DNA from: Hoylesella timonensis S9-PR14
GTDB lineage: Bacteria > Bacteroidota > Bacteroidia > Bacteroidales > Bacteroidaceae
NCBI RefSeq assembly: GCF_000762405.1
Contig: NZ_JRPQ01000068.1
Location: 1 to 43,890, forward strand
DNA length: 43,890 bases
Direction: 5' to 3'
Shown: one piece after another, positions 1-43,890 of the stretch
Layout: each line of letters begins with the position of its first letter
Numbering within the stretch: position 1 is the first letter of the stretch
Notes under the pieces: model-generated
Database searches by the model: none
The model's input: the letters and a program-made list of their open reading frames with translations, nothing else
Told to the model about the DNA's origin: nothing
Made by a program: the position numbers and the translations under genes

Positions 1-64
1 AAACAGGAAAGAAAAGTGTTGTCTTAAACGTAACGTCTTCAATGTCAACAAATTACAAACCTTG

Positions 65-124
65 CTCATTTCTCGCGTATTTGCGACCAACTTTGATGTT
101 GGTGATTTACACGCGAGTTATGAG
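65..124. repeat. Extended imperfect palindrome containing the CGCGTATTTGCGACCAA motif
   Basis: The left arm CTCATTTCTCGCGT pairs with ACGCGAGTTATGAG at the far end (12 of 14 positions complementary). An inner ACCAAC/GTTGGT stem closes a six-base loop, leaving an unpaired bulge between the two stems. The left arm carries CGCGTATTTGCGACCAA (74-90), which recurs exactly at 25480-25496 inside another hairpin. No T-tract follows, so a simple terminator is unlikely. It may be a REP-like or small non-autonomous repeat. Confidence 0.5.
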
Positions 125-378
125 AGACACTTTGTAAAGAAAATTCAGTATTTATGATCCGTCCATGCAGCGAACCAACAATTTGACAGATGCTGCTTTT
201 TTAGTGCTTTTCGTAGTATGAAAATCTTTCTTTAGGGAATGAGCCGTGTATGTTCATGAACCATGTGGGCAGGCAAATAGCTTCTTGCTATCTGCAACAA
301 TGTGCGATAAATCTTGGCTATATACTTTGATATACATCAAGAAAAGCAAGTTGTTTTTGACAAAACACCCTTAGGTGC

Positions 379-409
379 TTGCAATATAAGGAGATAACCT
401 CTATCTTTG
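379..409 (+). promoter_or_regulatory. Bacteroidetes-type promoter for a short transcript
   Basis: A TTG element at 379-381 is followed after 20 bases by TATCTTTG at 402-409, matching the Bacteroidetes primary-sigma promoter form (TTTG at about -33, TAnnTTTG at about -7). Transcription would start near 413-416. It faces a hairpin and T-tract only about 40 bases downstream. Confidence 0.55.
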
Positions 410-412
410 CAT

Positions 413-477
413 CGTGTTTTTCATGGTATTAGATTTAAGGTTAACAAAGATTGGACTACAGCGGTAGTCCTTTTTTT
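413..477 (+). ncRNA. Candidate small RNA of about 65 nt
   Basis: The segment runs from a good promoter (379-409) straight to an intrinsic terminator (453-477) and has no open reading frame of useful length. It has an unpaired AT-rich 5' half and a terminator hairpin as its 3' end. From memory, and unverified, similar promoter-hairpin units with a GATTTAAGGTTAACAAAG-like core recur in Bacteroidales genomes. It could instead be an attenuated leader, but the next gene starts about 390 bases later and has its own promoter. Confidence 0.45.
453..477 (+). terminator. Intrinsic terminator of the small transcript
   Basis: The perfect stem GGACTAC/GTAGTCC (453-459 and 464-470) with a four-base loop is followed directly by seven T residues, the textbook form of a rho-independent terminator on the plus strand. 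Confidence 0.75.
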
Positions 478-715
478 ATTTATCTATATCGGTTCGTATC
501 CAAGATTTTGTTCAGATAGGAAGGCTCAACAGTATATTGAGGAAAAGAGTGATATAAATTGACTTGTTGTCTTTCCTTCGTCTTATGATAGATGATTTGC
601 TTTTATCCATAAGCAATATTAGGTGTACTCTTCAAAGTTTTGTCCCATTTTTCTATTTTGAGGGAACAAGACTATCCTAACTTTTCGCATTCAAGTAAAA
701 AAATTATCTAAAAAC

Positions 716-745
716 TTGTGTATTCATAAAAATCAATTAAATTTG
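716..745 (+). promoter_or_regulatory. Promoter for the yitT-like gene
   Basis: TTG at 716-718 is followed after 19 bases by TAAATTTG at 738-745, fitting the Bacteroidetes promoter form. This implies a 5' leader of about 115 bases before the ATG at 867. Confidence 0.5.
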
Positions 746-866
746 CAAAACTTAAATAATTGTTGCTACCTAAAATAAGAAAAGGTGGCAGCAGAGAAAC
801 ACAGAATGAAGCGTGAACACCATGAGTTCTCGTTAGTTAACCTGACAACCTTTAAATTTTAACATT

Positions 867-1840
867 ATGAATAACAAGCAGGAAAGCGAAATGACTTTCG
901 TTGAGAAGTTACAAAACGCACCGAATCGAATCAAACAGATTGTCTGTACTCGTAAATTTTGGGTGGAATTAGTCGTTATGACGGTGGGAATGTTTGTGGC
1001 AGCCATGGGAGTGTACTTTTTTTTGATACCCAGTAAACTCATTATAGGCTCTATTACTGGCTTGTCCTTGGTGCTCGCTAAATTACTTCCTTTTGTGTCT
1101 GTGGGAACGATGATATTTGTTATTAATGCGATACTGCTTGTGCTTTCGTTTTTGCTCATCGGCAATGAGTTTGTGCCAAGACCGTCTATACAGCGTTGAT
1201 ATTAGGTCCGATGATTGACTTTATCGGTTCCATCGTTCCTATCCATGAATCTCTCTTCACCACTTACGTTGCAGGACAAGCCATTGCCAATCCTTGGTTT
1301 GACCTTCTTTGTTTCGTTCTCATCCTGAGTGCTTCACAAAGTATCTTGTTCAGTATCAATGCTTCTACAGGTGGATTGGATATTCTTGCGAAGATTTTCA
1401 ATAAGTACCTCCATGTTAAGCTTGGTACTGCCGTAATGTTAGCAGGTGGTGCAATCTGTTGTACGGCTTTTGCAATTAATCCTGTTAGTTTAGTAATCAT
1501 TGGTTTAATTGGAACATGGCTCAATGGTTTGATACTTAATCATTTTATGTCGGATATCAATTCTAAGACTCGTGTGTATATCATCTCCAAAGATTACCAG
1601 AAGATTTTGGATTTTGTCCTTCATACCATTCGTCGTGGTGTGACCATGCACGAGGTGATAGGTGGCTACTCTAATGAAAAGCAAATACAGTTGGAAATCG
1701 TTTTGACAAAAGAAGAATTTTCTACTTTGATTGATTTCATGAGTAAGGAAAGACTCAAAACATTTATTACCTCTGATACCGTGAGTGAAGTATATGGTCT
1801 TTGGAATAAGAAAGGACTGCTACGTACGGGAAATTATTGA
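867..1840 (+). pseudogene. YitT/DUF161-family membrane protein, frameshifted
   Basis: Two adjoining frames together encode one YitT-family protein of about 324 residues. The first (867-1199) gives the N-terminus and three membrane segments and ends in LLIGNEF followed by out-of-frame residues. The second carries on as KTVYTALILGPM (from about 1176), with further membrane segments and a C-terminal DUF2179-type domain (RVYIISKDYQKI... to VYGLWNK). Adding one G after the TTT codon at 1170-1172 restores NEFGAKTVYTALIL, which fits the family, so a single-base deletion near 1173 explains the break. The family is widespread and its substrate is unknown. Translation restart at the TTG at 1196 would give only a partial protein. 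The change may be a true pseudogene, a phase-variable or strain-specific lesion, or a sequencing error; no homopolymer longer than three bases lies there. Confidence 0.85.
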
Positions 1841-1911
1841 TACTGTCACGCCTTTTCAGAAACGGAGCACGATAGTTGCACTGTAAACATGAAATCTAAT
1901 TTGTACTTACT

Positions 1912-3009
1912 ATGAAATTAAAGATATATCTGCTTTTGCTAACATTCTATGGCATGGCGCTCTATGCACAAGAGTCCCAGCATGTAAATCTGTCTGTTGA
2001 AGCACGAGCAGACTACCAACGTGAATCGATTGACGGTGTGAAAGTTAATGATAAAACAGGCTTTAAGGGAAACATTTTTAACCTTATTATCAATGGAAAT
2101 CTCTCACCTAAGTTCTCTTTTAAGTATCGACAACGCCTGAATGGCATTAACAAAGATTATACATTTTTTGATGCTACCGACTGGCTCTTCCTTACTTATC
2201 ACGCTAACCAAAATTGGACTCTCTCTGGTGGTAAGTGGGCTGTGCTATGTGGACCGTGGGAGTTCGACCCAGCTCCTATTGATTGTTTTCAACTCTTTGA
2301 ATTCTGTTACAACTTTCCCTGCTACGAGTGGGGACTGTGGTTGGGCTATCAAACGACGAATAAAAAAGACCAATTCTTCTTGCAAATGGTGGAAAGCCCG
2401 TTCCGGAAAGTATATAAGCGAAATAGTGGCATATCTTCAGAGATGTATGCCTACAACCTGATATGGTATGGGAGTCATGGTATCTTGCACACCGATTGGT
2501 CTGTCAACTTGATGGAGTATGCGCCAGGGAAATTTATCAATTACCTTTCTTTTGGTAATCGTTTCGATGTGGCTGACAATCTGCAAATAGGAGTGGATTA
2601 CATGAACCGTGCCACCAAGGGGCAGACGTTCCTTTTCAAGGATTGCTCCATGACCGCTCGTGTCGATTACCAACCTACACCACAGGTTAACCTCTGGGCT
2701 AAGGCGAGTTATGACGTGAATCATGCAGGCGTAGACACCAATCCCGAGACAGCAACTCCTTTGACCGCACCCAATCAAAAGACCGCAGAACAATCCAAAC
2801 CTCGCGCAGATCTGGTGTTATATGAAGGAACCGAAATCACACGTGTAGGTGCAGGATTGGAGTACTATCCACTGAAAAACAAGAATGTGCGTCTACATGC
2901 CAACTATAGTTACTGCTTTGGTAAGAACACCAATCCTACTGGTTACCTGCAAGACAAACATTCCATTCTTGACCTTGGGGTTACTTGGCGAGTGAATGTG
3001 ATTAAGTAA
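1912..3009 (+). CDS. OprO/OprP-like outer-membrane porin
   Basis: The 365-residue product begins with a signal peptide (MKLKIYLLLLTFYGMALYAQ) and continues as alternating short amphipathic strands, ending in a strand typical of outer-membrane barrels (SILDLGVTWRVNVIK). The layout, with an early FNLIINGNLSPKFSFKYRQR strand followed by WLFLTYHANQNWTLSGGKWA, resembles the phosphate-selective porin O/P family found across Bacteroidetes. In these organisms the substrate is usually unproven, so the name does not establish phosphate transport. The gene starts 71 bases after the broken yitT-like gene and could be cotranscribed with it. It has an unusual run of cysteine and aromatic residues around residues 120-145 (DCFQLFEFCYNFPCYEWG). 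Confidence 0.7.
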   Translation: MKLKIYLLLLTFYGMALYAQESQHVNLSVEARADYQRESIDGVKVNDKTGFKGNIFNLIINGNLSPKFSFKYRQRLNGINKDYTFFDATDWLFLTYHANQNWTLSGGKWAVLCGPWEFDPAPIDCFQLFEFCYNFPCYEWGLWLGYQTTNKKDQFFLQMVESPFRKVYKRNSGISSEMYAYNLIWYGSHGILHTDWSVNLMEYAPGKFINYLSFGNRFDVADNLQIGVDYMNRATKGQTFLFKDCSMTARVDYQPTPQVNLWAKASYDVNHAGVDTNPETATPLTAPNQKTAEQSKPRADLVLYEGTEITRVGAGLEYYPLKNKNVRLHANYSYCFGKNTNPTGYLQDKHSILDLGVTWRVNVIK

Positions 3010-3063
3010 CTGTCAATCTTTCACAAGAGAAATAAAGAAAATAGCTCTTTATACGTTAAAATC

Positions 3064-3094
3064 TTGGCATTTTGGAAGAAAAAGATTAATTTTG
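3064..3094 (+). promoter_or_regulatory. Promoter of the metalloprotease-SusCD operon
   Basis: TTG at 3064-3066, 20 bases, then TAATTTTG at 3087-3094 matches the Bacteroidetes promoter form. It leaves an AT-rich leader of about 95 bases before the ATG at 3194. Confidence 0.5.
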
Positions 3095-3193
3095 CAAACA
3101 GAATATGTGAGATAAATCAAAAACTGTAAATATACAGTTTGCAGAATAGGATAACGGTTTCTCTATTTATTTTGTTATAAAATTATCAAATCA

Positions 3194-5791
3194 ATGCTAA
3201 AGAGATGTTTTCGTCATAAAGGTAAATCCTTATTCATAATAATATGTGCAGGTTTCATGTTTTCAGCCACTTCCATGGAAATGCGTGCAGCCTGTCAAAT
3301 TTGGCCATTCTCCAAAAAGAAGAAAAAAACAGAGAAGCCCATCTCTGCCTACAAGCGTCTTACAGGTCGTGACTCGGTAGAGATGCACGGTGTGTTCAAT
3401 GTTATCAAGAAAGGGGATACGATTTATTACGAAATTCCCACCAGGTTGATGGGACGTGAGTTCCTTGTAGTGAACCGTTTGCAAAGAGTTCCTTCCGAAC
3501 TCAACGAGTCGGGAGTGAACAAGGGTATCAATTATGAAAATCAGACGGTGCGCTTTGAATGGGACAAACGACAGAAAAGACTCATTGTTCGACAACAACG
3601 CATCACGCCCGAAGTTCCTGCATCTGCGGCAATGGCTGGTTCGGTGAAGGATAATTACATTGATCCCATACTTGCTAACTTGAAGATAGAAGGCATGGCG
3701 AACGACTCTTCTACCGTGATTGTGAAGGTCAATGACTTGTACAACGGCAAGGAGAATTTCCTAAATGATGTGTTCAATAATATTAACTTAGGCACAAGTC
3801 CTATTGCAAACTTGTCACGAATTATTGATATCAAGGCGTTTAAGAACAATGTCACAGCCACCTCTGAGCTAACAACGACCGTTCATGAGGGGAATAGTAA
3901 GGTAAACGTGACGGTAGTGGTGAGTTCTTCGCTCTCTCTCTTGCCAAAATATCCCATGCAAGGTCGTGAGGAGGATGCCTGTGTGGGATATTTCACCACC
4001 TCAAACATCCAATACAACGACTATCAAAACAAGGTAGAACCCAAAAACTATATCACTCGTTGGCGTCTCGTTCCTTCGGATACAGCCGCCTATCTGCGTG
4101 GCGAATTGGTAGAACCCGTTCAACCCATCGTGTTTTATATCGACCAAGCCGTCCCCAAACACTTGCGCCCATATATTAAAAAAGGTATGACAGATTGGAA
4201 TAAGGCATTTGAGCGGGCTGGTTTTAAGAATGCCATTCAGGTGTTCGATTATACCGATAGTTTGGCGCAAGTGGGCGATGATATGGGCTACTCGGTGTTG
4301 ACTTATGCTGCATCTACCAAAGCCAATGCCATGGGACCATCGGTCATTGACCCTCGTACAGGCGAGATATTGGAAGCAGATATCGTTTGGTGGCATAACG
4401 TACAATCTCTCATCAGTGAGTGGATCAAGGTACAAACGGGGGCGCAGAACCCACAAGCGCGCCGTATGCAATTGCCCGAAGAGTTGATTGGCGATGCTGT
4501 ACGCTTCGTAGCCTGTCATGAAGTGGGGCATTCTTTGGGCTTACGACACAACATGATCGCCTCAAATGCCTATCCCACCGATTCGCTTCGGTCTGTAAGT
4601 TTCACTCAACGAATGGGCGGCACCTCCTCGTCAATTATGGATTATGCGCGTTTCAATTATGTTGCCCAACCGGGTGACGGGGTGAAAGTGATGTCGCCTC
4701 ATATCGGACCTTACGACCTCATGGCAATAGAGTGGGGCTATCGCTGGTATCCGCAAGGCACAGATGAACAGCAGAAGTTGAACGATTTTTTAGGAAAACA
4801 TCGTGGACGTTTGTATAAATATAGTGAGGCGCAGCCGCAGCGTACTGCCATCGACCCACGTGCCTTGAGCGAAGATTTGGGCGACGACGCTGTAAAGTCG
4901 GCACGATATGGTATTGCCAACCTCAAACGCATTGTGCCGAACATCGTCAAGTGGACCACTACAGGCGAGCCAGGACAAGACTACGATGAGGCTTCCAACC
5001 TTTATTCGGCGGTTATCTATCAGTGGAGTTTGTACCTATATCATGTCATGGCAAATGTGGGAGGCATGTACTTGGAGAACCTTACGGTTGGCGACGGACA
5101 GACATCATTCCACTTTGTCGAGAAAGACAAGCAGCGCCAGGCATTGCAATTCTTGTTGGATGAGGTGCTGACTGAGCCAAAATGGCTATTCGACACACCG
5201 CTCTCGAAGTTGACTTACTTACAACGTAAGACCCCATTGGGTGTAGAAGAGCAGCAACCTTTCTATATGTTGAAGAATCAGCAGAATTACATTTTGTGGG
5301 ATTTGCTCAATAACGACCGCTTAATGCGAATGTATGAAAACGAATATGAGAATGGCAAAAAAGCGTTCACACCTGTAGAATTTATGGATATGTTGCATCG
5401 ACATATCTTTAAGACTACCTTGGCAGCAAAGTCGCCCAATCTCTTGGAGCGCAATTTACAAAAGAGTTTTATCGATGCACTCATTACTGCAGCAGCCGAA
5501 GGAAAGGGTGTGAAAATCAACAAGAATCTATATGAAAACACTTTCCTTGACCAACCCGACAAGCAATTGGGCTGTCAGGAGGAAACTTACTTGAGCAGTA
5601 AATCAAGAAACATACAAATGACGAATACGCAGGTAACACGTAACAGCGATGCGTTGAGTTTGAAACGAGGCGAGATGATTCGTGTCATGAAACTATTGAA
5701 GAGTAGGTTACACCGCTCAGACACTACTACTCGTCTTCACTATGAGGACGTGATATTACGCATACAAACAGCTTTGGGATTAACGAAATAA
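3194..5791 (+). CDS. Exported zinc-dependent metalloprotease (DUF5117/DUF5118 type)
   Basis: The 865-residue protein has an N-terminal export signal (hydrophobic FIIICAGFMFSATSM) and a zinc-metalloprotease core. The extended zinc site HEVGHSLGLRHN places H442, E443, H446 and H452 as ligands and catalytic base, and SIMDY (480-484) supplies the Met-turn; together they mark a metzincin-like enzyme. The region before it (about 40-330) matches the large N-terminal part of Bacteroidetes zinc-dependent metalloproteases with DUF5117/DUF5118 regions. It probably acts in the periplasm or at the outer membrane and cleaves proteins or peptides. It ends 11 bases before a SusC gene, with SusD after that, so it most likely feeds peptides to that importer. 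The native substrate cannot be read from the sequence. Confidence 0.85.
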   Translation: MLKRCFRHKGKSLFIIICAGFMFSATSMEMRAACQIWPFSKKKKKTEKPISAYKRLTGRDSVEMHGVFNVIKKGDTIYYEIPTRLMGREFLVVNRLQRVPSELNESGVNKGINYENQTVRFEWDKRQKRLIVRQQRITPEVPASAAMAGSVKDNYIDPILANLKIEGMANDSSTVIVKVNDLYNGKENFLNDVFNNINLGTSPIANLSRIIDIKAFKNNVTATSELTTTVHEGNSKVNVTVVVSSSLSLLPKYPMQGREEDACVGYFTTSNIQYNDYQNKVEPKNYITRWRLVPSDTAAYLRGELVEPVQPIVFYIDQAVPKHLRPYIKKGMTDWNKAFERAGFKNAIQVFDYTDSLAQVGDDMGYSVLTYAASTKANAMGPSVIDPRTGEILEADIVWWHNVQSLISEWIKVQTGAQNPQARRMQLPEELIGDAVRFVACHEVGHSLGLRHNMIASNAYPTDSLRSVSFTQRMGGTSSSIMDYARFNYVAQPGDGVKVMSPHIGPYDLMAIEWGYRWYPQGTDEQQKLNDFLGKHRGRLYKYSEAQPQRTAIDPRALSEDLGDDAVKSARYGIANLKRIVPNIVKWTTTGEPGQDYDEASNLYSAVIYQWSLYLYHVMANVGGMYLENLTVGDGQTSFHFVEKDKQRQALQFLLDEVLTEPKWLFDTPLSKLTYLQRKTPLGVEEQQPFYMLKNQQNYILWDLLNNDRLMRMYENEYENGKKAFTPVEFMDMLHRHIFKTTLAAKSPNLLERNLQKSFIDALITAAAEGKGVKINKNLYENTFLDQPDKQLGCQEETYLSSKSRNIQMTNTQVTRNSDALSLKRGEMIRVMKLLKSRLHRSDTTTRLHYEDVILRIQTALGLTK

Positions 5792-5802
5792 GAAGAATAA
5801 CA

Positions 5803-8800
5803 ATGAAAAAGAAAACGATATACATGCTCATCGCCTTGCTGGCGTGTGTCTTGCAGGTGCAGGCACAAGAGCGAGTGATTACTGGTGTGGTGCTTGATGG
5901 CGACCTCAAGGACGAACCGCTCATTGGTGCAACGGTGGGAAAGGGCGCAGGTAAGGTGTCAACGGGTACGGTAACCGACTACGAAGGAAAGTTTAAGCTG
6001 TCTGTTGGAAAGGACACAAAAGCTATATCCGTTAGCTATGTGGGTTATACAACGCAAACTATTAGTCTGAAGCCAGGCGTTAATCATTACAAAATCGTGC
6101 TGATGCCCGATGCACATTCTATCAACGAAGTAGTTGTAACAGGTTATCAGCGCATTGACAGACGCAAACTGACAGCCTCTGTAACGACAGTCGATATCTC
6201 AGATAAGGCTGTGGGAGCGGTGAAGAACATTGACCAAGCCTTGGCAGGACAGATAGCCGGACTGTCTACCGTAAACAGTTCGGGTGCTCCAGGCGCACCA
6301 GTGAAGATACGTATTCGTGGTACTGCTTCCATCAATGGCACGCAGGAACCGCTGTGGGTATTGGATGGTATTCCTTTGGAGGGTACGGACATTCCGTCTA
6401 TGGAAAACCTCAACGACATCGATGACATGTATCAAACGTCCATTGCAGGCATCAATCCCTCAGACATTGAGAACATCACGGTGCTGAAAGATGCAGCCGC
6501 CACAGCCATTTATGGTGCTCGTGCTGCCAATGGAGTTATTGTCATCACCACTAAGAAAGGCAAGGAGGGCAGACCAGTTATTAACTTTTCTGCCAAATAC
6601 ACCTATAGTCCAAAGTTGAATATCGACCGTCTGAACCTATTGAATGCTGACGAAAAAGTGGATTTAGAGTTAGGCTTGTTAGCTTCAGACTACACCTATC
6701 GTGAGCATAAAGGTGAGGTGGCGAACATTTTGAAAACACTCAACGAGATTGAGACATATAAAAGAGAAGGCAGGAATGCGCTTTCAGCATTGGCACAAAC
6801 GCAGATCAATGCACTTCGCAACATTCATACTGATTGGAATGACATACTTTTCCGCCATGCCATGAACCAAGAATACAATGCAAGTATTGCAGGAGGGAGC
6901 AACCGTTCTGGTTATTATACATCGGTGGGCTATTACGATGAGCAAGGCAATGTGAAAGGTGTTGACAACAAACGCTTTAACATGACATTGAAAGCCGATT
7001 ACCGTATCAATAAAATGTTAAAGTTGGGTGCGTCCGTTTACGCCAACCAACGGAAGCAAAACAGCTATCTCACCGACACCAATGGATTTACTAACCCGGT
7101 GTATTACTCACGTTTGGCAAACCCATACTTCCTGCCTTTTGTGGAGGGTAAGTATCATTACGATGTCAATGTGCAGGGAAAGGAAGACTCGTCGCTCGAC
7201 TTCAACATCTTTGAAGAGCGAGAAAACACTTCGCACAAGCGTACCGACCGATCGCTCATGGCTATCTTTGACGGTGAATTGCAATTCACACCCGACTTGA
7301 AACTCACCTCGCAATTTGGCTTGCAGTATGACAACTACTCATTAGAGAAGTACGCTGGCGAGAACAGTTTTGCGATGAGAAAGGAACACTTCAATGCTAC
7401 TTATGCTTATAAAGACGGCAAACGCTCGTATCTTCCAGAAGGAGGAATGCACAAAACTACCTCCTATAATAGTTTGCAGTGGACGTGGAAGGCTCTTTTA
7501 GAGTATGCACACCGCTTTAATAAGGTTCACGATGTTGAGCTTTTGGCAGGTACAGAGGTACGCCACATCAATTCTTCTTCTGTTTATTCAGCAGCATACG
7601 GTTACGATGCCCGTACGCTTACCACGCATCCTGTGATATTTCCAAATGAAACAACGGCAGAGAGTCGTCCGCTCCATCGTGAGAATCAAGCCGTGAATGC
7701 TTATGTGTCGTGGTTTGCGACTGGTTCGTACACGCTGTTTTATCGTTACACTTTGGGAGGCAGTGTGCGCTTCGACGGCTCCGATGTGTTCGGTGTTGCC
7801 AAGAAATATCGTTATCTGCCACTATATTCAGTGAGTGGGTTGTGGCGCGTACACCAAGAGCGTTTCGCCAAAAAGGCTAAATGGCTTAGCAACTTGTCGC
7901 TGCGTGCATCCTACGGAATCCAAGGAAACATCGATAAAAACACCTCGCCTTATCTCATTGGCTTTTATGACAAAACGTCGATATTGCCTGGAAAGGGTGA
8001 ACAAATGATAAAGGCAGAGACAGCTCCCAACCCTGATTTGCGTTGGGAAAAGACGAAAAACGTGAACTTTGGAGTAGACCTTGGTTTGTGGAACAACGCC
8101 ATAACGCTGTCGGCAGACTATTACTATCGCCGCAGTAGCGACCTCATCGGGATGCGTATGTTGCCACAAGAAACAGGGTTCTCGGCTACTACTATCAACT
8201 GGGCAAGCATGGAGAATAGCGGTTGGGAGATAGCCTTGGGGTCAAGAAACATTTACACCAAGAATTTCAAGTGGACCACCAACCTGAACTTAGGCTTCAA
8301 CACCAATAAGATTTTGAATGAGAGCGTGGCAGAAAACTCTACCTATCCCAGTCGTGAAGGCTATCCTGTGGGTGCCTTGTTTGCCTACAAGACAGCGGGT
8401 TTGGATAAGGATGGATATCCCTTGTTTGTCAACAAAGAGGGTAATAAAGTGACCGTTGCCGAACTGCTGAAACTGAATAATGCTGGTGCCAGCACACTTT
8501 CGGCGTCCGAACAGCGAGCATTATACACCTATATGGGTAGTACCGACCCTAAAGTGTCTGGTGGTTTTATCAATCATTTTGAGTATAAAGATTGGCAATT
8601 AGGCATCAACTTCATTTTTAACTTGGGCATGAAGGTGCGTGTACAACCCTCTTATAACCCCACAACGTATGACAGAGGGCTAAATGTCAATCGTGACATC
8701 CTGCAACGTTGGACGCCAAACAACAACCAAACAGCTTTCCCCAAGTTGATGACGAAGGATGTGCGAGTGCCCGAGCATATTCAATATTCTGAATACAATA

Positions 8801-9054
8801 CCTACAGTATGCTCGATACTTGGGTGAAAGACCGCAGTTATATGCGTCTGCAAAGCCTTCGCTTGGGTTACAAATTGCCCTCGAAATGGCTCAACAAGGT
8901 AGGTGTTACCAATGCGTCGCTGTCTTTAGAAGGGCGCAACCTCTTTGTCGTTGCTACAGACTACACCAACTATCTCGACCCCGAGACCATGGGAAACCCA
9001 TTTGCCCAGCCTATGGCAAAAAGCGTTATCTTTGGTTTGAATATGAATTTTTAA
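5803..9054 (+). CDS. SusC/RagA-family TonB-dependent transporter
   Basis: The 1083-residue protein has a signal peptide (ending LQVQAQ), a carboxypeptidase-regulatory-like domain (about 24-105), the TonB-box region SINEVVVTGYQ, a plug carrying the SusC signature ENITVLKDAAATAIYGARA followed by GVIVITTKKG, and a long beta-barrel ending in VIFGLNMNF. It would import a ligand captured by its SusD partner, which starts 12 bases later. The plug has an insertion just before the signature (LEGTDIPSMENLNDIDDMYQ region). There is no N-terminal STN signalling domain, so it is not built to signal to an anti-sigma factor. With a metalloprotease gene directly upstream, a RagA-like role in oligopeptide uptake is more likely than glycan uptake, but this is inference. 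Confidence 0.93.
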   Translation: MKKKTIYMLIALLACVLQVQAQERVITGVVLDGDLKDEPLIGATVGKGAGKVSTGTVTDYEGKFKLSVGKDTKAISVSYVGYTTQTISLKPGVNHYKIVLMPDAHSINEVVVTGYQRIDRRKLTASVTTVDISDKAVGAVKNIDQALAGQIAGLSTVNSSGAPGAPVKIRIRGTASINGTQEPLWVLDGIPLEGTDIPSMENLNDIDDMYQTSIAGINPSDIENITVLKDAAATAIYGARAANGVIVITTKKGKEGRPVINFSAKYTYSPKLNIDRLNLLNADEKVDLELGLLASDYTYREHKGEVANILKTLNEIETYKREGRNALSALAQTQINALRNIHTDWNDILFRHAMNQEYNASIAGGSNRSGYYTSVGYYDEQGNVKGVDNKRFNMTLKADYRINKMLKLGASVYANQRKQNSYLTDTNGFTNPVYYSRLANPYFLPFVEGKYHYDVNVQGKEDSSLDFNIFEERENTSHKRTDRSLMAIFDGELQFTPDLKLTSQFGLQYDNYSLEKYAGENSFAMRKEHFNATYAYKDGKRSYLPEGGMHKTTSYNSLQWTWKALLEYAHRFNKVHDVELLAGTEVRHINSSSVYSAAYGYDARTLTTHPVIFPNETTAESRPLHRENQAVNAYVSWFATGSYTLFYRYTLGGSVRFDGSDVFGVAKKYRYLPLYSVSGLWRVHQERFAKKAKWLSNLSLRASYGIQGNIDKNTSPYLIGFYDKTSILPGKGEQMIKAETAPNPDLRWEKTKNVNFGVDLGLWNNAITLSADYYYRRSSDLIGMRMLPQETGFSATTINWASMENSGWEIALGSRNIYTKNFKWTTNLNLGFNTNKILNESVAENSTYPSREGYPVGALFAYKTAGLDKDGYPLFVNKEGNKVTVAELLKLNNAGASTLSASEQRALYTYMGSTDPKVSGGFINHFEYKDWQLGINFIFNLGMKVRVQPSYNPTTYDRGLNVNRDILQRWTPNNNQTAFPKLMTKDVRVPEHIQYSEYNTYSMLDTWVKDRSYMRLQSLRLGYKLPSKWLNKVGVTNASLSLEGRNLFVVATDYTNYLDPETMGNPFAQPMAKSVIFGLNMNF

Positions 9055-9066
9055 GTTGAAAAGAAG

Positions 9067-10419
9067 ATGAGAAAACTACATACATTCACGTTGTGTTTGG
9101 CCTTGTTGGCAGTGCTGACAAGCTGTGACAACTTTCTTGACATCGCTCCCACGGGTAAAGTGATTGCCAAGACAGGTGAGGAATATCGACAGATGCTTAC
9201 CTATGAGTATTCCACATTTCCCGAAGATCGTGGCTTTGCCTCCCTTCGAAGTGATGAGTTAACGATGTCTCCCACCGCTACTTCGCCCGAAGATTACAGT
9301 TCGTATTTTGATATATGGCGGTGGAATGATGCCGCTCCTTCCACTTCTACAGCTGCTCCTAACTGGCGTCGCTACTGGCATGTTATTTATATCGCTAATT
9401 ATATCATTGAAAACCAGGGTCAGATAACGCACGCAAGCAAGAAAGAAATAGAACAGTTGGTGGGCGAATGCTATATGCTCCGTGCCTATTGTCATTTCTT
9501 GTTGGCTAACCTGTTTGCCCAACCCTATACTAAGGTAAATCCTGAGACAACGCGAGGAGTGCCGTTGCAGTTGCTGGCAGATGTGAAAACCATTCCACAT
9601 TGTAGTAGTCTGAAAGCCGTTTATGAGCAGGTACTGAGCGATATTGACGAGGCAGCCAAGCACCTCAATGTAGAGAAATGGGACGAAGGTCAGACCTACC
9701 GTTTCAATGTTATATCGGCACAAGCACTCAAGGCGCGTGTTTGTCTGTACAAAGGCGACTGGCAGGGAGCGTTAAAGGCGGCTCAAGAAGTGATGGCGAA
9801 GCATGGCGAACTGGAAGATCTCAATGCTTCGGGCGGCGTGTTGCCCAACCACTACAAGTCGGTTGAATCGATTGTAGCGCTTGAGCAGGTGATGACGAAT
9901 AACTATAAAAAGGTAGGAAGACCGTCAGAAAGTGTCATCGGTATTTATAAAAAGGGCGACCAGCGTAAGTTACGGTATATGGAACGCAAGGGTTCGCAGA
10001 CTTACCTACTGCTCAAAGGGGGTAGTAATGAGTATCGTTGCTCCTTCCGATCGGCAGAGGCATACCTCATTGCAGCAGAAGCTACCGCTCAAATGGGACA
10101 GCTTTCCGAGGCTCGCCAATATCTTTCTGCACTGATGGAGAAGCGGTACAAACCCGCTGTTTGCGCCAAGTATGTGGACGAGCTGAATGCCATGAATCAG
10201 CAGCAACTTCTTGCTGAAATCTATGACGAGCGTTTTAGGGAACTTGCTTTTGAGGGATTCCGTTGGGACGACCTACGTAGAACCACTCAACCCATGCTGA
10301 CCAAGACCTACAAGGACGAGACTTTCCAGTTGAAGGAGCATGATGCACGTTATACCCTTCGTTTCCCTGCCGATGCCGTGGCAGCCAATCCTGAATTAGA
10401 GGTGTGGCCTATAAAATAG
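9067..10419 (+). CDS. SusD/RagB-family surface lipoprotein
   Basis: The 450-residue product has a lipoprotein signal with lipobox LTSC (C20) and the SusD hallmarks: an N-terminal DNFLDIAPTGK motif, the helix ECYMLRAYCHFLLANLF in the TPR-like part, and the C-terminal RFRELAFEGFRWDDLRR helix. It should sit on the cell surface as a lid over the SusC barrel and bind the ligand. It is shorter than the second SusD in the window (531 residues), nearer the size of peptide-type or minimal SusD proteins. The 12-base gap from SusC indicates coupled expression. Confidence 0.92.
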   Translation: MRKLHTFTLCLALLAVLTSCDNFLDIAPTGKVIAKTGEEYRQMLTYEYSTFPEDRGFASLRSDELTMSPTATSPEDYSSYFDIWRWNDAAPSTSTAAPNWRRYWHVIYIANYIIENQGQITHASKKEIEQLVGECYMLRAYCHFLLANLFAQPYTKVNPETTRGVPLQLLADVKTIPHCSSLKAVYEQVLSDIDEAAKHLNVEKWDEGQTYRFNVISAQALKARVCLYKGDWQGALKAAQEVMAKHGELEDLNASGGVLPNHYKSVESIVALEQVMTNNYKKVGRPSESVIGIYKKGDQRKLRYMERKGSQTYLLLKGGSNEYRCSFRSAEAYLIAAEATAQMGQLSEARQYLSALMEKRYKPAVCAKYVDELNAMNQQQLLAEIYDERFRELAFEGFRWDDLRRTTQPMLTKTYKDETFQLKEHDARYTLRFPADAVAANPELEVWPIK

Positions 10420-10467
10420 GCACCCCACACATTTTAATAAATTATGAACACTTTAATATTTAAGCGT

Positions 10468-12075
10468 ATGAAAAAGTTTTTACTCATGTTTGTAGCTGTT
10501 GTGGCAAGTCTCACAGCACAAGCCCAGTTGTCTAATACGACCGCTACGTGGTCGAAGTCGATGACTCCTGTTACCGATGCTACCAAGCTCTCTGGCATCC
10601 ACACCGTTGTAGCAGCCGATGGGAGCGTGTTTGTCACTGGTACTTATAACCAAGAGGTTACTTTTGGGACTTCCTCATTAGACCCTGATGGCCTGACACC
10701 TGCTTATTTGGCAAAATATGATGCTAACGGCAATGAAAAGTGGGCTGTAGGATTGGTAGGTAATTCACTCATTACCGACCTTGCTACTGATGCTGACGGC
10801 AATGTTTACCTTTTGGGAACTTTGGCAGAAGACGTTACGTTTGAGTCGGTTGATGACAATTCACAGAGCGTTCAAGGCATGAAGATTGATGGAACGTTCA
10901 CGCCTGAACGCCGTGCTGCCTTTATAGCCAAATACGACAAAGACGGAAACCTCAAGGTGGTACATACCATTGAGGCAACACCCGATGCAGAATTAATGGC
11001 TTCGGGAATCTATTCTAACACAGAAGTAAAGGTCATTCCTTCTCAGTTAGCTGTTGTGGGCAGTAAGGTTTATCTTTCTTGTCGCTATTTGGGTGATGTG
11101 AAGTTTGATAAAGTTTCTTGGAAAGGCTGTTATACTGGTTTTCCAGGAGTATTCATGCAAGATAATGCGAGTTTTGGTTTGCTAACCTTAGATGCAGCAG
11201 ATTTGAAGAATGCTACTTCTGTAGCTACTATCGGAGCTATGGAAAAGCAATCTGAAACACAGTCGTTAGTAGCTGATTTTGCTTTCACCGTGAGTGGTGA
11301 CTGTGTTTATATTTCAGCCATAGGCGATGGCAAATTAGTTTTGGAAACAGCCAAGGGCGAAGATAAGTTTGAGATGAAGAATGACAATGGTAATTTGGCG
11401 CGAGCTTTTATCTTGGCTTCTATCCAAGGTTCTCAAGTGGTTGTAAAGGATTATCACACTCCAACAGAGGCGACGTTGGCACCTAACTACAGTATTTCTG
11501 GTATGAAAGTGTCGGACGGAAAACTGTATATGTGTGGAACAGTAGAAGGACATAATCCACTGGTGGCAACTTGTCCAGAGGTGGTAGGGGCAGCAGTGTT
11601 TGCAGCACAGCTTAATGTCAATGACCTTTCTGTAAATTGGTGTACTACCGATAGCTACGATGAAGGGGAAGTAAAGACCTATACGCAGCAGGTATCGGGT
11701 ATGGTAGAGAATAAGGGAGAACTTTTGTTGGCAACTTTTGTTGAACAAAAGAGCGACAGAAAGGTTGTAAATTATCTCAACTATTGGTTTACGGCAGATG
11801 GAAAGATTAAACCAGCTGCTAACGATGCAGTGGCTTCTATGGCTACCAATAACAATGTAGTAGCAGTTGTAACAAAAGCAGACAAGACTACTACGGTTTC
11901 TATGTATCCTAAGAAAGTGGTTACTGGTGTTCAGTCAATAGTAGCAAATTCCTCTGAGCCTACTTACGTTTACAATCTTCGTGGGCAATATGTGGGAAGA
12001 ACATGCCAAGGCTTACCAGCCGGTGTTTACATGGTGAAAACAGGTAAGCAGGTTCAAAAAGTGGTTGTGAAGTGA
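10468..12075 (+). CDS. Secreted beta-propeller protein with C-terminal sorting tail
   Basis: I start at the ATG at 10468, which gives a clean signal peptide (MKKFLLMFVAVVASLTAQAQ); an in-frame ATG at 10444 adds eight residues. The 535-residue product contains repeats of the form AYLAKYDANGNEKW and AAFIAKYDKDGNLKV with intervening DADGNVYLLGT-like strands. These resemble SBBP-type beta-propeller repeats. The end (YNLRGQYVGRTCQGLPAGVYMVKTGK) matches the sorting tails of three other proteins in this window, so it is probably exported by the type IX route. It follows the SusD gene and is closed by a terminator, so it belongs to the protease-SusCD unit. No catalytic motif is visible; a binding or scaffold role is likely. 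The exact function is unknown. Confidence 0.7.
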   Translation: MKKFLLMFVAVVASLTAQAQLSNTTATWSKSMTPVTDATKLSGIHTVVAADGSVFVTGTYNQEVTFGTSSLDPDGLTPAYLAKYDANGNEKWAVGLVGNSLITDLATDADGNVYLLGTLAEDVTFESVDDNSQSVQGMKIDGTFTPERRAAFIAKYDKDGNLKVVHTIEATPDAELMASGIYSNTEVKVIPSQLAVVGSKVYLSCRYLGDVKFDKVSWKGCYTGFPGVFMQDNASFGLLTLDAADLKNATSVATIGAMEKQSETQSLVADFAFTVSGDCVYISAIGDGKLVLETAKGEDKFEMKNDNGNLARAFILASIQGSQVVVKDYHTPTEATLAPNYSISGMKVSDGKLYMCGTVEGHNPLVATCPEVVGAAVFAAQLNVNDLSVNWCTTDSYDEGEVKTYTQQVSGMVENKGELLLATFVEQKSDRKVVNYLNYWFTADGKIKPAANDAVASMATNNNVVAVVTKADKTTTVSMYPKKVVTGVQSIVANSSEPTYVYNLRGQYVGRTCQGLPAGVYMVKTGKQVQKVVVK

Positions 12076-12390
12076 TAGCACTTTCATAGAATACTCCTTC
12101 AGCGGTTGGTGTACAACTCGTTTTGATGTACACTGATTGCATGAGGCAGTAATGGAAAACAGGCTATTTTGTGCTGTAAAACAGATTGTTTTGGTGCGCA
12201 AAATAGCCTGTTTTGTTTTGATAGCTACCATGGATAGAACGATTAAAGATTGTTAATAGCCGAATTTGCGTATTTGCTAATCCCTGAAAAGCATTACCTT
12301 TATAGAGATATTTGCTTTTGATAACTTACAGCATTGATTGAATATTGAGAAGACTCACTATACATTTAGCTGTAAATATTTTAATACGTG
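12076..12390. other. Intergenic region before the MutS-like gene
   Basis: The 315 bases hold the operon terminator (12156-12214) and a likely promoter for the MutS-like gene. The promoter has TTTG at 12273-12276 and, 18 bases on, TACCTTTA at 12295-12302, one mismatch from the consensus. A GCGTATTTGC decamer (12268-12277), also found at 76-85 and 25481-25490, overlaps the -33 element. No gene is seen. Confidence 0.5.
12156..12221 (+). terminator. Terminator of the metalloprotease-SusCD operon
   Basis: A perfect 16-bp inverted repeat (AAAACAGGCTATTTTG at 12156-12171 and its complement at 12199-12214) encloses a 27-base loop that contains a smaller AAAACA/TGTTTT hairpin. The right arm ends in TTTT and leads into GTTTTG. 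Its position 80 bases after the propeller stop codon fits an operon terminator. Confidence 0.75.
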
Positions 12391-14172
12391 ATGAATAATT
12401 TGAAGTCATATTATCTCGAAAAGGAACAACAACTGGCGGCTGCCATTAGACAACTCAAAAGGAAAAACAAATGGTTTGTTGCTGGAGAAATATTTACCTT
12501 TGTCGTATTCTTAGGATTTTTGGTAGGGTACACCATTATAGATTGGGGGAATGTTTTGCTGATTCTGTCCTTCGTATCGTTGGGTGTGTATGCACTGGTG
12601 CGTTATTATGATGTGAAAAATGAGCGAACGATTCATCATCAAGAGGCACTTCGCAAAGTATATACGCAAGAACTACAGTATCTCTCAGGCGACTTTTCGT
12701 GCTTCGATGACGGAGAACGGTACGTGGATGCGCTACATTCGTTTACGTTCGATTTGGATGTGTTTGGGAAAGATTCGTTGTTTCAGCGCATCAACCGCAC
12801 GGTGACCACGGGCGGTAGTGACTGGTTGGCGGCTCAACTGTCGTCGGTTGCCAATCGGTCTGCACGTGCTGATGCCGTTGATGAGTTGGCTTCTATGGAA
12901 CCATGGCGAGCCGCATTCATGGCGTTAGGTGCTGACGGGAGGATTGATTCTGCCTTGATACGGCAGGCACTGCAAGAGATAAAATCGTTGCAAATACCCA
13001 CTTTTGCCGCAAAGCGATGGACTTTCGTACTGGCGTGGCTGCTCATTGTCGGACTGTTTGCAGCTGTCGTGGCATCCGTGGCAGGCTTAGTGAGTGCCCA
13101 ACTGCCTTTATGGTGGGGCATCTTGCATTTCTTTGGTGTATTTTTTGTTTGTTCGGGCGCTTGCAGAGTCATTAGTAAGGTGGTTGACAAGTTGCATGCA
13201 CAGTTGCAGGTCTATGTACAGTTGATACGGCAGGTGGGTGAGACAACGACCTTTACCACGCCACAAAACGCCGCCATTGTCAATGTGTTGCAAGGAGCAA
13301 GACAGTCGTTCGACCAGCTGAATGACATTCTGAACGGCTTGGACAGGCGTGGCAACATCCTTGGGCTCTTCCTGATGGATGCGCTGTTCTTGAGCGATTA
13401 CTTCTTGGTGCGTCGTTTTCTGCGGTGGCAAAGGCAGTATTTAGGTCAAGTACCTGTGTGGATAGATGCCATTAGCGAGATAGATGGTTTGGTGAGCATG
13501 GCGACTTTTCGTTACAACGAGCCACAAGCGGGTAGGGCAGAAGTGGTAGAGAGCGAGGAAATGGTGTACGAGGCGGTGGGGCTGTACCACCCTTTCTTGG
13601 GTGCAAAGGCGGTGCGGAACGATTTTACATTGCAGCATCGTCACTATTATATCATTACGGGAGCCAACATGGCAGGTAAGAGTACTTTCCTTAGGGCGTT
13701 GGGTATCAACTACATCTTAGCAATGAACGGCATGCCGGTGTTTGCTACATCGCTGCGTGTGTCGGCATATAGCCTGTTCAGTAGTATGCGTACCACTGAC
13801 GACTTGGCGCATGGCATCTCTTATTTCAATGCCGAATTGCTGCGTCTGAAACAACTTCTTACGGCGTGTCAGCACAATTCGCAAACGCTGATTATTCTGG
13901 ATGAGATATTGAAAGGAACCAACTCGGCGGACAAGCTCAATGGATCGCGCCTGTTTTTACAAGCAGTGTCGGCATTGCCTGTTACGGGTGTCATTGCCAC
14001 ACACGATTTGGAATTGTCGAAAATGGAGGGAGAACGGTTTCACAATTATTGCTTCGAGATAGCATTGGGCGCAAAGGTGTCTTACTCGTACAAAGTAACG
14101 CCCGGCGTGGCGCATAACCAAAATGCCACTTTCTTGTTAAGGGAAATATTAGAAACAATAATTGATGAGTAG
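12391..14172 (+). CDS. Membrane-anchored MutS-family ATPase
   Basis: I chose the ATG at 12391; a GTG lies one codon earlier. The 593-residue protein has four predicted membrane segments in two pairs (about 28-75 and 210-265) in front of a MutS-type ATPase domain. The ATPase has Walker A GANMAGKST (424-432), Walker B IILDE (D504, E505) followed by KGTNSADK, and the THD switch (IATHDLELS). The mismatch-binding domain I of true MutS, with its Phe-X-Glu motif, is absent. Such membrane MutS-like proteins are common in Bacteroidetes and have no settled role; a function in mismatch repair is unlikely. The gene is transcribed alone between two terminators. Confidence 0.85.
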   Translation: MNNLKSYYLEKEQQLAAAIRQLKRKNKWFVAGEIFTFVVFLGFLVGYTIIDWGNVLLILSFVSLGVYALVRYYDVKNERTIHHQEALRKVYTQELQYLSGDFSCFDDGERYVDALHSFTFDLDVFGKDSLFQRINRTVTTGGSDWLAAQLSSVANRSARADAVDELASMEPWRAAFMALGADGRIDSALIRQALQEIKSLQIPTFAAKRWTFVLAWLLIVGLFAAVVASVAGLVSAQLPLWWGILHFFGVFFVCSGACRVISKVVDKLHAQLQVYVQLIRQVGETTTFTTPQNAAIVNVLQGARQSFDQLNDILNGLDRRGNILGLFLMDALFLSDYFLVRRFLRWQRQYLGQVPVWIDAISEIDGLVSMATFRYNEPQAGRAEVVESEEMVYEAVGLYHPFLGAKAVRNDFTLQHRHYYIITGANMAGKSTFLRALGINYILAMNGMPVFATSLRVSAYSLFSSMRTTDDLAHGISYFNAELLRLKQLLTACQHNSQTLIILDEILKGTNSADKLNGSRLFLQAVSALPVTGVIATHDLELSKMEGERFHNYCFEIALGAKVSYSYKVTPGVAHNQNATFLLREILETIIDE

Positions 14173-14240
14173 GTAGGTGTGTCTTTCTTATTTTGTGTTT
14201 TTGTGTAACACGAGGTATAGCCTAAGGTAAATTTGATAAA

Positions 14241-14358
14241 ATAAAAAATCCCCACCACCAGTATGTATTGAATAACCTTTGTTTTATGGTGCACAGAAAG
14301 TGATGTTTCTATGCACGTTTTCCTATGTACATCTTTAATACATTCTATGGGTGGGGAT
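14241..14358 (-). terminator. Long-loop terminator of the receptor-lipoprotein operon
   Basis: On the minus strand ATCCCCACC (14358-14350) pairs with GGTGGGGAT (14256-14248), and the right arm is followed by TTTTTATTTTA. The 93-base interior carries its own hairpin (GTGCACAGAAA at 14289-14299 against TTTCTATGCAC at 14306-14316, one mismatch). It lies just beyond the stop of the leucine-rich-repeat gene and is oriented to end that minus-strand transcript. Confidence 0.55.
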
Positions 14359-14369
14359 AAATGAGTGTG

Positions 14370-15362
14370 TTATTTAACTAACACTTTTTTCCCGTTGATG
14401 ATATAAACGCCATGTTGCAATGTGCTGACTGTTTGTGCATCAGCATGGTTCATATATCTCTTGCCAGTAATGTCGTACACGCCAACTTTTGCCTGGGCTG
14501 CCTTGACGCCGCGAATGCCGGTAGTAATGTTGCTGGCTACATTTTTCCAGCCGTTTGCGCTTCTGTACTTATCCTCACTTCCTGCCGGTACTTCCAATAC
14601 GAAATCGTCATCAGTGCCAGTGAAAATGTTTACATAATCAACAGGATCCATTTTAATGCCTCCGTAGACCCAGTCTTCACCTCCGTCAAGGGTTTGGGGT
14701 GGATTGACGGCAAGGCACACCGCTTTCTTTAGACTGCTGCAGTCACCAAAAGCACCCTCATCGGTACCAAAGAACGTTGTGAGCGTCTTTGGCAAGTACA
14801 CCTCTGTGCATTTGGCATTATGGGCAAAAGCTCCCATGCCAATTGTTTCTACTTGTGTTTGCGAAAGGTCTACCTTCTTAAGATTGCAGGTGTGGAATGC
14901 TTTTGCCTTTATCTCTTTTAGATTCTTCGGGAAAGTAACAGTCTCTAAAGCCTTGCACTCCTCAAAGGCACTCTCGTCAATCAACGTGATGTTGTCGGGT
15001 AGTGTTATCTCCTTTAATTTGGGGCAACTCTTGAAACATTCTTTCTTAAGTGCGGTCAGTGACTTTGGCAAACTCACTTCCGTAAGGTTTTGGCAATCCC
15101 AGAAGATGTATTCGCCAAGGGTTGTTACCCCCACTTCCACGACTACCTTTTTGATTAAGGAACGGTCTAATGTGTGGTTGTCTGTTCCCCACGCATATCC
15201 AGAGTTGCCATCTGCGTGTTCCATCTCTCCAGTTCCGCTAATGGTAAGTGTGCCATCATCAGTAAACGCCCATTTCAAATTTTCACCAATAGAGCCGTTG
15301 TTGCCTGCCAGTGCACCCATGCAAATGAACAGGCTCATTGTTAACATGTAAATCTTTCTCAT
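14370..15362 (-). CDS. Secreted BspA-like leucine-rich-repeat protein
   Basis: The 330-residue protein has a signal peptide (MRKIYMLTMSLFICMGALAG), an N-terminal LKWAFTDDGTLTISGTGEM segment, and about five LRR_5/BspA-type repeats (LTEVSLPKSLTALKKECFKSC and similar, residues about 90-215). It ends in a sorting-like tail (YDITGKRYMN...GVYIINGKKVLVK). BspA-like proteins of oral and gut Bacteroidetes are cell-surface adhesins or scaffolds. It is the last gene of the minus-strand set, 92 bases after the DUF4876-like lipoprotein gene, with a hairpin between them, so it may have lower or separate expression. Its link with the receptor operon is positional only. Confidence 0.8.
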   Translation of the reverse strand: MRKIYMLTMSLFICMGALAGNNGSIGENLKWAFTDDGTLTISGTGEMEHADGNSGYAWGTDNHTLDRSLIKKVVVEVGVTTLGEYIFWDCQNLTEVSLPKSLTALKKECFKSCPKLKEITLPDNITLIDESAFEECKALETVTFPKNLKEIKAKAFHTCNLKKVDLSQTQVETIGMGAFAHNAKCTEVYLPKTLTTFFGTDEGAFGDCSSLKKAVCLAVNPPQTLDGGEDWVYGGIKMDPVDYVNIFTGTDDDFVLEVPAGSEDKYRSANGWKNVASNITTGIRGVKAAQAKVGVYDITGKRYMNHADAQTVSTLQHGVYIINGKKVLVK

Positions 15363-15423
15363 ACTATAAAAATATTAAATTAAACATATTTAGGTAAAAC
15401 CTATTTCATGATGTTTAGCAAGC

Positions 15424-15454
15424 GAAGGCAGGCATTTGTAATGCCCATGCCTTC
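15424..15454 (-). terminator. Hairpin directly after a lipoprotein stop codon
   Basis: A nested stem, GAAGGCA/TGCCTTC outside and GGCATT/AATGCC inside with a TGT loop, begins at the base following the stop codon of the 368-residue lipoprotein gene. No T-tract follows on the minus strand, so it is better seen as a partial terminator or mRNA 3'-end stabiliser between two genes than as a full terminator. Confidence 0.4.
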
Positions 15455-16561
15455 TTATTTCGTAGGTACAACTACTTTCTTGACCTCAAAGTCAACCGAT
15501 GAGTTGTTTGTATCGGATAATCTTTTTCCATTGAAACGTCGTGTAAGCATCTTGCCCGCACCGACTTCTAACTTGTCGTCAGCTTTGTCGTACACGCCAT
15601 TCCAACCTTTGTCCAGTGTACCCGATATAGGGAAACTTTTTTCAGTAGTAACTCCTTTGAACCTTACGTTTACAGCATCTACGACCCATTGGTTCGGTAA
15701 GAACATGAGAATTTGTGAATGTGAGTGATGTCCACTCTCGTTCCACATGACATAGCGTCCATACTTTGCTGTCGGCTCTTCAATTTCTTTAAGCAACGCT
15801 TCATTTACCTTGGCATTGTTCATGTTCTCTTTTATCTTCTCGATAGGTTCTGCCAAACGTATCAGCGCAATGGTGAAGTTACGCTCAAATCCGAAAGGTA
15901 CATACTCATCGTCGTCTTCATCCCATACTCCGACTTTCGATTTGTCCTCTTTCATTCTTTTTTCCTGCTCTTTGTCGTTTTCCTTGCAATAGAGGAAGGT
16001 CATGTGTGGAACGTTTTCGTTACCATTCTGTCCCCATTCAAAGTCGGCTTTGGAAAGGTCGATAAGCTTTTCGATACCTTTGTATTTGGTTGGATCTTCT
16101 CCATACTCTGTCAAATACTTCTTGTATCCTTCCGCATGATTGATGGCTCTCATGGCAATAACGATGGTTTTGCCTGCCTTTACGATGTATGGCATGCCAC
16201 TTTTATCTTTAGGGAAGCCAATCATATTGGAAACGCCGAATCCTTTCTGCCTGTAATCGCAATTAGGCTTTTCAAAGTTGACATTGTCAACGGCGTTGTA
16301 CTGACATAGAGCCAGAGCCATGTTCTCAAGGCTTATGTCATGGTCCGTAGGGTTGTAGACGGAAATAAACTTGTCGTCCGTTTCTTCAGATTTGTTACCG
16401 TAGGGTGTCTCCACGAAGTCTCCGGCATAGTATATGTCCTTTATAATTAGGTCCGCGCTTTCTGTCTCAGCGGTATTTTTCTTTTCTTCTGGTTGTCCGT
16501 CACGTGTACAGTTTGCGAAAAGCGCAATTGTTGCCAATGCGCATAGCATCATCTTTTTCAT
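15455..16561 (-). CDS. DUF4876-like lipoprotein
   Basis: The 368-residue protein carries a lipobox (FANC, C18) followed by an acidic linker, the usual start of a Bacteroidetes surface lipoprotein. The body begins LIIKDIYYAGDFVETPYGNKSEE... and includes FISVYNPTDHDISLENMALALC, a lamin-tail-like beta-sandwich pattern that I associate with DUF4876 proteins near TonB receptors. It is clearly paralogous to the upstream 461-residue protein: both have LIxK(D/E)(I/V)(F/Y)Y, YNPT(D/N), SL(E/A)NMALA and a GxxxMxxFPxD stretch. Its position at the end of a receptor operon suggests ligand capture or release at the surface, but the function is unknown. Confidence 0.65.
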   Translation of the reverse strand: MKKMMLCALATIALFANCTRDGQPEEKKNTAETESADLIIKDIYYAGDFVETPYGNKSEETDDKFISVYNPTDHDISLENMALALCQYNAVDNVNFEKPNCDYRQKGFGVSNMIGFPKDKSGMPYIVKAGKTIVIAMRAINHAEGYKKYLTEYGEDPTKYKGIEKLIDLSKADFEWGQNGNENVPHMTFLYCKENDKEQEKRMKEDKSKVGVWDEDDDEYVPFGFERNFTIALIRLAEPIEKIKENMNNAKVNEALLKEIEEPTAKYGRYVMWNESGHHSHSQILMFLPNQWVVDAVNVRFKGVTTEKSFPISGTLDKGWNGVYDKADDKLEVGAGKMLTRRFNGKRLSDTNNSSVDFEVKKVVVPTK

Positions 16562-16620
16562 TTGTTAGTTTTTCTTTTTATCAGTTATTGTTGTTTAGTT
16601 ATTCTTGTATGTCTCAACTC

Positions 16621-18006
16621 TTATTTCTTCTTGGTACGTGCATTGATGGAGTTAATCTTCCAGTATGCGGTCATGTCTAACGGTTTGCCCTTGCTGTCAC
16701 GTCTGCACAGTGATGGTACACCTTTCGTGTAGTTCAGTGCGGAACTCATTTCAGCTACAAATCCCTTTCCGTTGGTGCGACGGATCAGCGCACCTTGTAA
16801 TTGCGAAGGATCGAATGAAGGATTAGAAAAGTCGTTAATTCCAAAAATCCGCTTGCAGACACTTGCCGTTCCTCTGTCGTACCACCATACTTTTTCTTTC
16901 TTTTCTTCTGTTCCTTCCATTACAGCGTGTCCTGTCGCATCATATACTGTTACAGAGCTTGGACCTGTCAGCAAGTCCATTTTCTTCTCTGTCGAAGGAC
17001 AAATAGTAAGGAAGTCGACAACCCAATTGTAATTCAGCTCAATAGCATTGACGCCAGCCATGCCAGTTGTGTTATATATCATGTGGTAGTATGCCGTTGG
17101 GTATTTTCTGTTCTTTTCTAATTCTCTTTTCTTCAGCGGATCTGTCTCGTCATTAATTTGGTCCTGCTCGGTTCCGTACAAATCATATAGTCGATACCAA
17201 TTGTTGCGTGAGCGTGGCGATTCGTCAGGATAAAATCCGTTTTTGTCTTTTTCATGAGGCTTGGAAGCATCGCCATCAGGCAATTTCACCAAAGCAATGC
17301 GCATACTCTGGCTTGGTCCCTTAAATGGAAGTCCATCCCACAAAACAAGGTCACGCATGTTTGGAATATCCTTGTTGTCAAATTTGTCGTCAGGGTCATA
17401 CATTCCGTTTTTCGGTTTATATTGGTTGCACAATTCAAAGGTTTTGTCCTTTGGAAGTTTACTATAGTCGGGCAAAGCCTCCCAGCCACAGTAATCTTTC
17501 TTTGCCTGCTCTTCTGTGGTCTCATTCTCGGCAAGGAATTTCTTCTTGTGATCACACGCATACTTCACTACGATAACACTATCACCAGGCTGTATGACAT
17601 GTGGCTTTTTTGTCACAGGGTCATTGGGGAAGTACGACATTCCTCCAATGCCATAGTATCGCTTTGTGAAATCTCCATTACCGTCTTTTTGGAATGAATA
17701 TTGTATACTTGGGTCGACAACATGATAAGCAAGTGCCATATTAGCAAGCGATATCGGTTGATTGGTAGGATTGTATATCACCAGATAGTTGGCATCTTCG
17801 TATCTTTCATATTGGCTTTTGAAGCCCAAGGAAGACAAATCCCTGTAAGTACAGTAACCAATGTAAAAAACTTCTTTGAAAATGAGGTGATCCACTGTTG
17901 AATTAGCATCTGTTCTGTCAGGCATGTCTCCATTTCTCTGGCATGCAGTGAATAGAGATGATAAAGCCATGAACGCTAGCATCAAGGTATAATTTATTTT
18001 TTTCAT
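16621..18006 (-). CDS. DUF4876-like lipoprotein, longer paralogue
   Basis: The 461-residue protein has a lipobox (FTAC, C22) and the same beta-sandwich core as the following gene: LIFKEVFYIGYCTYRDLSSL, YLVIYNPTNQPISLANMALA, and a proline-rich GGMSYFPNDP loop followed by VIQPGDSVIVVKYA. It also has NAIELNYNWVVDFLT late in the chain, which corresponds to the MFLPNQWVVDAVN part of the paralogue. It is longer because of charged, lysine-rich insertions. The paralogues are separated by 59 bases and so look like a tandem duplication that diverged. No enzyme motif is visible. Confidence 0.65.
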   Translation of the reverse strand: MKKINYTLMLAFMALSSLFTACQRNGDMPDRTDANSTVDHLIFKEVFYIGYCTYRDLSSLGFKSQYERYEDANYLVIYNPTNQPISLANMALAYHVVDPSIQYSFQKDGNGDFTKRYYGIGGMSYFPNDPVTKKPHVIQPGDSVIVVKYACDHKKKFLAENETTEEQAKKDYCGWEALPDYSKLPKDKTFELCNQYKPKNGMYDPDDKFDNKDIPNMRDLVLWDGLPFKGPSQSMRIALVKLPDGDASKPHEKDKNGFYPDESPRSRNNWYRLYDLYGTEQDQINDETDPLKKRELEKNRKYPTAYYHMIYNTTGMAGVNAIELNYNWVVDFLTICPSTEKKMDLLTGPSSVTVYDATGHAVMEGTEEKKEKVWWYDRGTASVCKRIFGINDFSNPSFDPSQLQGALIRRTNGKGFVAEMSSALNYTKGVPSLCRRDSKGKPLDMTAYWKINSINARTKKK

Positions 18007-18063
18007 ATTCTTGTTTTGTTTATTTGTTCTGATAATTTTTGTTGTTTATAATAATTGTATGAG

Positions 18064-19521
18064 TTAGAGGAACCAGTTGCCAAATGCGCCAAAGCCATGC
18101 GTCTTAACATTTTGGCTTGCTTCGTATGCTTGTTTTCCTGTCAACCCAATCTCTCTACCTAAGTAAAAATAATATGGTTCTGAAGGAGAAACATTTGTAG
18201 GATCTGAGTCGAACCTGTTGCAATATACCTTGATAGGTATGTTGAAGCGTATAAGTTCTTTCCATTCAGGAACCTCGAGGGTTGTATTCTTCGATTGCCA
18301 GAAAGGATTATAGAAAGGTGCGCAGGCTTTTTCGCTCTTCATCCAGTCCCAATATCCAGCATAGTCAAGTTCCTTCTTGGCAATGGTGGCCTTAGGAATA
18401 TATGCCTTCTTTCCCTTTTGACATTTCATAACTCTTACGGAAAGATAGAAGTAGGGCAATATATATGAAGGACGGCTATACACTACAGACTCACCAGAAA
18501 AACCTTTAACCATGAAAGGCCATGTGTCTTTTTTCTCTCCAGACCCATATCGTCCATCTATTTCAGGTCTAAAGTTAGATGAAGGCTCGTTAGCCTCATA
18601 GTAAAAGTTGATATGTCCTTTTAGTCCTACACAGTCCTTGTCATAAGAAACGCATGAATTAGCATCGGTGGCATCAAGGGGCGGCAGCAACCTAATGTTG
18701 TAAAACTCGCGCATACCGTCAGCCATGGCATTCTGATGCCATGTGTCACGGTAGGCATATTCAAACAAATTCTTGGTTGCATTTTGTCTACGCATGAAGA
18801 TATCGTGACCTAAAGTTTCATCCTTATCTACTCCTTCGAAATAAGGTGATACGACAGGATGATCGTCTACTTTGCCATCTTTCCCATTTTTGTCAACTTC
18901 CCATGTACCTCTACAGTCTTCAATCTTGTATGGGTTACCCTTATCGTCAACATCGCTGATAGTAAAGAATATTTGATACTCATCAGAGTGTTTGTATATC
19001 TCATCGTTAAGCAACTTTCCATCTTTATCCAAGAAGTACAAGCATATACCCCAAAGGTTTTTATCTCCACCTATAAGACGAATGTAAGGTTGCTGGGGAG
19101 TAGGTTTGCCTAACTTCTTTTCAAAAACAGTTTGAATACTCTTTTCCCACTCCACCTTTACAGTAGGAAACTTTTGTGAGTTGTTTTCTACTATTACAAA
19201 TTCTTCTTGTCTCCATGGCGCTGCTGGGTAAACATAATTGCCATGAAATTTTTCATCTCCGTGTGAGTGTCCTTCCTTGAACATGACTAAGCAACGAGCC
19301 CAGTTGTTGAATGCGCCATCTTGGTCGGGGTTACTCATGGCATCACCAAAGGGAGCTTTTTTCTTCAAGCTGTCAACCATGGCATCTGCACCGCTGTGTG
19401 GTACTTCTTTGTGTTCAAGTGGGTTTTCGTTGTAATTGATGTTCATGTTTCCAAAGATGAAATCATCACATGATGTACATAGCATCAATATAAGAACGAA
19501 ACAAAAACTATATTTTTTCAT
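18064..19521 (-). CDS. Surface lipoprotein with histidine cluster, unknown function
   Basis: The 485-residue protein has a lipobox (LCTSC, C18). I do not recognise the family with certainty. Residues 84-94 read GHSHGDEKFHG (H85, H87, H93), followed by a PAAPWRQEEF motif, a possible metal-binding site. The C-terminal half is rich in aromatic residues (RPSYILPYFYLSVRVM, EPYYFYLGREIGLTG) and looks like a beta-rich binding domain. It lies in a receptor-lipoprotein operon, 57 bases before the longer DUF4876-like gene. A role in binding a metal or metal-carrying protein at the surface is plausible but unproven. Confidence 0.55.
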   Translation of the reverse strand: MKKYSFCFVLILMLCTSCDDFIFGNMNINYNENPLEHKEVPHSGADAMVDSLKKKAPFGDAMSNPDQDGAFNNWARCLVMFKEGHSHGDEKFHGNYVYPAAPWRQEEFVIVENNSQKFPTVKVEWEKSIQTVFEKKLGKPTPQQPYIRLIGGDKNLWGICLYFLDKDGKLLNDEIYKHSDEYQIFFTISDVDDKGNPYKIEDCRGTWEVDKNGKDGKVDDHPVVSPYFEGVDKDETLGHDIFMRRQNATKNLFEYAYRDTWHQNAMADGMREFYNIRLLPPLDATDANSCVSYDKDCVGLKGHINFYYEANEPSSNFRPEIDGRYGSGEKKDTWPFMVKGFSGESVVYSRPSYILPYFYLSVRVMKCQKGKKAYIPKATIAKKELDYAGYWDWMKSEKACAPFYNPFWQSKNTTLEVPEWKELIRFNIPIKVYCNRFDSDPTNVSPSEPYYFYLGREIGLTGKQAYEASQNVKTHGFGAFGNWFL

Positions 19522-19687
19522 TTTATTATTTTATTGTAAATGTCTTGATTAGAAAGTCCAGTATAATTGGCACTTTGCTAAATACTCTCACTCCTTTTAG
19601 CCGTGTATGTAAATTTTCTTTAGTTAGGAGAACGTGTCAGCCATCTGAGGAATGATGATGCGCAAAAGCCTTCCATTTAGCTGAAGT

Positions 19688-21193
19688 CTACATGACGAAT
19701 ATATTCTTGCGATTTCTGGACAACAAATATTGAGGATTGAAGAAATAATTCTTGATTTCATTGTTATCCATGTGAGGATAGAACTTTTTGAAATCTTCCA
19801 CGAACTTCTCGTCTCCATCTTTCATGTCCGCAATGACACGGAATGTTAAAGGAATATCAATGTCGTGATTACTCCATTCTGATTTTATTTCATTAAAATT
19901 ATAAAGTCCTCTACCTTCTCCATTACCGAATGTTGGAATTTCAGAACAAGTCTTTGAGTCGGCATCTGGATTATCATTTCCATATTTGGGCCAAATAGTA
20001 TTCTTTGATTTATCCATTTGTGATACGATGTTGCATAGACTTATTTGCATCGCAAATTCGGTGTTGGCTTGGCTAAACTGCAACACGCCCTTGAATCCCA
20101 TTCTGTCCAAATTGTTTGGACCCTTACCTATTCTCCGGCATTGATGCAGCAATTCCACGAAGTCGCCTTGTCTTTGTCTCAGTGCATTTGTACCATCGTC
20201 AACTACGCCACCGTCACCGCTACCTTCTTGATATTCATATCCCAATTGTTTTTCAAATGGGTCGGTATCTCGGTATTGGTATGTAAACAACTTGTTGGCA
20301 AGTTCTGCTGCATGTGGCATGGTGAGTGTTTGAAAGAATTTATAGCCATTTTCAGTCCATGTGGCTTGATCTCTTTTCAGCGTAGGGAATATATTTATCG
20401 CTTTGTCTATCAGAGTGCTGTCATACGGCATGATTTCTGATTTGTTTCCACTTTCAGGTGCAAGCAGTGCATTGGTAGTGGTGATGTCACAGGTCTTTAA
20501 CTTGTCGCCCTCCATCTCAAAGGTAAGCTCCGGATAATAAGTGGATTTCTCATCCAGTGTGTGTGGATAAAAACCCTGCTTACTGTTCTTGGATATGGTT
20601 TTACCGTCTATAGTGTAACTGTGTTCCAATACTTCGTTGCCAATGGTAAAGAAGTGTTGGTGCTGTACCAGCGTGGAGTTATCGAGGTCTGGGTCTCCAT
20701 TTTTCTTGTAATAGAACTGTATGAACTCACCATTTATTTGTTGGTGGTTGGCTCCATAATACGTAAGCTCAAGTCCGTAATAAACGTCATCTGACGCAAC
20801 TACATCAAAATGGTCGCGCTGACTGGTAATTTGCATTTGTCCGTTGTCGCCCTTGCTTATCTCAATTTGTTGCATGAGCGGATAGTTTGTCGGTTTATCC
20901 GTGTTCACGCTTATCATGTTGTACGAGTCTTGTTCGTAGGTGTTGTCTATACTGTTGTCTGCACCAAAGTTTCCAACCTTTATGTTACCGCCCTTGAACC
21001 CCATTCTAAGTACGGCGCTCACTGCATATATCTGTGAGTGTCCCTTGCCATTGTACTCAATAGAAGCAGGAGGAGCTTTTACTACTGTTTTCAAGAAATC
21101 ATCAACATCATTGGTAGAACATGCGGCAAGCATGCAGCAGCATCCTACAGCTAAAATAGTTGAACGCATTATTGTCTTATATTGTAACTTCAT
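19688..21193 (-). CDS. Surface lipoprotein next to the TonB receptor, unknown function
   Basis: The 501-residue product starts four bases after the receptor stop codon, so the two are translationally linked. It has a lipobox (LAAC, C25). The N-terminal region reads IEYNGKGHSQIYAVSAVLRMGFKGGNI, and a later stretch has VQHQHFFTIGN, so histidines again cluster in beta-strand contexts. The middle has IMPYDSTLIDKAINIFPTLKRD, and the C-terminal third has an FKGVLQFSQANTEFAMQISL strand. I do not recognise a named family. The tight coupling to the receptor suggests it is the direct extracellular partner of the barrel, in the way SusD partners SusC, though it lacks SusD features. An alternative start (ATG at 21169) would also leave a good signal. 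Confidence 0.55.
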   Translation of the reverse strand: MKLQYKTIMRSTILAVGCCCMLAACSTNDVDDFLKTVVKAPPASIEYNGKGHSQIYAVSAVLRMGFKGGNIKVGNFGADNSIDNTYEQDSYNMISVNTDKPTNYPLMQQIEISKGDNGQMQITSQRDHFDVVASDDVYYGLELTYYGANHQQINGEFIQFYYKKNGDPDLDNSTLVQHQHFFTIGNEVLEHSYTIDGKTISKNSKQGFYPHTLDEKSTYYPELTFEMEGDKLKTCDITTTNALLAPESGNKSEIMPYDSTLIDKAINIFPTLKRDQATWTENGYKFFQTLTMPHAAELANKLFTYQYRDTDPFEKQLGYEYQEGSGDGGVVDDGTNALRQRQGDFVELLHQCRRIGKGPNNLDRMGFKGVLQFSQANTEFAMQISLCNIVSQMDKSKNTIWPKYGNDNPDADSKTCSEIPTFGNGEGRGLYNFNEIKSEWSNHDIDIPLTFRVIADMKDGDEKFVEDFKKFYPHMDNNEIKNYFFNPQYLLSRNRKNIFVM

Positions 21194-21197
21194 TTTC

Positions 21198-23618
21198 TTA
21201 AAATTTAATGATTGTGCGCAAAGAGTAGTTCATGCCACGTTCATGCGCATAATATCTAAATCGGTCTGTATATTCCTTATATAATGTGTTGAGAATGTTG
21301 TCGCCTACTAACATTACCTTTATTTCCCTGTTGCTGGGCAGCTTGAAAGCAACGTCTGCTGTGGTGCCAAGCAAGAAGTAAGGGTCGGGCGATACTGCCA
21401 CTAAATCCTTGTTGGGATCGAAGCGTTCCTGTTTTGTGACATAGTTGCCAGAGAGAGAGAACGATGCCTTTATCTTTTTCTCCGCACCGAAGATATGTTC
21501 ATAGTTGGCTGACAGCCCATATTTGTCTGATGGCATGAAAGGCAACCAGTCGTCTCGTGTAATGTTGCGTGCAAATATCCATTCGCCTTTAGCTACGATA
21601 CTGAGTCCTTTAACAGGATTTACTGTAGCCTCTATATCGCCACCATACAGTCTCACATCGTCCTGATCGTACATAAACTTGGCGTATTTTCCACTTGGAC
21701 TGTTATGAAAACGATTAGCGCCATAACCGATATGGTCGTATATATAACTATTGATGTGTTGGTAGAACATACTTGGTTCTACAGATACCCATGTGTTGCG
21801 ATATCTTGCGCCTAAGATGGACTTCCATCCACGTTCACTCTTTAGGTTTCTATTGCCCACTACCCAGTAAGAACCTTCTTGTAATCCGACGGCATAAAGT
21901 TCGTTGATGTCTGGTGGACGCCATGACCAACCGATGTTCGCACGCATGTCCCAGTTGTCGTTAAACTGATAGTGAGTGGCAAAGCTCGAGGTGAAATTGC
22001 TGTAAACCTTGAAGTCATCGTAATAGTCGTACTTGTTCAACGTGGTGTAACCGCTCACGCTCATTACTCTAAAGTCGTAACGCAAGCCCAATTCGCATTG
22101 CAATTTTTCAAAGAAAGTCGCCTTTTGCAACAAGAAGCCACCCATGGTGAGAGCCGCAAAGTTTGGTACAAAGGCAGGATTCTTGGTGCCTGGGAAGTTG
22201 TAGTTGATTTGGTATGTATTTGCTACACCTGCAAAGGTAGACATTTTGTAAGGCTTCCATGAAGCACGATATGACAAGTCGCCCTTGTATGTTTTCAATA
22301 TAAGGTCTTGCATCGGGATGACGCTCCACTCCTTTTTCATACGGTTCTCGTACTCCTGTCGCAAGTTTTCTTGGAACGACAAGGTCAAATCCAGCGATTG
22401 CTTTGGGTTGATGCGATATTTCACCTCGCCCTTCAGCGTGAAGTGTTGTGATTGCTGGAAGGGTATACCAATTTCATAACTGAATGGTTGCAATGACGAC
22501 TCTGTTGGACGACCAATGCGGAAACGTTCTTGTAGTTGTGCCAAGTCGGATATTTGACTGCCAAAATAGATACCAGAGCGTTGGTAGAACAAACTTGTAA
22601 GCACTGTTGCCGTGATGCGCTTGTTCTCAAAACCACCCATGGCAGACATGCTGATGTTGTTGTAACCCGTGTTATTCATAATGTATTCGGGCGTATGGTA
22701 GTCACCACCACGGGTATAGTTGCCGTGCAGGCGCAAACCGAAATTCTTCCAACCTGCCTCAATGCTTCCCGAACCGCTTATCCCTCGGGCATTGGTGTCA
22801 TAGCCGATGTTGGTAACTCCTTTCACGATAGGCTTGTTATGTCCATAGGGTAGGGGCGCATCATTGAGCAATACCACACCTCCCATGGCACCAAAACCGT
22901 AACGGATACATTCAGCACCCTTTACAACCTCTACCATGCTGGCACCTGTATAGTCAATTTCTGGCGCATGATCGTTACCCCAACTCTGGCTCTCTAATTT
23001 CACACCGTTGTTCATCAATAGAATACGGCTACTGTGCATACCTTGAATAACTGGTTTAGCCACCGTACTACCAGCACTGATAGAACTCACACCAGGAATG
23101 GACTCCAACATTTTTGCCAACGAGGTGGCACCACCTTTTTCAAGTATGCTTTGATCCAGAGTCTTGGCTTGCTGCATGATGTCGGTGTGTCTCTTTTTAG
23201 ATGTCACCGTTACACCACTTAATAGCTGAGCGTCTTCCTTTAGTTTGATGTTCAGTGTGCGTGTTTGAGTTGATACATAAGAAATGTAACTCTTATAGCC
23301 TACGAATGTGACAGTGATTTTCACCTTCTTATCGCTGTTGCCTAACTTCATAATGCAGGTTCCCGACTCGTTGGTGACGTATGTCTTACCGTTGCTATCT
23401 TTCACAACAGCTCCTAATATAGGCTCGCCCGTTAGCGCATCTGTAACTTGAAGGGTCACGCTACCCTCCTCGGCTTTTTCTGTGCTTACGTTTGTGCCAT
23501 TGTATGCCTTCGTGGCAGCGATGCTTAGAAACAGCATCGTCAGCATTAGCAAGCATCCCTTGAAAAGGGAGTCTCGAGCCGATAGAATCTTTTGCGTTCG
23601 TTGTTCTTTTTTCGACAT
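21198..23618 (-). CDS. TonB-dependent outer-membrane receptor, ZnuD-like
   Basis: The 806-residue receptor has an N-terminal export segment, a carboxypeptidase-regulatory-like domain (about 50-130), a plug and a barrel ending in phenylalanine (MNYSLRTIIKF). It is not a SusC: it is shorter and lacks the ITVLKDA signature. The plug reads KPVIQGMHSSRILLMNNG followed by LESQSWGNDHAPEID, which resembles the RVLxLxNGxRxxxQSWxxDHGPEID stretch of ZnuD-type zinc receptors. The barrel has WRPPDINELYAVGLQEGS, then GNRNLKSERG, as in many metal and metallophore receptors. With the histidine-bearing lipoproteins downstream, metal uptake (zinc, or haem/iron) is the leading idea. It heads a minus-strand operon reaching to 14370. 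Confidence 0.85.
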   Translation of the reverse strand: MSKKEQRTQKILSARDSLFKGCLLMLTMLFLSIAATKAYNGTNVSTEKAEEGSVTLQVTDALTGEPILGAVVKDSNGKTYVTNESGTCIMKLGNSDKKVKITVTFVGYKSYISYVSTQTRTLNIKLKEDAQLLSGVTVTSKKRHTDIMQQAKTLDQSILEKGGATSLAKMLESIPGVSSISAGSTVAKPVIQGMHSSRILLMNNGVKLESQSWGNDHAPEIDYTGASMVEVVKGAECIRYGFGAMGGVVLLNDAPLPYGHNKPIVKGVTNIGYDTNARGISGSGSIEAGWKNFGLRLHGNYTRGGDYHTPEYIMNNTGYNNISMSAMGGFENKRITATVLTSLFYQRSGIYFGSQISDLAQLQERFRIGRPTESSLQPFSYEIGIPFQQSQHFTLKGEVKYRINPKQSLDLTLSFQENLRQEYENRMKKEWSVIPMQDLILKTYKGDLSYRASWKPYKMSTFAGVANTYQINYNFPGTKNPAFVPNFAALTMGGFLLQKATFFEKLQCELGLRYDFRVMSVSGYTTLNKYDYYDDFKVYSNFTSSFATHYQFNDNWDMRANIGWSWRPPDINELYAVGLQEGSYWVVGNRNLKSERGWKSILGARYRNTWVSVEPSMFYQHINSYIYDHIGYGANRFHNSPSGKYAKFMYDQDDVRLYGGDIEATVNPVKGLSIVAKGEWIFARNITRDDWLPFMPSDKYGLSANYEHIFGAEKKIKASFSLSGNYVTKQERFDPNKDLVAVSPDPYFLLGTTADVAFKLPSNREIKVMLVGDNILNTLYKEYTDRFRYYAHERGMNYSLRTIIKF

Positions 23619-23705
23619 TTTTCTATTTTAATGATTGATTTTATATTAATTATCCTTTTGGAGTGCAAAGGTATTTCAACTTATTGATATAGAAAAATAA
23701 TGTCC

Positions 23706-23723
23706 ATACCCAAAAATGGGTAT
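23706..23723. promoter_or_regulatory. Candidate operator palindrome for the receptor operon
   Basis: A perfect 6-bp inverted repeat, ATACCC and GGGTAT with a six-base AAAAAT centre, sits about 33 bases upstream of the receptor's -7 element. A GGGGTATA half-site follows 20 bases further on. It does not look like the usual Fur or Zur box. The regulator is unknown. Confidence 0.35.
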
Positions 23724-23827
23724 TTTCTTGTTGCTCCTTTTTGGGGTATAACTACTTTTAGCGAAAGCAGTTGATGCAGGTGAGCTTGTTGAATAAGTCG
23801 TGTTCCTCTTGTTTGGAATGTGGTCTG

Positions 23828-23878
23828 TGTACACATTATTTATTTTTATTGTGCGTAAATGCGGGTGTTGTACACATT
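23828..23878 (+). promoter_or_regulatory. Two TGTACACATT direct repeats upstream of the sugar permease
   Basis: TGTACACATT occurs at 23828-23837 and 23869-23878, 41 bases apart (about four helical turns), and each copy contains the palindrome TGTACA. The second copy ends six bases before the -7 element at 23884. The arrangement fits a pair of operator sites for a dimeric regulator. Confidence 0.35.
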
Positions 23879-23967
23879 TTTACTACCTTTGCCCTACTAT
23901 CTCTTTGTTATAAGACGTAGTGGATGACAGCCCAGTGCCAGTCATCGAGTGACAGAACCGCATATTT

Positions 23968-25185
23968 ATGAATAAACAAACGATGAAATCTAACAACCCT
24001 CAACTCACCAATAAGCGTTACCTTATACCCTTTGTACTCATCACCTCACTGTTTTTTCTGTGGGGATTTTCACGTGCCATCCTTGATGTGCTGAACAAGC
24101 ATTTCCAAAACACGCTTGATATTACCATTACGCAATCGGCTTGGATACAGGTAACTACGTATTTAGGCTACTTCCTGATGGCAATTCCTGCAGGTTTGTT
24201 TATCAATAAGTTCGGTTATAGGAGAGGTGTGGTATTCGGGTTATTGTTGTTTGGAGTGGGGGCGTTGCTGTTCATTCCCAGTGCAGAGATAGGTCAGTTT
24301 TATGCCTATTTGGGTGCGTTATTTGTCATCGGTTGCGGTTTGGTGTTCTTGGAGACGGCTGCCAATCCTTACGTCACGGAGCTTGGTCCAGTGCAAACAG
24401 CGACCAGTAGGCTTAACTTGTCACAGAGTTTCAACGGATTGGGAAGTCTTTTTGCAACTTTGGCGGTAGGTCAATTCCTCTTTAATGGTACTTCTAATGG
24501 GGGTAACGTAGTGATTCCTTATACCATTTTAGGTATTTTGGTGTTGGGTATCGCTGTCGTTTTTATGCGTGTTGATTTGCCCGAAATCCAGCATGAGGTC
24601 ACAGCAGAAGACCAAGCCCAAGGTAATCATTTTATCAAACTTTGCAAGCATCCCCTGTTTGTGTTCGGGTTATTGGCTCTCTTGGCATACGAAGTGGCAG
24701 AAATCTCTATCAACAGTTATTTCATCAACTTTGTGACAGGACAAGGGTGGATGTCTGATAATCAAGCTTCCATAGTCTTGACGGCAGCTTTAGCGTTCTT
24801 CATGGTAGGGCGATTCTTAGGAAGTTGGCTCATGCGTCACATCCTTCCCCAAAAAATGCTCTTGTATTGTGCAGTGGGGAGTGTGTGCAGTGTAGCACTG
24901 GTATTAATGGATATTGGAAAAGTTTCGATGATAGCCCTCATTGCTAACTATCTGTTTGAGGCAATCATGTTTCCCACTATCTTTGCGCTTTCATTGAGCC
25001 ATTTAGGCAATCTAACAAAAAGTGCATCGTCATTATTGATGATGACGCCTATCGGAGGTTGTGGCTTCCTGTTGATGGGTTATCTTGCAGACACCACCAA
25101 TATGTTAGTACCATTTGTTGTTCCTTTGGTGGGATATGCTGTTGTGCTGCTTTTTGCCGCTTATGTGTGTAAGCAAAAACCATGA
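23968..25185 (+). CDS. FucP-type major facilitator sugar permease
   Basis: The 405-residue inner-membrane protein has about twelve membrane segments. Its sequence matches the FucP/GluP-like branch of the major facilitator superfamily: FFLWGFSRAILDVLNKHFQ in helix 1, the INKFGYRRG loop between helices 2 and 3, and the strongly characteristic ETAANPYVTELGP with SRLNLSQSFNGLGS after it. The branch carries out proton-driven uptake of hexoses such as fucose, glucose or galactose. Which sugar is carried cannot be read here. It stands between the metal-type operon and the sugar genes and probably imports the monosaccharide freed by the glycosidases, which the ROK kinase at 33226 would phosphorylate. 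Confidence 0.88.
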   Translation: MNKQTMKSNNPQLTNKRYLIPFVLITSLFFLWGFSRAILDVLNKHFQNTLDITITQSAWIQVTTYLGYFLMAIPAGLFINKFGYRRGVVFGLLLFGVGALLFIPSAEIGQFYAYLGALFVIGCGLVFLETAANPYVTELGPVQTATSRLNLSQSFNGLGSLFATLAVGQFLFNGTSNGGNVVIPYTILGILVLGIAVVFMRVDLPEIQHEVTAEDQAQGNHFIKLCKHPLFVFGLLALLAYEVAEISINSYFINFVTGQGWMSDNQASIVLTAALAFFMVGRFLGSWLMRHILPQKMLLYCAVGSVCSVALVLMDIGKVSMIALIANYLFEAIMFPTIFALSLSHLGNLTKSASSLLMMTPIGGCGFLLMGYLADTTNMLVPFVVPLVGYAVVLLFAAYVCKQKP

Positions 25186-25479
25186 AAAATTTTGGTGTAA
25201 AAGCCTTAGAAAAAATGAAGATTTGTACAATATTTTGACATTTTTATTTTTTCAAAATAGAGTTTTTATTCCTCTTTGATAGCCTTTATTTGAGTGTTTT
25301 TTCGTCTCAATTTCACTAACTCATTGAGATAACGCTCCCAGAACATGAGAATAGTGGGACAATTCCATTGTACTTGTTGTGCTATTGTCATGCTTTAAGC
25401 AGGTTGAAACATTGATATAATAGGACGTGTGAAGCACGATAGTGACGATAGTCGCTGATAATCAGACGATTGTATTTTT

Positions 25480-25520
25480 CGCGTATTTGCGACCAAGTAA
25501 GAGGGTGGTTGCAAATATGC
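25480..25520. repeat. Palindromic repeat sharing CGCGTATTTGCGACCAA with 74-90
   Basis: GCGTATTTGCGACCA (25481-25495) pairs with TGGTTGCAAATATGC (25506-25520) at 13 of 15 positions around a ten-base loop. The left arm is identical over 17 bases to the left arm of the palindrome at 65-124, although the right arms and loops differ. No T-tract follows. Confidence 0.5.
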
Positions 25521-25706
25521 AAGTTTTGGACGCCCTTGTCCTAATTTTTCATAATTATTACGCTCGATATTGAAGGGCTTTTTGGCAAACATCAAATTGA
25601 TAATCCGAATCACTATTTTTGTGTCAGCGTATGAGAAAAATTGCAATAAAACATTCGTTGATAAAAAAAAGATTGCAAAAAAGTGTGGTTATGTCCTTTT
25701 TATTGT

Positions 25707-25714
25707 TATTTTTG
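25707..25714 (+). promoter_or_regulatory. Likely -7 element for the two-domain protein gene
   Basis: TATTTTTG followed by C fits TAnnTTTG; no good -33 TTTG lies 19-21 bases upstream. It would give a leader of about 170 bases that contains the two hairpins at 25731-25804. An alternative element at 25614-25621 would give a longer leader. Confidence 0.4.
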
Positions 25715-25730
25715 CATTATAGACGTTTTG

Positions 25731-25804
25731 AACTGTTGAGTGTACCGTGGGGAAGGTGCAGCGCCATATCACCACAGTGTACAGTTTCTCTTGCTATCAA
25801 GAGA
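25731..25804 (+). promoter_or_regulatory. Structured 5' leader with two hairpins
   Basis: A long imperfect hairpin spans 25731-25786 (AACTGT/ACAGTT at the base, GTGG/CCAC further in, GC-rich tip). It is followed at once by a perfect TCTCTTG-CTAT-CAAGAGA hairpin (25787-25804). About 85 unpaired AT-rich bases then lead to the start codon. I cannot match it to a known riboswitch class. It may stabilise the mRNA or control it. Confidence 0.4.
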
Positions 25805-25892
25805 TAACCTAAACAGACGAGATGTGAAACTTTTTTGCAAAAGCAAATAATTAACCAAACATTTATTATTAATCTTTTAATCAAAACAAGTG

Positions 25893-27185
25893 ATGAGAAA
25901 AACTTTACTTTTGTTGGCTATGTTTGTAGCCTTTTGTTCTGCACAGGGATTTGCAGCCGATTTGGTGGCATCTACTACGTTGCCTACTGCAGGAACTCCT
26001 GAGCATGTATTTACCATTAAAAGTGCCAAGGGTACTCACATGAATGGTCTGACCTGTCCTACCAACACGTATGACAAATACGGGAAGTTTGCATTTTATG
26101 CAGTGGAAGGAAAAGACAACGCCTACTACATTTACAGCACTACAGAGAGTAAGTGGATTACTTACGAGGCTGCCGACGAGTATGAGGGCGGAAAGGCATT
26201 TGTGACTTTAGGTGCTGAAAAGGTTGATGCGTGCTATTTCTTCGCAAGCAAGACAGACGATGGCGCATACGACTTTGCTCCCGCAACGGCAGGAGGCGAC
26301 AAAGCAGAGCAGTTCCTTAACTGGTATGGAGGTGTAGGAGAACAAACTCCATTGAATGGTACAGTTACAGTAGGTTTGTGGAAGGATCCAGCCAGAGTAG
26401 ATCCAGGTAGCAAGTGGGTGCTTACCCTTGAAGCAGACGAGCCTAACCCCAATCCTGTAGATGGTGATTTCAAGGTGAACTTCGGCAAAGAAATTGATCC
26501 TGTCAACACCGACCGTAAGGTTACTGGTTTCTCTGTTGCAGGAACGAAGACCGCTGAACAAACTGTTGCCATAGAAAGCATTAAGCCGTATGTAAATTTA
26601 ATGGAGGGCTCTTCTAAGACAGTGATTACCTGTAAGAGAAGTGAAGAGTTGACGGTTAAATTCCAATTTGCTGGTGCATGGATGAATAGCTATGTGTACA
26701 TCGACACCAATAAAGACAAGCAGTTCAGCTTCAAGGATGGTCAAACCGACCAAACGGGTACAGAGCTTTATGCGTACAGCTTCTATTCGGGTAACTTCAG
26801 CGATGACAACCAAGGTGTGAACTCTAAGGGCGAAAGCCTCACGGGCAATGACCGCAACGTACTGAATCCACCGGCATTCAATGCTCCTGCAGAGCCTGGC
26901 GATTATGTTATTCGTCTGAAAGTAGACTGGAATAGTGTCGACGCAGGTGGTCAGATTGGTAAAGACGGCACATGCTACGGAGAAAATGGTATATTGGCAA
27001 ATCGTGGAAAAATTATCGATGCCATACTACGTGTAACAGATGAGGTTATGAGCATTGCTGGTGTTGAGAAGAGCAACAACAAGCCTGTAGAATACTACGA
27101 CTTGTCTGGTCGCCGCCTCAAAGGTGAACCTACCCATGGCGTATTTATCCGTAAGGGTGCCAAGACTGTGAAAGTGGTGAAGTAA
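25893..27185 (+). CDS. Secreted two-domain protein (binding domains without an enzyme), type IX tail
   Basis: I use the ATG at 25893 (a GTG precedes it), giving 430 residues with signal peptide MRKTLLLLAMFVAFCSAQGFA. Residues about 23-180 form one domain (STTLPTAGTPEHVFTIKSA to GSKWVLTLE). After a PNPNPVDG linker, residues about 195-385 form a GEVED-like beta domain with a calcium-type loop DTNKDKQFSF and YVIRLKVDWNSVDAGG. The end, YYDLSGRRLKG...GVFIRKGAKTVKVVK, is a sorting tail. All three parts are homologous to the ends of the next gene's product, which has a glycosidase between them. No catalytic motif is present, so it is probably a secreted or surface glycan-binding protein. The genes are clearly related but diverged at DNA level, so the duplication is old. 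Confidence 0.8.
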   Translation: MRKTLLLLAMFVAFCSAQGFAADLVASTTLPTAGTPEHVFTIKSAKGTHMNGLTCPTNTYDKYGKFAFYAVEGKDNAYYIYSTTESKWITYEAADEYEGGKAFVTLGAEKVDACYFFASKTDDGAYDFAPATAGGDKAEQFLNWYGGVGEQTPLNGTVTVGLWKDPARVDPGSKWVLTLEADEPNPNPVDGDFKVNFGKEIDPVNTDRKVTGFSVAGTKTAEQTVAIESIKPYVNLMEGSSKTVITCKRSEELTVKFQFAGAWMNSYVYIDTNKDKQFSFKDGQTDQTGTELYAYSFYSGNFSDDNQGVNSKGESLTGNDRNVLNPPAFNAPAEPGDYVIRLKVDWNSVDAGGQIGKDGTCYGENGILANRGKIIDAILRVTDEVMSIAGVEKSNNKPVEYYDLSGRRLKGEPTHGVFIRKGAKTVKVVK

Positions 27186-27214
27186 CCCAATCACATTTGA
27201 CAAAATAATTGATG

Positions 27215-27257
27215 CGTACCTTTCCTGCTAATGTGCAGGAAAGGCACGTTTCTTTTT
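27215..27257 (+). terminator. Strong hairpin between the binding-protein and glycosidase genes
   Basis: The perfect 10-bp stem CCTTTCCTGC/GCAGGAAAGG (27219-27228 and 27235-27244), extendable by three pairs and a wobble past one mismatch, is followed by TTTCTTTTTGG. It fits an intrinsic terminator about 30 bases after the stop codon. I see no convincing promoter between it and the next start, so some readthrough is expected and it likely works as an attenuator. Confidence 0.7.
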
Positions 27258-27349
27258 GGAGCAACAGTGTACAGATAGCTGGCACTGCCATGAAATCTGG
27301 TGGCAGTATCAATCGTACAAACATTCTAAACCTAAATATTTTCATTTCT

Positions 27350-30300
27350 ATGATTCAGAAAACATTGTTATTATTTACCTTGATGGTGAACCTCTTTGCG
27401 TTGCATGGCAGCGCCGAAGTGTTGCAACCGTCGACCACCTTGCCTGCCGATGGTTGTCCCGAACATCTTTACACCATTACCAATGGCAACGGTTACAGCA
27501 TGAATACACTAACTGCTCCTACACAAACCAATGCGAACTGCGGCCTGTTTGCCTTCTATGCGGTTGATGGAAAGACTGGAAGCTACTATATTTACAGCTA
27601 CGGAGCCAAGAAGTGGCTCACCTATGCAGTAGGCGCATCGTATGGAACAGGTACAGCGTTCGTCACGCTCAGCGAGCAGAAAAACGAACACTGCTATTTT
27701 GTTACTTCGCCCGTTGGTAACGATGGCTATGAATTCTCACCTGTCACGGCACAAGGAGACAAGGCGGCATTATACTTGAACTGGTTTCAGGGCATTGGTG
27801 CAAGCAATCCCTTGGACGGCAAGGTGGCCGTAGGACTTTGGACAGATGGTGGCAATCGAGACAACGGAAGTAAGTGGAACATCAAGGAAATGGTACGCTA
27901 TAGCTATACTATCAAGGTAACTGGAGCGGAAAAGATACAAATCAGGGGTGAGAACTATGTCTCTGGCGATGTTTACACCACCCTGCAACCATTGCAGCAA
28001 TCCGATATTGTCGCACCACGTCAAACAGGCAAGTTTGCCGTTATATCCATCAACGACGCATTGCATCGCATCACGGTAGCTTATGCCAATACTCCCGTGC
28101 ATCCAGCCGTTGCCACTTATGCCAACGCCGTGGTGTACCCTACACAACAAAACAATGTTGGAATGGCTGTTGCAACAGAGGAAAATGGAGTGTACACCTT
28201 GAGCAACAATGTGTTGGCTGCTTCGTTCATGAAAGTAGATGAACAACTGTATTTTGCTGGATGCAAAGCCATGAGTCTACAACCAGGCACCGAACTCTTT
28301 GTGGTGGCTTTTGGTAATGGCATGCGTGTTCCTGCCTCAGCCATGAAGTTAAGGAGCGTTGAACTTGTAAACTTGCCTGCCAACCCGCAAGCGGTGGGTG
28401 GTGCGGAACATTATCCCGGCAAGGTATTGGTGGCAAAATATGAATACCAGTTTGGCGATGCCACCCTGCAAACGGTATGGAAAGCCGTACTAAGGGACGG
28501 TAGTCACTACCTAAGAAGCGAAATGGAGATGACGGGTCTGGGCGATGTAGATATGCACAGCGTGATACCTCTTTCATATATGGTAGATACAAAAGCCGCT
28601 GGTAGTGTGCCACAGGTGGTGGGAAACACCCGTGGCGCTGTGATTTTGAGTAATCAGTTGTTTGCAGGATTGGAGAATCCCGTTGGATACAATACCGTGG
28701 GCAATGCGGTAGGAAACGACCATGCGTACGAGTTGGTGAGCAACAAAGAGGAGAATTTGCAGGTGGCATCATGGTTGCAGGTAGATGAGGCTCGTCTGCC
28801 CATGCGAGTAATTGAAGCTACAGGTGCAGCTTATCCGCAGGTTAATGCCTATACCATGCACGACTTTGTATTGAAGAAGAATCAAAAGGTGTCGGTAACG
28901 GTTAGCTATACTGGCGGTTCGCATCGGCTAAACTTAGGTGGAGCCGACTTGCTGGATGCTCACGGTGACGTTGCTGCCAGCGATTATCACAAGGGATATA
29001 CGGGTTCTACCGAGAAAGATAATGCGTTTTCTTTCATTGCTCCTTACGACGGGACATTTAACTTGCGTGTCTTTGCGGAGACAAAGACCGAGACGATAAC
29101 GGCTACCAGCAAACTGACAGTAGATATTTTCTCGCCCAAGGAAAACATCGTAGTGCAACAAGACTTGGTGCCAATACAGGGACTTTGGAGTAGAAACACT
29201 ACCTTGAAAAATGGAGAAACGTGGAAAATATCAAGTGTTGTGGGATTAGTTGCGCAAGATGGGCAACAAGCCAATAACGACATAAATAAGACACAGAAAC
29301 GCCGTTCGTTCCTTGCTTACTCCGAACGTGAGCGCGCAGTACCATGGCATTCTAACCCAGTTTACATCTCATGGTACGAACTGAACATTGATCGCAACAA
29401 CGCTTTGGACCCCACAGGCAACATGAAAGCCAGTCAGGTGCTGAACATACTTAATCAATGGAAAGAAAAACTCTACGACCGTTATGGCGTAGCCCCCAAT
29501 AGTTTTGTGATTGATGATGGATGGGATAACTACGGAACGTGGACGTTTCATGCAGGCTTTCCTAACGAAATGCGTGACATTGCAGCCAAAGCAGCTACAA
29601 TGGGTGCAGGTGTTGGTGCATGGTTAGGACCCGTTGGCGGATATGGACAAAGCGGAGAATACCGCAGAAACTATTGGAAAAGCAAGGGTGGCATGGTGCT
29701 TTCAAACCCTGCCTACTACAAAGTGTTCTTGGATGCGGCTACCAATCTCACTCAAAACAACGGAAACTTCAACTTTTTCAAGTTTGATGGCATCTCCGCA
29801 CAGTTCTCTGCAACAGGTCCAGACAAGGGTGATGTGGGCAATGAAAATGCTGAAGGTATCATCCGTTTGGAGCGTTATGTGCGTGAAAGACTCAAGCGCG
29901 ATATCTTTTTCAACACTACGGTAGGTACCTGGGCCAGTCCTTTTTGGTATCATTTTACGGATGCTACTTGGCGACAGGAGGGCGATTATGGAACCATTGG
30001 CAACAACGCTATTGATCGAGAAAACTGGATTACTTATCGCGACAGACTGGTGTACCAAAACTATGTGGCGAGTTCACCGCTGTGTCCTATCAATACCTTG
30101 ATGACTCATGGGTTCATTCTCACCCGCTTTGGACAGGTGAGCAAGAATATGGACTATGAGGCATGCAGACGTGAGTTGCGTTGCGCCTTTGCCTGTGGAT
30201 CGGGTATGGTGGAACTGTACAACGACTATGCCTTGATGAACAATATCGCTGACGGCAAATTGTGGAGCGACTTAGCAGAGTGCATACAATGGCAGAAACG

Positions 30301-31639
30301 CAATGCCGATGTCTTGCCCGATATACATTGGGTTGGTGACAATCCTTGGAATGGCGTCAAGACAGCGGTTTATGGTTGGGCTGCATGGAATGGAACAAAG
30401 TCGGTGTTGACGCTTCGCAATGGTGGAAATGACGAGCAAACATACCAGTTTACACTTCGTGAGGCGCTTAACATTCCTGCCAACGTGAATGGAAGTGTAG
30501 TATTGCGCAAATCGTTTGGCGAACAAGCTGCTTTGAATGGGCTGAAGGAGGGTGTATCCATTGACATAGACCGCTCCCTTATCGTAAAATTACCAGGCAG
30601 CAGCGTGTATAGTTTCGAAGGCTTGGATGCTTCGGTGTCTGCCGTAAATGTGACATCCATCGCCCTTGTCGCTGAGCGTGACAATAGACAGGTAGAAGTT
30701 GGCAAGACCTTTGTGCTGCGAACCAATGTGTTGCCCACCGATGCTACTTATCCCGTCTGTGCGTGGACATCGAGCGACACAGGGACGGCAACTGTGTACA
30801 ACGGTTGTGTAAAAGGACTGAAGCCAGGAAAAGTAATGATAAAAGCGATGGCATTGGACGGCTCGGGCGTGGAGACAGAAATCGAGATAGAAGTAGTGAA
30901 GGCGACGATAGGTGAGCAGCAACCATATGCCGTGAACTTTGACAAACAGACACAGCCAGTAAATACACAAAGGCATTTGAACGCAATCTCACTCACAGCG
31001 GACAACAACACGGCGCAACTGGTGACGATTGGCAGTAGGATGCCTTATGTAGACCTTACTGCCGACGACGCCAAGCGTTTTGTTTGCAAGACTGGAGCGA
31101 CACTGACGGTAAAATTTGATTATGCTGGTACTTGGATGCATGGCTATGTGTATGTTGATGAAGACCATGACAAGCAGTTCTCCTTCTTAGAGGAAAATAC
31201 CAATCAGCAAGGCAGCGAGCTACGTGCTTTTAGCTTTTACTCGGGCAATGCGTTTCAAGATGAATCGGGAGTAAATTCCTTAGGAGAGAACATTAGTGGC
31301 AATGCGCGTAACATTCTTAATCCACCATCGTTCACGGCTCCCAAGAAGACTGGCGACTATCGCATGCGGTTCAAGATTGACTGGAACAGTGTAGATGCTG
31401 GTGGACGCAAGGCAGTTGACGGCACTTGTACGGGGTACAATGGCATACTGACCAATGGAGGTGTGATAGTGGATGCTATCTTGCAGGTTGAGAATGACTT
31501 AACTGACATTGAACAGGTGGAAACAGATAGTGTGGGGCAACCTGTTTTTTATGATTTGCATGGCAGGCATTTGGATAAAGCACCTGTGCATGGCGTGTAT
31601 ATACAGAAGAGCAATTCGGCAAAGAAGATTGCAAAATAG
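27350..31639 (+). CDS. Large secreted multidomain glycosidase, clan GH-D (GH27/36)-like
   Basis: The frame is open from 27209, but the ATG at 27350 gives a clear signal peptide (MIQKTLLLFTLMVNLFALHGSA) and 1429 residues. The order is: N-terminal domain shared with the preceding gene (about 24-180); beta-sandwich region; an NPCBM-like piece near GGSHRLNLGGADLLDAHGD; a (beta/alpha)8 catalytic core; an Ig-like BIG2 domain (about 1100-1180); the GEVED-like domain (about 1188-1385); sorting tail. The core has FVIDDGWD (719-726), FFKFDG with D813 as likely nucleophile, and TDATWRQEGD with D871 as possible acid/base. These resemble clan GH-D alpha-galactosidase-type enzymes, though the exact family is not clear. 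It probably acts outside the cell on alpha-linked galactose or a similar sugar. It is convergent with the phosphatase locus and ends at a shared terminator. Confidence 0.8.
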   Translation: MIQKTLLLFTLMVNLFALHGSAEVLQPSTTLPADGCPEHLYTITNGNGYSMNTLTAPTQTNANCGLFAFYAVDGKTGSYYIYSYGAKKWLTYAVGASYGTGTAFVTLSEQKNEHCYFVTSPVGNDGYEFSPVTAQGDKAALYLNWFQGIGASNPLDGKVAVGLWTDGGNRDNGSKWNIKEMVRYSYTIKVTGAEKIQIRGENYVSGDVYTTLQPLQQSDIVAPRQTGKFAVISINDALHRITVAYANTPVHPAVATYANAVVYPTQQNNVGMAVATEENGVYTLSNNVLAASFMKVDEQLYFAGCKAMSLQPGTELFVVAFGNGMRVPASAMKLRSVELVNLPANPQAVGGAEHYPGKVLVAKYEYQFGDATLQTVWKAVLRDGSHYLRSEMEMTGLGDVDMHSVIPLSYMVDTKAAGSVPQVVGNTRGAVILSNQLFAGLENPVGYNTVGNAVGNDHAYELVSNKEENLQVASWLQVDEARLPMRVIEATGAAYPQVNAYTMHDFVLKKNQKVSVTVSYTGGSHRLNLGGADLLDAHGDVAASDYHKGYTGSTEKDNAFSFIAPYDGTFNLRVFAETKTETITATSKLTVDIFSPKENIVVQQDLVPIQGLWSRNTTLKNGETWKISSVVGLVAQDGQQANNDINKTQKRRSFLAYSERERAVPWHSNPVYISWYELNIDRNNALDPTGNMKASQVLNILNQWKEKLYDRYGVAPNSFVIDDGWDNYGTWTFHAGFPNEMRDIAAKAATMGAGVGAWLGPVGGYGQSGEYRRNYWKSKGGMVLSNPAYYKVFLDAATNLTQNNGNFNFFKFDGISAQFSATGPDKGDVGNENAEGIIRLERYVRERLKRDIFFNTTVGTWASPFWYHFTDATWRQEGDYGTIGNNAIDRENWITYRDRLVYQNYVASSPLCPINTLMTHGFILTRFGQVSKNMDYEACRRELRCAFACGSGMVELYNDYALMNNIADGKLWSDLAECIQWQKRNADVLPDIHWVGDNPWNGVKTAVYGWAAWNGTKSVLTLRNGGNDEQTYQFTLREALNIPANVNGSVVLRKSFGEQAALNGLKEGVSIDIDRSLIVKLPGSSVYSFEGLDASVSAVNVTSIALVAERDNRQVEVGKTFVLRTNVLPTDATYPVCAWTSSDTGTATVYNGCVKGLKPGKVMIKAMALDGSGVETEIEIEVVKATIGEQQPYAVNFDKQTQPVNTQRHLNAISLTADNNTAQLVTIGSRMPYVDLTADDAKRFVCKTGATLTVKFDYAGTWMHGYVYVDEDHDKQFSFLEENTNQQGSELRAFSFYSGNAFQDESGVNSLGENISGNARNILNPPSFTAPKKTGDYRMRFKIDWNSVDAGGRKAVDGTCTGYNGILTNGGVIVDAILQVENDLTDIEQVETDSVGQPVFYDLHGRHLDKAPVHGVYIQKSNSAKKIAK

Positions 31640-31660
31640 ACTTGTTTGCCTGTAACATTA

Positions 31661-31720
31661 CAAAAATGCAATGCGTATGAACAAACCGAAACGGTGGGAT
31701 TTTTGTTCATACGCATTTTT
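31661..31720. terminator. Bidirectional terminator between convergent operons
   Basis: A perfect 16-bp inverted repeat (AATGCGTATGAACAAA at 31670-31685 and its complement at 31702-31717) has T-tracts on both outer sides: TTT on the plus strand and, reading minus, TTTTT. It would stop both the glycosidase transcript and the minus-strand locus. Confidence 0.85.
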
Positions 31721-31740
31721 CTTGAGGGATATGGTTTGCT

Positions 31741-33195
31741 TTACGGTTGTGGCAAGAAAAGGATGTTGTCGGGTAATGGACGCTCCGTGATATTGCGACT
31801 GGCATAGCCTACCTGCAATTCCTGTCCCATGTAGTCTTCAAAGTATCGAACCTCAATTTCATGAAAACCTGGCTCGAGTGCCACTTTTCCTTCAGCTCTT
31901 CGTGCACTGTGTCCGCCATCGTTGTCAACAACCAATTGGTTATCAATCAATAATTTGCTACCGTCGTCTGAGTAGGTGTAGAAGCGATATACGCCACGTT
32001 CTTTTATTTGGATGTATGCACGGAAGATATAAGCAAAATGGTCGTTTTGCTTTGCGTTGCTGATAAAGAAGTTTTTCATTGTTCCACTCTCTACCTTTTT
32101 CAACGTGTGAATGTCTTTGGTGTGCTTAATCTTACCTTCAAAATACGTGTATGCTACCCCCTGCTTGGATGGCTTCACAGGTTTTGCTGGCAGATAGTTC
32201 ATCGTTCGTTCATCTTTCGATGTGAGTGCAGACGGATAGTAGAAAGTGTCTTCTTTCTTCTTGGCTGTCCGTACCCATGTGTCAAATTTGCGCTGACCTT
32301 CGTATAGCTCGATGATTCTACCGCCACGGTCTACTTTTCCATACGCATCAAGACCACTCGCACGACCATAACCTAAGGCAATATTATATTCCATGCCGAT
32401 AAAATCGTTGTCGTGGTCGTGTCCGCAAAACACGCCCATTACATCTTTCATGTCGATGAAGGAAGCAAACATGCCCGAATTGATATTGGATGAACAGACC
32501 TCACCGTCTCCATAGTTCCCCAAGTAATCGTTGCGAGCCACGACATGCTTGAACTCTACCAGCGGTATATGAAAGAAAGCAAGTGCTGGGAGTGGCTTAT
32601 TACTGTTGGCTTGGGTATATTTCTTACTTTCTGTCCGATACCATTGTATTTGGTCAAAGTGTATCCAATCGTATGCACCATACTCTTTGATTGGCTGATA
32701 GTCGTTGGAGTCAATGCAATAAATCAAGGCTGCTGGTTTGTCGCTGCTCTTATTTGAAGAATAAATAGGAATAGAACAGTTGCCATACCCCGTGATGTTG
32801 GTTGCCCCTATACATCCTGCGTAATAGGGAGAGGCTGTAAGCTGTTGGTATATTTCTTTTTTACTCCTCACCTCGGCATCATGATTTCCCATTACAACCA
32901 CAAAGGGCAGATGAGAATTTTCAAAGATTTGGATGATTGATTTCCAACCTTCTGCGGCAGGTTGTTCGGTTACAATGTCGCCTGTAAGAATGGCGATGTC
33001 GGGCTTTTCAGTTTGTATGACCTCCTGAATGATTGCTGAAGTTTGCTTACAATTAGCTGATTTCGCATCCCAGTGAATGTCTGTAAATTGAGCTATCCTA
33101 AACTTTCCGTCATGGAAACGGAACGTGTGTTGACTCCATACATTAAAGGTGGTTAGGAATGTCAATAGCAATGACAAGAAAAGTGACTTTTTCAT
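31741..33195 (-). CDS. Exported calcineurin-like phosphoesterase with C-terminal PA14 domain
   Basis: The 484-residue protein has a signal peptide (ending NVWSQ) and a dimetal phosphoesterase domain with all the expected ligands: DIH (D39, H41), GD (D73), GNHD (N104, H105), a later FFH and the GHDHDND site. Residues from about 340 to the end carry a PA14-like domain (YRFYTYSDDGSKLLIDNQLV, GGHSARRAEGKVALEPGFHEIEVRYFED), often a carbohydrate-binding fold. The layout is that of a secreted phosphomonoesterase or phosphodiesterase directed to a glycan. It is the last gene of the minus-strand locus, 30 bases after the ROK kinase gene. Confidence 0.88.
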   Translation of the reverse strand: MKKSLFLSLLLTFLTTFNVWSQHTFRFHDGKFRIAQFTDIHWDAKSANCKQTSAIIQEVIQTEKPDIAILTGDIVTEQPAAEGWKSIIQIFENSHLPFVVVMGNHDAEVRSKKEIYQQLTASPYYAGCIGATNITGYGNCSIPIYSSNKSSDKPAALIYCIDSNDYQPIKEYGAYDWIHFDQIQWYRTESKKYTQANSNKPLPALAFFHIPLVEFKHVVARNDYLGNYGDGEVCSSNINSGMFASFIDMKDVMGVFCGHDHDNDFIGMEYNIALGYGRASGLDAYGKVDRGGRIIELYEGQRKFDTWVRTAKKKEDTFYYPSALTSKDERTMNYLPAKPVKPSKQGVAYTYFEGKIKHTKDIHTLKKVESGTMKNFFISNAKQNDHFAYIFRAYIQIKERGVYRFYTYSDDGSKLLIDNQLVVDNDGGHSARRAEGKVALEPGFHEIEVRYFEDYMGQELQVGYASRNITERPLPDNILFLPQP

Positions 33196-33225
33196 TATTT
33201 GTAAGAATGGATAAATGAATAAATT

Positions 33226-34065
33226 TTATAATTGGGCAGCGCCTAAAATATTACTGTCTTTGAGCTTAGAAAAGATGATTTGAACGCCTTCGGCTTCTTT
33301 CGGGAACAAGAAATTTTCGTGCATCGACTCATACATTGATTGCTCAAAGAGAGAGTGCGACAAAGAGATTCCGCCTCCGATGATGATGGCTTCTGGGTTG
33401 TATGCGTACAGAATTACTTGCAATAATTTTCCTAAATGGAAGCCTAATTCTTTCCATTTTTCGAGTGCGGCTTGGTCTCCTTGTGCGGCTTTCAATGCTT
33501 CTTGCTGCCCCGTTGTATGCCATTTGTTGAACAACTGACTGCTGGTGTAGTCTTCGTAGATGCTATCCAAATAAGGAATACAGCCGATTTCGCCAGCACC
33601 AGTATGAACTCCTCGGTACACCTCTTTGTTGATAACGATGCCGGCACCGACACCTGTTCCCAAGGTGATGCCTACAAAGTCTCTGAAAGGTTGCCCCGCT
33701 CCCAGCACATTCTCTGCGGCAACAAAGCAATTCACGTCATTGTCTACCCTTGTTTCCAAGTTAAAGCGTTGTTCAAGAATTTCCTTTAGATGTACCTCTG
33801 TCCACGAAGGTATGTTTTGAACATGGTACACAATGCCCTTCTTGTAATCTACAATGGAGGGTACTGCTATGCCTATGCGTTCAACTGATGATTGGTTGAG
33901 CCGTGTTATCATTTGTGCGATTTGCTCTAACACTTCATTTTGAGTTCCGTTGGCAAGGCATGGCTCTTGCAAGGAGGCTTCAATTTGCCCATTTCTTACT
34001 CTCGCAGCTCTAAGATTGGTGCCACCAAGGTCGATGGCTATACATGTTGTCGTTGTTTGATACAT
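33226..34065 (-). CDS. ROK-family sugar kinase
   Basis: I start at the ATG at 34065 (279 residues); an upstream TTG would add six. There is no signal peptide, so it is cytoplasmic. The ATP-binding IAIDLGGTNLR (9-19), the catalytic DNDVN (D110), GITLGTGVGAGIV and the C-terminal AIIIGGGIS are typical of ROK glucokinase-like enzymes. The usual zinc site (CxCGxxGCxE) is missing: after GAGEIGC the chain reads IPYLDSIYEDYTSSQLF. Zinc-free ROK members of this kind seem common in Bacteroidetes. It would phosphorylate the sugar released by the locus. It is the only cytoplasmic enzyme of the locus and lies between the glycosidase and phosphoesterase genes. Confidence 0.88.
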   Translation of the reverse strand: MYQTTTTCIAIDLGGTNLRAARVRNGQIEASLQEPCLANGTQNEVLEQIAQMITRLNQSSVERIGIAVPSIVDYKKGIVYHVQNIPSWTEVHLKEILEQRFNLETRVDNDVNCFVAAENVLGAGQPFRDFVGITLGTGVGAGIVINKEVYRGVHTGAGEIGCIPYLDSIYEDYTSSQLFNKWHTTGQQEALKAAQGDQAALEKWKELGFHLGKLLQVILYAYNPEAIIIGGGISLSHSLFEQSMYESMHENFLFPKEAEGVQIIFSKLKDSNILGAAQL

Positions 34066-34091
34066 GTTTGTTTTTTTTATCAATAAAAGTG

Positions 34092-35705
34092 TTAGAGGGA
34101 ATGTTTACCAACCCCAACCTGTTGTTCTAATTTTTTGTCACTCCAAAGTAAGATGACTTTAAAGGGTACGTTCGTTTGAATAGTGACCTTAGGCTTCTCC
34201 TCTTTAGAGTTGCGTTTTTGTACTTTGAAGGAAATAAGTCCATCCTGACCATAAGGATACTTATCAATGCCATAAGCATCTAACAGGTTGACATCCATGG
34301 TAATGGTGTTCTGTTCATGGTTAGCTCTAATGCCAAAGATGTATTCGATGAGCTCGGCAATGGGAGGAAGCCCTGTCCAACCCACAAAGTCCTTGCGAGC
34401 CATGAAGCCGGGATTGCTACTTTCGGGTGCATAATATTCAAAGAAAGTACCAGTCTTCTTGTATACCTCCAGCACGTTGTTATAATGATTCATGGTAATA
34501 TCCCATGCCAACTGCCGATATCCTTTGTCTACGAGCCCGGAGATGATCATGTAATTGGTGCCTGGCCATACGCCTCCAACCCAATAACGCCCATTAGCCT
34601 TGTATTTAGGATGACTATGCGAGAGGGAAGGGATGCGATGCGGACGATTAAACTTCGTGGTATCGGTCAAGTGAGCAACCAGTTTGTCCAACCGTTCTTT
34701 GGACAACACGTCGGTATGTAGCGCCCAATAGGCATAGATACCTTGTGTAGTGCTAAGACTGTTGTCTGCATATTGGTCATAGAGAAAGCCATCTTTGTCG
34801 CTCCACATGTTGTCGTTAATGTATTGTGAAAGGTGCTTTATGTCATCTTCGAAGGTTTCTATCTCTTGCCAACGTTCCAAGTAGAAGCCCATTTTCAACA
34901 AAATCTTAGCCACCATAATTTGTTGCAAGCAGGCATCTAACCATATCATGTGTCCATGACTGTAGATGGTGTTGTATCCGTCTTGTACTCGTGGCATGTT
35001 ATCCATGCCCGTTCCCCAGCCACTCGACCAATAAGTACCATTGCGCCAAGTACGATTTAGCTTTAACCATTTGTAGTATGCTGCCAGTACAGGGAAGACC
35101 TTGTTGAGCCGATTGTCATCGCCAAACTGTGTATAATACAGCCATTCGGACCATGGCAGAATATTGGGACCCGTGCTGGTAGGGTCGTATCTGCCGAAAC
35201 AATCGCTACCATCGGCACGTATCTCTCTACAAATAAAGCCGTCGGGATGTTGCTTGGCATAAAAGTTGTCTAAGCTTTTTTGAAATGGGAAGAAGTTTTT
35301 ACCATATCGGCAGAACATCGTGATAAAGGCATTGTCCCACATAAAGATGTTTCCATTGTAGGCTGGAGCGATATAACTGGTTACAAATCCAGAGTCATCT
35401 AACGGCTGACAGATGTTTTTAATCCCTATTTCCCATGCCTTCCAGTACATCTCTATTTCCTTGTTGTGCCCTTCCCAATAGGGAGATGGCAACACTTTTT
35501 TGGCTTGTGCAAAGGTTCCCGGTTGGGTCTTCTCAACCTTAGCCGTACGAAAACTGTTCTCTGCCACTAACGTTTCCATGACGTAGGTGTTCTTGTAAGG
35601 AAGTTTGTACAAAGGTGACCCCGACGATATTAGGTTTTGTGCCATCATGTTCAGTGGCAACATGATACCGAGGAAGAGAAGAAGTTGATTAAGTTTTTTC
35701 AGCAT
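34092..35705 (-). CDS. Exported trehalase/GH63-like glycosidase
   Basis: The frame is open further upstream, but the ATG at 35705 gives a good signal peptide (MLKKLNQLLLFLGIMLPLNMMAQ) and 537 residues. The core is an (alpha/alpha)6-barrel enzyme of the trehalase (GH37), GH63 and mannosylglycerate hydrolase group: GNIFMWDNAFITMF with the conserved Asp, PDGFICREI, a YWSSGWGTGMDNMPR segment, GGVWPGTNYMIISGL, FFEYYAPES, and DFVGWTGLPPIAELIEYIFG. Such enzymes remove alpha-linked glucose or mannose from short oligosaccharides with inversion. I cannot pick the substrate. The 144 bases between it and the alkaline phosphatase gene are the longest gap in the locus. Confidence 0.82.
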   Translation of the reverse strand: MLKKLNQLLLFLGIMLPLNMMAQNLISSGSPLYKLPYKNTYVMETLVAENSFRTAKVEKTQPGTFAQAKKVLPSPYWEGHNKEIEMYWKAWEIGIKNICQPLDDSGFVTSYIAPAYNGNIFMWDNAFITMFCRYGKNFFPFQKSLDNFYAKQHPDGFICREIRADGSDCFGRYDPTSTGPNILPWSEWLYYTQFGDDNRLNKVFPVLAAYYKWLKLNRTWRNGTYWSSGWGTGMDNMPRVQDGYNTIYSHGHMIWLDACLQQIMVAKILLKMGFYLERWQEIETFEDDIKHLSQYINDNMWSDKDGFLYDQYADNSLSTTQGIYAYWALHTDVLSKERLDKLVAHLTDTTKFNRPHRIPSLSHSHPKYKANGRYWVGGVWPGTNYMIISGLVDKGYRQLAWDITMNHYNNVLEVYKKTGTFFEYYAPESSNPGFMARKDFVGWTGLPPIAELIEYIFGIRANHEQNTITMDVNLLDAYGIDKYPYGQDGLISFKVQKRNSKEEKPKVTIQTNVPFKVILLWSDKKLEQQVGVGKHSL

Positions 35706-35849
35706 AATTGATGATGTAAGCTTTGATAAGTTATCTTGCGATAGGATTTCTTTATAGTACATTCCAGTTTTTTGTTTGTATCTTATGTGTGACTGGTAAG
35801 TGTAATTTAGAGTATTGACGATTTTTGAGACGAATAGAGCAATCCACAA

Positions 35850-36977
35850 TTATAGTCGCATCAGTTTTTTAATCTTCCAGAAGATTTCCGTATTGTCCAT
35901 GAATCCAGTAAATTCTTCTGCACCAGGGCCGAAAGCGTATACGGGAACCATAACGCCAGTGTGACCAGTGCTTGCAAATTTTGCTTCAATGCGTCCAGTT
36001 GCTAAGTCACCCCCGTGTAAAGTAAGACCTCCCGTTTCATGGTCAGCAGTTACGACAACTAACGTTTCACCATCTTTGGCAGCCCATTTCATGACTTCAC
36101 CAATGGTACGGTCAAAGTCGTGCAGTTCTTTCATGAGCATATCCAGTTGATTAAAATGTCCATAGTCGTCTAATTGTGACCCTTCAACCATCATGAAAAA
36201 GCCATTCTTGTTTTGATTCATTAAGCTGATACCTTTCATGGTAGCGCGAGCAAGTAAGTCGCCACGCTCATCAGGAAGGGGAGTGTCCACCTCGTAAGGC
36301 ACGCAGAATACCTTTCCGCTTTCCCATTTTTCTAATTCCTCCCACGTCCTGGCAATGTAGTAGCCTTGATTTTTCAACTCTTCGAAGATGTTACGACCAT
36401 CTTTCCTGTTCGTGAAATACTTGGCTCCACCACCAAAAGCAAAGTCAACGCCACTGGTTGGATAGTCAGCTACGATTTCCTGTTCGTTATCCCTGTTGAT
36501 GTTATGGCAGCAGAAATCGGCAGGCGTGGCATCCCATAAGCGACATGTCACAGCAATTCCCGCATCTTTGCCTTTTCGTTTTGCAAGATCTATGATTGTT
36601 GTAAGCGGTTTCCCTTCTGGGTCAACCCCTACAGCATGGTATTTCGTTTTGTGTCCTGTTGCCAATGCTGTGCCACCTGCGCCCGAGTCGGTGATGAGCT
36701 TATCGGTGCAATGAGTAGCCGACAGTCCAATGTATTGTGCGTTGTCGAGCCATAAACGTCCTCGATTGCACACCCAAGCGGCATAGACATCCATCAGCGA
36801 CATGCCGTCGCCTATCATTAAGATAACATTTTTTACTTTCTTACCTTTGGGAGCTTTGAGCTTTTCAACCTTGTATGGGTGCTCCATGGTGTATGTTTGC
36901 ATGTTGGTATTTTGTGCAAATCCATAATGGATGCTTCCAAGGAGTAAATATAATATAATTGATAGTTGTATCTTCAT
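35850..36977 (-). CDS. Exported alkaline phosphatase (PhoA family)
   Basis: The ATG at 36977 gives 375 residues; a TTG three codons upstream is less likely. After a signal peptide (ending IHYGFAQ), the PhoA-type active site is complete: GDGM (D57), the phosphorylated serine in TDSGAGGTA (S98), ATPADF, EGSQLDDYGHFN, TADHETGG and STGHTG. It therefore should be an active periplasmic phosphomonoesterase with two zinc ions and a third metal. Unlike stress-type phosphatases, it sits in a SusCD locus, suggesting that it removes phosphate from the imported product rather than scavenging phosphate in general. It follows the hairpin at 36995-37037. Confidence 0.92.
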   Translation of the reverse strand: MKIQLSIILYLLLGSIHYGFAQNTNMQTYTMEHPYKVEKLKAPKGKKVKNVILMIGDGMSLMDVYAAWVCNRGRLWLDNAQYIGLSATHCTDKLITDSGAGGTALATGHKTKYHAVGVDPEGKPLTTIIDLAKRKGKDAGIAVTCRLWDATPADFCCHNINRDNEQEIVADYPTSGVDFAFGGGAKYFTNRKDGRNIFEELKNQGYYIARTWEELEKWESGKVFCVPYEVDTPLPDERGDLLARATMKGISLMNQNKNGFFMMVEGSQLDDYGHFNQLDMLMKELHDFDRTIGEVMKWAAKDGETLVVVTADHETGGLTLHGGDLATGRIEAKFASTGHTGVMVPVYAFGPGAEEFTGFMDNTEIFWKIKKLMRL

Positions 36978-36984
36978 TTTTTTC

Positions 36985-37037
36985 AAATAAGAAAGGACAA
37001 CTTGACCGTACGTACATTTGTAGTAGTCAAGTTGTCC
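36985..37037 (-). terminator. Intra-operon hairpin between import and enzyme genes
   Basis: A perfect 12-bp inverted repeat (GGACAACTTGAC at 36995-37006 with GTCAAGTTGTCC at 37026-37037) encloses 19 bases. On the minus strand it is followed by TTTCTTATTTG. It lies eight bases after the stop codon of the 263-residue lipoprotein gene and before the alkaline phosphatase start. It should lower transcription of the downstream enzymes relative to SusC, SusD, EEP and the lipoprotein. Confidence 0.7.
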
Positions 37038-37045
37038 TAAGGTTT

Positions 37046-37837
37046 TTACTCTACACTCGCTTCTATAGAAATTTTGTATGCAGTCAACTTCCCAATGCTC
37101 TCAGGAACGGTTTCTCTTAAGACCCAGGATGCAGGGGCAAGGACGAAAATGGCATAATCCGTATTTTTGCAAGCAATTGACAGATTGTATCCCACTATGT
37201 CTTTTGCCAATCCATTTAACTCGTCAACAATATTGCTCTTTACTGTTCCTATAATAATATTCTTTTCTTTTGAGGCGAAACTGTTGAGAATAGGAGCAGC
37301 TGTCCGAATCTGTTTAGAGGTATTGAAACGTATGGTTGAGAATGGCACCAATATGTCAAGAGGTTTTTCAACATTTGTTTTTGTCATGATAGGAAGATAC
37401 TTCAGGTTGCATTCACTTGAAATATGGATGCTTTTTTCTTCATTAATCTTATGGTTGAAAAGAATTGTACTCCCCTCTATGTTCATTCCTGCATATTTTT
37501 GGAAAGCAAAGCTGCTAAAACGGTTAGTATTTACAGCGAGTATTGTCGTACCTACCTGAGCATTATAGACTTGTGGGTAGTTTATGACGTCTGAACGGTC
37601 AACGACAGCGATGGATATCTTCTTGCCGTTGGAGTTTATATAGTTTGACACTTCTCCATAATTTTCTATGGGTTTATCTTTAAGTTCAGAAATGAAATAA
37701 AAATCAACAGTTTTGTTCTTGTCCCATTCCTTCTTTTCTTCTATGGACTGATTGTTGGGTATTACTCCCCATTCTTCTTTTAGGCATGAGGATAAAAGTA
37801 GACAACCGAAAGCAATTGCGATATATTGAATTTTCAT
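37046..37837 (-). CDS. Small lipoprotein of the phosphatase locus, unknown
   Basis: The 263-residue protein has a lipobox (LSSC, C18) followed by acidic LKEEW, suggesting surface display. I do not recognise the family. It contains two similar beta-rich halves, with VDFYFISELKDKPIENYGEV early and DILVPFSTIRFNTSKQIRTA later. It overlaps no other gene, starts nine bases after the EEP gene and belongs to the SusC-SusD-EEP block before the hairpin. By position it could be a surface glycan-binding protein or accessory of the SusCD complex. Confidence 0.55.
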   Translation of the reverse strand: MKIQYIAIAFGCLLLSSCLKEEWGVIPNNQSIEEKKEWDKNKTVDFYFISELKDKPIENYGEVSNYINSNGKKISIAVVDRSDVINYPQVYNAQVGTTILAVNTNRFSSFAFQKYAGMNIEGSTILFNHKINEEKSIHISSECNLKYLPIMTKTNVEKPLDILVPFSTIRFNTSKQIRTAAPILNSFASKEKNIIIGTVKSNIVDELNGLAKDIVGYNLSIACKNTDYAIFVLAPASWVLRETVPESIGKLTAYKISIEASVE

Positions 37838-37846
37838 AAGACATGA

Positions 37847-38650
37847 TTATTTAAGTTGTAAAATAGACAATACAGGACAGTGGTCTGATAATTCTTTTTG
37901 GTTTAGAAATCTCTCAAGAACTTTGCATGATTGTAAATACCATTGTCCTTTCGAACCAAAGATAAAATCTATTTTGGACACTCCCATATATGTACCATTG
38001 TCGTTATCCATTCTTTCGTAACGAGTGAGATATTGATTGATGACTGAAGAACCAACTCCCTGATTCATATCGCCAGTTAAGATGGTTGGGAGGTTAGAAC
38101 TCGTTATTTCGTCAGAAGTGATTACTTTTGCTTGTTCCAATTGCCCGCCAATATGGTCAAGGTGAGTTGAAATAATGCGGATTGTTTTGCCCGATGGTAA
38201 CAATACGTCTGCAGCGATAACGCTACGTTGGTCGGCAGAACCTTTAGGGCGAGGTAACTGTTTACTTATGACGTTCATGATGGGATAACGGCTGAGAATG
38301 GCGTTGCCATACAATTCGTTCATACAATACTTGTAATTTGCTTCAGGATATTCACCTTGTTTGTTAGAAAGATTATAAGAATAACCGAACGTTCCAAACA
38401 TATGAAGATTTAATGCGAGTTCTTGAACAACATCCCTGAATTTACCATTCTTTTGTTGTCGAGAGCTACGGTTTTCCACTTCGTTTAAACAGATGAAGTC
38501 GGCTTGTTCTCCTTTTAGTAAATCAGCGTAAGGTTTTGTATCAAAATCAGGTTCAAATGACCTGACGTTGAATGTGATTACCTTTACTGTCTCTTGCGCG
38601 TAAATAGGAATGACGCACAGTAATAATATTCCTAATAGTATCTTTTTCAT
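37847..38650 (-). CDS. Exported endonuclease/exonuclease/phosphatase-family hydrolase
   Basis: The 267-residue protein carries a signal peptide (MKKILLGILLLCVIPIYAQ) and a full EEP fold: TFNVR (N28), LNEVENRSS with the metal-binding E57, STHLDH, the TGDMN motif and the C-terminal SDHCPVLSI histidine. Family members include DNases, sphingomyelinases and inositol-phosphate phosphatases; they cut phosphodiesters or phosphomonoesters with magnesium. Export and the position right after SusD suggest a phosphodiester in the target glycan or glycolipid. The locus has two other phosphatases, so this enzyme would expose phosphomonoesters for them. A nuclease is the alternative. Confidence 0.85.
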   Translation of the reverse strand: MKKILLGILLLCVIPIYAQETVKVITFNVRSFEPDFDTKPYADLLKGEQADFICLNEVENRSSRQQKNGKFRDVVQELALNLHMFGTFGYSYNLSNKQGEYPEANYKYCMNELYGNAILSRYPIMNVISKQLPRPKGSADQRSVIAADVLLPSGKTIRIISTHLDHIGGQLEQAKVITSDEITSSNLPTILTGDMNQGVGSSVINQYLTRYERMDNDNGTYMGVSKIDFIFGSKGQWYLQSCKVLERFLNQKELSDHCPVLSILQLK

Positions 38651-38661
38651 GTCAGTATGTA

Positions 38662-40257
38662 TTAATAACCTTTATTTTGCTTTAAATTTCCTCCATTGCT
38701 TTTCTTTACTTCCGAATCTGGAATAGGGAAGACTTGGTTCTTGACGGGGTCGAAGTTTCTGGCAGGCCATATTTCGCATTCTTGAATACTTGTAATTTTC
38801 ATTCCATCAGTAGATGAGATGATGCCATGTAAAGGCTTGGCGTATGCTGTCTTCGCATCTCCCCATCTTACAAGGTCGAGATGGCGACTTGGCTGGAATT
38901 CAAAAGCAAGTTCACATCTTCTTTCATTTTTCAATTGGGCTTTTGTTGCATGCGAGTTAAGAGGTAGTCCTGCTCGTTGACGTATTTGGTTTATTAACCC
39001 AATGGCCTCGGAATTTCCTTCTCCTTTAGTCCAAATAAGTGCCTCTGCTTTCATCAGAATAATATCTGCATAGCGTATAAGTGTCATGCCCAGAGTATTG
39101 CTGGCATTGTTGCCACTTGGATTAAGTGTCTTTCCAATACAGTCAGCCGATTCAAAAGGTGCCATAAATTTTTTGAAGAGCATACCAGAGGTGCTTGATA
39201 TCTCACGTGGATTAACGCCTAACTGTATGTTATGACCAATAAATTGAATGTGTTGTCCAGGGTATAATATTGTAGCATCTCTCCGCTGGTCGTTCTTTTC
39301 GTAAGCTTTATACAATTCTAAGGTTGGCTGAAAGTACCCCCATGTGTTGAAATATCCCCAACCTCCGTTTTGGAAAGACATTCCATGGAATTTAGGTCCT
39401 TCTTTGGCATTGCCCAACAATGAGAATATGTATTCTTGGCAAAAATTGTTTTCTGGTCGAAATAGCTGAGCATAGTTAGGATATAAACCTCGTTTGTCTT
39501 TTCCGCTCATGTTAATGACTTTGTCACACAGTGCGATTACTTTATCATAATACTTAGAATTGAATTGTGCCGCATATAGTGCCGCACGTGCAGCAAAGGC
39601 CCATGCCGCAGCTTTGTGTGGGCGACCGTATTCTGATTCAGGTAGCTCAGAGAAATAGGGTAGAAGGCTTGCTGCCTGCTCCATATCCTGAATTATCATG
39701 TCGTAGTTTGCCAATACGGAAGAAGGTCGAGGTTGGTCTAATTCTGCCGTTGGCGTTTTTTCTGTAACAATAGGAATTCCACCATTAGGACCATTGTCTC
39801 CATAGAAGGGAGCCAACCACAAATATGCAAAAGCACGGTAGAAAAGGGCTTGTCCAATAGCGTTGTCTTTTTTCGTATTGGATATATTCATCTCGGGAAC
39901 ATTACGTAAGACATCGTTTGCCTTTGCTATTAATTGATACATATAGGGCCAGTTGTCTTTTGCATCGCGACCATTAGATGCAGACATTTGAAAGTTTTTT
40001 ATTTGTGCGGCTTCTGCTTGGGGACGTCCTGTCACTATATTGTCGCTGCAATTTTCAAACCACATAAATCCACGTCCAGTGACTCCTTCTTTGTATGTAA
40101 ATTCGTGGAACGCATTAAGAGCTTTGTCTACATCTGATTCTGTTTTCCAAAAGTTGACAGAACCCTGCAGTCCATAAGGCTCGAATTCTAAAAAGTCATT
40201 GCAACTACTTGCAAGTACAGTAAGTAATATTGCAAATGTGATGTTTCTTATATTCAT
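38662..40257 (-). CDS. SusD/RagB-family surface lipoprotein of the phosphatase locus
   Basis: The ATG at 40257 gives a lipoprotein signal (MNIRNITFAILLTVLASSC, C19) and 531 residues; the open frame extends further but would overlap the SusC gene. SusD features are clear: CNDFLEFEPYG at the mature N-terminus, the IGQALFYRAFAYLWLAPFYGDNG helix, and C-terminal KNERRCELAFEFQPSRHLDLVRWGDA. It would cap the SusC barrel and select the ligand. It starts 22 bases after SusC and ends 11 bases before the EEP gene. Confidence 0.93.
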   Translation of the reverse strand: MNIRNITFAILLTVLASSCNDFLEFEPYGLQGSVNFWKTESDVDKALNAFHEFTYKEGVTGRGFMWFENCSDNIVTGRPQAEAAQIKNFQMSASNGRDAKDNWPYMYQLIAKANDVLRNVPEMNISNTKKDNAIGQALFYRAFAYLWLAPFYGDNGPNGGIPIVTEKTPTAELDQPRPSSVLANYDMIIQDMEQAASLLPYFSELPESEYGRPHKAAAWAFAARAALYAAQFNSKYYDKVIALCDKVINMSGKDKRGLYPNYAQLFRPENNFCQEYIFSLLGNAKEGPKFHGMSFQNGGWGYFNTWGYFQPTLELYKAYEKNDQRRDATILYPGQHIQFIGHNIQLGVNPREISSTSGMLFKKFMAPFESADCIGKTLNPSGNNASNTLGMTLIRYADIILMKAEALIWTKGEGNSEAIGLINQIRQRAGLPLNSHATKAQLKNERRCELAFEFQPSRHLDLVRWGDAKTAYAKPLHGIISSTDGMKITSIQECEIWPARNFDPVKNQVFPIPDSEVKKSNGGNLKQNKGY

Positions 40258-40279
40258 TTTATAGATGATTTTAGTAAGG

Positions 40280-43200
40280 TTAGAAATTAAAATTAAGCCC
40301 GAAATTAAATGATCGTGAAATAGGATATGTACCCGCGTCAATGCCAAAGTTTCCAACTTCAGGATCTATACCAGTGTAATCTGTAATGGTTAAGAGATTT
40401 TCGCAATTTAGATAGAATCTGATAGTGGTATTTGTGAAACCCAATAGTTGTGTGACAGACTTTGGACAAGTATAGCCTACAGTTATGTTCTTCAATCTTA
40501 GATAGCTTCCATTTTCCAAATAAAAGTCCGATGGATTGGTGAAGTTACCATTAGGGTCACTTATTAATGCCAAACGTGGAATGCCTGAAGTCTTATCGTA
40601 ATCCCATGCATTTAATATAGAACTCAACATGTTCCCTCCTTGCTGTCTTCCCGTGAGTGTCATTTGCTTGAATCCGTTATAAATTGTAGATAGTCCTACT
40701 CCTTGGAATTGGATACTGAAATCTACGCCTTTGTAGGATGCATTACCTCCAAAGCCAAAAGTTATTTTTGGCATATAACTCCCCATATATTGGTTGTCAT
40801 CTGCATTAATTTTTCCATCGTTATTGAAATCAACATATTTCAAATCTCCAGGTTTAGCGTTAGGCTGTATAATGTTACTTATGCCTGTTTTTGGGTCTGT
40901 CCATTTGTAATTGTTTATTTCATCTTGCGTCTGGAAAATACCATTTGTTTTCAAAACATAAAACGAATACCAAGGATGGCCAACTGTAGAACGAAGTGGA
41001 CGTTGGCTGTTTATCACGACATCGTGTTCCAATGTGCTTCTTGCTCCTAAGTCAAGCACTTCGTTATGGACGGTAGCAAGGTTGGCATTGAGGCCAAATG
41101 TAAAGCCGTGTATTTTCTTTTGGTAGTTGGCACCGAATTCCCAACCCTTATTAACAACATTACCTACGTTTCCGTATGGTTCCACGGCAATACCTGCAAC
41201 AGAGGTGACTGGCACTTTCTCAATTAAGTCTTTGGTATGCTTGTTGAAATAGTCAATGGTTAAGCTCAGCTCGTTGTTGAATAGGCCTAAGTCCAGTCCT
41301 ACACCCCATTGTTCAGTAGTTTCCCATTTTAAGTTTTTGGTTCCTATAGATTCTGCGTAAGTTCCGTATACGATATTGTCCAAATTTTTGCCATAGATAA
41401 TCGGCCATTCTGTTGTTCCTAACGGGACATTCCATGAATATCTGGGTACTAATGCAACATTACCCACCTGCCCCCAGCTTGCTCGTAACTTAAAGAGACT
41501 AACAATGTTTTTTATCGGTGCGAAGAAAGGTTCGGATGAGATTTTCCATGATCCTGACAAAGCAGGGAATATACCAGAGTTATTGTTTTTATATAGTTTA
41601 GACGTGGCATCTCTTCTCACGCTGGTAGTCGCAAAATATCTGTCTTTCCACGAGTAACCTATTCTCCCAAAGAAAGACATCATTGATTCTTCCCATAAGT
41701 TTTCAGAAGGTTTATATTTACTCCAATCACTTGCTTGTCCGAGTGTCGAAGAGTGACGGTCTTCTTGATCGTATCCCGTAGTGTAAATGCCATAAGATTT
41801 ATATTTGTCATATTTCATGGTGAAGCCGGCCATGACACTTAAATGGTGTTTGCCGAATACCTCTGCATAGGTGGCTGTATTCTCCCATAGCCAGTTGCTC
41901 AGACGGCTATGCTCGATGTTGTGTCTATTCTCTTCCGATTGGTTTCCTGGCTCGGGTATTTTGTGTATAAATTCATCAAATTCAGTGTCTATAAGTCCAG
42001 ATGTAAACTGAGATTTTAATGTCAATGCAGTGATAGGTTTGAGTTCCAGTGATGTGGTGGAAAATAATTTATGTGTTGGACGTTTTTGGTCTAACCTTTG
42101 CAGCATGGCTAAAGGATTTCTAAATTCACCGTAGCCACTGATACCTTTTGCTGCAGCCCATCTTGGTGTGGTTCCATGATAAAGAGGATGCTTATATTCA
42201 TCGTAGAGGATGTTACCTTCTTCATCGGTGTCATAGAGCGTAGCAGAACGTGGAAAGAAAATAGCATTTGGTAAAACTCCTTCGTGTCCTGTTCCTATGT
42301 TTCCTTGTCCATTCGTTAGCTGGTATGTAACTTGCTCACTAAGTTTTAGCCATTTGTTTATTTGAAAGTCTATGTTTCCCTTGCTTCCCAATTTATTGGC
42401 GAATGTATTATTCAGAATGCCTGTATCCTTGTCATAACTAATTGATGCAAATCCTTTTAGATTGCCTGCTCCTCCTGAAAAAGAGATGGCATAGTGCTCA
42501 AGGTACCCTTTTCTAAAGATAGCATCTACCCAATCTGTTCGTGTTACATTTCCATATGGATATATGGCAGGGTTAGCAGTAGAGGGAAGTTTGCCACCAT
42601 AAATTTTAACAGCATCAGCCCATACTTTATTGTATTGTTCGGCTGTAAGTGTAGTTGGTAGGTTGATGGCACTTTTTATACTTTTCGATATATTAAAGTT
42701 CACCTTTATCTTTCCCTCTTTAGCTTGCTTTGTTGTGATAACGACAACACCGCCCGAACCTACACTTGCGCCATAGATGGCTGCTGATGCTGCGTCTTTT
42801 AACACTGTGATGGTTTCAATATCTTCAATGTTGTAAGGTGCACCAGGAACTCCGTCTACAATGTATAATACGCCATCACCACTGTTATAGCTATGGTCAG
42901 TGCCTCGTGACCCTCGTCCTCGAATAGATAGAGAAGCTTCCGAGAGAGGGTCTCCACCATTATTCTGGACCATTACTCCAGGCATTGCTCCCTGTAACAT
43001 GGATGCCAAATTTGAAGGACGACTCTTCATGGATTGATCTATCTTTACAGATGCGACAGCTGTTGAGAGGTCTTGTTTACGTTGGTTTCCGTAGCCTATG
43101 GCGACCACCTCAGACAACATGTTGGTATCTTCTTTCAATACGATATTCAGTGAACTACCAACAACTTTCACCTCTTTTGGGGAAAAGCCGACAGATGAGA

Positions 43201-43489
43201 CGTGTAGTATTGTGTTCTGAGTGGCGTTTAATGTAAATTTACCATTCACGTCTGTGACTGTACCGTTGCTGCTACCTACAATTTTAATGGTAGCACCAAT
43301 AACTGGTTCTCCATTAGTATCGGTTACGGTTCCTGTAATGTGGTCAGCTTTCTGCTGACTCATCTCTACCTTGTTTGCATTTGCATTATATGCAGATGCC
43401 ATTGTAGGCAAACACAGTGTCAGGGCTGTTAAAGCGGTGACTTTGAACAACTTGTTTTTGTTGCCTACTAAAAAAATAAACTTCTTCAT
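40280..43489 (-). CDS. SusC-family TonB-dependent transporter of the phosphatase locus
   Basis: The 1069-residue protein has a signal peptide (ending TMASA), a carboxypeptidase-regulatory-like domain (about 50-125), TonB-box-like MLSEVVAIGYGNQRKQ, the plug with signature IETITVLKDAASAAIYGASV, a barrel of over 800 residues and a C-terminal FNFGLNFNF. It is a standard importer of oligosaccharides or glycoconjugates with SusD. It lacks the STN domain, so it does not signal through an anti-sigma factor. It is the first gene of the locus and the promoter lies in 43490-43600. Confidence 0.94.
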   Translation of the reverse strand: MKKFIFLVGNKNKLFKVTALTALTLCLPTMASAYNANANKVEMSQQKADHITGTVTDTNGEPVIGATIKIVGSSNGTVTDVNGKFTLNATQNTILHVSSVGFSPKEVKVVGSSLNIVLKEDTNMLSEVVAIGYGNQRKQDLSTAVASVKIDQSMKSRPSNLASMLQGAMPGVMVQNNGGDPLSEASLSIRGRGSRGTDHSYNSGDGVLYIVDGVPGAPYNIEDIETITVLKDAASAAIYGASVGSGGVVVITTKQAKEGKIKVNFNISKSIKSAINLPTTLTAEQYNKVWADAVKIYGGKLPSTANPAIYPYGNVTRTDWVDAIFRKGYLEHYAISFSGGAGNLKGFASISYDKDTGILNNTFANKLGSKGNIDFQINKWLKLSEQVTYQLTNGQGNIGTGHEGVLPNAIFFPRSATLYDTDEEGNILYDEYKHPLYHGTTPRWAAAKGISGYGEFRNPLAMLQRLDQKRPTHKLFSTTSLELKPITALTLKSQFTSGLIDTEFDEFIHKIPEPGNQSEENRHNIEHSRLSNWLWENTATYAEVFGKHHLSVMAGFTMKYDKYKSYGIYTTGYDQEDRHSSTLGQASDWSKYKPSENLWEESMMSFFGRIGYSWKDRYFATTSVRRDATSKLYKNNNSGIFPALSGSWKISSEPFFAPIKNIVSLFKLRASWGQVGNVALVPRYSWNVPLGTTEWPIIYGKNLDNIVYGTYAESIGTKNLKWETTEQWGVGLDLGLFNNELSLTIDYFNKHTKDLIEKVPVTSVAGIAVEPYGNVGNVVNKGWEFGANYQKKIHGFTFGLNANLATVHNEVLDLGARSTLEHDVVINSQRPLRSTVGHPWYSFYVLKTNGIFQTQDEINNYKWTDPKTGISNIIQPNAKPGDLKYVDFNNDGKINADDNQYMGSYMPKITFGFGGNASYKGVDFSIQFQGVGLSTIYNGFKQMTLTGRQQGGNMLSSILNAWDYDKTSGIPRLALISDPNGNFTNPSDFYLENGSYLRLKNITVGYTCPKSVTQLLGFTNTTIRFYLNCENLLTITDYTGIDPEVGNFGIDAGTYPISRSFNFGLNFNF

Positions 43490-43890
43490 GCAGTTGAAAT
43501 TAATAGTGATAGTATAATTGATTTAGATTTCTCTTTTTGCCATGCAAAGATAATTAGCGTAGCTTATATTTTTAGCATAAGTGGGTAAAAATAGATACGG
43601 TTCTTGTTCTTTTCATAGTTTTGTAATCTATTCGTGATAAATGAGTTGCTTGTATTTCTCTTTTATTGTTGAAAACTTCTTATTAGATTTTAAGACCTTC
43701 GGTTCAATGTTGCGAAATTAGTACTTTTCTATTGAAGGTAGATACGTATTTGCGTATTTTAATATTGAAAATGCGCAAATACATCAAATAACACATGGCT
43801 CTTTCATTAAAGGCTGGTTCTATGAATTACCGCCGCACATAGTCATTAAATGTTTATGAAATACGTTTTGTTATCTTTTGGCTTCTTTTT
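43490..43890. other. Upstream control region of the phosphatase locus
   Basis: The 401 bases hold no gene. A minus-strand -7 element (TATCTTTG, 43552-43545) fits the Bacteroidetes promoter and would give a leader of about 50 bases, but no -33 TTTG lies 19-21 bases upstream of it, so it may need an activator. A long hairpin lies at 43746-43782. The rest is AT-rich and I see nothing definable in it. Confidence 0.5.
43746..43782. repeat. 15-bp inverted repeat with GTATTTGCG arms
   Basis: GTATTTGCGTATTTT pairs with AAAATGCGCAAATAC (one G-U or mismatch position) around a seven-base loop, about 195 bases upstream of the SusC promoter element. It shares the GTATTTGCG core with the repeats at 65-124 and 25480-25520. 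It may be another member of that palindromic group, an operator or a terminator of a gene beyond the window. Confidence 0.45.

Follow-up and report, generated by a model that had tools for sequence, protein, structure and literature searches.

Gene content and relatives of a SusCD locus of Hoylesella timonensis with several exported phosphohydrolases: a possible system for GPI-type phosphorylated glycans

Layout of the locus

The question raised by this locus is which substrate a SusCD pair would serve when it shares one gene set with several exported phosphohydrolases, a glycosidase and a sugar kinase. The DNA came from Hoylesella timonensis S9-PR14, a Prevotella-like bacterium (GCF_000762405.1, contig NZ_JRPQ01000068.1), and the window is the whole stretch analysed, 43,890 nt in length. 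Eight genes were found between 31741 and 43489, all on the minus strand, in agreement with the gene set of the initial annotation, and Pfam confirmed the families. In order of transcription they were as follows.

40280..43489, minus strand: TonB-dependent transporter of SusC/RagA type, which leads the gene set (NCBIfam TIGR04056, 826.7 bits; Pfam TonB barrel and plug)
38662..40257, minus strand: SusD lipoprotein (PF07980, 1.6e-30; PF14322, 7.5e-23; lipobox)
37847..38650, minus strand: EEPb, a predicted-exported EEP-family phosphohydrolase (PF03372, Exo_endo_phos, 6.7e-14)
37046..37837, minus strand: lipoprotein with a predicted EEP fold and without EEP catalytic motifs (no Pfam match)
35850..36977, minus strand: AP, a PhoA-type alkaline phosphatase, predicted exported (PF00245, 7.4e-66; 2w5v, 1.5e-63)
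34092..35705, minus strand: GHx, a predicted-exported GH63/GH37-like (alpha/alpha)6 glycosidase (Pfam MGH1-like GH, 2.5e-32; GH63, 8e-12; trehalase, 8e-10)
33226..34065, minus strand: ROK-family sugar kinase (PF00480, 4.9e-46)
31741..33195, minus strand: MPE, a predicted-exported calcineurin-type metallophosphoesterase with C-terminal PA14 (PF00149, 1.5e-14; PF07691, 1.7e-14)

The genes were spaced 9-68 bp apart, except for about 144 bp ahead of the GHx ATG (35705). Inner ATG starts were used for SusD (40257), AP (36977), GHx (35705) and ROK (34065); the SusD frame in the ORF list opens at TTG 40356, and the ATG at 40257 was preferred. Terminator-like sites in the operon showed no excess (4 observed, 9.8 expected from shuffling), and a scan for a promoter motif gave no match. 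A crude script and reading gave SPI-like signal peptides for the EEP enzyme, AP, GHx and the phosphoesterase, which bears out the export earlier proposed for the three phosphohydrolases; SPII signals were found on SusD and the lipoprotein, and the ROK kinase had no signal peptide. The locus showed two features of a polysaccharide utilisation locus (PUL), SusC adjacent to SusD and a co-located carbohydrate-active enzyme (GHx). Pfam found no GH76, GH18 or GH130 in the operon, and GH92, GH125, GH20, PI-PLC and GDPD were likewise absent from the locus. The genome carried four GH92 genes, all on contigs other than that of the window, and GH125 was not found in it.

Phosphohydrolases, glycosidase and kinase

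The sequence motifs which we take to be those of the active sites appeared intact on reading in all three phosphohydrolases, whose folds are unrelated, as first annotated: FNVR/THLDH/GDMN/SDH in the EEP enzyme, GDGMS/DSGAGGTALATG/TADHETGG in AP and FTDIHWD/GD/GNHDAE/GHDHDND in MPE. AP was the sole PF00245 gene found in the genome. The metal-motif residues of MPE were invariant in 26 sequences, and its profile gave a marginal match (0.027) to solved phosphoesterases; its likeness to the eukaryotic PGAP5 is one of family name only.

EEPb was 25% identical (E 5e-9) to EEPa, an EEP type of related loci. EEPa of locus L050 matched the mannosyl-6-phosphatase 4c1r at 2.4e-49, and the EEPb profile matched it at 3.8e-15, a value favoured by the one EEPa row in that profile; the window EEPb by itself had no PDB match at 1e-3. 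EEPb appears to be a distant relative of the mannosyl-6-phosphatase family. Because the wider EEP family includes a mannosyl-6-phosphatase, the enzyme is more likely a monoesterase than the diesterase originally proposed. The calcineurin-type enzyme, to which monoesters had been assigned, is now a likely opener of diesters, together with PI-PLC/GDPD-like domains in relatives.

The product of 37046..37837 remains a lipoprotein, as initially described, but the plain label gives way to that of a predicted fourth phosphohydrolase-fold protein, an inactive one. EEP catalytic motifs (N, GDxN, SDH) were absent in 10 of 10 of its homologues and present in 8 of 8 EEP sequences, one of which was EEPa. 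When the lipoprotein alignment was compared by profile with that of EEP sequences, no homology emerged (probability 1.8), so the EEP fold is claimed from the predicted model. Because this fold comes without the catalytic motifs, the protein is likely an EEP-fold pseudo-enzyme that binds at the surface, and it was not filed as an EEP enzyme.

GHx showed the (alpha/alpha)6 catalytic domain and sequence similarity by which GH63 is recognised. It was most similar to mannosylglycerate hydrolase, GH63 glucosidases and glucosylglycerate hydrolase, and its identity over the aligned domain to GH63 enzymes (mannosylglycerate hydrolase, glucosylglycerate hydrolase, YgjK, glucosidase I) and GH37 trehalases was 13-19%. 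Mean column identity within GHx was 71%, and the candidate catalytic Asp (GMDNMPR) and Glu (EYYAPE), assigned by motif only, were invariant in 44 sequences; alignments and model used the protein minus its first Met. GHx forms a separate, tightly conserved clade in which no characterised member was met, nor was a characterised enzyme met from any GHx locus. What it cleaves can only be guessed, from its fold and by elimination. The best PDB matches of the ROK kinase were the ManNAc kinase 5nck (3.5e-25) and the glucokinase 2qm1 (1.1e-24).

Related loci and candidate substrates

Related loci were collected as the best 80 of 228 GHx matches together with L001 and L002 (82 loci), so GHx is present by construction and, because loci were ranked by GHx similarity, distant relatives are under-sampled. 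An operon was taken as genes on the same strand with gaps <350 bp, from our own ORF caller; many loci end at contig ends and several come from MAGs. In these 82 loci, the GHx operon contained AP in 72, GH92 in 43, MPE in 39, EEPa in 33, ROK in 31, GH125 in 19, a short MPE in 16, GDPD in 15, a PI-PLC-like domain in 14 and GH20 in 13; GH92 or GH125 was present in 50. Most of the operons with AP also had phosphohydrolases of other folds. In the 48 loci flanked on either side by 8 kb or more, AP was found in 46, at least three phosphohydrolase folds in 32, and GH92 or GH125 in 34. With AP in 72 of 82 operons and 46 of 48 well-flanked loci, the grouping of AP and GHx is not due to chance; a Fisher test made on these loci takes no account of kinship among the genomes. 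The synteny expected in relatives, a test set in advance, was thus observed, AP, GHx and further phosphohydrolases standing together across Bacteroidales.

Fusions were also found, one of GDPD-AP-Metallophos-PA14 (L072, 1120 aa) and one of AP-GHx (P0061, 909 aa), and they suggest that the phosphohydrolases and GHx may act sequentially. GDPD-AP occurred in 15 of the 82 operons (best 80 of 228 matches plus two), and an MPE-type protein with a PI-PLC-like domain in 8.

The grouping had exceptions. In the same 82 loci, 10 operons were without AP and 32 loci without GH92 or GH125, some of them accounted for by contig ends. The contigs of two distant GHx homologues (G042 and G057, 44% and 34% identity) had no AP, and in G046 AP adjoined MPE without any GHx match. 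Four genomes of the genus had a close GHx; full MPE lay alongside in two, a short MPE in G012, and a PF01663-type gene with EEPa in G016.

Unlabelled operon genes numbered 59. A joint scan took in the 41 that reach 200 aa or more and listed 25 of 97 families; individual scans covered 18 of those 41 as well as c17 and c25, so that uncommon partners may have escaped notice. Single occurrences among the singly scanned genes were GH43 (L020), GH97 (L052), a sulfatase (L049) and a second MGH1-like protein (L058). Three scanned neighbours in L008 were a peptidase, a TPR protein and a Clp-type ATPase. A link to inositol synthesis was dropped, as myo-inositol-1-phosphate synthase occurred in one locus only (L012).

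This gene set is best read as a SusCD locus that serves a phosphorylated glycan, which upholds the general proposal of the initial annotation; of the substrates it had named, phosphomannan and teichoic acid are disfavoured, and glycosyl-inositol phosphates best fit the extra enzymes of relatives. We infer a substrate class of small phosphorylated alpha-mannosides, of the GPI or glycosyl-inositol-phosphate kind. Our preferred reading, held tentatively and at somewhat less than an even chance, is that the operon imports and strips small phosphorylated, inositol-linked alpha-glycans of GPI-anchor type. As given in PMC7125958, the GPI core is EtNP-6Man-a2-Man-a6-(EtNP)Man-a4-GlcN-a6-Ino-P-lipid, with GalNAc and Man4 as side chains, and EtNP is removed in eukaryotes by the phosphodiesterase PGAP5/MPPE1.

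In the proposed route, SusC/D would bind and import the glycan, aided by the pseudo-EEP lipoprotein. The calcineurin-type/PA14 enzyme, with PI-PLC/GDPD-like domains in relatives, would open the ethanolamine-phosphate and inositol-phosphate diesters, leaving monoesters for the EEP enzyme and AP to take off. Mannose and N-acetylhexosamine would be taken off by GH92, GH125 and GH20, which part of the relatives have in the same locus. GHx would cut an inner alpha-glycoside, for which GlcN-alpha-1,6-inositol or Man-alpha-1,4-GlcN is the likeliest candidate, and the sugar set free would be phosphorylated by the ROK kinase. Since the window locus has no mannosidase and the genome no GH125, this organism could not finish the GPI glycan by that route with these families alone. 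Candidates for most of the steps that a GPI glycan would call for, namely release of alpha-1,2-, alpha-1,6- and alpha-1,4-mannose, HexNAc, EtNP and Ino-P, appear to co-occur only in relatives, such as L048, L050, L070 and L074, each of which had GH92, EEPa, AP, GHx, GH125, GH20 and MPE in one locus.

The GH92 sampled (that of L050 only) was nearest to BT3130 (1.8e-186), 7zgm, an alpha-1,3-mannosidase (PMC9522356), and BT3965 (4e-172), which places it in the alpha-1,3/1,4 clade. Its position outside the alpha-1,2 clade speaks against the GPI reading, as do the finding of GH20 in only 13 operons of the 82 loci (best 80 of 228 matches plus two) and the inconstancy of AP and MPE among GHx relatives.

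A fungal phosphomannan or an N-glycan bearing mannose-6-phosphate is a decidedly unlikely substrate, although EEPa is a mannosyl-6-phosphatase homologue and several loci combine GH92, GH125 and GH20. It was weighed in 22 genomes picked for long flanks and spread, with GH76, GH130 and GH18 unexamined before the choice; AP lay near GHx in 22 of 22, which is no independent test as all were known beforehand to have it. Within 15 kb of GHx, GH125 was found in 11 of the 22 genomes, while GH76, GH130 and GH18 were above cut-off in none, against 10, 20 and 9 genomes, respectively, with an above-cut-off match elsewhere. One GH18 match below cut-off lay 9.9 kb from GHx. GH76 adjoined GH125 at a site distant from GHx in four genomes, and this site resembles a distinct locus of alpha-mannan type. 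That GH76 never lay near GHx, even though 10 of the 22 genomes have it above cut-off elsewhere, speaks against phosphomannan, and the consistent distance of GH76, GH130 and above-cut-off GH18 likewise weakens PULs for yeast alpha-mannan and N-glycans as an explanation.

A bacterial phosphoglycan, for example an alpha-glucosylated glycerol-phosphate teichoic acid, is quite unlikely. Phosphoesterases would cut its chain, GHx would take alpha-glucose, and the ROK protein would be a glucokinase. The enzymes closest to GHx (mannosylglycerate hydrolase, GH63 glucosidases, glucosylglycerate hydrolase), the glucokinases among the ROK matches, GDPD-type domains in 15 of the 82 operons (best 80 of 228 matches plus two) and the absence of a mannosidase from the window locus are consistent with it. 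It would leave no role, however, for the GH92/GH125 alpha-mannosidase families or for EEPa, the mannosyl-6-phosphatase relative of 33 operons. Teichoic acid was set aside as first choice because GH92/GH125 occur in 50 of the 82 loci, although the window locus itself has neither.

It is very unlikely that there are several unrelated substrates and no single target, with an AP-GHx core acting on one small glycoside phosphate and recruited by different SusCD modules. Between the window and Hoylesella buccalis/timonensis, AP, GHx, ROK and MPE were 94-98% identical, SusC 41-42% and SusD 29%, and the EEP enzyme and lipoprotein were missing from the latter, as this explanation would expect. Against it, a small and constant choice of enzyme families is met in one genus after another, GH92 or GH125 being present in 34 of the 48 well-flanked loci, and GHx itself is conserved.

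The GPI reading may be extended, more doubtfully, to a conserved Bacteroidales locus family dedicated to GPI anchors and related glycosyl-inositol-phosphates, in which up to four unrelated phosphohydrolase folds would remove the phosphates in order, GHx would be the first known hydrolase of GlcN-alpha-1,6-inositol (or Man-alpha-1,4-GlcN), and the dead EEP would be a phosphoglycan-binding surface lipoprotein. Many surface proteins of animal and fungal cells are tethered by GPI anchors. No described bacterial locus using the GPI glycan as food was found in searches of the open-access literature. If the GPI reading is true, a set of gut, oral and rumen bacteria would have a defined pathway by which host anchors could be stripped or eaten, and GPI glycans could be trimmed with GHx and its partners as tools.

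Comparison with known systems

Bacteroides alpha-mannan PULs combine GH76, GH92 and GH125 with the EEP-family mannosyl-6-phosphatase BT3783 (4c1r; mannosyl-6-phosphatase by PDB title). An EEPa relative of BT3783, GH92 and GH125 are common to them and to GHx-related loci; unlike them, GHx loci lacked GH76 within 15 kb in all 22 genomes, and AP, MPE, PI-PLC/GDPD and GHx are not known to be among their parts. The PUL of Bacteroides thetaiotaomicron BT3965 shares with relative L050 a GH92 of the BT3130/BT3965 clade, whereas the window locus has none. PMC5930347 describes BT3965 as an alpha-1,4-mannosidase from a PUL with no assigned function and names GPI anchors and fungal walls as sources of alpha-1,4-mannose, the mannose of GPI anchors being in its authors' view one possible target.

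The closest known kind is that of the PUS loci of Flavobacterium johnsoniae. PUSI and PUSII (PusCD) likewise pair SusCD with exported phosphodiesterases and phosphomonoesterases, and the GDPD-AP fusion of relatives L037 and L072 has its PF00245+PF13653 architecture in common with PUSII PhoA1 (PMC8115612). A phosphate-scavenging SusCD locus of this kind, drawing phosphate from mixed organic phosphates with sugars as by-products, is nevertheless unlikely. PMC8115612 describes PUS loci as low-phosphate induced and without CAZymes, whereas the window operon has a glycosidase and a ROK kinase that has no signal peptide, and many relatives add alpha-mannosidase families (GH92/GH125 in 50 of the 82 loci, best 80 of 228 matches plus two). 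Pure phosphate scavenging is weakened by the glycosidase in the operon. The window locus thus has the SusCD-like pair beside phosphomonoesterase and phosphodiesterase genes that marks a PUS and lacks its absence of CAZymes, and its family is best placed as a PUL/PUS hybrid that, even with another substrate, likely couples dephosphorylation to sugar release.

Gene content of the operon and its surroundings

The operon contained eight minus-strand genes with short gaps, coding for SusC, SusD, an EEP-family hydrolase, a lipoprotein, a PhoA-type alkaline phosphatase (AP), a GH63/GH37-like glycosidase (GHx), a ROK kinase, and a calcineurin-type phosphoesterase with PA14 (MPE). A crude signal-peptide script with reading by eye predicted that the EEP hydrolase, AP, GHx, and MPE lie outside the cytoplasm, that SusD and the lipoprotein are membrane-borne, and that the ROK kinase is cytoplasmic. 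AP was the sole PF00245 gene found by the genome search. The lipoprotein had no Pfam match; encoded directly after the EEP gene, which has intact motifs, it is predicted to be an EEP-fold protein that is catalytically dead. The features of the window were:

31741-43489 (-): eight-gene operon
37046-43489 (-): SusC, SusD, EEP, and lipoprotein, the uptake module that differs between sister species
37046-37837 (-): lipoprotein
27209-31639 (+): 1476-residue protein convergent with the operon, sole Pfam match Big_2, the greater part of its length unassigned
3194-10419 (+): DUF4953/DUF5117 met-zincin (3194-5791), then a second SusCD-like pair (5803-9054 and 9067-10419)
15455-23618 (-): same-strand set in which two proteins match the lamin tail domain weakly (one of them also DUF4876), two have no Pfam match, and one is a TonB receptor

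Conservation and distribution of the locus

Scanning a single genome for each species identified 228 GHx relatives, and the best 80 of these plus two plasmid-collection records made up 82 loci. Partner families were named by Pfam, while the PI-PLC-like protein, which had no Pfam match, was named by record annotation. The nearest named loci were from Hoylesella buccalis, H. timonensis, and a Prevotellaceae MAG (GHx 97-98%). The initial annotation had made its phosphoglycan reading depend on synteny in related genomes, and AP, GHx, and further phosphohydrolases were indeed syntenic, with AP in 72 of the 82 operons (best 80 of 228 plus two). The same operons contained GH92 (43), MPE (39), the second EEP subfamily, EEPa (33), ROK (31), GH125 (19), a short MPE (16), a GDPD-like domain (15), a PI-PLC-like protein (14), and GH20 (13). 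Flanks of 8 kb or more were available on each side of 48 loci; 46 of these contained AP, 34 contained GH92 or GH125, and 32 contained three or all of the four phosphohydrolase folds. An extra PF01663 gene (AP-superfamily phosphodiesterase/sulfatase-like) occurred in 4 of the 82 operons (L010:11823-12725, L009, L013, and L068). In one locus only, from Leyella lascolaii, a gene for myo-inositol-1-phosphate synthase (L012:7165-8469) lay some 250 bp upstream of AP and GHx on the same strand.

The AP, GHx, ROK, and MPE of the window were 94-98% identical to those of the H. buccalis and H. timonensis loci (L003, L004), while SusC was 41-42% and SusD 29% identical, and EEP and the lipoprotein were absent from both. 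Leaving L004 aside, the nearest SusC to that of L003 (63-66%) came from Bacteroides/Parabacteroides-type loci, most with GH92; its SusD was 78% identical to that of locus L006 and next (62-64%) to those of Bacteroides/Parabacteroides-type loci. The uptake module has been swapped and the hydrolytic core retained, and the swapped module may import a different glycan variant.

The locus is patchy within the genus and AP accompanies close GHx, since close GHx was present in 4 of 36 genomes searched and close AP in the same four (Fisher p 8.5e-5, kinship ignored), with a distant AP in one more. The pairing fails for distant GHx, as no AP was found on the contig of the homologues in G042 (44% identical) or G057 (34% identical); in a further genome, G046, AP adjoins MPE without a GHx match. 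The MPE association was looser, with a full MPE beside GHx in two of the four genomes with close GHx, a short MPE in another, and a PF01663-type gene with EEPa in the last.

Substrate clues from partner enzymes

EEPa of one related locus (L050) was homologous to the solved mannosyl-6-phosphatase BT3783 (4c1r, 2.4e-49). The window EEP, distantly related to EEPa (25% identity, 5e-9), gave no match in a PDB search when used alone; its profile, of which one row is EEPa, matched the mannosyl-6-phosphatase family too. The Pfam name of GH125 marks it as an alpha-mannosidase family, and its specificity is alpha-1,6. The one GH92 sampled was closest to three proteins: BT3130; 7zgm, an alpha-1,3-mannosidase (PMC9522356); and BT3965, given as an alpha-1,4-mannosidase in its structure paper (PMC5930347). 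The common theme of loci holding these families would thus be a phosphorylated alpha-mannoside.

The 22 comparison genomes were selected for their spread and the length of their flanks, and were already seen to have AP beside GHx. GH125 lay at most 15 kb from GHx in 11 of them, whereas neither GH76 nor GH130 did so in any, nor did GH18 over the cut-off (one sub-threshold match at 9.9 kb). Elsewhere in these genomes, GH76 (10/22), GH130 (20/22), and GH18 (9/22) exceeded the cut-offs. GH76 adjoins a GH125 away from GHx in four genomes, and these sites look like the classic alpha-mannan locus, separate from the GHx locus. The absence of the GH76, GH130, and GH18 hallmark enzymes near GHx argues for a small substrate rather than a polymer.

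Domain fusions were found in differing combinations. One 1120-residue protein (L072:6579-9938) contains a GDPD-like domain, AP, a calcineurin-type domain, and PA14, and AP and GHx are fused in a further GHx record (P0061). Of the 82 operons, 15 encode fusions of AP with a GDPD-like domain and 8 encode fusions of MPE-type domains with a PI-PLC-like domain. The steps that open diesters, remove monoesters, and cut glycosides are thus coupled physically, as would be expected if they follow one another on one substrate.

The GPI core is EtNP-6Man-a2-Man-a6-(EtNP)Man-a4-GlcN-a6-Ino-P-lipid (EtNP, ethanolamine phosphate; Ino, inositol), and its side chains are GalNAc and Man4 (PMC7125958). Each enzyme kind would have a candidate bond there: alpha-mannose, mannose-linked phosphodiesters, the inositol phosphodiester, HexNAc, and the inner alpha-glycoside. 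A glycosyl-inositol-phosphate substrate is a tentative assignment, somewhat short of an even chance. PGAP5/MPPE1 is a metallophosphoesterase, the same fold class as MPE, an analogy that does not imply homology; the MPE profile matched solved phosphoesterases only marginally (0.027). EtNP removal in eukaryotes is ascribed to PGAP5/MPPE1 (PMC7125958), and the authors of the BT3965 structure point to GPI anchors as one place where alpha-1,4-mannose may occur (PMC5930347). The window locus contained no mannosidase, the four GH92 genes of the genome are all on other contigs, and no GH125 was found in the genome, in contrast to 21 of the 22 comparison genomes. With neither a mannosidase in the locus nor GH125 in the genome, the GPI route would therefore be incomplete in this organism, or the imported piece would be a shorter remnant.

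Comparison with known systems

Phosphate utilisation system (PUS) loci of Flavobacterium show that SusCD can serve phosphate scavenging (PMC8115612); the glycosidase GHx makes the same role less likely for this operon. The broader reading, a locus for utilisation of a phosphorylated glycan, is likely. Polysaccharide utilisation loci and PUS loci are already known. No description of the conserved hybrid, an AP-GHx core with several phosphohydrolase folds, was found in searches of the open-access literature, some of which had other aims. The GDPD-like/AP fusion of the GHx relatives resembles the PUS enzyme combining PhoA with PF13653 (PMC8115612).
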